Shown: positions 1-44,643 of the stretch, in pieces
Position numbering within the stretch: position 1 is the first letter of the stretch
Layout: every line of letters begins with the position of its first letter
From: Prochlorococcus sp. AG-436-J02
GTDB lineage: Bacteria; Cyanobacteriota; Cyanobacteriia; PCC-6307; Cyanobiaceae
Direction: 5' to 3'
Length of the DNA: 44,643 bases
NCBI GenBank assembly: GCA_003212625.1
Contig: QCPI01000007.1
Location: 1-44,643, forward strand
Translations under genes and position numbers: made by a program
The notes under the pieces: model-generated
The model's database searches: none
Told to the model about the DNA's origin: nothing
The model's input: the letters and a program-made list of their open reading frames with translations, nothing else

Positions 1-2
1 AT

Positions 3-308
3 TTCAAAACAAAGATTAAGACTAAAAAATTAAATCTATGCAAAGTAAAAGTTGGAGGATTCAAAGAAAGAACTCGTTGTTTAGAAAATGTTCCATCTGT
101 GATCAAAGTTAATGAGAACCAAACTTCTATTGAAATATTTCCGGAAAAACCAATTCCACAAACCAAAGATAATTATGCAGTTGTAATGAAAGTTTTCAAT
201 CCTCGGAAAGGAGGTATGTTTCAATTTCAGGCTCTATCTAAGTCCCAACAACCTGGAGAAATTCCTATCTCAACATATTTAGGTACCTGGAACATAAGCG
301 TACAATGA
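3..308 (+). CDS. DUF2808-family protein, 5'-truncated by the window edge
   Basis: The reading frame is open from the first bases of the window to a TGA at 306-308, so the N-terminus lies outside; an internal ATG-like start near 99 is not the true start. The visible part resembles the C-terminal half of the cyanobacterial DUF2808 family, with the pattern 'VVMKVFNP..GGMFQF' followed by 'YLGTW' close to the end. Members are usually secreted proteins of unknown function. It lies 46 bp upstream of rpmH on the same strand. The family call is from memory of the motif; no function can be given. Confidence 0.7.
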   Translation, partial: FKTKIKTKKLNLCKVKVGGFKERTRCLENVPSVIKVNENQTSIEIFPEKPIPQTKDNYAVVMKVFNPRKGGMFQFQALSKSQQPGEIPISTYLGTWNISVQ

Positions 309-354
309 GCTGATAAATTAATTTATAAATAGTTCAATACAAGCATAGATAGAC

Positions 355-492
355 ATGACAAAAAGAACCTTTGGAGGAACCAGTAGAAAAAGAAAAAGAG
401 TATCTGGTTTCCGAGTAAGAATGAGATCTCATACTGGAAGAAGAGTTGTGAGAACTCGTAGAAAACGAGGAAGAGCTCGTTTAACAGTATAA
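355..492 (+). CDS. rpmH: 50S ribosomal protein L34
   Basis: This 45-residue, extremely basic ORF starts [15 protein letters not shown] and contains the L34 core '[15 protein letters not shown]'. L34 binds 23S rRNA in the large subunit. The length fits the family (44-46 residues). The ATG at 355 is the only sensible start. It is followed after 41 bp by rnpA, the near-universal bacterial pairing of rpmH and rnpA, and the two are probably co-transcribed. Confidence 0.97.
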
Positions 493-533
493 ATACACCC
501 TCTAAAAGATACTTATAACTAAAGTTTCTTCCC

Positions 534-920
534 ATGGTTTTGCCAAAACATATGAGACTAAAAGGTCATAGATGTTTTGACTTCATCTATAAAGAGGGAG
601 CACGGTTTTATAGCTCTTCAATGGTCCTTCGAGTGACAAAAGCAAACAGAAAACTTCTAACCAAAGGAATTAACTCAAAGATTGGACCTTCTATTAAATG
701 TGCGATATCAATAAGCAATAAAGTAAGTAAGAAATCAGTTACAAGAAATAAGCTTCGACGGTTATTTCACCATCACTTGGCATGCAGACTTTCTAATATT
801 GGTTTTGATTCAGAAGTTTGGGCTTTTATTTCCTTGAAACCCACTTGCATGCAAAATTCAAATAGCAATCTGTTGAAAGAATGCGACAGACTACTTGTAA
901 GGGCTGGAATAACAAAATGA
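534..920 (+). CDS. rnpA: Ribonuclease P protein component
   Basis: The 128-residue basic protein is the protein subunit of RNase P, which helps the catalytic RNA remove 5' leaders from pre-tRNAs. It carries the family signature around residues 56-75: 'AISISNKVSKKSVTRNKLRR', matching the RNR helix region with conserved R-N-x-(L/I)-(K/R)-R. The start at 534 (MVLPKHMRLKG) is favoured; a second ATG at residue 7 is possible. Its stop overlaps the start of the next gene (ATGA at 917-920), which suggests translational coupling. The rpmH-rnpA-(PH)-yidC order supports the call. Confidence 0.96.
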   Translation: MVLPKHMRLKGHRCFDFIYKEGARFYSSSMVLRVTKANRKLLTKGINSKIGPSIKCAISISNKVSKKSVTRNKLRRLFHHHLACRLSNIGFDSEVWAFISLKPTCMQNSNSNLLKECDRLLVRAGITK

Positions 921-1327
921 CTAATATTCCCAACGAAGATATTTTTTACGAAGGTGGTCCTGCAAGCGGAGATCTAATAATCAATTTGATAGCAGGGATA
1001 ACATTAATAGGACTCCCTTTTACTTTCGGAGCTTTAGTTAGAGCTTTATGGGTTCGATACAAAATAACTACTCGCAGAATATCAGTTACTGGGGGCTGGC
1101 TCGGTCGTGATAAAACTCAAGTAGTTTATAATCAAATATCTGAGATCAGAGCTATTCCAAGAGGCTTAGGATCTTATGGTGATATGGTTTTAGTCTTGAA
1201 AGATGGAGCTCGCCTTGAGATGAGATCAATCCCCAATTTTCGTGAGACAGAAGCTTTCATCTTAAAGAAAATAGAAAAATCTATTTCAAATAAGCAAGAT
1301 AAAGATGTTCAGGGTTTTTCAAACTAA
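917..1327 (+). CDS. PH-domain (bPH2-like) membrane protein
   Basis: A 136-residue protein, taking the ATG at 917 that overlaps the rnpA stop as ATGA rather than the longer frame from 881. It has a hydrophobic segment at about residues 20-45, then a compact β-rich region (ITTRRISVTGG, then GSYGDMVLVLKDG) typical of the bacterial PH-like / DUF304 fold. Such a gene sits between rnpA and yidC in many cyanobacteria. It is probably anchored in the membrane facing the cytoplasm. The specific function is unknown. Confidence 0.8.
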   Translation: MTNIPNEDIFYEGGPASGDLIINLIAGITLIGLPFTFGALVRALWVRYKITTRRISVTGGWLGRDKTQVVYNQISEIRAIPRGLGSYGDMVLVLKDGARLEMRSIPNFRETEAFILKKIEKSISNKQDKDVQGFSN

Positions 1328-1411
1328 TGAGCCCTCACAAATATTTGAGACAAGAACACATCTTCTAAGGCAAACTGGCCTTACAACCTCAATCTTTCTA
1401 CACTAAGAACC

Positions 1412-2560
1412 GTGATCGGGTACATCTCAGACAATCTACTTATCCCGATCCTAGATTTTTTCTACGGATTAGTTCCAAGTTATGGACTAGCGATTGTCGC
1501 ATTAACCATAGTTATCCGCTTAGCACTTTTCCCCCTCAGCGCAGGATCTATAAGAAGCGCGAGAAGGATGAAGATAGCTCAACCTGTTATGCAAAAAAGA
1601 CAGGCTGAAATCAAAAGTCGCTACGCGAGTAATCCTCAAAAGCAACAAGAAGAATTAGGAAAATTAATGGGTGAATTCGGTAGTCCTTTAGCAGGATGCC
1701 TCCCCTTACTAGTTCAGATGCCTATATTGTTTGCTTTATTCGCAACTTTGAGGGGATCACCTTTTGCAGATGTACCTTACTTAGTAAATCTCAAAGTTCT
1801 TCCATCTGATCAAATAGCTGCTGTAGAACCAAAACCCTTCAAGACAGCTAAGCATTCAATATTTATAACTGAAAAAAATCATTTCCCAGTAATTGCAGCA
1901 CTTCCTGGCGGCACGAAAATTGGCTCAGGAGATACAGTAAAAATTAATTTGCAAACGATTAGTGGAAATCCCTATATCAATGAATTAAAGAAATATGAAG
2001 ATGGATCAAAATTCTCTCCCACCTGGAAAGTCACTAAAGGAGAAGACATTGTAAAAGTATCCTCTGATGGGACTGTAAATGCACTTACTCCTGGTGATGC
2101 AACTGTAGAAGCAAAAATTCCTGGTTTAGCAGCTAAAAGCGGTTTCTTGTTTATAAAAGCTTTAGGAAATGTTGGCTTCTATGTTGACGGTGCCATACAT
2201 TGGGATATTGCGATTCTAGTAGCAGGTTTTGGTTTAACACTTGTCATTTCTCAGGTACTCTCAGGGAGAGGAATGCCTGTCAACAAACAGCAATCAACTG
2301 CAAATAAAATCACACCAGTAATGATTACTGGAATGTTTTTATTCTTCCCTTTGCCTGCTGGTGTTTTGCTTTATATGGTCATTGCAAATATCTTTCAAGG
2401 TTTACAAACATTCCTACTCAGCAGAGAAGCTCTGCCAGAGAACTTACAGAAAATTCTTGATGATCAATTAAAACAGAAGAATAATCCTTCTGTTTCAGTA
2501 ACCGCAGAAGTAATGTCTGATTCAGATAGATTACCTTTTGAGCCAAAGAGCAATAAATAA
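1412..2560 (+). CDS. yidC: YidC/Oxa1/Alb3 membrane protein insertase
   Basis: The 382-residue protein inserts and folds membrane proteins, including thylakoid proteins in cyanobacteria. It starts with GTG at 1412. The N-terminal core has the second helix with its groove arginine ('[10 protein letters not shown]', residues about 33-44), the cytoplasmic hairpin rich in Q/K (residues 50-90) and '[16 protein letters not shown]' (95-110). The C-terminal helices lie at about 262-285 and 304-330. Between them, residues about 130-250 form a large lumenal insert; its second half ('[19 protein letters not shown]') resembles a bacterial Ig-like group 2 domain. The window shows no other insertase, so this is probably the housekeeping copy. 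Confidence 0.95.
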
Positions 2561-2617
2561 TTATTAGCTTACGCTTATTATGTAAATCTAGCTTATATAG
2601 AATTAATTTAATAACTG

Positions 2618-4096
2618 ATGTCTAAGTGGGATGAACAGCTTGATCTTTTAATCAGAGCGAGAACTCCTATTATTTGGATAAGGAGTAATGAAGAAGAAAG
2701 AGTAGAAACTCTTTTAAAAAATTCGACAAAAAGACTCTCACCCAGAAGACTTGCTTGTTGGGATTATATAGATGGAATTAGTAATATTCTTAATTCCAAT
2801 AATCTTGGTGCAAGGCAGCCAATGGCAGCACTTGAATGGCTAAAAAAACTAGATGAAAATTCTCCTACAATACTTCTCTTAAAAGATTTTCACCATTTTT
2901 GTGAAGACCCAGGCATTCTAAGAATGCTAAAAAATTTAACTACTAATCTTCGTTCAAAGCCTCATTCAATAATTATCAGTTCTGGCTTATGGAGCCCTTC
3001 AAATGATTTAGAAGAAGACCTAACAATTCTTGATCTTCCCTTGCCTAAAGAAGCTGAAATTAAGACACTTTTATCAAATATTTCTGAGGCTAGTAATTCT
3101 CAATTAGAAGAAAACGTTCTAAAGGAACTTACACATGCATGCAGCGGACTAAGTGAATCACGAATTCGTAAAGTAGCAGCTAGAGCCCTTGCACAAAGAG
3201 GGCAAATTGGTAGAGAAGATTTAATAGAAGTGCTTGAGGAGAAACGCCAATCTATTGCTCGCAGTGAGGTGCTGGAATATTACAAAACAAATAAATCACC
3301 CAATGATGTTGGTGGTTTACAAATCTTGAAAGATTGGTTGAAGCAAAGAAAACAAGCTTTCTCAGAGGAAGCAAAAGATTTTGGATTACCTTTGCCTAAA
3401 GGGGTTTTGCTAGTTGGCCCTCAAGGTACAGGAAAATCTCTTGTAGCAAAAGCAATAGCAAATAGTTGGTCCATGCCCTTATTAAGACTTGATGTAGGAA
3501 GGTTATTTGCTGGTTTGGTTGGAGCCAGTGAAGCACGTACAAGAGAAACTATTCAAAGAGCTGAAGCCATGGCACCTTGCATTTTATGGATTGACGAAAT
3601 TGACAAGGCATTTGGAGGCGATGGAAGAAGTGACGGAGGAACAAGTCAAAGAGTTCTTGCAAATATTCTCACTTGGATGTCAGAAAAAACTTCTTCTGTT
3701 TTTCTTGTGGCTACTGCTAATGGAATAGATAAGCTTCCTGCTGAGCTTCTCAGAAAAGGAAGATTTGATGAGATTTTTATGCTCGAATTACCATCTAAAA
3801 ACGAAAGACATAGCATTCTTGAACTTCATCTTCAAAAAAGAAGACCTAATTTAAAAATTGACTTAACAGTGGCTGTTGATAGAACTGAGGGATTCTCTGG
3901 AGCAGAATTAGAACAAACAATTATAGAGGCAATGTATTTTGCATTTGCAGAGAAAAGAGAGCTACTTGAAAGTGATCTAATACTTGCCACTAGTCAACTA
4001 GTTCCTCTTTCAAGAACAGCAAAAGAACAACTTGAATCACTGAAAGAATGGGCTTCAAGCGGCAGAGCAAGAGCTGCTTCCCCTAAACTTTTTTAA
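2618..4096 (+). CDS. AAA+ ATPase, Ycf46-like
   Basis: The 492-residue protein has an N-terminal degenerate AAA-like half (residues 1-220) and a full AAA+ module. Visible motifs are Walker A 'GPQGTGKS' (about 268-275), Walker B 'ILWIDEID' (about 325-332), the second region of homology 'ATANGIDKLPAELLRKGRFDE' split across residues about 367-387, and a C-terminal helical lid. This architecture matches Ycf46, a conserved cyanobacterial and plastid protein implicated in control of photosynthesis or CO2 use in some species. It is 57 bp downstream of yidC. The exact substrate is not known. Confidence 0.85.
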   Translation: MSKWDEQLDLLIRARTPIIWIRSNEEERVETLLKNSTKRLSPRRLACWDYIDGISNILNSNNLGARQPMAALEWLKKLDENSPTILLLKDFHHFCEDPGILRMLKNLTTNLRSKPHSIIISSGLWSPSNDLEEDLTILDLPLPKEAEIKTLLSNISEASNSQLEENVLKELTHACSGLSESRIRKVAARALAQRGQIGREDLIEVLEEKRQSIARSEVLEYYKTNKSPNDVGGLQILKDWLKQRKQAFSEEAKDFGLPLPKGVLLVGPQGTGKSLVAKAIANSWSMPLLRLDVGRLFAGLVGASEARTRETIQRAEAMAPCILWIDEIDKAFGGDGRSDGGTSQRVLANILTWMSEKTSSVFLVATANGIDKLPAELLRKGRFDEIFMLELPSKNERHSILELHLQKRRPNLKIDLTVAVDRTEGFSGAELEQTIIEAMYFAFAEKRELLESDLILATSQLVPLSRTAKEQLESLKEWASSGRARAASPKLF

Positions 4097-4209
4097 TATT
4101 TTTCTCTTGGTTTAGACCACAAACTGTTCCTAATCAGAAGAACTTTGCAATAGTGATTATTTTGAGGAACAATTAAAGCTTAGGCTTAACCTACTTTCCA
4201 AAATCAATA

Positions 4210-5490
4210 GTGATAGATCAGAGGCTATTAAGAAACAATCCTGCTTTGATTCTAGAAGGGCTAAAATCAAGAGGAATGAGCATCGATTTAAGTCCCCTTC
4301 AAAAATACTGCAAAGATCTCAAAGACCTTGAAGAGAAAAGGAATATCCTTCAAGCGCAAAGTAACTCCATAGGAAGAGAGGTTGGACAAAAAATAAAACA
4401 AGGCTTAGATCAAAGTTCTAAAGAAATTTCAAATCTTCGAAGCAAAGGTAACCAATTAAAAAAGCAAGTTGGAGTAATCGAAGAAGAAGAAAAATTAATA
4501 ACAAAAAAACTAAATGATCAAATCCTATGCTTACCCAACCTTCCTGAAAAAGATTCTCTTATAGGAAAGAACGAAAAAGATAACAAAGAAATAAGAAGAT
4601 GGGGAGAGCCTTGTTCAAAAAATAATCATAAAGAACATTGGGAAATTGCTAATAAACTAAACCTCTGGGATAGTGAAAAGTCATCATTAATAGCTAAAAG
4701 TAGATTTGTAACCCTTTTCAACCAGGCGGCAAAACTAGAAAGATCCCTTATAAATTTCATGCTTGATTTACATGTTAAAAAAGGATATTTAGAAGTTCTT
4801 CCTCCAGCTCTTGTAAATACAGCGAGCCTTACTGGATCAGGTCAGCTTCCAAAATTTGCAGAAGAAAGTTTTCGATGCGCAGATGATGATTTATGGCTTA
4901 CTCCTACTGCTGAAGTCCCATTAACATCTCTTCATCGAGGTGAGATTATCCCTCATAATTTGCTCCCATTAAAATACGTTGCATATAGTCCTTGCTTCAG
5001 AAGAGAAGCAGGAAGTTATGGAAGAGATACTAGAGGCCTAATAAGACTTCATCAGTTCAATAAAGTTGAACTATATTGGTTTTCGAATCCAGAAAATTCT
5101 GAAGAAGCTTTAGAACAAATTACTTCTGATGCAGAATCTGTACTGCAAGAACTCGAACTCCCATATCGTGTAATTCAGCTTTGTACGGGAGATTTAGGTT
5201 TCTCTGCACAAAAAACTTATGATCTTGAGGTTTGGCTCCCAGGTGCTAATGCATTTAGGGAAATATCTAGTTGCAGCAATTGCGGAGACTTTCAAGCAAG
5301 ACGATCTTCAATACGAACAAAAGATAAAAATAAAAAGAATATCCTTTTGCACACCTTAAATGGAAGTGGACTTGCAATAGGTCGTACTATGGCTGCTATT
5401 TTGGAGAACGGTCAACAATCTGATGGAAGTATCAATTTACCAAAAGCCTTAATACCTTACTTCGGTTCGAACAAATTAAAGACAGAATAA
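4210..5490 (+). CDS. serS: Seryl-tRNA synthetase
   Basis: The 426-residue class II synthetase charges tRNA-Ser. It starts with GTG at 4210. The N-terminal 110 residues form the long antiparallel coiled coil that binds the tRNA variable arm. The catalytic domain carries 'TPTAEVPLTSLH' (about 237-248), motif 2 'CFRREAGSYGRDTRG' (about 261-275) and motif 3 'GSGLAIGRTMAAILEN' (about 392-407). Length and motifs are normal. It lies between the Ycf46-like gene and rseP, which begins 19 bp downstream. Confidence 0.97.
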   Translation: MIDQRLLRNNPALILEGLKSRGMSIDLSPLQKYCKDLKDLEEKRNILQAQSNSIGREVGQKIKQGLDQSSKEISNLRSKGNQLKKQVGVIEEEEKLITKKLNDQILCLPNLPEKDSLIGKNEKDNKEIRRWGEPCSKNNHKEHWEIANKLNLWDSEKSSLIAKSRFVTLFNQAAKLERSLINFMLDLHVKKGYLEVLPPALVNTASLTGSGQLPKFAEESFRCADDDLWLTPTAEVPLTSLHRGEIIPHNLLPLKYVAYSPCFRREAGSYGRDTRGLIRLHQFNKVELYWFSNPENSEEALEQITSDAESVLQELELPYRVIQLCTGDLGFSAQKTYDLEVWLPGANAFREISSCSNCGDFQARRSSIRTKDKNKKNILLHTLNGSGLAIGRTMAAILENGQQSDGSINLPKALIPYFGSNKLKTE

Positions 5491-5509
5491 CTCAATCAAA
5501 ATTTAATTA

Positions 5510-6592
5510 ATGAACGTTCTCTTATCCATAGCTGTTCTTGGCCTTCTAATTTTTTTTCATGAGTCTGGTCATTTTTTAGCAGCCGTACTCCAAAAAATTA
5601 AAGTCAGCGGATTTTCAATTGGTTTTGGACCAGCTCTATTGAAAAAGGAAATAAATGGAATTACTTATTCACTTAGGGCTCTTCCTTTAGGGGGATTCGT
5701 CTCTTTCCCCGATGAAGAAACAGATTCACTTGTTAAAGCCAATGACCCTGATCTTTTAAAAAATAGACCAATTCACCAAAGAGCAATAGTTATTTCAGCA
5801 GGTGTGATAGCAAACCTATTATTGGCTTGGGTAGTACTTATTGGTCAAGCAAGCTTGGTAGGGATCCCCAATCAGCCCGAGCCTGGGGTGATAATTATGG
5901 GGATTCAGCCAGATGAGCCTGCTTTTAAATCAGGCTTAGTTGCTGGTGATCGAATAATGAGCGTAAACGGAGAAAGCTTAGGTAGCGGGAAAGAGGGGAT
6001 AATGAACCTAGTCAATATTATTCAGAGCTCATCCGGGAAAGAACTACTTTTCGAGAGAGTTAATGAAGATGAAAGTAATACAGTTTCTATAACACCTGCT
6101 GATAAGGAAGGTAATGGAAGGATAGGAGCTCAATTACAACCAAATCTTCCAAATGAAGTATCTAAAGCAAAAAATATTAGTGAAATACTCAATAGTTCAA
6201 ATACACAATTTTATGAATTACTAAGTAGGACAGTTATTGGCTACAAAAGCTTGATTACTAATTTCTCTTCAACTGCTCAACAATTAAGTGGCCCAGTGAA
6301 GATTGTTGAAATTGGTGCGCAACTTTCAGAACAAGGTGGATCAGGACTTGTACTTTTTTCTGCATTAGTTTCAATTAATCTTGCAGTTCTCAACTCATTA
6401 CCTTTACCACTTCTAGATGGTGGTCAACTGGTTCTGCTTATTTTAGAAAGTATCCGTGGAAAGCCAGTTCCTGAAAAAATTCAATTAGCTTTTATGCAAT
6501 CAGGGTTTGTTTTGCTTGTAGGTCTAAGTGTGGTTTTGATAATTCGTGATACGACACAACTCTCTTTGGTTCAGCAATTGGTTAACAAATAA
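5510..6592 (+). CDS. rseP: Site-2 intramembrane zinc metalloprotease (RseP-like)
   Basis: The 360-residue membrane protease cleaves transmembrane substrates such as anti-sigma factors. Helix 1 contains the zinc-binding HExxH motif (HESGH, residues 17-21). A single PDZ domain follows (about residues 125-200, 'AFKSGLVAGDRIMSVNGE'). The second catalytic motif is 'LPLPLLDGGQ' (about 296-305), supplying the third zinc ligand Asp. A last membrane helix closes the protein. One PDZ domain, rather than the two of E. coli RseP, is the usual cyanobacterial form. It starts 19 bp after serS. Confidence 0.95.
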   Translation: MNVLLSIAVLGLLIFFHESGHFLAAVLQKIKVSGFSIGFGPALLKKEINGITYSLRALPLGGFVSFPDEETDSLVKANDPDLLKNRPIHQRAIVISAGVIANLLLAWVVLIGQASLVGIPNQPEPGVIIMGIQPDEPAFKSGLVAGDRIMSVNGESLGSGKEGIMNLVNIIQSSSGKELLFERVNEDESNTVSITPADKEGNGRIGAQLQPNLPNEVSKAKNISEILNSSNTQFYELLSRTVIGYKSLITNFSSTAQQLSGPVKIVEIGAQLSEQGGSGLVLFSALVSINLAVLNSLPLPLLDGGQLVLLILESIRGKPVPEKIQLAFMQSGFVLLVGLSVVLIIRDTTQLSLVQQLVNK

Positions 6593-6718
6593 TAATCCTT
6601 AGAATCAAGGGCATTCTTTAAATGTCGAACGATATTTTGAAAATAAATTCCAATTAATGTCTTAAACAATCATGCCAGGAGTTAAAATGTAATCCAAATA
6701 AGTCAAATAAGCCCATTA

Positions 6719-7021
6719 ATGGCCAAAAAGTCAATGATAGCGCGTGATGTAAAGCGCAAAAAACTCGTAGAAAGATACGCAGAGAAGCGTAAAACTCTTA
6801 TTGATGCTTTTAAAGCAGCCAAAGATCCTATGGAAAGATTAGAAATCCATAGAAAAATTCAAGCTTTACCTAGAAATTGCGCACCAAATAGAGTTAGGAA
6901 TCGTTGTTGGGCGACTGGGAAACCAAGAGGAGTTTATAGAGATTTTGGTCTTTGCAGAAATCAACTAAGAGCTAGAGCTCATAATGGAGAATTACCTGGA
7001 GTTGTAAAATCAAGCTGGTAA
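6719..7021 (+). CDS. rpsN: 30S ribosomal protein S14
   Basis: The 100-residue basic protein of the small subunit head has the C-terminal S14 signature '[25 protein letters not shown]' in two parts (residues about 60-84). It is the long, zinc-free form (C-minus type) usual in cyanobacteria; the CxxC zinc motifs of the short form are absent. Here it stands outside the main ribosomal operon, between rseP and pnp, and ends at a clear intrinsic terminator. Confidence 0.97.
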
Positions 7022-7051
7022 AAACTAACAGTCAATTCAATTACTCTAAGA

Positions 7052-7082
7052 AGTGGGAAATATTAAATATCCCGCTTTTTTT
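7052..7082 (+). terminator. Intrinsic terminator after rpsN
   Basis: An imperfect GC-containing stem (AGTGGGA pairing with TCCCGCT, with a further AT portion inside) is followed directly by a run of seven T. It sits 30 bp after the rpsN stop. The hairpin plus U-tract makes it the clearest rho-independent terminator in the window. Confidence 0.8.
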
Positions 7083-7113
7083 GTATTTTTCTCATTTTAG
7101 TAATTCTGGTAAA

Positions 7114-7146
7114 TGTTTCCTCTAGGAAACAAATCTATCGAGATTT
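7114..7146 (+). promoter_or_regulatory. Two tandem hairpins in the rpsN-pnp spacer
   Basis: Two perfect short hairpins abut, sharing only the A at 7131: TGTTTCC-TCTA-GGAAACA (7114-7131) and AAATCT-ATCG-AGATTT (7131-7146). They lie 60-92 bp before the GTG of pnp. They may belong to the pnp 5' leader; in enterobacteria a pnp leader stem-loop mediates autoregulation, but that mechanism is not shown here. The second stem is followed by TT only, so it is a weak terminator candidate. Confidence 0.4.
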
Positions 7147-7205
7147 TTACTCAATTAGTCCCATTAAGTGTAAGAATGTCTAAAGACAAAAAGCTATAAA
7201 GTAAC

Positions 7206-9374
7206 GTGCAAGGTCAGACAAAATCCGTTTCCTTCGATGGTAGAGAGATAAAGCTCACTACAGGAAGATTTGCTCCACAGGCTGGTGGTTCAGTATTAAT
7301 TGAATGTGGGGACACCTCCGTTCTAGTAACAGCAACAAAATCGACTGGTCGAGAGGGGGTTGATTTCCTACCTTTGATGTGTGACTACGAAGAAAGACTT
7401 TATGCAGCAGGAAGGATCCCAGGCAGTTTCATGCGTCGTGAAGGTCGTCCACCAGAGAGAGCAACTTTAATTTCAAGACTAATTGATCGTCCAATGAGAC
7501 CCCTCTTCCCTGGTTGGATGAGAGACGACATTCAAATAGTTGCGACATGTCTCTCATTAGATGAAAGAGTTCCTGCAGATGTTCTGGCTGTAACAGGAGC
7601 TTCAATGGCAACATTAATAGCCGGTATCCCTTTCCAAGGTCCTATGGCAGCTGTTCGCGTGGGGCTTTTGGGAGATGATTTTGTTCTTAATCCAAGCTAT
7701 AGAGAAATCGAAAGAGGTGATCTTGACCTAGTTGTTGCTGGGACTCCTGATGGTGTTGTGATGGTTGAAGCTGGAGCCAATCAACTTTCAGAACAAGACG
7801 TAATTGAAGCTATTGATTTTGGCTATGAAGCTATTACTGAATTAATCAACGCACAGAAAGAAGTTTTAAAAGAATCAGGAATAAAACAAGAGATACCTGA
7901 TGCTCCTCAAGTTGATGACACAATCTCAAACTATCTAGATAAAAATTGTACAAAATCAATTAGTGAAGTTCTCAAAAACTTCGAGCAAACTAAAGAAGAA
8001 AGAGATAATAAGATTGAAGAAATCAAGATAAATATTTCCTCTAAAATAGATGGGCTAAAAGATGATAATGCTGTTAAAAAATCTCTTTCTTCAAATAGCA
8101 AACTTTTAGAAAATAGCTATAAAGCTTTAACCAAAAAGTTAATGAGAGATCAAATCATAAAGGAAGGGAAAAGAGTTGATGGAAGGGAATTAAATGAAGT
8201 CAGAGAAATTGATGCAGCCGCAGCTGTTTTACCCAACAGAGTTCATGGATCAGCTTTATTTCAAAGAGGTTTAACTCAAGTTCTTTCCACAGCAACATTG
8301 GGTACTCCAAGCGATGCCCAAGAGATGGACGATTTAAACCCTAATACTGACAAAACATATATCCATCACTACAATTTTCCGCCCTACTCAGTAGGAGAAA
8401 CACGACCAATGAGAACTCCTGGTAGAAGAGAAGTTGGTCATGGAGCTTTAGCCGAAAGAGCATTAATGCCAGTACTACCAGCAAAAGATACATTTCCTTA
8501 TGTTCTAAGAGTTGTAAGTGAAGTCTTAAGTTCAAATGGTTCAACTTCAATGGCTTCAGTATGTGGAAGCACTCTCGCACTAATGGATGCGGGAGTCCCA
8601 TTAAAAGCGCCTGTAGGTGGAGCTGCTATGGGATTAATCAAAGAAGGAAAAGAAGTCAAAATATTGACTGACATTCAGGGTATTGAAGACTTTCTGGGAG
8701 ATATGGATTTCAAAGTTGCAGGGACCGAAAAAGGAATTACAGCCTTACAAATGGACATGAAAATTACTGGTCTTCCAATTGAGACAATTGGAGAGGCTAT
8801 AAATCAAGCACTGCCAGCAAGAACACATATTCTAGGAAAAATGCTTGAGGCCATTGACACTCCCAAAGAAAATCTCTCCCCACATGCTCCTAGATTATTA
8901 AGCTTTAGAATTGACCCTGAACTTATTGGAACTGTTATAGGTCCAGGAGGAAGAACAATAAAAGGTATTACAGAAAGAACTAACACAAAAATAGATATTG
9001 AAGATGGAGGAATAGTTACTATTGCCTCTCATGACGGAGCTGCTGCAGAAGAAGCACAAAGAATTATTGAGGGTTTAACTAGAAAAGTTCATGAAGGTGA
9101 AATTTTCTCAGGCTCGATTACAAGAATCATACCAATTGGTGCATTTGTAGAAATTCTTCCAGGGAAAGAAGGAATGATACATATTTCTCAATTATCTGAA
9201 GCAAGAGTAGAAAAAGTTGAAGATGTTGTAAAAGTGGGTGATCAAGTAACTGTAAGGGTAAGAGAGATAGATAATCGTGGCCGTATTAATTTGACTTTAC
9301 GAGGAGTGCCTCAAAATGGCGGCATGAACAATTTTCCAGAACCAACCCCAACTCCAGTAGCTCCTTTAGTTTAA
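7206..9374 (+). CDS. pnp: Polyribonucleotide nucleotidyltransferase (PNPase)
   Basis: The 722-residue phosphorolytic 3'-5' exoribonuclease acts in RNA decay. It starts with GTG at 7206. Order of domains: first RNase PH core (about 1-225, with '[21 protein letters not shown]'-type RNA-binding region near 77-97), an α-helical linker (240-310), second RNase PH core with the active-site loop near '[10 protein letters not shown]' (about 497-506), KH domain ('[14 protein letters not shown]', about 577-590) and C-terminal S1 domain (about 634-705). Length and motifs are normal. It converges on cysQ with a 9 bp gap. Confidence 0.98.
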
Positions 9375-9383
9375 GTAAATTAA

Positions 9384-10298
9384 TTAGACTATATATTCTG
9401 GATCTTTTGCATAGAAAAATCTCATAACATTTTGGCAAATCTCTTTATGAGACTTGCCGTGACTTGCTATCAAGCATCCCTTTTGAGAAAAATCAAGTTC
9501 TTCATAATTTAATCTTTTCTCATTTGCATGTGTAAATAAGCCACCTGCTGCCTCAATAACTACCTGGGGTGCAGCCATATCCCAGTCCTTAGGTGCAGTT
9601 TTCCCCGAGAGAGAGATATATACATCTGATTCTCCCCTCAAAATCGAAGCGACCTTACATCCAATACTCCCAATATTTTTTGTTTGACCAAACTTAACTT
9701 CTTTAAGAAGATTTTGAAGTCTTACATCTATATGATTTTTACTTGAAACGAGAATTAATTTCGGAATTCCCTTTCTATTACTAAAAGATACTGACCTTTT
9801 AACACCTTTTCGATTCTCACACCATGCCCCGTTCCCAATAATGCCAAACCAAAGCTCATCTCTTTCTGGGATTAAAACCACTCCTAATAATGGATTTTTT
9901 TTATATGACAGAGCCAGATGAACAGAATAGTTTTCTAGTCCTTGAAGAAAATCTTTTGTGCCATCCAATGGATCTATTATCCATTGCCAATCTATTTTGT
10001 TTTGTGAAGTCTTAAAATTGATATCTTTAACAGATTCTTCGCTTAAAATATCCCATTGAACTTTTGGAAACTTTTGTTTTATTCCTGAAATCAATAAATC
10101 ATTAACAGCCATATCTGCAGCTGATACTGGCCCATCCCCTCCATCTTTTACACTTAATGCTTTTGGATAACCAAATGGAGGGTTTTCGCCTCTTGAATAA
10201 GCTAACAAAACATCAGCCGAGGCCCAACAAAGGTTCTTAATTTCATCTAACAAGTTCTCAATTTCAACATCTTTAGGTAAAACAAGATCAATTGACAT
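9384..10298 (-). CDS. cysQ: 3'(2'),5'-bisphosphate nucleotidase, CysQ family
   Basis: A lithium-sensitive type phosphatase of the inositol monophosphatase superfamily. It dephosphorylates PAP left over from sulfate assimilation. Signature motifs are 'WIIDPLDGTKDFLQG' (metal-binding D-P-x-D-G-T) and, near the C-terminus, 'DWDMAAPQVVIEAAGG'. I chose the ATG at 10298 (MSIDLVLP, 304 residues); an 8-residue longer frame starts at 10322 but would overlap the divergent rsmI. The two start codons are only 1 bp apart back to back, so each promoter must lie inside the other gene. Confidence 0.9.
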   Translation of the reverse strand: MSIDLVLPKDVEIENLLDEIKNLCWASADVLLAYSRGENPPFGYPKALSVKDGGDGPVSAADMAVNDLLISGIKQKFPKVQWDILSEESVKDINFKTSQNKIDWQWIIDPLDGTKDFLQGLENYSVHLALSYKKNPLLGVVLIPERDELWFGIIGNGAWCENRKGVKRSVSFSNRKGIPKLILVSSKNHIDVRLQNLLKEVKFGQTKNIGSIGCKVASILRGESDVYISLSGKTAPKDWDMAAPQVVIEAAGGLFTHANEKRLNYEELDFSQKGCLIASHGKSHKEICQNVMRFFYAKDPEYIV

Positions 10299-10299
10299 A

Positions 10300-11187
10300 A
10301 TGAATTTGATGGACGATAGCAAGCTTCCAGGAACTCGATTGGAACCTAAACCTGGAACTCTTTATATAGTAGGTACACCAATAGGCAACCTTGGAGATTT
10401 ATCAAACAGAGCAAAATCCCTACTTAAGGATATCTCTGTTATTGCCTGTGAAGATACTCGTAGAAGTAGTCAACTTTTAAAATTTATCAATTCAACAACT
10501 CCTCTTATTAGTTATCACAAACACAATTTAAAAAGCAGATTACCTCAAATCATAGAACTACTTAAAAAGAAAGAAAGCGTCGCATTAATTAGCGATGCTG
10601 GAATGCCAGGAATTAGTGATCCAGGAGAAGAACTTGTTCATTCTGCAAAATCAAATAATCTTGAAGTAATCTGCATCCCAGGTCCATGCGCGGCAACGAC
10701 AGCATTAGTAATTAGCGGATTACATTCTCGAAGATTTTGCTTTGAAGGATTTCTACCTAAAAAACAAAACGATAGAGATAAAATATTGAAAGTAATTGCT
10801 CAAGAAGAAAGAACAACGATAATTTATGAATCACCACACCAGCTAACAAAACTATTAGAGGAATTATCAGACAATTGTGGGGAAGAAAGACTAATTCAAG
10901 TTTCCAGAGAGCTTACAAAGAGATTCGAAGAATCAATAAGATCATCATTAAAAGAAGCCATAGAATTTTTCAAAATTAATAAACCAAAAGGAGAATTTAC
11001 AATTGTCCTTGAAGGAAAAAAAAAGAAAAAAGAATATTTGATAAGCAAGTCTGAAGCAATTAAAAAGCTTGAATGCTTAATTAAAGAAGGTCAAAGACCT
11101 AAAGATGCTGCTCAACAAATTGCTTCAGAAACCGGTTATACAAAAAATTGGCTTTATTCAGAATTACATAAAAAACTTGACAAATAA
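10300..11187 (+). CDS. rsmI: 16S rRNA (cytidine-1402 2'-O) methyltransferase
   Basis: The 295-residue SAM-dependent tetrapyrrole-methylase-fold enzyme methylates the ribose of C1402 in the decoding centre. Motifs are 'LYIVGTPIGNLGDLS' (about 22-36), 'VIACEDTRRS' (about 48-57), 'SDAGMPGISDPG' (about 99-110) and 'PGPCAATTALV' (about 127-137). The start could also be the ATG at 10309. It is transcribed divergently from cysQ with almost no spacer. Length is normal for the family. Confidence 0.95.
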   Translation: MNLMDDSKLPGTRLEPKPGTLYIVGTPIGNLGDLSNRAKSLLKDISVIACEDTRRSSQLLKFINSTTPLISYHKHNLKSRLPQIIELLKKKESVALISDAGMPGISDPGEELVHSAKSNNLEVICIPGPCAATTALVISGLHSRRFCFEGFLPKKQNDRDKILKVIAQEERTTIIYESPHQLTKLLEELSDNCGEERLIQVSRELTKRFEESIRSSLKEAIEFFKINKPKGEFTIVLEGKKKKKEYLISKSEAIKKLECLIKEGQRPKDAAQQIASETGYTKNWLYSELHKKLDK

Positions 11188-11245
11188 TTATTCCTAATTA
11201 AATCTAGGATAAATTATATTTATTTTTAAAAAATAAAATTAAAAC

Positions 11246-11476
11246 ATGTTTTTAAAAATAAAACTCCTATCCATTAGCATTTTTACTGGTGCATTATTAA
11301 TTTTATTTCTCTGTCTTGGTTCACAAAATATAAAAACTCGTTATAGCTTGAATCTATTATTAGTTGATACAGTCAAATTACCTGCTGGCTTTTTAGTTGG
11401 CTCATCTTTTATTATTGGTTTTCTTGGGGGTAGTACAACAGCAATATTATTAACAAATTCAGAAATCAATAAATGA
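11246..11476 (+). CDS. Small two-helix membrane protein (LapA/DUF1049-like)
   Basis: A 76-residue protein with two clear membrane helices (about residues 7-27 and 46-69) and a short polar loop. The layout and the 'PAGFLVGSSFIIGFLGG' second helix recall the LapA/DUF1049 family, which in E. coli helps control LPS assembly, but similarity is weak and only the topology is secure. It lies 58 bp downstream of rsmI. The position just before a surface-glycan island is suggestive, not proof. Confidence 0.6.
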   Translation: MFLKIKLLSISIFTGALLILFLCLGSQNIKTRYSLNLLLVDTVKLPAGFLVGSSFIIGFLGGSTTAILLTNSEINK

Positions 11477-11488
11477 GGATAATTCAAT

Positions 11489-12202
11489 TTACTTACTATC
11501 CAAAGCAATTATCGAATCATCAATAATTAATCTTGTAATTCCTTTACCAAGTAAATAAGATTTTGATAAATTGAAAATATTAGTATCAGGTATTTTTATT
11601 ACCCTTTGAGTTTTTAAACAGCTACGTTTTGCTGAACGCTGGGTTGAGAACAATAAAATTGCTCTATTTTTTAACTCATCATCAGGGAGAAAGCTCCACT
11701 CAGGGAACTCAGAAATAAGCTTAGATTCTAGTTCGACTTTCTTATCAACTATCATGAAAACACTTTCTGGCAAACTAACATTATCAAGAACAGTAATTTC
11801 ACATTTATTTTTATCTGTTTCAAAATCAAAAGAAGACTCTAATGGTTCTATTTCTTGAAAACAATCAAATGTATCAATTTTATTTAAGTCCTCAGATTTA
11901 GATTGTGTTAATGAATCATCCATTACCTTAGGAATATCAGCTTCTAATTCAACTGATACAGAATCATCTGCTTTATTTAAAATATCCTTGGGTTGAGAAT
12001 CATCTAAATTAGAATCAACTTCTTTTTTGCTTCTAGCTTTTAGTAATTTAAATTCTTCATCAGTAATTAAAGATTTAATAATTCTACTTATAGTACTTGA
12101 TCTGCAATTAAAACGCTCTGCTAGATTTTGGAAAGTATCACCAGAACGGAAACCTTCTAATATTTCGATTTTATTAGTTTTGGTCAACCTTCTTGAAATC
12201 AT
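11489..12202 (-). CDS. Hypothetical protein with N-terminal helix-turn-helix
   Basis: A 237-residue protein. Residues about 5-50 look like a helix-turn-helix ('EILEGFRSGDTFQNLAERF' then 'STISRIIKSL'), similar to HTH units of resolvases and transposases. Residues 60-135 are acidic and low in complexity, probably a linker. The C-terminal 85 residues form a second compact region with 'WSFLPDDELKNRAILLFSTQ'. I recall such proteins as conserved among marine picocyanobacteria without known function. It converges on the small membrane gene and marks the start of the island. A DNA-binding regulator is plausible. Confidence 0.65.
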   Translation of the reverse strand: MISRRLTKTNKIEILEGFRSGDTFQNLAERFNCRSSTISRIIKSLITDEEFKLLKARSKKEVDSNLDDSQPKDILNKADDSVSVELEADIPKVMDDSLTQSKSEDLNKIDTFDCFQEIEPLESSFDFETDKNKCEITVLDNVSLPESVFMIVDKKVELESKLISEFPEWSFLPDDELKNRAILLFSTQRSAKRSCLKTQRVIKIPDTNIFNLSKSYLLGKGITRLIIDDSIIALDSK

Positions 12203-12451
12203 TTTTATATTTAAATTCTATTAGAAGAATAATATGGAATATCCTCTATTAGTAAGAAATATACTTAAATTTCCAAAATGAAATTAATTTTCATGCACTA
12301 TTTAAAATATATAGTTTTTTTGATAAATTTATTAAAGCTAAGCATAATCTAATATTCACATTCCTCTAGACAAATATCTAAATCTGAGGTCTCAGCAGGA
12401 AAAATGCTTTTTAAAAAGTGGTTAGAACAATATTAAAAGTAAAAAAAATAC

Positions 12452-13405
12452 TTATCGTTTAATTTTAAAAAGTAATCTAGTTGTACAATCGTAATATATA
12501 AAGGATAACAACAGTTGGATACAGATAACTGACAAAATCGTAAAAAGACTAGCTGATCCAGCCGAAGTTAAAACTCCGGTTATATTGCTTTTATATACTG
12601 AACTTAAACCTATTATTAAAGCCAATAAACCAGTAAAGAAGAAAAGAATTAGATCTATTGAACCTTGATTAAAATCAAGAATATAATATTGATAAAAAAT
12701 TCTCTTAAAAAGAACTTTTATATGTTTTATTAAAAAGATAGGAAATTGATATAATGGATTTAAAGATGAGAAGTTATTACTATAGTTAACGTCAATAGAG
12801 ACATTCTTGATGAAAATATTTTTCAAAGAGCATCTAAATAGTAAATCCGTCTCAAAAAAGAATCTATTATCAGTTTTATATAAATCAATATTTTTAAGCA
12901 CCTCAGATTTAAAAGCTATAAATCCATTTGTAGGATCAAATAAATCCCAGTATCCAGTAGTCAATTTAGTAATGTAACTAAGAAGTGCATTACCTATTAA
13001 CCTGATTTTTGGCATCTGAAGTAACTGTTCTAAATCAGTAAAACGATTTCCTTTAGTAGCTTCACACTCATTATTGATCAATGGCCTTACAAATTTTGGG
13101 ATATCTTTTGGATCCATTTGCCCATCAGCATCAATTTTTAATATTATTTTGCATCCTTGACCAAGTAGCCAATAAAAACCTTTCTTAGTAGAACCTCCAA
13201 CTCCCATATTAGATTTATTATAAATAATATGTAATTTAGAACTATTGATTTGAGATCTCAAAGCCTTACCAGTTTTAAGCGGGCATGCATCGTCTACAAA
13301 AACGATAGAATCAGCAAACTCGATACAATCTTTAACCACTTGAATAGCTTTTTCCCCACCCATGAAGCAGGGGATAGCAACACCAATCTTAATATCATTA
13401 TCCAT
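12452..13405 (-). CDS. GT2 glycosyltransferase with C-terminal membrane helices (GtrB/DPM1-like)
   Basis: About 317 residues. The N-terminal GT-A fold shows 'GVAIPCFMGGEKAIQVV', 'VDDACPLKTG' and the metal-binding 'KIDADGQMDP'. Two hydrophobic helices occupy about the last 80 residues. This matches polyprenyl-phosphate sugar transferases (GtrB, DPM1), which make lipid-linked sugar donors for periplasmic transferases. I prefer the ATG at 13405; a TTG at 13423 would overlap the stop of the upstream membrane protein by 3 nt. It probably forms an operon with that gene and, with GtrA at 15454, a three-part decoration system. Confidence 0.8.
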   Translation of the reverse strand: MDNDIKIGVAIPCFMGGEKAIQVVKDCIEFADSIVFVDDACPLKTGKALRSQINSSKLHIIYNKSNMGVGGSTKKGFYWLLGQGCKIILKIDADGQMDPKDIPKFVRPLINNECEATKGNRFTDLEQLLQMPKIRLIGNALLSYITKLTTGYWDLFDPTNGFIAFKSEVLKNIDLYKTDNRFFFETDLLFRCSLKNIFIKNVSIDVNYSNNFSSLNPLYQFPIFLIKHIKVLFKRIFYQYYILDFNQGSIDLILFFFTGLLALIIGLSSVYKSNITGVLTSAGSASLFTILSVICIQLLLSFIYYDCTTRLLFKIKR

Positions 13406-13419
13406 TAATAAAAAGTCAT

Positions 13420-14670
13420 TCAAATTTTTAAGTGTCTACAGAATATTAACTCATCTATTGTTTTAGCAGCAAATATTAAAAATGGACTATAAAACATAAT
13501 TAAATACCTAGCCATTGCTACACCAAGCAGGCTAGGGGAGACAGCAATAAATGAGGCAATAAGTATGATATATAGATTATTATTAATCAAAGATCTTATA
13601 TTCATTAAAATTCCAATAAAGCTTAATAAGTTAATTGGATAGAGTATAAAAAGACCTGTCACTACTCGTATTAAAAAAGGGCCTACCTGATATATATTAA
13701 ATGCATTATGTGTATCTCTTAAATCTGAAATACCTGAGACAAAATCGGATAATTTCCAAAGTATATAATATAAAAACATTTTAGATCTATAGATAATGCT
13801 TCCAGAGGAAAAGTCTAATTTATCTCTTAGTAAATCTCTTGAATAACCGAAAAATTCACCTCCTTCATTGGAGAAATATGAGATATGTGCTATAGAATAA
13901 TTTATTGAATCATTTAAATTATATATACAAATTAATATGGCTATTAAATTAATAAACAAAGAAATAGTATTTATTTTATTATTTGTTCCTGAAATAATAA
14001 GATGCCTAAACAATAGATAGGAACAGAGAACTAAAATTGTCAAACTAAATAATATAGCTGTAGGTCTAAGGCAGGATAAATATATACAAGCTAGAGCTAA
14101 AAATAAAGAGTTTAATGCATTTTTCTGATTAAGTAATCCATTATTAATGGTAATCATTTTTGAGAATATAAATAGAACAAGTGCTACTCCAATAATTACG
14201 TAATTAGTTACCCCCCCTGAAAGAGAGTAAAAATATGTATAAGGGTTAATTATATATAATAGTGAAGTTATTTTCGCAACCCTTTCATTGAAGAGTGTAT
14301 AAGAAGATATCCTTAATAAGAATAATGTAATAATGGAAAAGATAGAAGTAGAAGAAATAGCAATGAAATTCCATATTTGTGAATATTGATCCTCTCCAAA
14401 AACTTGACTTATATATGTGAAAATTTTAAGTATATATGGATAAAGAAAATTTCCGTTAAATGTCTCATAACCAAAACCAAGATTACTATCATTAATATAA
14501 AAACCTCTATCTCCTATTGATAACAAATCGGATGAAATACCAATAGGGGTTTTATCAGTAGGAATATTATGGAAAAAACTATAAATAAACAACGCAAAAA
14601 TAATCAAACAATAAAATATTTCTAGACTAAATTTTTTCGCAAACCTCATCCTTTGAGAAGTAAAGTACAT
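13420..14670 (-). CDS. Polytopic membrane protein, probable GT-C type glycosyltransferase
   Basis: A 416-residue protein with roughly ten hydrophobic segments and little soluble sequence, except a first periplasmic loop (residues about 35-85) with acidic residues ('SSDLLSIGDRGFYINDSN') as in GT-C enzymes that use lipid-linked sugars. It resembles no single family I can name with confidence. Its partner downstream is the GtrB-like GT2, which supports a role as the final transferase of a Gtr-like set. A transporter or polymerase cannot be excluded. Coding is very AT-rich. Confidence 0.6.
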   Translation of the reverse strand: MYFTSQRMRFAKKFSLEIFYCLIIFALFIYSFFHNIPTDKTPIGISSDLLSIGDRGFYINDSNLGFGYETFNGNFLYPYILKIFTYISQVFGEDQYSQIWNFIAISSTSIFSIITLFLLRISSYTLFNERVAKITSLLYIINPYTYFYSLSGGVTNYVIIGVALVLFIFSKMITINNGLLNQKNALNSLFLALACIYLSCLRPTAILFSLTILVLCSYLLFRHLIISGTNNKINTISLFINLIAILICIYNLNDSINYSIAHISYFSNEGGEFFGYSRDLLRDKLDFSSGSIIYRSKMFLYYILWKLSDFVSGISDLRDTHNAFNIYQVGPFLIRVVTGLFILYPINLLSFIGILMNIRSLINNNLYIILIASFIAVSPSLLGVAMARYLIMFYSPFLIFAAKTIDELIFCRHLKI

Positions 14671-15080
14671 ATATATACTACCATTAATAGATAAAGTAAA
14701 ACTAAACTTTTAAATCGAAATCAAACAAGAGATACTTAAGTCCAAATATGGAGAGATCGCTAATTAAAAAAAATAATGATTCATGTTAAATAAAGCTAAA
14801 AGAAAAGAAAATTTATTTAGATATTAGAAAACTCATAAAATAATCAAAGAAAAAGAACAAATTTAAAAGAAACTTTACTCAGAGTTTACAATGAGTTCTT
14901 GATAAAAAAACAAAGTAAAAATAAGAAGAGAAATTTTCAATAATTGAGCTATCTATTGGATATAAGCAAAAAACTAAATTTTCAGCTCTTTCTCTTAAGC
15001 AGAATTCCTTATTATTTTCTCGGTTCCTTTTTTCTGATTTAGAAAGCTTGTAGACGGATAATGTTGAAAAGTTCACTTAA
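14671..15080. other. AT-rich spacer without a convincing gene
   Basis: Only one short frame (14879-15076, minus) is open here, and it lacks recognisable features or coding character. The stretch separates the start of the GT-C-like gene (leftward) from the promoter of tRNA-Arg (rightward). It probably carries the leftward promoter of the 14.7-12.4 kb operon. Confidence 0.5.
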
Positions 15081-15110
15081 TTGTGATTGGAAGTCTCAAA
15101 GAGTTATCAT
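15081..15110 (+). promoter_or_regulatory. Candidate promoter of tRNA-Arg
   Basis: A -35-like TTGTGA (15081-15086) and a -10-like TATCAT (15105-15110) are separated by 18 bp, and the -10 ends 14 bp before the tRNA 5' end. Spacing fits sigma-70-type initiation just upstream of the tRNA. The match is moderate and is inferred only from sequence. Confidence 0.45.
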
Positions 15111-15124
15111 AATAAAAAACTTAT

Positions 15125-15198
<74 letters not shown>

Positions 15199-15453
15199 TT
15201 ATGCTATTTCCAATAATGAATGAAAAATACAATTCTAGTAATAAGCCGATAAGAACGTAAAAGGAATATACTTCAAAGATATGTACATTCATTAATGTAA
15301 ATTTATACCAAAGAAGGTTTTGAAGGTGCCTACTATAGCTTTAATTTTTTTAAGATAAAAATATTAAAGCCCATCCTTACTTAACTCATTTACTTAGATA
15401 CTAAATTATAAGATTTTGAATATAGTCAAATTAAATCAAATTATGATCTTAAG

Positions 15454-15867
15454 ATGAAAATAATAACTGTAAAATCAATGTTAATAAAGAAACTTTTAAA
15501 TAAGCAATTTTCTAGATTTCTATTAGCAGGATTTATAAATGCAATTATTTCATATATTATATATTATTTATGCTTAATGTTTATGAATTATATATATTCA
15601 TATTATTTAAGTCTATTTATATCTGTATTATTATGTGCCTATCTAAATGTGAAGTTTGTATTTAAAATAAATGTTAGACGTATAACATTTATACCATTTT
15701 TTGTGATATTCTCCTTTCAAGCATTAATAGGCGGTAGGTTATTAAAATTTTGGGTCGAAAGCTTATCTATATCAGAAATCATAGCTCCATTGCTTAATAT
15801 AATTTTCATAACTCCAATTGTATTTTCTTTAAATAGTTCAATAAGCAAATACTTTAAGAAGTTTTGA
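15454..15867 (+). CDS. GtrA-family membrane protein
   Basis: The 137-residue protein has four predicted membrane helices and the GtrA opening pattern 'FSRFLLAGFINAIISYIIYY'-like followed by 'LCAYLNVKFVFK' at the second/third helix, where many members have N-x-x-x-x-F. GtrA proteins are thought to flip or help flip polyprenyl-phosphate sugars in O-antigen glucosylation and cell-wall decoration. It is separated from its likely partners (GtrB-like GT2 and GT-C-like protein) by tRNA-Arg and lies on the other strand, which is unusual. Confidence 0.85.
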   Translation: MKIITVKSMLIKKLLNKQFSRFLLAGFINAIISYIIYYLCLMFMNYIYSYYLSLFISVLLCAYLNVKFVFKINVRRITFIPFFVIFSFQALIGGRLLKFWVESLSISEIIAPLLNIIFITPIVFSLNSSISKYFKKF

Positions 15868-16238
15868 TTTAAGCATCATAATTCTAGAAAATTAATTGTT
15901 ATACAAAAATATTTTTCTCTAAATTTTAAGAAATAAAAAAGAATCATAATGATTATTTCACTTTTCAGAGCAGCATACATGAGAAATTAATGTAGTAATG
16001 ATATTATTAATGCATCTAAATCTCAAAATCTTATAGCCAACCAAAAATAGAGCAATTTCTATTTAAGCAATCCAAAAATTTTCATTAATTGCAGTTCTAC
16101 CTCTTCATGGTAATTCAAAGAATACCAATAATAATATTTCAAAAATTAAAAGTCTTTACTTAAGAAGAGATACTCATTATAATGAAAAATGATATAAGAT
16201 AAAACCTAAATCATTACTCTTAATTTTAGGTAAAACAA
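15868..16238. other. 370 bp AT-rich spacer, nothing recognised
   Basis: No frame of useful length, RNA gene or strong hairpin is visible between the gtrA-like gene and the GT4 gene. It probably contains the promoter for the GT4 gene and may be eroded former coding sequence, but I cannot identify any remnant. Confidence 0.5.
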
Positions 16239-17417
16239 TTGAAAAGAATACTTTATATTACATATGATGGACTTTTAGACCCTTTAGGAAGCAGTCAAAC
16301 ACTTCCTTATATTCTAAGCCTAAGTAAAGATGGATATAAGTTTATTATAATAAGTTTTGAGAAAGAAGATAGAGGTCAACCTGAGATCAATAGATTAAAG
16401 TACCTTCTACTTTCTAATAATATTATATGGGTAAATTTAGTTTTTAGAAAAGGTTTATTAATGCCCATTTTAAGGTTAATGAATGGTGCGATCTCAATAA
16501 TCAAATTATCATTTAAATATAATATAACTGGAATTCATTTAAGGGGTTTTTATCCCGGTCTAATATATCTAATGTCTTGTACATCATACAAGTTTATATA
16601 TGATATAAGATCCTTCTTTGCTCAAATGATTGATTGCAAAAGGTTTCCTAAGTTTTATTTATTCTATATATTCTTTAGTTTCTTGGAAAGAATGCTGATA
16701 AATAGAGCAGCCGGAATTGTTGTGCTAGATATCTCAGCAAAAGAATTTTTAATACGCAGCACAAACTATAAAAAGATATGCGAAGTGATACCAACCTCAA
16801 CGGATTTATCTCAATATATTCCATTAACTAAAAGGAAAGATATTAAAAGTCAAATAAAATTTGTATTTCTTGGGGGTGCTAGGTATCCATATTTACCAAA
16901 TCAAGCTCTTAATTTCACAAAAAAATTTATGGAAGATGGCATTGATTGTACTATTGATTTCATTAATGAAAGGGAACATGCTGAATTAGAAAAGCTAAGG
17001 TATATTTCGAGATTTCCACAAGAGAATTGTAATATTTTTCATCTTGATCCAAATGAAGTCCCTAAAAAGCTAATGGAATATGATTGTGGACTAGTATTCA
17101 TTGATAGTGGTAAATGGCTAAGTATGTGTTCACCTACAAAAATAGGTGAATATTTAGCAGCAGGTCTACATATTGTTGGTTTAGAAGGCATAAATGTTTT
17201 AGATAGATTATCTAAAGACCATTCATGTATTGATTTAGTTCATCCTATATTGGATAACAAAGCAATATCACCTCTTGAATTTAATAGCAAAAAAATCGCA
17301 GAGAAAATATACTCGAATACAAGATCGGAAAATTCTAGACTTGTAGCTAAGAAATTTTATGATTTAGAAAAAGCTAATCTAAAATATCTAAATTTATATA
17401 AGAAATTAAATATATAA
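16239..17417 (+). CDS. Glycosyltransferase, GT4 / GT-B fold
   Basis: A 392-residue protein starting with TTG at 16239 ('LYITYDGLLDPLGSSQTLPY'). The N-terminal Rossmann half and a C-terminal half with 'KFVFLGGARYPY' and 'SMCSPTKIGEYLAAGLHIVG' match the GT-B fold, where the latter segment binds the nucleotide-sugar. The usual E-x7-E is degenerate here (KIGEYLAAGLHIVGLEG). It is an isolated plus-strand gene that converges on the RfbH-like gene with a 16 bp gap. The acceptor and the sugar transferred are unknown. Confidence 0.8.
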   Translation: MKRILYITYDGLLDPLGSSQTLPYILSLSKDGYKFIIISFEKEDRGQPEINRLKYLLLSNNIIWVNLVFRKGLLMPILRLMNGAISIIKLSFKYNITGIHLRGFYPGLIYLMSCTSYKFIYDIRSFFAQMIDCKRFPKFYLFYIFFSFLERMLINRAAGIVVLDISAKEFLIRSTNYKKICEVIPTSTDLSQYIPLTKRKDIKSQIKFVFLGGARYPYLPNQALNFTKKFMEDGIDCTIDFINEREHAELEKLRYISRFPQENCNIFHLDPNEVPKKLMEYDCGLVFIDSGKWLSMCSPTKIGEYLAAGLHIVGLEGINVLDRLSKDHSCIDLVHPILDNKAISPLEFNSKKIAEKIYSNTRSENSRLVAKKFYDLEKANLKYLNLYKKLNI

Positions 17418-17433
17418 TTGAAACTCAAATAAT

Positions 17434-18651
17434 CTATGATTGTTTTTCTTTTATAAAATTGTCAATAGTATCATGTAACCTATCAAACATTTCATCTGTC
17501 ATGCCATGATGCAATGGTAAAAGTACACCTCTTTCCATGATTCTATCTGCATTTGGATATCCATTATCTCTAACCACTTTATTAATACCCTTACACATAG
17601 GTTGACGTAAAATATTTCCAGTGAAAACAACTCTTGTTTGTATATTTTTTTGCTCTAAAAAAATCTGGAAGTCCCTTCTTTTAAATTGAACATCTTCCTT
17701 AATTAATATAGGGAAAGCCAGCCAAGCTGTAGATACTCCATCTGCTTCGATGGGATTTTCAAAATATTCTTCATACCTAGAGAAAAACTCACATTGCCTT
17801 TTAAAGTTAGATTGTCTTATTTTAATATTATTTGATAATTTATTTAATTGAGCCAATCCAAATGCAGCTCCCATTTCATTACCCTCAATATTATAACCAA
17901 TGCTCTCAAATACAAACTTTGCATCATAATCAATACCTTCTAAGCTTACATTAAATCGATTTTCTATTGCCTCACTTTTTTCATCATATAAAGAAGAACT
18001 TCTGCCCCAAGATCTTAATAGTTTGGCTTGCCTCAAAACACTATCATCATTAATTGCTAAGGCACCACCATTGCCAGCACAATTAATAATATGAGAACCA
18101 TAAAAGCTTGTGATTGACATATCCGTGAATTGACCACTCGGTATACCATTTTTAAGTGTTGCGCCCAACGTATCAGCAGAGTCTTCAATCAAAATCAGAT
18201 TATATTTATCTGCAATATTTCTCATTTTATCCCATTCACAAATATTCCCTAGCAAATTTGGAGCTAAAATAGCAACGGTTTTATTAGTTATAAGTGATTC
18301 AATCTGATCTGTATCAATGCAATAACTAAGTGGCCTAACATCAGTAAAGACTGGAACTAGTCCATTTTTAACTATACATCCAACAGAAGTAGAAAAGGTT
18401 AAGGCAGGCGTAATAATCTCAGATCCTCGCGGAAATCCAAATGATTCAATCCCTAAATATAAAGCTGAAGATCCTGAATTAACATAAAGACAATGTTTTT
18501 TGCAAAATATTTTTGCTATTTCCCTTTCAAATTCTCTTGAATATTTACCCATTTGAGTAGATTCTCCAAGACATTTTATAACTGCATCAATCTCTTCTTG
18601 ACCATAAACAGTCTTTGCGTATGAAATCTGTGAATCCATAGTTTTATTCAT
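17434..18651 (-). CDS. RfbH-like PLP-dependent CDP-4-keto-6-deoxyglucose 3-dehydrase (DegT/AHBA family)
   Basis: About 405 residues, using the ATG at 18651 (a TTG at 18669 is possible). The fold is that of DegT/DnrJ/StrS aminotransferases ('LYVNSGSSALYLGIE', 'LIEDSADTLGA'). The PLP lysine is replaced by histidine in 'SITSFYGSHIINCAG' (H193 counted from the TTG), the hallmark of 3-dehydrases such as E1/RfbH and ColD. The cysteines that bind the [2Fe-2S] cluster in E1 are missing: the region 'SWGRSSSLYDE' to 'YDAKFVFESIGYN' has no Cys. Position after rfbF-G-S-E homologs indicates removal of the C3 hydroxyl on a CDP sugar. The substrate is inferred from context. Confidence 0.8.
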   Translation of the reverse strand: MNKTMDSQISYAKTVYGQEEIDAVIKCLGESTQMGKYSREFEREIAKIFCKKHCLYVNSGSSALYLGIESFGFPRGSEIITPALTFSTSVGCIVKNGLVPVFTDVRPLSYCIDTDQIESLITNKTVAILAPNLLGNICEWDKMRNIADKYNLILIEDSADTLGATLKNGIPSGQFTDMSITSFYGSHIINCAGNGGALAINDDSVLRQAKLLRSWGRSSSLYDEKSEAIENRFNVSLEGIDYDAKFVFESIGYNIEGNEMGAAFGLAQLNKLSNNIKIRQSNFKRQCEFFSRYEEYFENPIEADGVSTAWLAFPILIKEDVQFKRRDFQIFLEQKNIQTRVVFTGNILRQPMCKGINKVVRDNGYPNADRIMERGVLLPLHHGMTDEMFDRLHDTIDNFIKEKQS

Positions 18652-18766
18652 CCCACTGAATCTTAACAATTCATATGAAAATTGGTTTATTATTGCTTAT
18701 TTTCTAACAATTATTTGCTTTGTTAATAGCAAAGTGTTACGAGTTTATTAATAGTTTTCTCACTAG

Positions 18767-18798
18767 AAATACTTATTTTTATGTTTAAATAAGTATTT
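18767..18798. promoter_or_regulatory. 12-bp perfect inverted repeat between RfbE-like and RfbH-like genes
   Basis: AAATACTTATTT (18767-18778) and AAATAAGTATTT (18787-18798) are exact reverse complements around an 8-nt loop. It lies in the 180 bp spacer inside the leftward dideoxysugar run. There is no strong U-tract on the minus strand, so it may be an attenuating or mRNA-protecting hairpin rather than a full terminator. Confidence 0.5.
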
Positions 18799-18831
18799 AT
18801 TTTCACCTAAAAATATTTTTAATAAATATCC

Positions 18832-19893
18832 TTAGGTAACTTCAATTATTGAATGCTTGCACCATTCTAACATATTACTTATTCCTTCTTCTTTATTTAC
18901 TTTAGGGTACCAATCAAGGAAACTTTTAGCTTTCTCTATAGATGCAATAAAGCAATTTTGATCACTATCTCTTCTTTTAATCTTTTCATAAATTAATTGA
19001 TCTAATTCTAAATTCTTTTCTAATAAATCAAATAGCTCAAGAATACTTAATGAATTCTCATGACCACCTCCTATATTAAATATTTCCCCATTCAATTTAT
19101 CTTTATTAAGATAAGCTAAGTGATAAAGAGAGACTAAATCATCAGAATGTAAAACATCTCTTACTTGTTTACCTGTTCCTGAAATAGTAAAAGGTTCATT
19201 AATTAAATTTTTAAGACTATTATTCTTTTGCTCTATCGCCTTCTGACAAAACCATCCAATCCAACCTTGATCATACGATGCAAATTGTCTACCACCATAT
19301 ATTGAAGAATGCCTGAAAACAACTGTTTTAAGACCATATACTCGTGCCCAATCTCTTACATATTGATCCGCGGAACCTTTAGAACAACCATATGGGGTAG
19401 AGAAATCAAGTGGAACTTCTTCATTAAGACCTTTTTCGAATCCTTCCAAAACATATCTTTTACTTTCTTCTCTTATTTTAATCCAATCTAAATCGCCATA
19501 GACTTTATTAGTACTACTAAAGGCCAATAATGCTTGAGGACTGAACTTTCTTAGAGCTTCAAGTATATTAAAAGTACCTAGAACATTAGTCATTAAATCA
19601 CTTCTTGGATCTTTTAAAGATTTTGTCATCGCGACTTGGCCAGCGACATGACAAACATAATCAAATGGTCCATTATTATTGAAAATTGAATCTACGAAAT
19701 TATTATTTGAAATATCAGCCTTAAAAAAATATAAATTCTTATTTGATTTATGTTTTTTTAGCCAATTAAGATTATCTAGAGATCCTTTTCTATAAAGAGC
19801 ATCAATAACAAATACTTGATCATTATTTTTCAGAAAAAAAGAAGATAAATTACTACCTAAGAAACCACATCCTCCCGTAATTAAAACTCTCAT
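18832..19893 (-). CDS. rfbE: CDP-paratose 2-epimerase (RfbE-like) SDR enzyme
   Basis: The 353-residue extended SDR protein begins 'VLITGGCGFLGSNLSSFFL' (NAD-binding GxxGxxG) and has the catalytic Y-x3-K as 'YGCSKGSADQYV'. The stretch 'VFRHSSIYGGRQFASYDQGW' followed by 'GWFCQKA' and 'FTISGTGKQVRDVLH' matches what I remember of Salmonella Typhi RfbE, which converts CDP-paratose to CDP-tyvelose. The next gene upstream (7-bp gap) is the RfbS/RfbJ-like reductase. Length is slightly above the Salmonella protein (about 338). Another NDP-sugar epimerase is possible, but these motifs are distinctive. Confidence 0.85.
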   Translation of the reverse strand: MRVLITGGCGFLGSNLSSFFLKNNDQVFVIDALYRKGSLDNLNWLKKHKSNKNLYFFKADISNNNFVDSIFNNNGPFDYVCHVAGQVAMTKSLKDPRSDLMTNVLGTFNILEALRKFSPQALLAFSSTNKVYGDLDWIKIREESKRYVLEGFEKGLNEEVPLDFSTPYGCSKGSADQYVRDWARVYGLKTVVFRHSSIYGGRQFASYDQGWIGWFCQKAIEQKNNSLKNLINEPFTISGTGKQVRDVLHSDDLVSLYHLAYLNKDKLNGEIFNIGGGHENSLSILELFDLLEKNLELDQLIYEKIKRRDSDQNCFIASIEKAKSFLDWYPKVNKEEGISNMLEWCKHSIIEVT

Positions 19894-19899
19894 ATTAAA

Positions 19900-20751
19900 T
19901 TATTTTTTTTCATTAAGTCCTTTAATATTAGCTACAATTTTTTTTGGTGCAGATTTTACTGTCTGTTGATTAACTAGTCTCAAATTTCCTTTAGGATTTA
20001 ATCTATTCCATTCTTTTCTCACGAAATCCTTAACGCTCATTCCATTACCTGAACCAATATTAACCACTAAAGGATTACCAGCAATTACATCATTTCTTGT
20101 CATTGCTTTTTTAAGATGTGAGACAACTTTTTCAACTGGGATAAAATCCCTTACTTCTTCTCCATTTTTAATCTCAAAATCTTTACCAGATATTGCAGCA
20201 TTCTTAAGTGAAGGCCATAAATTATCTTTAAATTGTCCATCCCCAAAAGCAGAAAAAATTCTCCCATAAAAAAACTCCATTTTTTCTTCTATTGCAAAAT
20301 TTTTTAGAAGTAAAAAAGCTGCAGCCTTACTTACTGCATATCTGCCACTTGGTTTTAGAGAAGCATCAGGAGGAATTTTTTCCCAATTCGCAGATTCATC
20401 TCCATATTCAAGACATGTACCTGCACATATCATTCTTTTAATTCCAGCTTCCTTTGCAAGCCTAATCAATCTAAAACTATCTCTTAAATTAATTTTCTCA
20501 ATTTCTTCCCAAGTAGCTTTTTTAGGGCTAACTCCAGCAGAAGCTAAATGAAAAATTATATCTATATTACTTAGATCTTTTACATTAATCTCACATAAGC
20601 TTTTTGTTATCCAAGTTAGATGTTTATTAACTATATTTTCAGACTGAAAGTCAGCACGTCTGACGGCATAAACATCATGTCCATCATTAACAAGGCTTTT
20701 AACTAAATGAGAACCTATAAAACCAGTTCCCCCCGTTAATAATACTTTCAT
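19900..20751 (-). CDS. CDP-paratose/abequose synthase-like SDR reductase
   Basis: The 283-residue SDR protein has 'VLLTGGTGFIGSHLVKSL' at the N-terminus, 'FHLASAGVSP' and the catalytic 'YAVSKAAAFLL'. Length and position between CDP-glucose 4,6-dehydratase and the RfbE-like epimerase fit RfbS (CDP-paratose synthase) or RfbJ (CDP-abequose synthase), which reduce the C4 ketone of the CDP-3,6-dideoxy intermediate. Because an RfbE-like epimerase follows, paratose is the more likely product. The choice between C4 epimers cannot be made from sequence by eye. Confidence 0.7.
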   Translation of the reverse strand: MKVLLTGGTGFIGSHLVKSLVNDGHDVYAVRRADFQSENIVNKHLTWITKSLCEINVKDLSNIDIIFHLASAGVSPKKATWEEIEKINLRDSFRLIRLAKEAGIKRMICAGTCLEYGDESANWEKIPPDASLKPSGRYAVSKAAAFLLLKNFAIEEKMEFFYGRIFSAFGDGQFKDNLWPSLKNAAISGKDFEIKNGEEVRDFIPVEKVVSHLKKAMTRNDVIAGNPLVVNIGSGNGMSVKDFVRKEWNRLNPKGNLRLVNQQTVKSAPKKIVANIKGLNEKK

Positions 20752-20860
20752 TTCAATAAATACAATTTTTTATTAATAAATGAATTTTGATTTAAAGATC
20801 ACTCTCAAATATTTATCATATAAAATGATGTTATTTTTAATAGGCAATAGTTAATATTTA

Positions 20861-21964
20861 TTAATCTAAATATTTTTCATATTCTTCTATATCATTAAGG
20901 CATGCAGATAAAGCATCAGTAGATTTATAATAAACATTTTTATACCAATTTATTGTTCTAGAAACACTTATTGAGAATGACCATCTTGGTTCCCAATAAA
21001 GGTTATAGAAAACCTTATCAATATTTAAATGAAGACGATTTGCCTCATGAATTGACATTGGATCAGAAATATCAGCCCATTCACCAGGCCATTCCTTAAA
21101 AATTGTTTTTATTAAAGAGAGTACTGACTTATTTGACTCAATCTCAGGTCCAAAATTAAAAGAATCTGTAAATCGATTAATTGAATTATTCTTTTTATCA
21201 ATTTGTGCATAGGTTAACTTTTCAGCAAGTAGTAAATATCCCGATAAAGGCTCTAAAACATGTTGCCAAGGTCTAGTTGAATATGGATTCCTTATTTTTA
21301 TTATTTTTTTTTCTTGAATAGATCTAATTACATCTGGGACAATCCTATTTTGTGCCCAATCGCCGCCTCCTATCACATTGCCAGACCTAGCTGTGGCAAT
21401 AGCAAGAAAAGGGTTTTGATTTGGCTTAGATCCACAAAAACTTGAACGCCAACTAGATATAGCGATTTCACAAGCTGCTTTGCTTGCACTATATGGATCT
21501 TTACCTCCAAGTTTGTCATTTTCCCGGTAACCAAAATCCCATTCTCTATTCTCATAAACCTTATCCGTTGTAACCATTACTATTGAACAAACATTTCTCA
21601 AATCTCGAAGCGATTCAAGAAGATTCAAAGAACCTATTACATTTGTTCTCCAGGTTTCAATTGGGTCATGATAGCTTTTTATTACTAATGGTTGTGCTGC
21701 TAAATGAAATACAATTTCAGGCTTAATTCTAAAAATAACATCCCTTAATTCTTCAAGATTGCATATATCTATTAAATGACTTTCACTTATTAAAGATCCT
21801 ACAGAAGCCTGCGAAAACAAACATGGTTTTGAATCTGGCTCCAAAGATATACCGAATACTTCCGCCCCAAGTTTATTCAACCATAAAGATAACCAACTTC
21901 CTTTAAAACCTGTATGACCAGTTATTAAAACACGTTTATTTTTCCAAAAAGTTTTTTTTATCAT
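20861..21964 (-). CDS. rfbG: CDP-glucose 4,6-dehydratase
   Basis: About 367 residues. I chose the ATG at 21964, which overlaps the upstream rfbF stop by one base (TGATG), over longer starts at 21979 or 22000. The SDR core shows 'VLITGHTGFKGSWLSLWL', 'VFHLAAQPLVIKSY', 'VTTDKVYEN' and the catalytic 'DPYSASKAACE'. The phrases 'GFKGSWL', 'DKVYEN' and 'STRPWQHVLEPL' are typical of the CDP-glucose enzyme rather than the dTDP- or GDP-specific ones. It makes CDP-4-keto-6-deoxyglucose, the branch point for 3,6-dideoxyhexoses. Confidence 0.93.
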   Translation of the reverse strand: MIKKTFWKNKRVLITGHTGFKGSWLSLWLNKLGAEVFGISLEPDSKPCLFSQASVGSLISESHLIDICNLEELRDVIFRIKPEIVFHLAAQPLVIKSYHDPIETWRTNVIGSLNLLESLRDLRNVCSIVMVTTDKVYENREWDFGYRENDKLGGKDPYSASKAACEIAISSWRSSFCGSKPNQNPFLAIATARSGNVIGGGDWAQNRIVPDVIRSIQEKKIIKIRNPYSTRPWQHVLEPLSGYLLLAEKLTYAQIDKKNNSINRFTDSFNFGPEIESNKSVLSLIKTIFKEWPGEWADISDPMSIHEANRLHLNIDKVFYNLYWEPRWSFSISVSRTINWYKNVYYKSTDALSACLNDIEEYEKYLD

Positions 21965-22731
21965 CACCAAATCATCCATGGTGCATTTCCACTTGCCCAT
22001 TTTTCCTCAAGAAAATGGCGATCTTTCAAAGTATCCATAGGATGCCAAAAACCATTATGTTTAAAAGCATTTAACTCACCTTCAGCAGCCAAAGATCTAA
22101 GTGGAACATCTTCCCACATACATTGATCACCATCAATATAGTCAATCACTTTTGGATTTAGAACAAAAAAACCACCATTAATCCATGACTGATTATCTCG
22201 AACCTTCTCTTGAAAACTCACCACATTATCACCATTAATTTCAATTGCCCCATAACGACCAGGAGGCTGTACTGCAGTAAGCGTTGCTAATTTATTTTTT
22301 TTCAAATGATGTTTTATTAGAGATTTTATATCAATATCTCCTACACCATCACCGTATGTTAGACAAAATGGTTCATCATTTAGATATCTTCTAATTCTAG
22401 CCAATCTGCCTCCTGTTAAAGTCTTCTCACCTGTATCTATTAAAGTTACTTTCCAAGGCTCAACTTTGGTTTTATGAACTTCAATAGAATTAGTTTTAAG
22501 ATTAAAAGTAATATCACTTGTTTGCAATGAATAATTTGCAAAGTAATCTTTGATTTGGGAACCCTTATATCCAAGACAAATTATAAAATCATTTATTCCA
22601 TAAGAACTATAAATTTTAAGGATATGCCATAAGATAGGCTTACCGCCTATTTCAACCATTGGCTTTGGCTTTAAGCCAGTTTCTTCGGATAAACGTGTTC
22701 CCAAGCCACCTGCAAGTATTACAGCCTGCAT
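21964..22731 (-). CDS. rfbF: Glucose-1-phosphate cytidylyltransferase
   Basis: The 255-residue nucleotidyltransferase begins 'AVILAGGLGTRLSEETGLKP' with the expected G-x-G-T-R and K-P motifs, contains 'LTYGDGVGDID' (metal-binding D-G-x-x-D), and ends with 'MWEDVPLRSLAAEGELNAF' and 'GFWHPMDTLKDR', characteristic of RfbF. It makes CDP-glucose from CTP and glucose-1-phosphate, the first committed step of the CDP-dideoxysugar route. It is tightly coupled to rfbG (1-nt overlap). Confidence 0.95.
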   Translation of the reverse strand: MQAVILAGGLGTRLSEETGLKPKPMVEIGGKPILWHILKIYSSYGINDFIICLGYKGSQIKDYFANYSLQTSDITFNLKTNSIEVHKTKVEPWKVTLIDTGEKTLTGGRLARIRRYLNDEPFCLTYGDGVGDIDIKSLIKHHLKKNKLATLTAVQPPGRYGAIEINGDNVVSFQEKVRDNQSWINGGFFVLNPKVIDYIDGDQCMWEDVPLRSLAAEGELNAFKHNGFWHPMDTLKDRHFLEEKWASGNAPWMIW

Positions 22732-22871
22732 TTAGAAAACAATAACTAATTTTATAATATATTAAAGTTCTTCTTATTAAATACAAGTTTATATAAAAAA
22801 TGAAAATACATGCGATTTGAAATTAATACTGAAATAAATCGATTTTGAATTCAAATCATTTTAATCTTTTA

Positions 22872-22908
22872 TTTAGTCCAAAGTCGCCAATGCTAACTTT
22901 GGACTAAA
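22872..22908. promoter_or_regulatory. 13-bp perfect inverted repeat at the end of the GT2 gene
   Basis: TTTAGTCCAAAGT (22872-22884) and ACTTTGGACTAAA (22896-22908) are exact reverse complements with an 11-nt loop. The repeat spans the last codons and the stop of the GT2 gene on the minus strand. It could mark a transcript end or processing point before rfbF. It lacks a U-tract, so a full terminator is uncertain. Confidence 0.55.
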
Positions 22909-23868
22909 TACTAAAGTCTGATCCCTTCTAAAAAGAATAATAAAGAGTTTATAAGCAAAAACAAAAAATCTTCTTGGTATCAAGCATATAAGAAAACTAA
23001 AAACTTTAAATGGTAATAAAATTTGTGAGGATGAGAAAATTATTTGAAGCCAAATATTTATATTAAGTGAACCATATGCTCTTTTACTTAACATTGATGA
23101 AAAAGAATTGCATGGTTTTCTTTTAACAACTGATTCTTTAGATTGGTTACTGAATCCATTAAGTCCCCAAATCAGATCAGGATAATAAAAGTTCCATATT
23201 ACAAATGATTTTTTTGTCCAAGTTTGGCTTCCGATTCTCATTTGAATAGAAGGGTTCGAGAAATAATAAGCAATGCTTTTAGTTTTTATTGAAGCAATAC
23301 AATCTATATGGGCAAAAAAGCTGCCGATGTGTTTGGGATTAAAATTCTCTATCCAAAGATCCTTCTTGACCAATATGCATGCAACATAAGTCAGGTATCC
23401 TCCAAGATTTTTCAAGAAAATATCGTTATCATTAAGTCCATAGAATAACTTAGTATTTTTTTTAACTCTTGAATCTTCAATAATCCTTCCTTTCTTGAAT
23501 GACTTACTATTTAATATCATCAACTCAGGAGATTCTTGCCTAATGAATTCCAAGATTTTAGTCAATATACCTGGAACTATTAGATCATCATCACCAAATA
23601 TCCAGACATAATCACCATCAGACAACTCAACTGCTCTATTAACATTCTCATCTAGACTATTATAATCTTTAGAATCAAAATAGTTAATGCTTTTATTAAA
23701 GCTATATTTTGATTCGTATAATTTTTTTGTATGATCTGAAAGGCTATTGTCTGAAATAATTATATTAACATCATTTCCAAAACACTCCTCTGATACTATT
23801 GATGAAATCGCACTGTCTACTAATGATACATCTGAGTTATGTGAAGGAATGGCAATAGTTAAGAGCAT
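22873..23868 (-). CDS. GT2 glycosyltransferase, candidate dideoxyhexosyl transferase
   Basis: A 331-residue GT-A protein: 'LTIAIPSHNSDVSLVDSAI' at the N-terminus, 'IIISDNSLSDHT', and metal-binding 'VWIFGDDDLIVPG' (about 91-103). The C-terminal 60 residues are hydrophobic and basic, suiting a membrane-associated enzyme. It is immediately upstream of rfbF on the same strand, so it is the most obvious candidate to transfer the CDP-3,6-dideoxysugar, as abequosyltransferases do in Salmonella. That substrate is inferred from position only. Confidence 0.8.
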   Translation of the reverse strand: MLLTIAIPSHNSDVSLVDSAISSIVSEECFGNDVNIIISDNSLSDHTKKLYESKYSFNKSINYFDSKDYNSLDENVNRAVELSDGDYVWIFGDDDLIVPGILTKILEFIRQESPELMILNSKSFKKGRIIEDSRVKKNTKLFYGLNDNDIFLKNLGGYLTYVACILVKKDLWIENFNPKHIGSFFAHIDCIASIKTKSIAYYFSNPSIQMRIGSQTWTKKSFVIWNFYYPDLIWGLNGFSNQSKESVVKRKPCNSFSSMLSKRAYGSLNINIWLQIIFSSSQILLPFKVFSFLICLIPRRFFVFAYKLFIILFRRDQTLVFSPKLALATLD

Positions 23869-24141
23869 TTTATAAATATAATCTGTTATATTCCTATTTT
23901 AATTACCAGGAAAATAAATAGCAATATTTATTAAGAGCTTAAATTATAATATTTAATTAATAAAATTCACATTAAACATTTTTGATATATTTATTTAAGC
24001 AAAGATAAACAATAGAACATCTATTTTTTATTCAAACCCTTTCCAGTTATTTAATGGCTCTATGATTATTTTAAATAAAATAATTTATACTTCTAGTCTT
24101 TCTACTGATTTGTAAAAAGTTTCAAAGTATATGAATATAAT

Positions 24142-25095
24142 TCATGATAAATCATTTTCAATAGATATTTGATTTCTATTAAAGGGAACTGCAATATTCA
24201 TATCTAACCAAGTACCAATGAATATCATTAGAAAAATATTAAACATCAGAAAAGCAAGGGAATGCATTACATAAGAAAAACTAAATAAAATTGAAATTGC
24301 TATATACAGAGATGAAATTTTACTGTGATTCCATCCTACCCTGTTTAATCTCTGAAATAAATGTAGCCGATGGGGGCTAAAGATATTTAAACCAGCAAAA
24401 TATCTCCGTAAGATACAAATACTACTATCAAATAACAAAGGGAATGATAGTGAAATAATCCATAATGATTCAACCAAGCTACCAGATCTAAGAACCAAAC
24501 CTGCATAAAAAGCACCTAAAAATGTGCTTCCAACATCTCCCATAAAAATCTTTGAAGGATACCAATTTAATATTATAAATCCTAAAATGGAACCTAATAA
24601 AATAAAAACATTAATATTCGATGCAAAACCTAAAGTAGCAAAAACAACAATCATACAACCAGCCAACAAGCCATCTATACCATCCATAAAGTTAACTAAG
24701 TTAATCATAGCTGTTATAAAAATAATTATTATTAAATAAATAAAAATCAAAGGAAAGTTAATATCAAATAACTCAATAAAATCAGTTATTTCTATAATTG
24801 ATATTGCAGTTAGAATTTGTACAAAATATCTAAACCATGAATTTAATTTAAGATAATCATCAATTAAACCAATAATAGATAAGGGTAAACATATTAATGG
24901 AAGCATATCACCATTAAAAAGATACCCTAAAGACCCTATAAGAGCAAAAACAACACCACCGCCTGTTGGTTTAGGATCTGAGTGAGAGCTTCTTTCATTG
25001 GGTATATCAAGAAAATACTTTTCAAAAAAAGGTAAGATTATATATAAGATCAGATAACTTACTAATGTAGAAAAGAATAAAGAAGTGATTTTCAT
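24142..25095 (-). CDS. Undecaprenyl-phosphate sugar-1-phosphate transferase, WecA/WbpL-like
   Basis: The 317-residue protein has about ten membrane helices and the MraY/WecA-family loops: 'NERSSHSDPKPTGGG' (about 38-52), 'NFMDGIDGLLAG' (about 135-146), 'GDVGSTFLGAFYAG' (about 184-197) and 'SPHRLHLFQRL' (about 238-248, the H-x-H/H-R-x-H site). It transfers a HexNAc-1-phosphate from UDP to undecaprenyl phosphate and so starts the lipid-linked repeat unit. It overlaps the upstream epimerase stub as ATGA (25092-25095), the place where many WbpL genes have a full epimerase neighbour (WbpK). Confidence 0.9.
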   Translation of the reverse strand: MKITSLFFSTLVSYLILYIILPFFEKYFLDIPNERSSHSDPKPTGGGVVFALIGSLGYLFNGDMLPLICLPLSIIGLIDDYLKLNSWFRYFVQILTAISIIEITDFIELFDINFPLIFIYLIIIIFITAMINLVNFMDGIDGLLAGCMIVVFATLGFASNINVFILLGSILGFIILNWYPSKIFMGDVGSTFLGAFYAGLVLRSGSLVESLWIISLSFPLLFDSSICILRRYFAGLNIFSPHRLHLFQRLNRVGWNHSKISSLYIAISILFSFSYVMHSLAFLMFNIFLMIFIGTWLDMNIAVPFNRNQISIENDLS

Positions 25096-25277
25096 AATAT
25101 GATATTAACGTTTTTAAATGAATTTTTCCAGCTATCTCTAGAATTTATGTATTTAATCGATATTACATTTGAGCTATAAGAGCTCTTTATCCTTATAGTT
25201 TCATAGCCTTTTTCTTCTAATAATTTACTTATAGGTTCACCAAAAAAGCCATTGCATCCAGTTTCTTCTATTAACAT
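25092..25277 (-). pseudogene. N-terminal stub of a WbpK-like NAD-dependent epimerase
   Basis: A 61-residue frame whose first part 'ETGCNGFFGEPISKLLEEKGY' fits the start of an extended SDR epimerase (GxNGFxG, then K/R-rich β2). It ends at 'SFKNVNIIL', which is where full enzymes continue with the 'HLAA' strand. About 250 residues would be missing. It starts 2 nt after the GT4 stop and its own TGA overlaps the WbpL-like ATG (ATGA). It could be a remnant after a neat internal deletion, or a short protein kept for translational coupling. Confidence 0.6.
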
Positions 25278-25279
25278 AA

Positions 25280-26404
25280 TTATTTAAAGAACTTTTCATA
25301 AGCTTCTATATGCTTTTCAATAACATGTTTGATATTAAATTTCTTTTCTGCATATTCTCTAGCCTCCCTTCCCATTTTGATACATAATTCCTTTGAATTT
25401 AATAATTTGTTGATCGCAACCACAAGTGACTCAGTATCTTTTGTTGGAATCAATATGCCAGAACGATTTGGTATTATTGCGTCTCTACAACCTGGATGAT
25501 CTGTAGTAATTACTGGCCTACCACAAGCGGCTGCCTCGATTAGTATTTTAGGTAGACCTTCACCATAAAAAGACGGTAAAACAACCATTGTTGACTTGGA
25601 AATCAGCTTTTGAATGTTAATTTCAAATCCACAATATTCTCCAAAGCCTGATACTTCCCAATCTCTAATAGTTTGCATATCAATAGAATCTGGATTTTCC
25701 TGGTCAATCTTACCTGCAACTAAAAAGCGTGAACTATCAACTAACATAGACGCCTTTATAAATTCTAAAATACCTTTTGAGACTAATAATCTAGAAGCAA
25801 AAAGTACAATAGGTTTTCCTGCTGGTATATTTGAAAATGAATATTCCTGAAGATCAATACCAGAACCTGGAATCAATATCACTTTAGAATCTTTTAATTT
25901 ACAAAAGCTTTTAATCATATTAATATCTTCTTGGTTTTGAAATATTACTTTTAAATTAGTTTTAGTAAAAGAAAAAGTATAAAGTAGTTTAACCAATATT
26001 AAGCGTAATTTAGCAATATTACCTTTAGAAATAAAAACATAGCCTAGGCCTGAAATCGAAGCTACAAAATTAATCTTAGGGTAAAAACGTGAAATAAAAC
26101 CAGCTAACAAAACAGGCTTTATAGTAATGGCATGAATTATATCTGGCTTAATAGAATTTATTAAAACAAACATAAAAAAAAATGCATTAGCCAATCTAAA
26201 AGGATTAGGACTCGATCTGGCTATTGGTAAATCATGCAAATATAAACCTTGAGAAGTTAGAAATTTTGCCTTAGTTGTTATTTTTGTAGCAAGGTGAACT
26301 TCATAACCATTATCAATTGCTGCTAATGCAATAGGCAAGCGATGAGAAACAAAGAACCAATCAGTATTAACTATAAACAATATTTTTTTTCTATTTTCAT
26401 ACAT
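25280..26404 (-). CDS. GT4 glycosyltransferase, WbpJ/PglA-like
   Basis: The 374-residue GT-B enzyme begins 'ILFIVNTDWFFVSHRLPIA', with 'ASISGLGYVF' in the acceptor half. The nucleotide-sugar half has 'VLFASRLLVSKGILEFI' and 'SFYGEGLPKILIEAAACGRP', ending in the E-x7-E motif (EGLPKILIEA). The N-terminus resembles HexNAc transferases that act on undecaprenyl-PP-HexNAc (WbpJ, PglA). With the WbpL-like gene just downstream, it likely adds the second sugar. Confidence 0.88.
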   Translation of the reverse strand: MYENRKKILFIVNTDWFFVSHRLPIALAAIDNGYEVHLATKITTKAKFLTSQGLYLHDLPIARSSPNPFRLANAFFFMFVLINSIKPDIIHAITIKPVLLAGFISRFYPKINFVASISGLGYVFISKGNIAKLRLILVKLLYTFSFTKTNLKVIFQNQEDINMIKSFCKLKDSKVILIPGSGIDLQEYSFSNIPAGKPIVLFASRLLVSKGILEFIKASMLVDSSRFLVAGKIDQENPDSIDMQTIRDWEVSGFGEYCGFEINIQKLISKSTMVVLPSFYGEGLPKILIEAAACGRPVITTDHPGCRDAIIPNRSGILIPTKDTESLVVAINKLLNSKELCIKMGREAREYAEKKFNIKHVIEKHIEAYEKFFK

Positions 26405-26482
26405 AATTTAAGTAATTTTCCTTATTTTAGCATAGTGAAAATAAACCTATCTAATGATCTATAGAAAAAATTTAATACTATT

Positions 26483-27202
26483 CTATTCGCATAAATCAGA
26501 AACTCTATTTAGAGATAATATCTCCTTGTTAGAAGCAATAGGTAAACCTTGAACTTTACAGCCTTCTTTAATTAAATGCTTTATAATATATAAAAATCCA
26601 TGTTCCCCACTTCTTTTACCATACTTATTTGATAGATTCTTTTTTAATAATGTAAAAACTCTACTTTTATTAAAAATGAATAGACCGATATCTCTTTCCC
26701 CTCTTATAGGCTTTTCACCTTCTTCTCTCGTCTCTTTTACATCTACAATTTCACCGAAAGAATCTCTTATAACTAGGGTATAGGCGGAATCAACCATTTT
26801 AGTCACAAAAGTAAAAATATTCTTATTCTTATTATGCTCATATATCATTTTTAATAGTGTTTTACTTTCAATAAACGGAATATCTCCCCAAAGCAATAAT
26901 AAATTTTCTGTCTCCTTATATGCAGGAGAATTCTGATATTGAAGGACTGCATTTCCCATCCCTTTAGCATCTTCTTGTACTACTATATAGGCCTTTAATT
27001 GATATTGTTTAAGAAAATCATAAATATGATCTTCACCTTCAGGACTGACAATTATTGTTGGGCATGAGTCAATGGGCTTAATCAGTTCAAAAATTCTCAA
27101 AAGAATTGGCTTACCCTTAACCTTATACAAAGTCTTAGGATAAGAAAGTTTTGCTCTCGTCCCTTTACCAGCTGCAGGTATTAATACTCTAGTATTTTTC
27201 AA
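26483..27202 (-). CDS. Sugar nucleotidyltransferase, GlmU-N-terminal-like
   Basis: About 239 residues. 'LIPAAGKGTRAKLSYPKTLYKV' (split across residues 6-27) is the nucleotide-binding G-x-G-T-R / P-K signature, 'LLLLWGDIPFI' carries the metal-binding Asp, and 'GERDIGLFIFNKSRVF' and 'SLNRVSDL' recall the GlmU uridyltransferase domain. The acetyltransferase β-helix of GlmU is absent. It has only TTG starts (27202 chosen; 27217 possible), overlapping the upstream GT2. It probably makes an NDP-sugar or NDP-polyol for the cluster; substrate unknown. Confidence 0.75.
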   Translation of the reverse strand: MKNTRVLIPAAGKGTRAKLSYPKTLYKVKGKPILLRIFELIKPIDSCPTIIVSPEGEDHIYDFLKQYQLKAYIVVQEDAKGMGNAVLQYQNSPAYKETENLLLLWGDIPFIESKTLLKMIYEHNKNKNIFTFVTKMVDSAYTLVIRDSFGEIVDVKETREEGEKPIRGERDIGLFIFNKSRVFTLLKKNLSNKYGKRSGEHGFLYIIKHLIKEGCKVQGLPIASNKEILSLNRVSDLCE

Positions 27203-28109
27203 AATGATCAATACCAATTTTACCTTTAAATCCTCTTATAATAGCTAGATAAAATATACCATTATTAAAACCTAATATTAGTCTAAGACCATAGATAATC
27301 CCATTTCTTTTAATGCTCCTATATAAAACTACTAGCAACGCTAAAAAAGATCTTAATAAAGGATAGTCATAATATTTCTTATTTAATATCAATGTATTTT
27401 TGATATAATAATAAATCTTAAAAGAATTATAAGGTCTTTTACTAACATCTGGATGAAAATGTATTGCCTTAATGACCGAAATAACATCTCCTACTTTTCT
27501 TAGCCTAAAAAGATAATCAAGTTCATCTCCAAACATAAAATAATTTTTATTCACATTACCTATTTCCTTGATTGATTTGATAGAAATCAAGGCTCCATTA
27601 AAAAAATGTGCAAAAGGATAAGTATTATTTATAGAAATATCAATTAAATCATTAATATTAAAGACTTTCCTAGGTATAGAGAAGATAATAGGAAATAAGT
27701 TTTTATTTAATATTGGATAAGGAAAAACAAAGCTCTCTGCATTGTTTTCCTTTACAACAATAGATGATGCACATGAAACATTACCATGCATAACTTTTAT
27801 CAACTCGGAGTAAGCATTAATATCTGGATATCCATCATCATCCATTAGCCATACTGCATCAAAATTATTATCTATAGCATATTCAATTCCCCTAGCCCAT
27901 CCCCCAGCAGAACCTACGTTATCTTGACATATATTATTAATATTCATTTTATTTAGCGTCTCTGCTGTATTATCTGTACTATTATTATTTATAACTAATA
28001 TATCATCGGGCTTAACAGTTTGTTCTTTGATATTGTTTAAGCATCTTACCAACAGATCACATCGATTAAAAGTAACAACAATTACTAATGTTTTCAAACT
28101 ATTATTCAT
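27189..28109 (-). CDS. GT2 glycosyltransferase
   Basis: A 306-residue GT-A enzyme: 'VIVVTFNRCDLLVRCLNNI', 'ILVINNNSTDNTAE', 'NVGSAGGWARGIEYA' and 'AVWLMDDDGYPD'. The 'NxGGAGG' block and D-D-D-G are typical of the rhamnosyl/galactofuranosyl branch of GT2. It overlaps the upstream HAD gene by 8 nt and the downstream nucleotidyltransferase by about 14 nt, so the three are probably translated together. The donor sugar is unknown. Confidence 0.85.
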   Translation of the reverse strand: MNNSLKTLVIVVTFNRCDLLVRCLNNIKEQTVKPDDILVINNNSTDNTAETLNKMNINNICQDNVGSAGGWARGIEYAIDNNFDAVWLMDDDGYPDINAYSELIKVMHGNVSCASSIVVKENNAESFVFPYPILNKNLFPIIFSIPRKVFNINDLIDISINNTYPFAHFFNGALISIKSIKEIGNVNKNYFMFGDELDYLFRLRKVGDVISVIKAIHFHPDVSKRPYNSFKIYYYIKNTLILNKKYYDYPLLRSFLALLVVLYRSIKRNGIIYGLRLILGFNNGIFYLAIIRGFKGKIGIDHFEKY

Positions 28110-28713
28110 TGAGATACAATTTATTCAATAATTTACTAAAAGAAAGTATTCTAACATCAATAAAGTCTATTTTGGATAGCTTAGCAGCTTTTATACCGGA
28201 ATCAGAATCCTCAAAGATAAGTGCATTTTTTGCTTCAAAGCCAGTTATATTTAATACTTTAAAAAATATTTCGGGATTAGGCTTTGCCAAAGAGACATCA
28301 TCAGAACATATAATATGTTCAAACAGTTCAAAATAACCTAATTTCTCTAAACCTAAAATAATATTAGATCTTGAACCAGAACTTGCTATACATAATTTAA
28401 ACTTATTTTTCGACCAATTCAAGAATTCATCTACTCCATTTATTGGTTTTAAATTTTTTACTATTAATTTTTTCATAATAGTTTGCTTATTATTTGATAA
28501 AACATTTAATTTATTGTCTGACGGATAAATATCATTTTTATTTAGAATATATTTGATGGCATCGTATGTTTTCATTCCAGCTATATCATAATAATTAAAT
28601 TTAATATTAAAGGGATTTAAGATCTCTAAGAAAGCATTCTCATGCAAAGGAGATGAATCAGCCAAAGTCCCATCATAATCAAAAATCAGAAGATCCTTAT
28701 CTAAGATATTCAT
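28102..28713 (-). CDS. HAD-family phosphatase or phosphomutase (β-PGM-like)
   Basis: The 203-residue HAD hydrolase has motif I 'LIFDYDGTLADSSPLH' (nucleophile and acid/base Asp), motif II in 'CIASSGSRSNI', Lys in 'SLAKPNPEIFF' and motif IV 'ALIFEDSDSGIKAAK'. The α-helical cap after motif I places it in the β-phosphoglucomutase / phosphoglycolate phosphatase branch. It lies 19 bp after the CofD/YvcK-like gene and overlaps the GT2. It may supply a sugar-1-phosphate or dephosphorylate an intermediate of the same path. Confidence 0.88.
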   Translation of the reverse strand: MNILDKDLLIFDYDGTLADSSPLHENAFLEILNPFNIKFNYYDIAGMKTYDAIKYILNKNDIYPSDNKLNVLSNNKQTIMKKLIVKNLKPINGVDEFLNWSKNKFKLCIASSGSRSNIILGLEKLGYFELFEHIICSDDVSLAKPNPEIFFKVLNITGFEAKNALIFEDSDSGIKAAKLSKIDFIDVRILSFSKLLNKLYLNE

Positions 28714-28732
28714 AAATAAAAAGTATAGCTTA

Positions 28733-29959
28733 TTAATTACATATTGTTAGGGCACGTTGATTGTATAATTCAAGTATTTTAGATATAACCTTTAAACCAT
28801 CATGCTTACCAGGAAATTTAGTAGATTCAAAATTTTCTAATAATAATCTTACAGGAAGATCGTTAAGGACTTCTTCATCAAATTTGACATAGGTCTCGTC
28901 ATTTTTTAAATTGCTTTTATTAATTAAGTTAAAATCAAAAAATTCATCCATTTGATATTTTCTATTGTCTGACAAACTTAAATAACGATAGGCACCTAGA
29001 ATATAATCAGAGGCTTTGTAAGTAGGAGTCTCATAATCGGCTCCAATGTTAGTAATAAAGACCTTTAATGCATTCTTGTTATCAGCAATACTTTCAGCTA
29101 AACCAGATGATAAATACGAAGGATACAAAGAAGAATGCTGAGTTCCAGGAGCATAAATAATAATATTTGAGTGTTTTATTGCATCTATGACGGAACTTGA
29201 GACAGGCACATTGCAATGATGGCTATTTAGATAGTAACGTTTTTGATCAATACTTAATTTCTCGAATCGTGACTTGTTAACTGTTTTATCTATTAAAAAA
29301 ATCCTTTCAATTTTTACATTAGAACGTAATTCTACTATTTCAGATTCAGAATATAACATCTCCCCATTAGCCCTAAGAGCAACTAAGTTTTTATTTTCAT
29401 TACTTGTTGCAAGCACATGCCCCCTCAAGCCAAATAATTGTCCCAAGAAAAGAGTAGCTTGCTCGAGGTCGCGTTTAAAATATATATATGCCCCTGCGTA
29501 TATACAATTCATTATTGAGCAATCAGAGAAATTAAATTTAATCTGATTTAAATCTTCAATAGACTTAATAAAATCAAGAAAACACCTTAGAAAAACTTTT
29601 ATATTTATTCTTATTCGTTCGGAAGCTAATTTTAAATCTATTAATTCGTTATCAAAACCACAAACAAAATTTTGTATTTTCTTAACAGCTTCTTTATTAG
29701 AACAGTTAAGAGGAAATCTATATCTAAAAAGCTTTAGTATTTCTGAATAAAGTGTTGATTCTTGGGGTAACATTAATTCTTGAACTTTTCGAATATCCGA
29801 GGGGCCAAGCATATGAAAAAACCGCCGAATTTCCCCAGTAGATTTTCCATCATCATATGCATTTACAATTGAAGTAACATGTAAATCAGTTTGCCGAATC
29901 AAATCAGGTATTATTGAAGATGCACCTCTTCCACCATTAATAACAGCTATATTAAGCAT
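28733..29959 (-). CDS. Divergent CofD/YvcK-family protein in a surface-glycan cluster
   Basis: The 408-residue protein aligns by eye with the CofD/YvcK (UPF0052) fold: 'VINGGRGASSIIPDLI' for the usual GGGTG, 'AYDDGKSTGEIRRFF' for DDGGSSGRLR, 'GPSDIRK' for GDIRN, 'GQLFGLRGHVLATSNEN' for the central part, and 'IIIYAPGTQHSSLYPS' for GPGSLYTS. CofD transfers a 2-phospholactyl group in F420 synthesis; B. subtilis YvcK binds UDP-sugars and affects cell shape. Several near-invariant positions differ, so a new substrate is likely. Neighbours are a HAD phosphatase and, two genes on, a nucleotidyltransferase, which suggests a joint route. The function is inferred. Confidence 0.75.
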   Translation of the reverse strand: MLNIAVINGGRGASSIIPDLIRQTDLHVTSIVNAYDDGKSTGEIRRFFHMLGPSDIRKVQELMLPQESTLYSEILKLFRYRFPLNCSNKEAVKKIQNFVCGFDNELIDLKLASERIRINIKVFLRCFLDFIKSIEDLNQIKFNFSDCSIMNCIYAGAYIYFKRDLEQATLFLGQLFGLRGHVLATSNENKNLVALRANGEMLYSESEIVELRSNVKIERIFLIDKTVNKSRFEKLSIDQKRYYLNSHHCNVPVSSSVIDAIKHSNIIIYAPGTQHSSLYPSYLSSGLAESIADNKNALKVFITNIGADYETPTYKASDYILGAYRYLSLSDNRKYQMDEFFDFNLINKSNLKNDETYVKFDEEVLNDLPVRLLLENFESTKFPGKHDGLKVISKILELYNQRALTICN

Positions 29960-30022
29960 AGTTTATCAATAATTATATGTAAATATAATTGAAAGTCAAC
30001 TCATGATAAAATAGACAAATCA

Positions 30023-31087
30023 TTACATGAAAAGATAGTTTTTATAAGGTAGCCAAAATTCCTGAGCATAATCTGAATTAGTAAGCCAATAAAATGTAAA
30101 AACACATGTCATTGAAATTATAATCAACTTCCATACATTTCTAGATAAATTAAAAATTCTATATTGAACACATCTTATATATACAAATATTGATAAGGGA
30201 TAAAGATAAAAAGACATTCTATCTATTGCCGTACTTTGATTAGGAAATAACGCAGTGAGTAAAAAACACAATATAACTAGAAGAGAAAAAATATTATAAA
30301 GTGAGAATTCATAGAATTTATTATTACTATAAAATTTATCTTTGTTTAATTGAAAAATAACTGCAGCTATAAAAACGTAACCTACTCTCATAATGGCACC
30401 TCTGGAAGAGTATGTACCCGATAATATATAAGCATTAAGCAAATCTGATATGAAGACCCCATAAAATTGGCTTACAATATAGATAATGGGTAAAGTTATT
30501 AATATAATTTTTAGTAAGTTTTTTATTTTAGTTAAATCTTTCATCCTTGCTAATATTGGTATTGGCACTATAAAAAGCATACTTTGATGAAATGTGGCAC
30601 CAAATATAAAATAGAAGATAGATCGATAAAAATACTTTAGATTTGATAAAGCGAGTAATTCAAATCCTAAACTTATAGACTGTCGCGTATTAGTAAAGGA
30701 ACAGATAAGAATGAGAGTTGGATATGCTATCAAAAGAGAAAGCCATGGATAAGCTTGCCTTCTACAATAATGAAGTAATCCGACAACAAATAATATTGCA
30801 GAAACTGAATTTAAGAGTATAAAATTTTCCCCTAGCCTATTTGCAATAAATTCTAATACTTGATAACTTAATTCAAAACTTATAGAAAAAATTTCAGAAA
30901 ATGATCTATCTTCCATAGACAACATTCGTGATAAATATATAATCCAATCTGTACCCATCTCATATCTAAATCCTATAAATATCACCAAAATCAATGACAA
31001 AAATAGAATATCAATTAAATATAATTTTTGTCTATCAGATATTGCTAGTATTGATATCAAAGAAAAAATTAATATATATATAAGCAT
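30023..31087 (-). CDS. EpsG-family membrane protein, probable repeat-unit polymerase
   Basis: A 354-residue protein with about ten helices. 'GFRYEMGTDWIIYLSRM' in the first periplasmic part, 'FTNTRQSISLGFELLAL' and 'FGATFHQSMLFIVPI' are the marks of the EpsG family, which fills the Wzy-like polymerase role in exopolysaccharide and O-antigen clusters. No other polymerase is visible in the island. It lies between the AsnB-type gene and the CofD/YvcK-like gene on the same strand. Confidence 0.85.
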   Translation of the reverse strand: MLIYILIFSLISILAISDRQKLYLIDILFLSLILVIFIGFRYEMGTDWIIYLSRMLSMEDRSFSEIFSISFELSYQVLEFIANRLGENFILLNSVSAILFVVGLLHYCRRQAYPWLSLLIAYPTLILICSFTNTRQSISLGFELLALSNLKYFYRSIFYFIFGATFHQSMLFIVPIPILARMKDLTKIKNLLKIILITLPIIYIVSQFYGVFISDLLNAYILSGTYSSRGAIMRVGYVFIAAVIFQLNKDKFYSNNKFYEFSLYNIFSLLVILCFLLTALFPNQSTAIDRMSFYLYPLSIFVYIRCVQYRIFNLSRNVWKLIIISMTCVFTFYWLTNSDYAQEFWLPYKNYLFM

Positions 31088-31145
31088 GTTATTTAGTAAT
31101 ATGAAAGTGGATTCTGTTAAATGAGAAAGGTGGTTAAAAAATAAA

Positions 31146-33122
31146 TTAATTTATTTTTTGATGAAATTGCCATGATTGCCACATTAAAACACTCCATAGT
31201 TTTCCACTATGGTCATATTTCATCGAAATATGCTCGTTCCATAATTTTGTAATTAATTCTGGCTTCAAATACCCTTGTCTTTCAATTAAAGAAGGAGATA
31301 AGTAATCTTCAGCCCATTCTTTTAATGGACCCCTCAACCATTGGCCAATAGGCATTCCAAACCCTGTTTTTGGACGATCTATAAGTTTTTGGGGTACATA
31401 CTTGTATAGTATTTTCCTTAAGACATGTTTACCTAAATATTGATTATTGTTCTTTTTAATTTTCATAGATAAAGGAATTCTCCAAGCCAATTCAAAAATA
31501 CTATGGTCCAAAAATGGGGCTCTTGTTTCAAGACTTACTGCCATAGAAGCCCTATCAACTTTAGTTAAAATATCATTAGGCAAATAATTTAAAGTATCAT
31601 AAGCCATCATTCGAGATATTAAATCATTAGAAATATGCTGAGAAAACTCATATTTTAATGATAATGGCAAGTAGTTACTATTATTTAAATCGACATTTAA
31701 AAGATTTGAGGAATCTTCCCACTCACTTATTAATGAAAGATATAAATCTTTTTCAGAGCTTACATATTTAAATCTTGTTGCTAATTTATGAGCTTTATGT
31801 CCTAATTGATTAATATTAACATTATTCTCAAATTTATCAATAAATTCTATCGGAAATTTTAAAATTAACTTTCCAATCAATTTCCTAAGAGGGAATGGTA
31901 AAAGAGCGAACTTATCCCAAATACGATTGGACCAGAAATATCTATTATATCCTCCAAATATTTCATCACCTCCATCTCCACTTAAAGCGACCTTTAAACC
32001 ACTTTCTCGAGTCTCTTTACATAATAAATAAGTAGGTAATTGTGAAGAATCTGCAAATGGCTCAGAATAAATTGAACTTAAGTTAGGTATCAACTTCTGA
32101 GCATCAGATGCTGTTAAAATTGTTTCTGAGTGATCTGTACCTAGATGCCTCGCAACCTTCCCTGCGAATGGAGCTTCATTGAAATTTGATTCCTCAAACC
32201 CTATAGTAAAAGTTTTAATTGGCTTAGTACTTTGACTTTGTAAAAGTGCGCATATTAAAGAAGAATCAATTCCACCAGAAAGAAATGCGCCTAAAGGTAC
32301 ATCTGAAATTGTTTGCTGGTTTATACTTTTTTTAAGTAATAATTCTAATTCTAGAATAACCTCATCTTCATTATCAAATTGATTCCTTAAGCCAGATTCC
32401 ATCGTTTCATTAATAGACCACCATTCATGAGATTCAAATTCCTCACTTAAAATAGGTAATGCAATTGATAAATAGTGACCGGGAAGGAGCTGAAATATAT
32501 TATTAAAAATACTATCTGGTGCAGAAATTACTCCGAATGCAAATAATTGAGAAAGAGCTTTATTATTAATCGAGTTATTAAAACCATCCCAGGCTTTAAG
32601 ACAAGCAATATCTGAACCAAACAAAAAACTTCTATTTGATGCTTCTCCACTAAATCCAAAATAAAGAGGTTTTTCGCCAAAGCGATCTCTTGTTAAATAT
32701 AATTTTTTATTTTTCCTATCCCATAAAGCAAATGCAAACATCCCAGTAATCAAATCTAATGCCTTTTCAAACCCATAGACCTGAATTGCATTTAATAAAG
32801 TTTCTGTATCAGAATTACCTTTCCATGAGATATTAAAACCTAATTTATTTATATTTTTTCTTATCAATTTATGATTGTAGATCTCTCCATTAAATGCAAT
32901 GACATATCTTCCTGAATTACTTATCATTGGTTGATTGCCTGCAACACTAAGATCTAATATCGCCAGTCTCTGATGAGCAAAAGCAAAACCAACACTTGGA
33001 TCGGACCAGCAGCCAAGGCCATCTGGTCCTCGATGAAAACAAGAAGAAGCCATCTTTTTGGCCAACTTTTCTAACTCATTTCCGTTAGTATTTATAGAAA
33101 ATACTCCTGCAAAACCACACAT
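31146..33122 (-). CDS. AsnB-type glutamine-dependent amidotransferase
   Basis: The 658-residue protein has an N-terminal class II glutaminase domain (catalytic Cys2 in MCGFAGVF, 'FHRGPDGLGCW', 'FNGEIYNH') and a synthetase domain with the PPi loop 'LSGGIDSSLICALL' and 'SGDGGDEIFGGYNRY'. It can make asparagine, but in O-antigen clusters such proteins (for example WbpS) amidate uronic acids. The neighbouring UDP-HexNAc dehydrogenase supports that role. The C-terminus is normal for the family. Confidence 0.88.
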   Translation of the reverse strand: MCGFAGVFSINTNGNELEKLAKKMASSCFHRGPDGLGCWSDPSVGFAFAHQRLAILDLSVAGNQPMISNSGRYVIAFNGEIYNHKLIRKNINKLGFNISWKGNSDTETLLNAIQVYGFEKALDLITGMFAFALWDRKNKKLYLTRDRFGEKPLYFGFSGEASNRSFLFGSDIACLKAWDGFNNSINNKALSQLFAFGVISAPDSIFNNIFQLLPGHYLSIALPILSEEFESHEWWSINETMESGLRNQFDNEDEVILELELLLKKSINQQTISDVPLGAFLSGGIDSSLICALLQSQSTKPIKTFTIGFEESNFNEAPFAGKVARHLGTDHSETILTASDAQKLIPNLSSIYSEPFADSSQLPTYLLCKETRESGLKVALSGDGGDEIFGGYNRYFWSNRIWDKFALLPFPLRKLIGKLILKFPIEFIDKFENNVNINQLGHKAHKLATRFKYVSSEKDLYLSLISEWEDSSNLLNVDLNNSNYLPLSLKYEFSQHISNDLISRMMAYDTLNYLPNDILTKVDRASMAVSLETRAPFLDHSIFELAWRIPLSMKIKKNNNQYLGKHVLRKILYKYVPQKLIDRPKTGFGMPIGQWLRGPLKEWAEDYLSPSLIERQGYLKPELITKLWNEHISMKYDHSGKLWSVLMWQSWQFHQKIN

Positions 33123-33208
33123 AAATATCTATACCTTCTTATTAATAGTTTAATTATAACTCATGCTTATAAACTTATATAATTGTTTTTAGTTTTAATA
33201 GCCATATC

Positions 33209-33230
33209 AATAAAATATATATATTTTATT
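33209..33230. repeat. 22-bp AT-only perfect palindrome
   Basis: The sequence from 33209 to 33230 (AATAAAATATA followed by its reverse complement) is a perfect palindrome between the ABC transporter and AsnB genes. It is pure A/T, so chance is a real possibility in this AT-rich island. A weak transcript-end hairpin is one use. Confidence 0.3.
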
Positions 33231-33271
33231 ATTCAAGAATTTATGAATACAATGTTAACAATATTACTTTA

Positions 33272-35047
33272 TTATAAGTTACTAGTTTTCTCTATTAACT
33301 TCCCTGATTCAATTTCTATAACTCTATCACAAAATTTCAGACTATTTAATCTATGAGCTACAACTATCATAGTAAGTGAATTATCAATTAAGTTTAATCC
33401 CTTCATTATTGAATCCTCTGTTTTAGAATCTAAAGCGCTTGTAGCTTCATCTAAAACAATAAATGACGCATCATTATATAAAGCTCTTGCTATAGCTATT
33501 CTCTGTTTTTGTCCCCCACTAAGCCTTGAGCCCCGTTCTCCCACTATAGTATTGATTCCTTCAGGTAAATTTTCAATAAAATCTAATATTCTTGACTGTT
33601 CAGCTGCATAATAAACTTTATCTAAATTTATTTCATCATCCAAGTAACCAAAAGCAATGTTATTAACAATTGAAGTATCAGAAAGATATATGTTTTGAGG
33701 TACATGAGTTATAGAAGCTTGCCAACATTTTATTTTTTCTTCTGAAGATGGATTATATAGATTAGTATTATCTATAAGAATTTCCCCTGAATCTGGTTTT
33801 ATTAGTCCCATTATTAAATCTATCAATGTACTTTTACCACTTCCAGTTTTACCAATAACCCCTATTTTCTCACCTACTAATATATTAAAATTTAAATTAT
33901 TAATAGTTTTCGGCAAATGATCTTTATATCTAAAATTTACATTTCTGAATTCAATTTTTTCCTTTAAACAATATGGGACTATGGAACCTAAAAAATGATT
34001 ATCTAATGGTAAATCTATTAGTCTAATCACACTTGCAAGTCTCCCTTTTGAAAGAGATGGTTGTGAATAACCTTCATATATCCTTTGCGCAACTGTTATA
34101 AATCGAGTTGCTCCTATAACCAAAGCACCTAAGACAGGTAAAGCCTTATCAATCCCTGAAGTTTGTAACTGAACATAGCCAACTATAGCTATTAATGAAA
34201 TCCCTATTGGTTCAACTAAAAGTCTAGGGAAAGCGCCAAGAAAGGTTCCAAATGATTCTAATCTTCTTAATTTCCTATCAATTCTTGCATAGTTTTCTAC
34301 GTAATATGATTGCTTTGCCCCCAAAATAACATCTCTAATAGAGGCTAGACTTTCTTGCATTAATTTAACTAGAGTTCGATTCAAAAGAACAACTTTATTG
34401 CTAATAGATCTGATACTCTTTTTAACTATAAATGTCGTAACGCTATAAACAAATACCACAATAAATAAAGTTGAAATAGCTGATCTAAAATTAATGAAAA
34501 ATAAAGTTATTACTATGCTGAAACTTACTAATAATGAACCAACTAAAAATAATAAAGGATTTATTACTAAATAGATGATTTCATTGATATCTCTACTTAA
34601 AGAAGAAATAAGACTACTACTACTAAATTCAAAATGAAAAGAATAGGGTTGATATAAAGTTCTTTTATAAGCTTCTATACTAAGATAAGATCCTATATCA
34701 GCAGAAACCCTTACATTCAAGAAATAACTCATTAAACGAATAAATCCAGCTATAAAAGTAGTAATTACAAATAATATTGTCAAAGGGAGTACTAATTCAT
34801 CTGCCGATTGATAGCCAAATATCAGGAATATTTTTTTAATTAATATATTTTCCCAAATACTACTTGGGTTAGCCAATACAGTTAAAAATGGCAATACACT
34901 TGCTAATGTTAAAACCTCAGCGAAGCTTGAAATTACCATTAATACCAATAAAAATTGGACTTTTCTACGGTTTAAATCATTTAAATTAACCCATAAAGAT
35001 TTCAAAAGATCAATAAGACTATTTTTATTAGTGCTGTTATCAGGCAT
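33272..35047 (-). CDS. ABC transporter (MsbA/PglK-type half transporter), probable lipid-linked oligosaccharide flippase
   Basis: About 591 residues (ATG at 35047; a TTG at 35056 is possible). The N-terminal 320 residues carry six membrane helices. The ATPase domain has Walker A 'GKTGSGKSTLIDLI' (about 388-401), the signature 'RLSGGQKQRIAIARAL' (about 499-514), Walker B 'FIVLDEATSALD' (about 519-530) and the H-loop 'VVAHRLNSL'. Placed between the dehydrogenase and AsnB genes with no Wzx in view, it is the best candidate to flip the repeat unit, as PglK does. A lipid exporter role is the alternative. Confidence 0.88.
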   Translation of the reverse strand: MPDNSTNKNSLIDLLKSLWVNLNDLNRRKVQFLLVLMVISSFAEVLTLASVLPFLTVLANPSSIWENILIKKIFLIFGYQSADELVLPLTILFVITTFIAGFIRLMSYFLNVRVSADIGSYLSIEAYKRTLYQPYSFHFEFSSSSLISSLSRDINEIIYLVINPLLFLVGSLLVSFSIVITLFFINFRSAISTLFIVVFVYSVTTFIVKKSIRSISNKVVLLNRTLVKLMQESLASIRDVILGAKQSYYVENYARIDRKLRRLESFGTFLGAFPRLLVEPIGISLIAIVGYVQLQTSGIDKALPVLGALVIGATRFITVAQRIYEGYSQPSLSKGRLASVIRLIDLPLDNHFLGSIVPYCLKEKIEFRNVNFRYKDHLPKTINNLNFNILVGEKIGVIGKTGSGKSTLIDLIMGLIKPDSGEILIDNTNLYNPSSEEKIKCWQASITHVPQNIYLSDTSIVNNIAFGYLDDEINLDKVYYAAEQSRILDFIENLPEGINTIVGERGSRLSGGQKQRIAIARALYNDASFIVLDEATSALDSKTEDSIMKGLNLIDNSLTMIVVAHRLNSLKFCDRVIEIESGKLIEKTSNL

Positions 35048-35062
35048 ATCTTGCAAAGAGAA

Positions 35063-36427
35063 TTAAAGTCGAATAGGATTCAAATTTCTAGGGACAATTC
35101 CCTTTATATCAAATATAATACCATCGTCAAAAATATATTCTTTCCATCTCTCAGGTTTGATATTTACAAATTGTTTGTGAGAAACAGCGACTAAAACTAC
35201 ATTAAATTTTTCAGAATTTTTTAGTTCATTCTTAACTGAAAATCCATAAACTTGCTTCACATTTTTAATATTTACTATAGGATCATAAATTGTTATATTT
35301 ACATTCATTTGTATTAATTTATTAATAATATCGATAACTTTAGTATTTCTTATGTCTTTACAATTTTCCTTAAAGGAAAAACCCATGATCAATACTTTAA
35401 CTTCTTTTAATTTCATTCTTTTAATTTCAATCTCCTCAATAAGTCTTTCCACAATCCAACCTGCCATTCCATCATTAATTTTTCTGCCTGCTAAAACCAT
35501 TTGCGGATTCACTCCAAGTTGCTGAGCCTTAAAAGTTAAATAATAAGGATCTACTCCTATGCAATGTCCTCCTACTAAACCTGGAATATATCCAGCAAAA
35601 TTCCATTTAGTACTTGCAGCCTCTATTACATCTAAAGTGTCTATATTCATTTTATGAAATATTATTGCAAGCTCATTAGCAAGTGCAATATTTACATCTC
35701 TTTGAGTATTCTCTATTATTTTTGCCGCCTCAGCTACTTTTATACTTGTTGCTTTATGCGTCCCTGCGAAAATTATTGATGCATATAGATCATCAATCCA
35801 CTCAGAAGCTTCGTTGCAAGATCCACTAGTAATTTTTTTTATATTTGTCAAATTATGTTTACCGTCTCCAGGGTTAATTCTTTCGGGGCTATAACCACAA
35901 TAAAAGCCACTATTTAATTTAAGTTCACTTGTATTTTCAAGAATAGGTATACATATCTCATCAGTTGTCCCAGGATAAACAGTGCTTTCAAAAATAACAA
36001 CTGGTATATTTTTTTTTGTTCTTTTCTTTATTGATTCTCCAACTATTGAGCATGCTTTCTCTAAATAACTAAGATCAGGATTATTCTCTCTATCAATAGG
36101 GGTAGGAACGGTAACAATAAAAACATCACCACATGAAAGAAAAGACTTATCGGTTGTAAAATCTAATTGTTTTGCTTTAGCTAATCTTAGAGAACTTACT
36201 TCTCCAGTTTGATCTATCATATTACCCAGATCTTTAATTCTTTGTTTATCCAGATCAAATCCAATTACTGTTCTCTTATTTATTATTTGAGAAGAAATCA
36301 ATTTTTCTGATATTGCAAATTCAACAGCTAAAGGTAAACCAACATAACCTAAACCAATAATAATAATTGTACACTCATTATTATTTGGAAGTTTCATTGG
36401 ATTATTAAATTTATTACTTATTGGCAT
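35063..36427 (-). CDS. UDP-N-acetylhexosamine 6-dehydrogenase (WbpO/TviB-like)
   Basis: The 454-residue protein is an NAD-dependent nucleotide-sugar dehydrogenase. It shows 'IIIIGLGYVGLPLAVEF' (NAD site), 'FESTVYPGTTDEI', 'YSPERINPGD', 'AEAAKIIENTQRDVNIAL' and the catalytic cysteine in 'GLVGGHCIGVDPYYL'. The phrases 'SPERINPGD' and 'NTQRDVNIAL' are those of the UDP-GlcNAc/GalNAc branch (WbpO, TviB) rather than UDP-glucose dehydrogenase. The product is a UDP-HexNAc uronic acid. It may start at residue 11 (36397). The AsnB-type gene nearby could amidate the product. Confidence 0.92.
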   Translation of the reverse strand: MPISNKFNNPMKLPNNNECTIIIIGLGYVGLPLAVEFAISEKLISSQIINKRTVIGFDLDKQRIKDLGNMIDQTGEVSSLRLAKAKQLDFTTDKSFLSCGDVFIVTVPTPIDRENNPDLSYLEKACSIVGESIKKRTKKNIPVVIFESTVYPGTTDEICIPILENTSELKLNSGFYCGYSPERINPGDGKHNLTNIKKITSGSCNEASEWIDDLYASIIFAGTHKATSIKVAEAAKIIENTQRDVNIALANELAIIFHKMNIDTLDVIEAASTKWNFAGYIPGLVGGHCIGVDPYYLTFKAQQLGVNPQMVLAGRKINDGMAGWIVERLIEEIEIKRMKLKEVKVLIMGFSFKENCKDIRNTKVIDIINKLIQMNVNITIYDPIVNIKNVKQVYGFSVKNELKNSEKFNVVLVAVSHKQFVNIKPERWKEYIFDDGIIFDIKGIVPRNLNPIRL

Positions 36428-36435
36428 AGAACAAC

Positions 36436-36471
36436 ATGGTAAAAATAGAAGTTACCATTTTTTCTTTTTTT
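36436..36471 (+). terminator. Terminator-like hairpin on the strand opposite the genes
   Basis: ATGGTAA (36436-36442) pairs with TTACCAT (36452-36458) and is followed by TTTTTTCTTTTTTT. On the plus strand this has the form of an intrinsic terminator, yet both flanking genes are on the minus strand. It may stop antisense transcription. Confidence 0.45.
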
Positions 36472-36522
36472 GAAACATATATATTTAACATCTTATCATT
36501 AAAACAAGCTTTCAAAGTTCAT

Positions 36523-38223
36523 TCATTTTATGATCATAATCCATCCAACAACAGAATTATCTTGCGAAGAAATTCTTTTGGAGACTCTAGTAATATCTTC
36601 AGGAGTGATTGCACCTTTAGAAGTTAAAAGAATTTGATAATCAGTTTTAAGTGCTTCTCTAATATCTCTAGTAACGATTAATTCTCTTTTATTCATTACT
36701 GTCTTAAATTTACTAATAAACTTATCTAATAATTCTTGATCAAGCTCACCTAACTTTAGTAAGGATATTCTGCCATTAGGTTTACTCGCTAAAACTCCAG
36801 TATCAATCAAATTTAATGATTCATCCCAACCATCAATTAAATTCCCCTCGAAAATGTCTAATAAAGGCCAATTAATTAGATTGTCAATTTTATCCAGATT
36901 GTATAATAAATTTTTCTTCTTTTCAAAAATAAAAGCACCCATAAATGAAGCCATAAAACCAATACATAAGCCAACAAACATTGATGTAGTCTTAACAGGA
37001 GCTATTGGAGTATTTAACAAAGTTGGTTTAGTAATTAATTCCCAAGGATCCTCTTTTTTTGATTTCTCAAGAGATAAGAGTGTTCTTTCTATCTCAAGAT
37101 TATCAAGTGCGGATTGGTTTCGCATCGCTTCTCGAAGAAGCCTACGATATTCAAAAATAACTTCTTTTGGCCTGGAGTAAGATGAAACAGCTGCTTGAGC
37201 TTCTATACGTTTTTGTTTTAGTGAATTAAGTGTTCTTTCTTGCGCAGTTCTAGTTAAACTTTTTCTTATCTGAATCTTATTTTTAAGCTCAGGATCATTA
37301 GCCTTATAGTTTGCCCTAAGTCTAGATATTTTCACATCCAAATCTTCAATTTCTCTAATAACCTCATCTTTTTCTAATTCTACGGGAAGAAACGATTCAT
37401 TAAGATTAGTAGATTGATTGATTTGTTTAATTAGTTGATCTATTTCCCTCAATTTATTTGTAGCTCGAACTCTTTCTGCTTCAATACCTATAGTAATATC
37501 TATAGTTCTTTCGTCGCCAGTTGTATTTATCATTTTATATGCTATTAAATCATTTTCGATAGCATAACTTTGAGCTTCTTTTATAGATTTCAAATCTTTT
37601 TTCTTATAAATTTCAATTTGTTTGTCTAAATAATTCAGCCCATTTTCTATACCTTTATTTCGATCTCTACCTGAATACTGCTGATATGCTTTTGAAATTT
37701 TATTTAATACATTTACAATAAGCTCTTTATCATTATCTCGATATTCTAGATTTAAGATTTGTGTATTCTTTTTGAGAGTAATTGTTAAGTTCTTTTTCCT
37801 CCAGGCATTAAAACTATATTTCTTGAATTCTTTGCCTCCTGACTTCTTTAATCTTTCTTCTTTAACATATTCATAAATGGGGAATAAGATCGAGGGACTT
37901 CTTAATATCTCTACTTCTGTTTTAAGCGACTTACTATTTGTATCAAAGCCAGGAAGTACATTACCAACATTTGATGATGCATTGGTAAGTAATGAGGCAA
38001 GAGGGTTATCTCTTGGTGATGATTTCTCTGAAACAACTATTTGGAAGTCTCCTTTCCATACTTTCTGTTGAAAGGAAGCATATACCCCACCAAATAGAAT
38101 CCCTAGGCATGACAATCCAGCAATGACTACTTTCCTTCGAATTAATATGTCTAATAAATCTTTAAGCTCTAATTCATCATTTTCTCTATATGAATCATTT
38201 AGATAATTATTTTGATTATTCAT
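36523..38223 (-). CDS. Wzz/GumC-type polysaccharide co-polymerase with extra C-terminal domain
   Basis: The 566-residue protein has membrane helices at about 33-50 and 412-434 around a long periplasmic part (50-410) with coiled-coil stretches (about 250-395), the usual Wzz/GumC plan for chain-length control. After helix 2 there are about 130 cytoplasmic residues, ending in 'YQILLTSKGAITPEDITRV' and 'SVVGWIMIIK', which resemble the end of BY-kinase domains ('vGvvlN'). No Walker A, A' or Tyr cluster is present. It lies between the dehydrogenase and epimerase genes. Confidence 0.85.
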   Translation of the reverse strand: MNNQNNYLNDSYRENDELELKDLLDILIRRKVVIAGLSCLGILFGGVYASFQQKVWKGDFQIVVSEKSSPRDNPLASLLTNASSNVGNVLPGFDTNSKSLKTEVEILRSPSILFPIYEYVKEERLKKSGGKEFKKYSFNAWRKKNLTITLKKNTQILNLEYRDNDKELIVNVLNKISKAYQQYSGRDRNKGIENGLNYLDKQIEIYKKKDLKSIKEAQSYAIENDLIAYKMINTTGDERTIDITIGIEAERVRATNKLREIDQLIKQINQSTNLNESFLPVELEKDEVIREIEDLDVKISRLRANYKANDPELKNKIQIRKSLTRTAQERTLNSLKQKRIEAQAAVSSYSRPKEVIFEYRRLLREAMRNQSALDNLEIERTLLSLEKSKKEDPWELITKPTLLNTPIAPVKTTSMFVGLCIGFMASFMGAFIFEKKKNLLYNLDKIDNLINWPLLDIFEGNLIDGWDESLNLIDTGVLASKPNGRISLLKLGELDQELLDKFISKFKTVMNKRELIVTRDIREALKTDYQILLTSKGAITPEDITRVSKRISSQDNSVVGWIMIIK

Positions 38224-38232
38224 ATGTAAAAA

Positions 38233-39243
38233 TTAATAGAATTTCTTATACCATTCAACAAATTTTTGCACTCCAACATCAATGCTCGTATTAGGCTTGA
38301 AATTTATCCAATTTTCTAATTCTGAAGTATCAGAAGAAGTTGCTTGCACATCTCCCGGTTGCATTGGCAAAAATTCTTTTTTTGATATTTGTCCTAATGA
38401 TTTTTCCAAAGCTGTTATGTAATCCATTAGAGGCGTAGGCTTGGAGTTTCCGATATTGAAAATTTTATATGGGGCCCAACTTGAATCAGGAACTGGAGCA
38501 AGAGTATTGAAATTATTATTTCTGCTAGGAGGCTTATCAACTAATCTCAAAAGGCTTTCTATGATGTCATCGATATATGTAAAGTCTCTAATCATTTTCC
38601 CTTGGTTGAAAATCTTTATTGTTTTTTGTGCCAAAATGGCTTTAGTAAAAAGAAACAATGCCATATCCGGGCGTCCCCATGGTCCATATACAGTAAAGAA
38701 TCTCAATCCAGTAGTGGGTAAATCATATAGATGACTGTAAGAATGAGCCATAAGTTCATTTGCTCTTTTACTGGCTGCGTATAGGCTGACTGGGTGATCA
38801 ACACTTTGTTTCTCGGAAAAAGGCATCTGAGTATTTCCACCATAAACAGAACTACTACTTGCATAAATTAAGTGTTTAACGGAATTATGACGACAGCATT
38901 CAAGAATGTTCCCAAATCCTACTAAGTTTGACTGAAAATAAGAATTTGGCCTTTCAATAGAATGTCTCACTCCAGCCTGAGCAGCCAGATTGACAACAAA
39001 ATCTGGCTTATAAGTTTTAAATAAATTGTTTAGTGAATCAAATGACTCTAAACTTGTTTTATAAAATTCCCAATTGTTATCATTCGATTTTGAATCTAAC
39101 AAAGCTAACCGAGCTTTCTTAAGAGAAATATCATAGTAATCATTAACATTATCTACACCAATAACCTTAAAGCCTCTATCTAGTAATTTACTAGATAGAT
39201 GAAAACCTATAAAGCCGGCTGCCCCAGTAACAAGAATATTCAT
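38233..39243 (-). CDS. UDP-glucuronate 4-epimerase (CapI/GlcAE-like)
   Basis: The 336-residue SDR epimerase starts 'ILVTGAAGFIGFHLSSKLL' and continues with 'GVDNVNDYYDISLKKARL', the hallmark of the UDP-glucuronate branch. 'NLAAQAGVRHSIERP', catalytic 'YAASKRANELMAHSY', 'RFFTVYGPWGRPDMA' and 'IFNQGKMIRDFTYIDD' agree. It converts UDP-glucuronate to UDP-galacturonate. A UDP-glucose dehydrogenase is not in the window and must be elsewhere. The gene is the first of the long leftward array. Confidence 0.93.
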   Translation of the reverse strand: MNILVTGAAGFIGFHLSSKLLDRGFKVIGVDNVNDYYDISLKKARLALLDSKSNDNNWEFYKTSLESFDSLNNLFKTYKPDFVVNLAAQAGVRHSIERPNSYFQSNLVGFGNILECCRHNSVKHLIYASSSSVYGGNTQMPFSEKQSVDHPVSLYAASKRANELMAHSYSHLYDLPTTGLRFFTVYGPWGRPDMALFLFTKAILAQKTIKIFNQGKMIRDFTYIDDIIESLLRLVDKPPSRNNNFNTLAPVPDSSWAPYKIFNIGNSKPTPLMDYITALEKSLGQISKKEFLPMQPGDVQATSSDTSELENWINFKPNTSIDVGVQKFVEWYKKFY

Positions 39244-39803
39244 TAAATTATATTAATTGTTTAGTGCTTCATTTAAGTTGACTGTTTGCGAACAGTTATA
39301 AGAAACAAGATCTAAAATGAACTTTTAAACCATTCTCCTGGGATATTATGATGAGTTTGAATTTTTAATTCTTACTTCGCTCGTGAGAAGTCTTCTTCAA
39401 GAATATCCTCCAAGCCTTCAATTACATCATTATTGACTTTAGGACGTAGATAATAAAATCCTAATGGCTGAGACCCTAAATATCAAAAAGAAATAAAAAT
39501 GATCTAATATTTTCCATTTATACTAATTCCTAATGGCTTTGTTAATTCTTTTTTCTTATAATTACTTATCTTCTTAGCATTCGAATCATATTCAATTGAT
39601 CTCAACGAGAGTTTTCGGAACAGAGTTTGAAAAAGGTGTATCGATAAATATTATACACATTTAACATAAATATTTATAATCTAAAGAAAGTAAGTGATTG
39701 ATATTGAATAAATATGTGCTATTTCATTATTAATATTTTGAAATCTTAAAAAATAATGCTAATATTTAATTTATAATTATTCCAAAGACTCTTTAAATGT
39801 TGA
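39244..39803. other. 560 bp spacer between divergent glycan operons
   Basis: The spacer separates the leftward epimerase-led array from the rightward hisH-hisF-wbpG operon and probably holds both promoters. A 37-codon open fragment on the minus strand (39372-39482) has coding-like residues but no start. The part from 39640 to 39790 is very AT-rich and contains several -10-like sequences; I could not pick one with confidence. Confidence 0.5.
39372..39482 (-). pseudogene. Possible gene remnant in the divergent spacer
   Basis: On the minus strand, codons from a TGA to a TAA read 'GSQPLGFYYLRPKVNNDV' followed by 'IEGLEDILEEDFSRAK', which looks like the C-terminus of a real protein rather than spacer translation. 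No start codon is in frame. It is not recognised as any family. It may be the tail of a deleted gene. Confidence 0.3.
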
Positions 39804-40430
39804 ATGGATAACATAGCAATTATAGACTATGGTTCAGGTAATATTTCATCATTATTTTCAGCTTTCAGATCCATAGGAGCACAAGCTTACCTTGCTAGCA
39901 CATCAGAAGACTTAAAAAAAGCCAATGCTTTTGTCCTCCCAGGAGTTGGACATTTTGGATACGCCTCAGAAAATTTAAAAAGTAAATCTATCCGAGAACC
40001 TTTGATAGAACATATCAATAATGGTATTCCAACTTTGGGAATATGTCTTGGTTTTCAATTACTTACCAAAACAAGTGAAGAATCCAAAAATTCATCTGGA
40101 TTAGGCCTATTACCTTTAAAGACAATACATTTAAAACCTAAAAACTCTTTAAAGTATAAAATTCCACATATTGGCTGGAATTATATTCAAAAGACAAGTT
40201 TAAATTCAACTCTCTTAGAAAATATTCCTTCTGAAAGACAAATATTTTATTATTCCAATTCTTATGGTATTTTACCTTCTGATGAATTTCCTGCCATGCA
40301 GGCAAACTATATTCATGAAATGCCTTTAGTTGCAATATTAGAATATAAGAATATTTATGGGGTTCAATTTCATCCTGAAAAAAGTCGTATTCAAGGCTTG
40401 CAATTATTAAAGAATTTCTTACAGAAATAG
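39804..40430 (+). CDS. hisH: HisH paralog, glutaminase of an amidine-forming set
   Basis: The 208-residue class I glutamine amidotransferase has 'IIDYGSGNISSLFSAF', the catalytic cysteine in 'GICLGFQLL', and the His-Glu pair in 'GVQFHPEKSRIQGLQLL'. It releases ammonia for a partner synthase. Its neighbours are an altered HisF and a WbpG-like amidotransferase. This trio makes the acetamidino group of certain O-antigen sugars in Pseudomonas, so it is likely a paralog of, not a substitute for, the histidine-pathway HisH. All three genes are spaced by at most 2 nt or overlap. Confidence 0.9.
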   Translation: MDNIAIIDYGSGNISSLFSAFRSIGAQAYLASTSEDLKKANAFVLPGVGHFGYASENLKSKSIREPLIEHINNGIPTLGICLGFQLLTKTSEESKNSSGLGLLPLKTIHLKPKNSLKYKIPHIGWNYIQKTSLNSTLLENIPSERQIFYYSNSYGILPSDEFPAMQANYIHEMPLVAILEYKNIYGVQFHPEKSRIQGLQLLKNFLQK

Positions 40431-40432
40431 CT

Positions 40433-41224
40433 ATGCTTCTTCCTAGATTAATTCCAACTCTATTAGTCGACGAAAGTCTAAATCTTGTAAAAACAACAGC
40501 ATTTCAACAACGTCATTATATAGGAGATCCTCTAAATAGTGCTTATATTTTTAGTGGATTTGAAGCAGATGAATTGGTTGTTTTAGATATTGATGCAAGT
40601 AGAAAGAGAAGAACTATATCTTATGAATTTGTTAAAGCTCTGGCAACATTTACAAGTGTTCCACTATGCGTAGGGGGAGGGATTTGCAACCTAGAACAAA
40701 TAAAGAATTTACTTGCATTAGGTACTGAAAGAATAGCACTTAGTGCAAGTCTAAATAATAATTTTAAATTGCTAGAAGAAGCTTCTAATAGATTTGGTTC
40801 CTCCTCAATAACAGTCATAATAAATTGTTTCAAAGATGAAGAAGATTCGTATCTAGGTAGTTTCGGCTTACCAAGTACAAACTCAAACAGAAAAATAGAT
40901 CAACTATGTATTGACTGTCAGAATGCAGGAGCTGGTGAGTTAATTATTAATAATATAAATCTTGAAGGAACAAAAAAAGGATACGACATTTCACTTATGA
41001 AATCACTAAATCAAAAACTATCAATACCTTTAATTGCATTAGGAGGATGTGGTCAATTAAAGCATATTGAAGATATTTTATCAGCCACACCTATTTCAGG
41101 AGTTGCGTGTGGAAGTTTTTTAGTTTATGCTCCAAACACATATCAGGTATTATTAAGTTACCCAGATAAAAGTTCATGGTTAAAAGCTAATTTAACAAGC
41201 TTTAATAAAAGATGGGATAAATGA
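40433..41224 (+). CDS. hisF: HisF paralog lacking both cyclase aspartates
   Basis: The 263-residue β/α-barrel aligns along its length with HisF ('PLCVGGGICNLEQI', 'AGAGELIINNINLEGTKKGYD', 'LIALGGCGQLKH'). The first active-site Asp of HisF ('CLDV', D11) is Leu11 here ('TLLV'), and the second (D130 in 'VVVAIDAK') is Asn131 ('VIINCF'). The barrel and ammonia tunnel look intact, so it may only channel ammonia from HisH to WbpG. It starts 2 nt after hisH and overlaps wbpG as ATGA. Confidence 0.88.
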   Translation: MLLPRLIPTLLVDESLNLVKTTAFQQRHYIGDPLNSAYIFSGFEADELVVLDIDASRKRRTISYEFVKALATFTSVPLCVGGGICNLEQIKNLLALGTERIALSASLNNNFKLLEEASNRFGSSSITVIINCFKDEEDSYLGSFGLPSTNSNRKIDQLCIDCQNAGAGELIINNINLEGTKKGYDISLMKSLNQKLSIPLIALGGCGQLKHIEDILSATPISGVACGSFLVYAPNTYQVLLSYPDKSSWLKANLTSFNKRWDK

Positions 41225-42396
41225 ATTTAAAGAACAAACTTACAAGCAATGCTCCAAATAGGAGTTATAAGATATGTAAAAGATGTGTAATGGATACATC
41301 TGACAAATGGATCTCTTTTGATGATGAAGGAATATGCAATCACTGCAAAGATTTTCTTAACAAGCGGCTTAAAGAGTCAGTAACAAGAGTAGACAATAAT
41401 AGCAACCTGGAAATATTTTTTGAGAACATAAAGAAACAAAGAAAACGATATACAAAACATGATGTAGTTGTAGGAATTAGCGGAGGCGTTGATAGCACTA
41501 TGACTGCCTATCTTGCCCAAAAAGCAGGGCTACGTGTGCTTACTGTTCATATGGATAATTGTTGGGATTCTCCAATAGCTTCGCATAATATTAATCAATT
41601 AATTTCGCTTCCTGGCATTGATTACCATGCGGAGGTTCTCGAATGGAATAATTTTAAAAAGATTCAACGTATGATGATTGAATCTGGATTACCAGATATT
41701 GAACTCCCCACAGATAGTGCACTTAATATTGTAATACCAAAAATTGCAGTAAAATACAACATTAAAACAATACTTAGTGGTGGTAATATTCAAAATGAAG
41801 GGATCTTACCTATCTCATGGATGTATAACACTAAAGACAGCTTATATGTAAATTCGATACTCAAGAAAGCAGGATTGCCTTTATCAATTTTCTCGCCAAT
41901 AAAATTTGGAATGCGCCAAGATTTGTATTATCGATTTTATCATCTTATTAAAACTTTTTATCCTCTCAATATGATTAAATATGATAAAGAACAAGCTCGT
42001 GAAACTTTAAAAAAAGAATTAAATTGGAAAAATCCTGGAGTCAACCATAGTGAATCTTTTTTTACACGTTTTTGCCAGCAAATTTATCAACCAACGCGCC
42101 ATAAAATGGATTACCGGAGAGCCCATCTAGCTCAAGATATATGTCTAAATAGGATTAGCAGGGATGAAGCATTAGAAGAGTTAAAGATACACCCCTGGGA
42201 AAACCTAGATGTTGATTTCCACTTGGCCTTCATTGCGCATAAACTTGATTACACAATAGAAGAACTTACTACTTTAATGAATCAACCAGCTCTTTGGTAT
42301 AAAGATTATCCTAATAGAGAAAAAATTATAGGATATATATATAATATATATCGTCTCATCAGAGGTAAATCATGGGCACATAATTTCTGGGGATAA
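41221..42396 (+). CDS. wbpG: N-acetyl sugar amidotransferase (WbpG-like)
   Basis: The 391-residue protein has an N-terminal zinc-ribbon-like part ('CKRCVMDTSDKWISFDDEG' then 'CNHCKDF', two CxxC pairs), the ATP-PPase loop 'GISGGVDSTMTAYLAQ' (about 86-101) and 'LTVHMDNCWDSP'. This is the layout of WbpG/PseA-type enzymes, which use ammonia from HisH/HisF to turn an N-acetyl into an acetamidino group on a sugar, or an analogous change. It overlaps hisF (ATGA). The substrate sugar pathway is not in the window. Confidence 0.9.
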   Translation: MNLKNKLTSNAPNRSYKICKRCVMDTSDKWISFDDEGICNHCKDFLNKRLKESVTRVDNNSNLEIFFENIKKQRKRYTKHDVVVGISGGVDSTMTAYLAQKAGLRVLTVHMDNCWDSPIASHNINQLISLPGIDYHAEVLEWNNFKKIQRMMIESGLPDIELPTDSALNIVIPKIAVKYNIKTILSGGNIQNEGILPISWMYNTKDSLYVNSILKKAGLPLSIFSPIKFGMRQDLYYRFYHLIKTFYPLNMIKYDKEQARETLKKELNWKNPGVNHSESFFTRFCQQIYQPTRHKMDYRRAHLAQDICLNRISRDEALEELKIHPWENLDVDFHLAFIAHKLDYTIEELTTLMNQPALWYKDYPNREKIIGYIYNIYRLIRGKSWAHNFWG

Positions 42397-42573
42397 ATTA
42401 TATTTAATATCTTTCTATAGTAATTAAATCAAGTTAGAAGATAATGCCTGAAAATCTCCAATAAATAAAGCAACACATCATAAGATCAGTCATATATATA
42501 TGAAACAACTTTTGCAGTAAATTTATTTGATCTTATATTTCTGAAATCAATAAAACAGCTGAAATATCTTTCC

Positions 42574-42589
42574 TCTCTAGTTTTAGAGA
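42574..42589 (-). terminator. Short hairpin just after tRNA-Ala
   Basis: TCTCTA and TAGAGA pair around a 4-nt loop, one base beyond the tRNA discriminator base. There is no long U-tract on the minus strand, so it may be a weak terminator or a processing signal for the tRNA 3' end. Confidence 0.35.
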
Positions 42590-42590
42590 A

Positions 42591-42663
42591 TGGAGCCAAG
42601 CGGACTCGAACCGCTGACCCCCTGCATGCCATGCAGGTGCTCTACCAACTGAGCTATGGCCCC
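42591..42663 (-). tRNA. tRNA-Ala (anticodon GGC)
   Basis: On the minus strand the 73-nt cloverleaf starts GGGGCCA and ends TGGCTCC plus discriminator A, giving the G3:U70 wobble pair that identifies tRNA-Ala. The anticodon stem CCTGC/GCAGG encloses ATGGCAT, anticodon GGC (reads GCC/GCU). D-arm (AGCTCAGTTGGTAGAGC) and T-arm (GGTTCGAGTCC) are standard. CCA is not encoded. Confidence 0.97.
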
Positions 42664-42681
42664 ATTTCGCTGACATGACAG

Positions 42682-42693
42682 TGATTGCAATCA
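42682..42693. repeat. Palindrome TGATTGCAATCA in the tRNA-Ala leader
   Basis: A 12-bp perfect palindrome with core GATTGCAATC. The same half-sites recur 340 bp away as TTGCAATC (43033-43040) and GATTGCAA (43054-43061), arranged as an inverted pair. A shared binding site is possible. Confidence 0.4.
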
Positions 42694-42711
42694 ATCTCAA
42701 GCAACGCAACC

Positions 42712-42740
42712 ATTATACTTCACCACTCAAATATACCCAA
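42712..42740 (-). promoter_or_regulatory. Promoter of tRNA-Ala
   Basis: Reading the minus strand, TTGGGT (42740-42735) and a perfect TATAAT (42717-42712) are 17 bp apart. Transcription would begin near 42704, giving a leader of about 40 nt that contains the palindrome at 42682-42693. The consensus -10 and exact spacing make this the best promoter candidate in the window. Confidence 0.65.
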
Positions 42741-42872
42741 TGTGCGGTAAATAGACTTAAGTCCTGATGGGCTTTTGGCTAAAAATAACTTCAAAGAAGA
42801 TTATGTGAATATTGAATGCAGCGAGAAGGGGAGATCAAACCTATAAAAGATTTTTTGGAATCATGAAAATCT

Positions 42873-43004
42873 CTAAAAAGAATCAACAATTAACCTGATT
42901 ACCTGTATAAACGTCAAAGCAATAAAAACCCACATAGAGGTCATTCCCAACTTGTTATGAAATGATCCTTTCTTGTAATCAAGCGGTCGAGAATCAAAAC
43001 GCAT
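42873..43004 (-). CDS. 43-residue single-helix membrane protein
   Basis: A small ORF from the ATG at 43004 to a TAG. The N-terminal 20 residues are polar and basic ('MRFDSRPLDYKKGSFHNK'), followed by a clear membrane helix ('GMTSMWVFIALTFIQVIR'). The split into a basic head and one helix, with no low-complexity bias, supports a real gene. No Shine-Dalgarno is evident, which is common in these organisms. No family is recognised. It is divergent from the Hli-like gene 151 bp away. Confidence 0.55.
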   Translation of the reverse strand: MRFDSRPLDYKKGSFHNKLGMTSMWVFIALTFIQVIRLIVDSF

Positions 43005-43032
43005 AAGTCAAAAAAATAGATAACTGTCCTAA

Positions 43033-43061
43033 TTGCAATCTTTCTAAGCTTATGATTGCAA
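43033..43061. promoter_or_regulatory. Operator-like inverted repeat between two small genes
   Basis: TTGCAATC (43033-43040) and GATTGCAA (43054-43061) are exact reverse complements, with half-site centres 21 bp apart (13-bp spacer). They lie upstream of both the leftward 43-residue gene (start 43004) and the rightward Hli-like gene (start 43156). The distance of two helical turns suits a dimeric regulator. Confidence 0.4.
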
Positions 43062-43155
43062 GCAGCATTTAATATTCAAGAACTTTATCTAGTAACAAAT
43101 CCTGCTTTTAAATTAACGATTATTTGTTATAAATGAAAAAGCTGGAAGGTCACCA

Positions 43156-43254
43156 ATGTCCATCTTTGCCCGAATGAGTCGATCAGAATTAATCCATGGT
43201 CGAATTGCTATGACTTTATTAATGTTATTCCTCTTGTCTAAAAGCTTATTTTAA
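43156..43254 (+). CDS. Very short Hli-like chlorophyll-binding protein
   Basis: The 32-residue ORF reads MSIFARMSRSELIHGRIAM and then a hydrophobic tail to a TAA. 'ELIHGRIAM' is the E-x-x-H/N-x-R-x-A-M chlorophyll-binding motif of the LHC/Hli family, sitting at the start of a single helix. Hli proteins protect photosystems under light stress. It is at the very short end of the family and has His where most Hli proteins have Asn. A GGAAGG ribosome-binding site lies about 6 nt before the ATG. Confidence 0.7.
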   Translation: MSIFARMSRSELIHGRIAMTLLMLFLLSKSLF

Positions 43255-43317
43255 AATTCAATTTTCAGGGTGAAGGTAAATATTATTCAAACTAAAACAA
43301 TAACCTGACCTAAAGAA

Positions 43318-44472
43318 TTAGAAGCTAAAAGTAGTTTTTACTAAAGCCCCTGAAACATCATCTGCCCCATTCTTTTCAATATTAAAGACAGCAGGAGTGA
43401 TTGTAACGCTGTCATTAATTGCTACTTCATAGAATGCTTCCCAAGCTAATGGGTCGTCATAACCGCTGTCATCTCTATGGCTTTCAGCTGTACCCAGAGC
43501 AAAACCTAGGTTATTTTCGTCTCTAAAGGCATCATTCCACATGGCACCAATAGTCCATGTTTTTCCATCTTCAATATTTGAACTGTCATCAACCTTGTCA
43601 GGATTCTTCCATCCATAGCCAGCATTTATTGAAGAAGGCATAGCGGACGAATCATTAGAGAATTTATAAGTACCACTGATTCCATAAGAAGTGTAATCAT
43701 TTGCATTTGCACTCCCATCTGTATTAGCACTATCAGCATTTGTATAAGCAAGAGCCAAAGTATAGGAATCATCTACAAAAGCAAGTTGAGTCGTTACATG
43801 ATCTCTACCATTATCTTGTAAAAACCCTATAGTCGAATCTCCAGCATCTTCTGATACGAAAAGTGCACTTGCTACCAATTTGTCATTAGACCATGTTAGA
43901 CCAGCACCAGCACCCATCTTCTTAGAATAAGTATCACTAGCACCAGCTTGATTTAAAACGAATAAGATTGGGTCGCTTGGGTAAGAACTTGGCCAAACGC
44001 CTAGAAGATCATCTTGACGAAGCCTAGGGCCAAAAGTGATTTGAAGATCATCGCTTAAAGGAAAACGATAAAAAGCCTTATGAAGATCTAAATTTGCACC
44101 ACTATTAAAACCAGTATCAAGTCTCGCAGCACCGCTCATTCCAAAGGGATCCATCATGGCGAAATTGCCCATGCGCACAGCAGTCATAAACATGTCTTTG
44201 CCAGTAAAACTAGTCATCCCCATTAGCTTCATATCGTAATTAAATGTCGTTTCATCTCTAGCCGTTCCCATCGAAGCAACACCCTCAACGTTACCAACAA
44301 CAAAAGTTGTTTTACCCATCAGCATTGTCGAAGGAGAGGCGTCTCCACTATGCCCATGAGAACTATGTTGATCGTGATGGCCTGAATGATCTCCACCACC
44401 AGCATCAACAGCTGCTGGAGCAAGAAATCCTAAAGTGACAGGGAATAGAAGAATTTTACCGAGATTTTTCAA
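43318..44472 (-). CDS. Outer-membrane porin-like β-barrel with His-rich N-terminus
   Basis: A 384-residue protein starting with TTG at 44472; in-frame upstream codons meet a stop, so no earlier start exists. A signal peptide ('ILLFPVTLGFLAPAAVDA', cut after about residue 24) is followed by a His/Gly/Ser-rich tract (nine His in residues 25-42) and then about 330 residues of alternating β-strand sequence with many Asp, ending in Phe ('LVKTTFSF') as outer-membrane barrels do. It recalls cyanobacterial OprB/Som porins but lacks the N-terminal SLH domain. The His tract may bind metal. Confidence 0.75.
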   Translation of the reverse strand: MKNLGKILLFPVTLGFLAPAAVDAGGGDHSGHHDQHSSHGHSGDASPSTMLMGKTTFVVGNVEGVASMGTARDETTFNYDMKLMGMTSFTGKDMFMTAVRMGNFAMMDPFGMSGAARLDTGFNSGANLDLHKAFYRFPLSDDLQITFGPRLRQDDLLGVWPSSYPSDPILFVLNQAGASDTYSKKMGAGAGLTWSNDKLVASALFVSEDAGDSTIGFLQDNGRDHVTTQLAFVDDSYTLALAYTNADSANTDGSANANDYTSYGISGTYKFSNDSSAMPSSINAGYGWKNPDKVDDSSNIEDGKTWTIGAMWNDAFRDENNLGFALGTAESHRDDSGYDDPLAWEAFYEVAINDSVTITPAVFNIEKNGADDVSGALVKTTFSF

Positions 44473-44479
44473 ATGTTTG

Positions 44480-44496
44480 AGCTAGTAAAACTAGCT
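44480..44496 (-). promoter_or_regulatory. Hairpin directly before the porin start codon
   Basis: AGCTAGT (44480-44486) and ACTAGCT (44490-44496) pair around three bases, ending 7 nt before the TTG start on the minus strand. It would occupy the ribosome-binding region of the mRNA, so translational control is possible. Confidence 0.4.
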
Positions 44497-44643
44497 TGGC
44501 TATCCCCATTAGTTTGTATTTTATTTTTCCTAGCGCTATCGGTTACGTGCCTCTTTAACATGTGACTATTGGCACAAATTAGAAGATTATTTTTTGTTTT
44601 TGATCAGCGGAAGAAGAGCTTATAAAATTGGAAGGATATAAAT

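Follow-up and report, generated by a model that had tools for sequence, protein, structure and literature searches.

A YvcK-like protein associated with HAD, GlmU-like nucleotidyltransferase and glycosyltransferase genes in bacterial glycan islands and giant-phage loci: a probable sugar-donor cassette

Introduction

True CofD carries out the transfer of a phospho-linked group, and the routes to NDP-heptoses follow a kinase, HAD phosphatase and nucleotidyltransferase logic. In Bacillus subtilis YvcK the binding of UDP-GlcNAc is nearly abolished when the residues Y265 and R301 are lost (PMC5482804), and Listeria GlmR converts UTP and GlcNAc-1-P to UDP-GlcNAc, a uridyltransferase activity that falls about 100-fold upon the joint mutation of D40, D41 and N198 (PMC10128056). 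Phage-borne sugar-activation genes that serve modified DNA bases have been reported for the arabinosylation of RB69 and for the pentose of Thanatos (PMC12838424).

Here we analyze a CofD/YvcK-superfamily protein encoded on a 44,643-nucleotide contig (QCPI01000007.1, the whole of which is referred to as the window) from the small, 54% complete genome assembly of the cyanobacterium Prochlorococcus sp. AG-436-J02, for which gene calls are ORF-based. A preliminary description of the window had proposed that this protein, together with a HAD enzyme and a nucleotidyltransferase (NTase), transfers an unusual phospho-linked group to a glycan, or else senses UDP-sugars.

Results

A four-gene run within a surface-glycan island

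The CofD-like gene leads a run of four genes, which are listed here with the two adjoining glycan genes:

30023..31087, minus strand: EpsG-like (Wzy-type) polymerase of the glycan context (PF14897, E 4e-42)
28733..29959, minus strand: CofD/YvcK-superfamily protein, ATG start, 408 aa, lead gene of the four-gene run (PF01933, E 1.3e-31)
28102..28713, minus strand: HAD hydrolase of phosphomutase type with a C1 cap, beta-PGM/YqaB-like, 203 aa (PF13419, E 7e-31)
27189..28109, minus strand: GT2 glycosyltransferase, 306 aa (PF00535, E 3e-17), nearest to GlfT1 galactofuranosyltransferase models
26483..27217, minus strand: GlmU-N/MobA-like NTase, about 244 aa from a listed TTG start, the real start perhaps lying slightly downstream (PF12804, E 4e-14)
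25280..26404, minus strand: GT4 glycosyltransferase of the island (PF00534, E 3e-24)

The run proceeds leftward from the CofD-like gene across a 19-base gap to the HAD gene and on to the GT2 and NTase genes, with slight overlaps at the HAD/GT2 and GT2/NTase junctions, and the HAD, NTase and glycosyltransferase (GT) genes all fall within 7 kb (26483-28713). These coordinates and Pfam matches confirm the arrangement first described, a leftward run with a GlmU-like NTase, a HAD enzyme and a GT2 inside an O-antigen array. Against curated models, the HAD scores 104 bits for the NCBIfam beta-PGM family (cut-off 153), the GT2 scores 90 bits for the GlfT1-type model NF050113 (cut-off 330) and the NTase, whose PDB matches are exclusively GlmU, scores 94 bits for the GlmU model TIGR01173 (cut-off 367).

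The surroundings are an O-antigen-type, standard heteropolysaccharide island (window 15124-42664) that encodes Wzz with an adjoining epimerase, a UDP-sugar dehydrogenase, an ABC transporter, asparagine-synthase-like, EpsG-like, GT4, WecA-like and GT2 proteins, an RmlA-type NTP_transferase, three further epimerase/dehydratase proteins and a DegT protein. Flanked by tRNA-Arg and tRNA-Ala genes and poorer in GC (about 0.26-0.31) than the contig's left end (0.36-0.37), it resembles the known Prochlorococcus islands.

The CofD-like protein has a YvcK-like fold and belongs to a separate clade

The profile search assigned the protein to PF01933 (CofD) and to no other family, with a match that spans residues 4-373 of the 408-aa ORF at 110 bits (gathering cut-off 30). 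This score and the YvcK-like fold described below bear out the family membership first suggested, and the four motif variants that had been quoted as deviating at key positions (INGGRGASS, AYDDGKSTG, PSDIRK and APGTQHSS) are all present in the translation. The protein reaches 99.4 bits with the YvcK/GlmR model TIGR01826 (cut-off 196) and 109.8 bits with the GAK-CofD model TIGR04357 (cut-off 340), the latter being still its top NCBIfam model by bits. When the PDB was searched with a profile of 70 relatives, YvcK structures were matched with E values of 3e-38 to 7e-31, whereas the F420 CofD appeared only as 3c3d (E 0.0076 over 30 residues). The AlphaFold (AF2) model (mean pLDDT 96.9, pTM 0.94) gave the same order in Foldseek: YvcK/GlmR structures came first (2o2z and 2hzb, TM to target 0.85-0.87), followed by CofD and FbiA (about 0.6), and the predicted model of the cassette protein thus has the YvcK fold.

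Orthologues of the protein share 43-65% identity across their full length. A tree of 49 sequences, which has some long branches and in which the finer branching order is uncertain, places 42 cassette sequences in a single group (support 100/100), separate from the cyanobacterial YvcK, from a rhizobial relative and from the GAK member, which itself groups with a further relative not belonging to the cassette clade. Support for the close clade (14 rows) is 100/99, and the viral CofD-like sequences cluster together, with one cyanobacterial plasmid gene nested among them. The sub-cut-off scores and the separate clade sustain the divergence from both CofD and YvcK that had been noted at the outset. 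The nested plasmid gene is an orphan on Acaryochloris marina plasmid pREC4 (L022:11983-13080), where it lacks the cassette. Two rhizobial plasmids (L023, L024) carry CofD-superfamily genes of another branch together with inositol-monophosphatase, other phosphatases and ABC transporters.

A strict-E search of genomes for direct relatives in the genus and phylum returned none; a contig-level genome scan found the nearest CofD-like proteins in four other Prochlorococcus single-cell genomes or MAGs. Three cassette-bearing Prochlorococcus genomes other than that of the window also encode a canonical YvcK (~360 bits, against ~95 for the cassette protein), so that the CofD-like protein is an additional one. 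A plain YvcK duplicate is excluded by this coexistence, the sub-cut-off scores and the separate clade, and the CofD of the F420 route is excluded by the comparisons of sequence and fold. Judged by sequence, the window protein is neither YvcK, GAK-CofD nor F420 CofD, since its scores reach at most about half of the curated cut-offs and it lies in its own clade.

Active-site residues are conserved in all three core proteins

In an alignment of 68 family sequences, residues G9, G10, G12, D36, G38, T41, G42, R45, S54, D55, R57 and K58, as well as R81, N151, G272, T273, S277 and N304, are invariant, which indicates that the motif variants are not random drift. The cassette-family motifs NxYD[DN]GxSTG, LGPSDxRK and GTxxSSLxP are all found in the window protein and are near-invariant across the 68 sequences. 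The phosphate-binding core of YvcK is kept, N304 corresponding to N217 of the B. halodurans protein. Of the residues implicated in GlmR activity, D40 corresponds to the invariant D36, D41 to D37 (D in 50/68 and N in 18/68) and N198, as mapped by numbering, to S281 in the window protein, Ser instead of Asn. The UDP-GlcNAc contacts Y265 and R301 of B. subtilis YvcK are replaced by S349 and K385. In the HAD the nucleophile Asp, the acid/base Asp, the Lys, the Glu-Asp pair and the cap His/Lys are conserved in 60/60 sequences, and the core Gly, Arg, Lys, Asp and Tyr residues of the NTase in 89/89. From these residues, all three proteins look catalytic.

The neighborhood recurs across bacterial phyla

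A single scan of 84,980 species genomes, with patterns drawn from the CofD-like protein only so that neighbors were not selected for, returned 172 relatives, the best 80 of which were kept as loci. These best 80 of 172 come from Cyanobacteria, alpha-, beta- and gammaproteobacteria, Geobacteraceae, Bdellovibrionota, Magnetococcales, Bacteroidota, Acidobacteriota, Verrucomicrobiota, Actinomycetota, Synergistota, Melainabacteria and Clostridia. Among 75 non-redundant bacterial loci, the 7-kb neighborhood holds an NTase in 66/75, a HAD in 59/75, a GT2-type glycosyltransferase (by broad profiles) in 71/75 and all three in 54/75. The association with glycan genes is therefore conserved among the homologues. 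Of the nine loci without an NTase, six are roughly 2 kb or less from the end of their contig, and two belong to Clostridia. The HAD is absent despite ample flank from L066, L074, L094, L103 and L105, and either a housekeeping HAD serves there or the HAD step is optional. The NTase, HAD and GT2 profiles found no match in a small, taxonomically narrow set of 24 control loci (19 Cyanobiaceae YvcK loci and five PF01933 loci from cassette-bearing genomes).

The usual order in the close clade is GT4, CofD-like, HAD, GT2 and NTase, from which the window departs only in its GT4; the HAD orthologue lies immediately downstream of the CofD-like gene in most close loci, and a gene of the broad GT4 family is a frequent flank of the cassette elsewhere. 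Compared with another Prochlorococcus, identities are 59% for the window NTase (orthologue in L048), 52% for the HAD and 55% for the GT2; compared with betaproteobacterial, Accumulibacter and Geomonas counterparts they are mostly 40-51%, and the GT2 shares 46-55% identity with cassette orthologues from other phyla.

Some loci carry other genes. In three Clostridium/Lachnotalea loci (L078, L079 and L080, about 1-14000) inspection showed the CofD-like and HAD genes beside polyketide-synthesis-like genes, with an HxHxQ-motif protein in the place of the NTase and an MGT-like glycosyltransferase in 2/3, possibly representing a natural-product sugar route. The upstream clostridial gene was considered as a HIT/GalT-type NTase and set aside, the HxHxQ motif being the sole hint (no family match; model pLDDT 30). 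Wide-clade loci L089, L091, L093, L107 and L125 encode a methyltransferase-like protein and a radical SAM protein that weakly matches a B12-binding domain, and the Magnetococcales among them a large, GT-C-like membrane protein; these proteins possibly modify or use the cassette sugar.

Fusions and correlated distances join the core parts

Natural fusions cover all pairs of core parts. The CofD-like protein is fused to the HAD in 34/36 viral loci; HAD and NTase are fused in viral locus L160 (446 aa), where the CofD-like protein is separate (339 aa); and the CofD-NTase fusion of L123:6284-8560 has an apparent truncated HAD motif (VIFDVDQTLLD) between its domains. Glycosyltransferases take part as well, in a 934-aa NTase-CofD-GT2 fusion (L098) and in the fusion of CofD to GT2 in 36/42 wide-clade bacterial loci, with the reversed order GT2-CofD in L111. 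Pairwise distances of the partners are strongly correlated: Mantel r is 0.887 for the CofD-like protein and NTase (82 loci, against a maximum of 0.156 in 999 permutations) and 0.818 for the CofD-like protein and HAD (55 loci), with values of 0.70 and 0.84, respectively, in the close clade alone. Taken with the partner identities, these correlations make the cassette appear to travel as a unit. The CofD-like protein is functionally linked to the HAD, the NTase and the GT, and the association with HAD and NTase that had been suspected from a single locus recurs across phyla, in fused and co-varying form. A chance neighborhood is ruled out by the recurrence in 75 loci, the co-variation and the partner-free control loci.

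Giant phages carry the same core beside DNA-modification genes

Two alignment-based scans of IMG/VR yielded 36 non-redundant viral loci on contigs of up to 429 kb, their viral assignment being drawn from the IMG/VR classification, the length of the contigs and the DNA-modification genes. A single-protein viral scan with the CofD-like query found nothing, as did a search of a viral structure library with the same protein. The deposited sequence of an uncultured phage (LR756500, 462 kb) shows an arrangement identical to that of the IMG/VR loci. An NTase lies near the CofD-like gene in 34/36 loci, and the phage-fused HAD is of the C2, PMM-like type with all catalytic motifs present, whereas the bacterial HAD is of the C1 type. 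The glycosyltransferase is a relative of T4 beta-glucosyltransferase (BGT) in 28/36 loci (PF09198, E 1e-20; PHROG 7922, E 7e-53) and a TET-associated glycosyltransferase (TAGT, PF20691) in 4/36, all of them without T4 BGT, so that one or the other is present in 32/36. Thymidylate-synthase-like and dNMP-kinase-like genes each occur in 22/36 loci, and dUTPase and dCMP deaminase in some. By its predicted functions this gene set is the content of DNA-base hypermodification with glycosylation. Among the gene clusters tested, no sugar-modifying gene, whether for an epimerase, a dehydratase or another enzyme, was recurrent, and the three domains thus seem enough to turn a host metabolite into a donor.

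Loci L027-L047 and L128-L167 additionally contain guanylate kinase and MazG-like genes and are apparently an undescribed DNA-glycosylation island. Plasmid and phage records yielded only distant relatives plus one uncultured phage, and no cultured phage with known DNA chemistry. Four small records labeled "Listeria phage" (OR848159.1, OR848133.1, OR846781.1 and OR846774.1) encode a segment similar to residues 1-80 of YvcK/GlmR and are thus suggestive of bacterial chromosome fragments filed as phage.

Discussion

We propose, with a probability of roughly 0.7, that the CofD-like protein acts as an enzyme together with the HAD and NTase, and that this three-enzyme cassette supplies the adjacent GT with an unusual donor, a nucleotide-activated sugar or sugar-like compound. 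On the simplest ordering of steps, the CofD-like protein would apply its superfamily's phosphotransfer chemistry to a common sugar phosphate, which it phosphorylates or re-phosphorylates; the HAD would strip or shift a phosphate to give a sugar-1-phosphate; and the NTase would activate this product, from which the GT could then transfer the sugar. In Prochlorococcus the sugar would go to the O-antigen-type surface glycan and in giant phages probably to a hydroxymethylated DNA base. Both the NDP-sugar product and the order of steps are suggested by genomic context, and the specific version of the CofD-like reaction that passes through a bisphosphate is, taken alone, possible but somewhat doubtful.

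The GT differs between loci (GlfT1-like GT2, DPM1-like GT2, T4-BGT, TAGT and, by inspection, the clostridial MGT-like protein) while the CofD-like protein, HAD and NTase stay constant, the pattern expected of a donor-making cassette that serves varied acceptors. We also count in favor of the donor route that two HAD cap classes fill one role (C1 in bacteria, C2/PMM-like in phages). Against a simple linear route, it is the GT and not the NTase to which the CofD-like protein is fused in the 36 wide-clade loci. The five well-flanked loci that lack a HAD also count against the proposed route. NDP-sugars can arise from mutases and an NTase alone, and hence the need for the CofD-like step is read only from its conservation.

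The phospho-linked transfer first proposed would follow CofC/CofD logic: the NTase would make an NDP-linked X, the CofD-like protein would pass phospho-X to a hydroxyl of the glycan or base, forming a phosphodiester and releasing NMP, and the HAD would trim a phosphate. This matches the chemistry of true CofD and the near-constant NTase, and a CofD-like step placed after activation and before transfer would agree with the NTase-CofD-GT2 order of L098 and with the numerous CofD-GT2 fusions. However, the protein is closer to YvcK/GlmR than to CofD/FbiA (E 3e-38 vs 0.0076; TM to target 0.86 vs 0.64), a point on which the structure prediction called for by the preliminary description agrees, and the near-constant GT is left unexplained. 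An activated-sugar route accommodates that GT no less well, and we regard phospho-X transfer as rather unlikely.

The other early suggestion was a sensor: like YvcK, the protein would bind the product of the pathway and thereby regulate the HAD, NTase or GT. Enzymes often carry small fused binding domains, and the nearest characterized relatives, YvcK/GlmR, bind UDP-GlcNAc (PMC5482804). This suggestion is weakened by the replacement of the UDP-sugar contacts Y265/R301 by S349/K385, by the invariant acceptor-side motifs and intact active-site core, which suit catalysis, and by the fusion to three different enzymes and the retention of the CofD-like protein by phages as one of three core domains, so that a sensor is less likely than the catalytic donor route and improbable overall. 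A GlmR-like second nucleotidyltransferase making an NDP-sugar from NTP and sugar-1-phosphate, with the GlmU-like protein acting on another substrate, has a precedent in Listeria GlmR (PMC10128056) and retains D40 and D41 as D36 and D37 (D/N), but with Ser281 at the N198 position and a dedicated GlmU-like enzyme already in the cassette it is very improbable.

We more tentatively entertain, at somewhat less than even odds, the broader view that this CofD/YvcK branch performs a new sugar-activating phosphotransfer and that the cassette, moved as a unit, feeds the same kind of unusual sugar to hypermodified giant-phage DNA as to bacterial surface glycans. The donor route, if right, would give a function to a large, so far unassigned branch of the superfamily, extend the short list of known sugar-activating enzyme types and predict an undescribed bacterial surface sugar. 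It would also provide a testable account of the source from which giant phages draw a non-host sugar to modify their DNA, a modification that could shield them from host nucleases, and YvcK-like catalysis would become testable in a setting with known partners. The cassette was not described in any of 5.4 million open papers searched for CofD/YvcK/UPF0052 with a glycan or phage context, a corpus with subscription papers mostly outside it; the cassette is widespread and apparently undescribed, and the novelty for surface-glycan clusters that had been supposed apparently holds within that literature.

Comparison with known systems

The phage loci share with RB69 and Thanatos a phage-encoded sugar supply for DNA glycosylation and differ in the enzymes, those reported being others (TH1_060 and TH1_063) in a paper from which YvcK is absent (PMC12838424). 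The GAK-system CofD-like protein (TIGR04357) gives the highest NCBIfam score (110 bits), yet the window protein falls far under the cut-off of 340 and the GAK member lies outside the cassette clade. With CofD/FbiA of the F420 route the cassette protein has in common the PF01933 superfamily and a partner NTase, as CofC serves CofD; it differs in a weak profile match, a TM of about 0.6 and partners that are a HAD and a GT in place of F420 genes. The likeness to YvcK/GlmR (UPF0052) is greater and includes the fold, the GGxG loop, the DDG motif and N304 (B. halodurans N217), whereas the cassette protein has NxYD[DN]GxSTG, LGPSDxRK and GTQxSSLxPxY in place of the YvcK motifs, scores below the TIGR01826 cut-off, forms a separate clade and has lost the Y265/R301 contacts. 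Finally, the proposed logic of phosphorylation, dephosphorylation, activation and transfer is that of the NDP-heptose routes, with the difference that the cassette has no sugar kinase and the CofD-like protein takes that slot.
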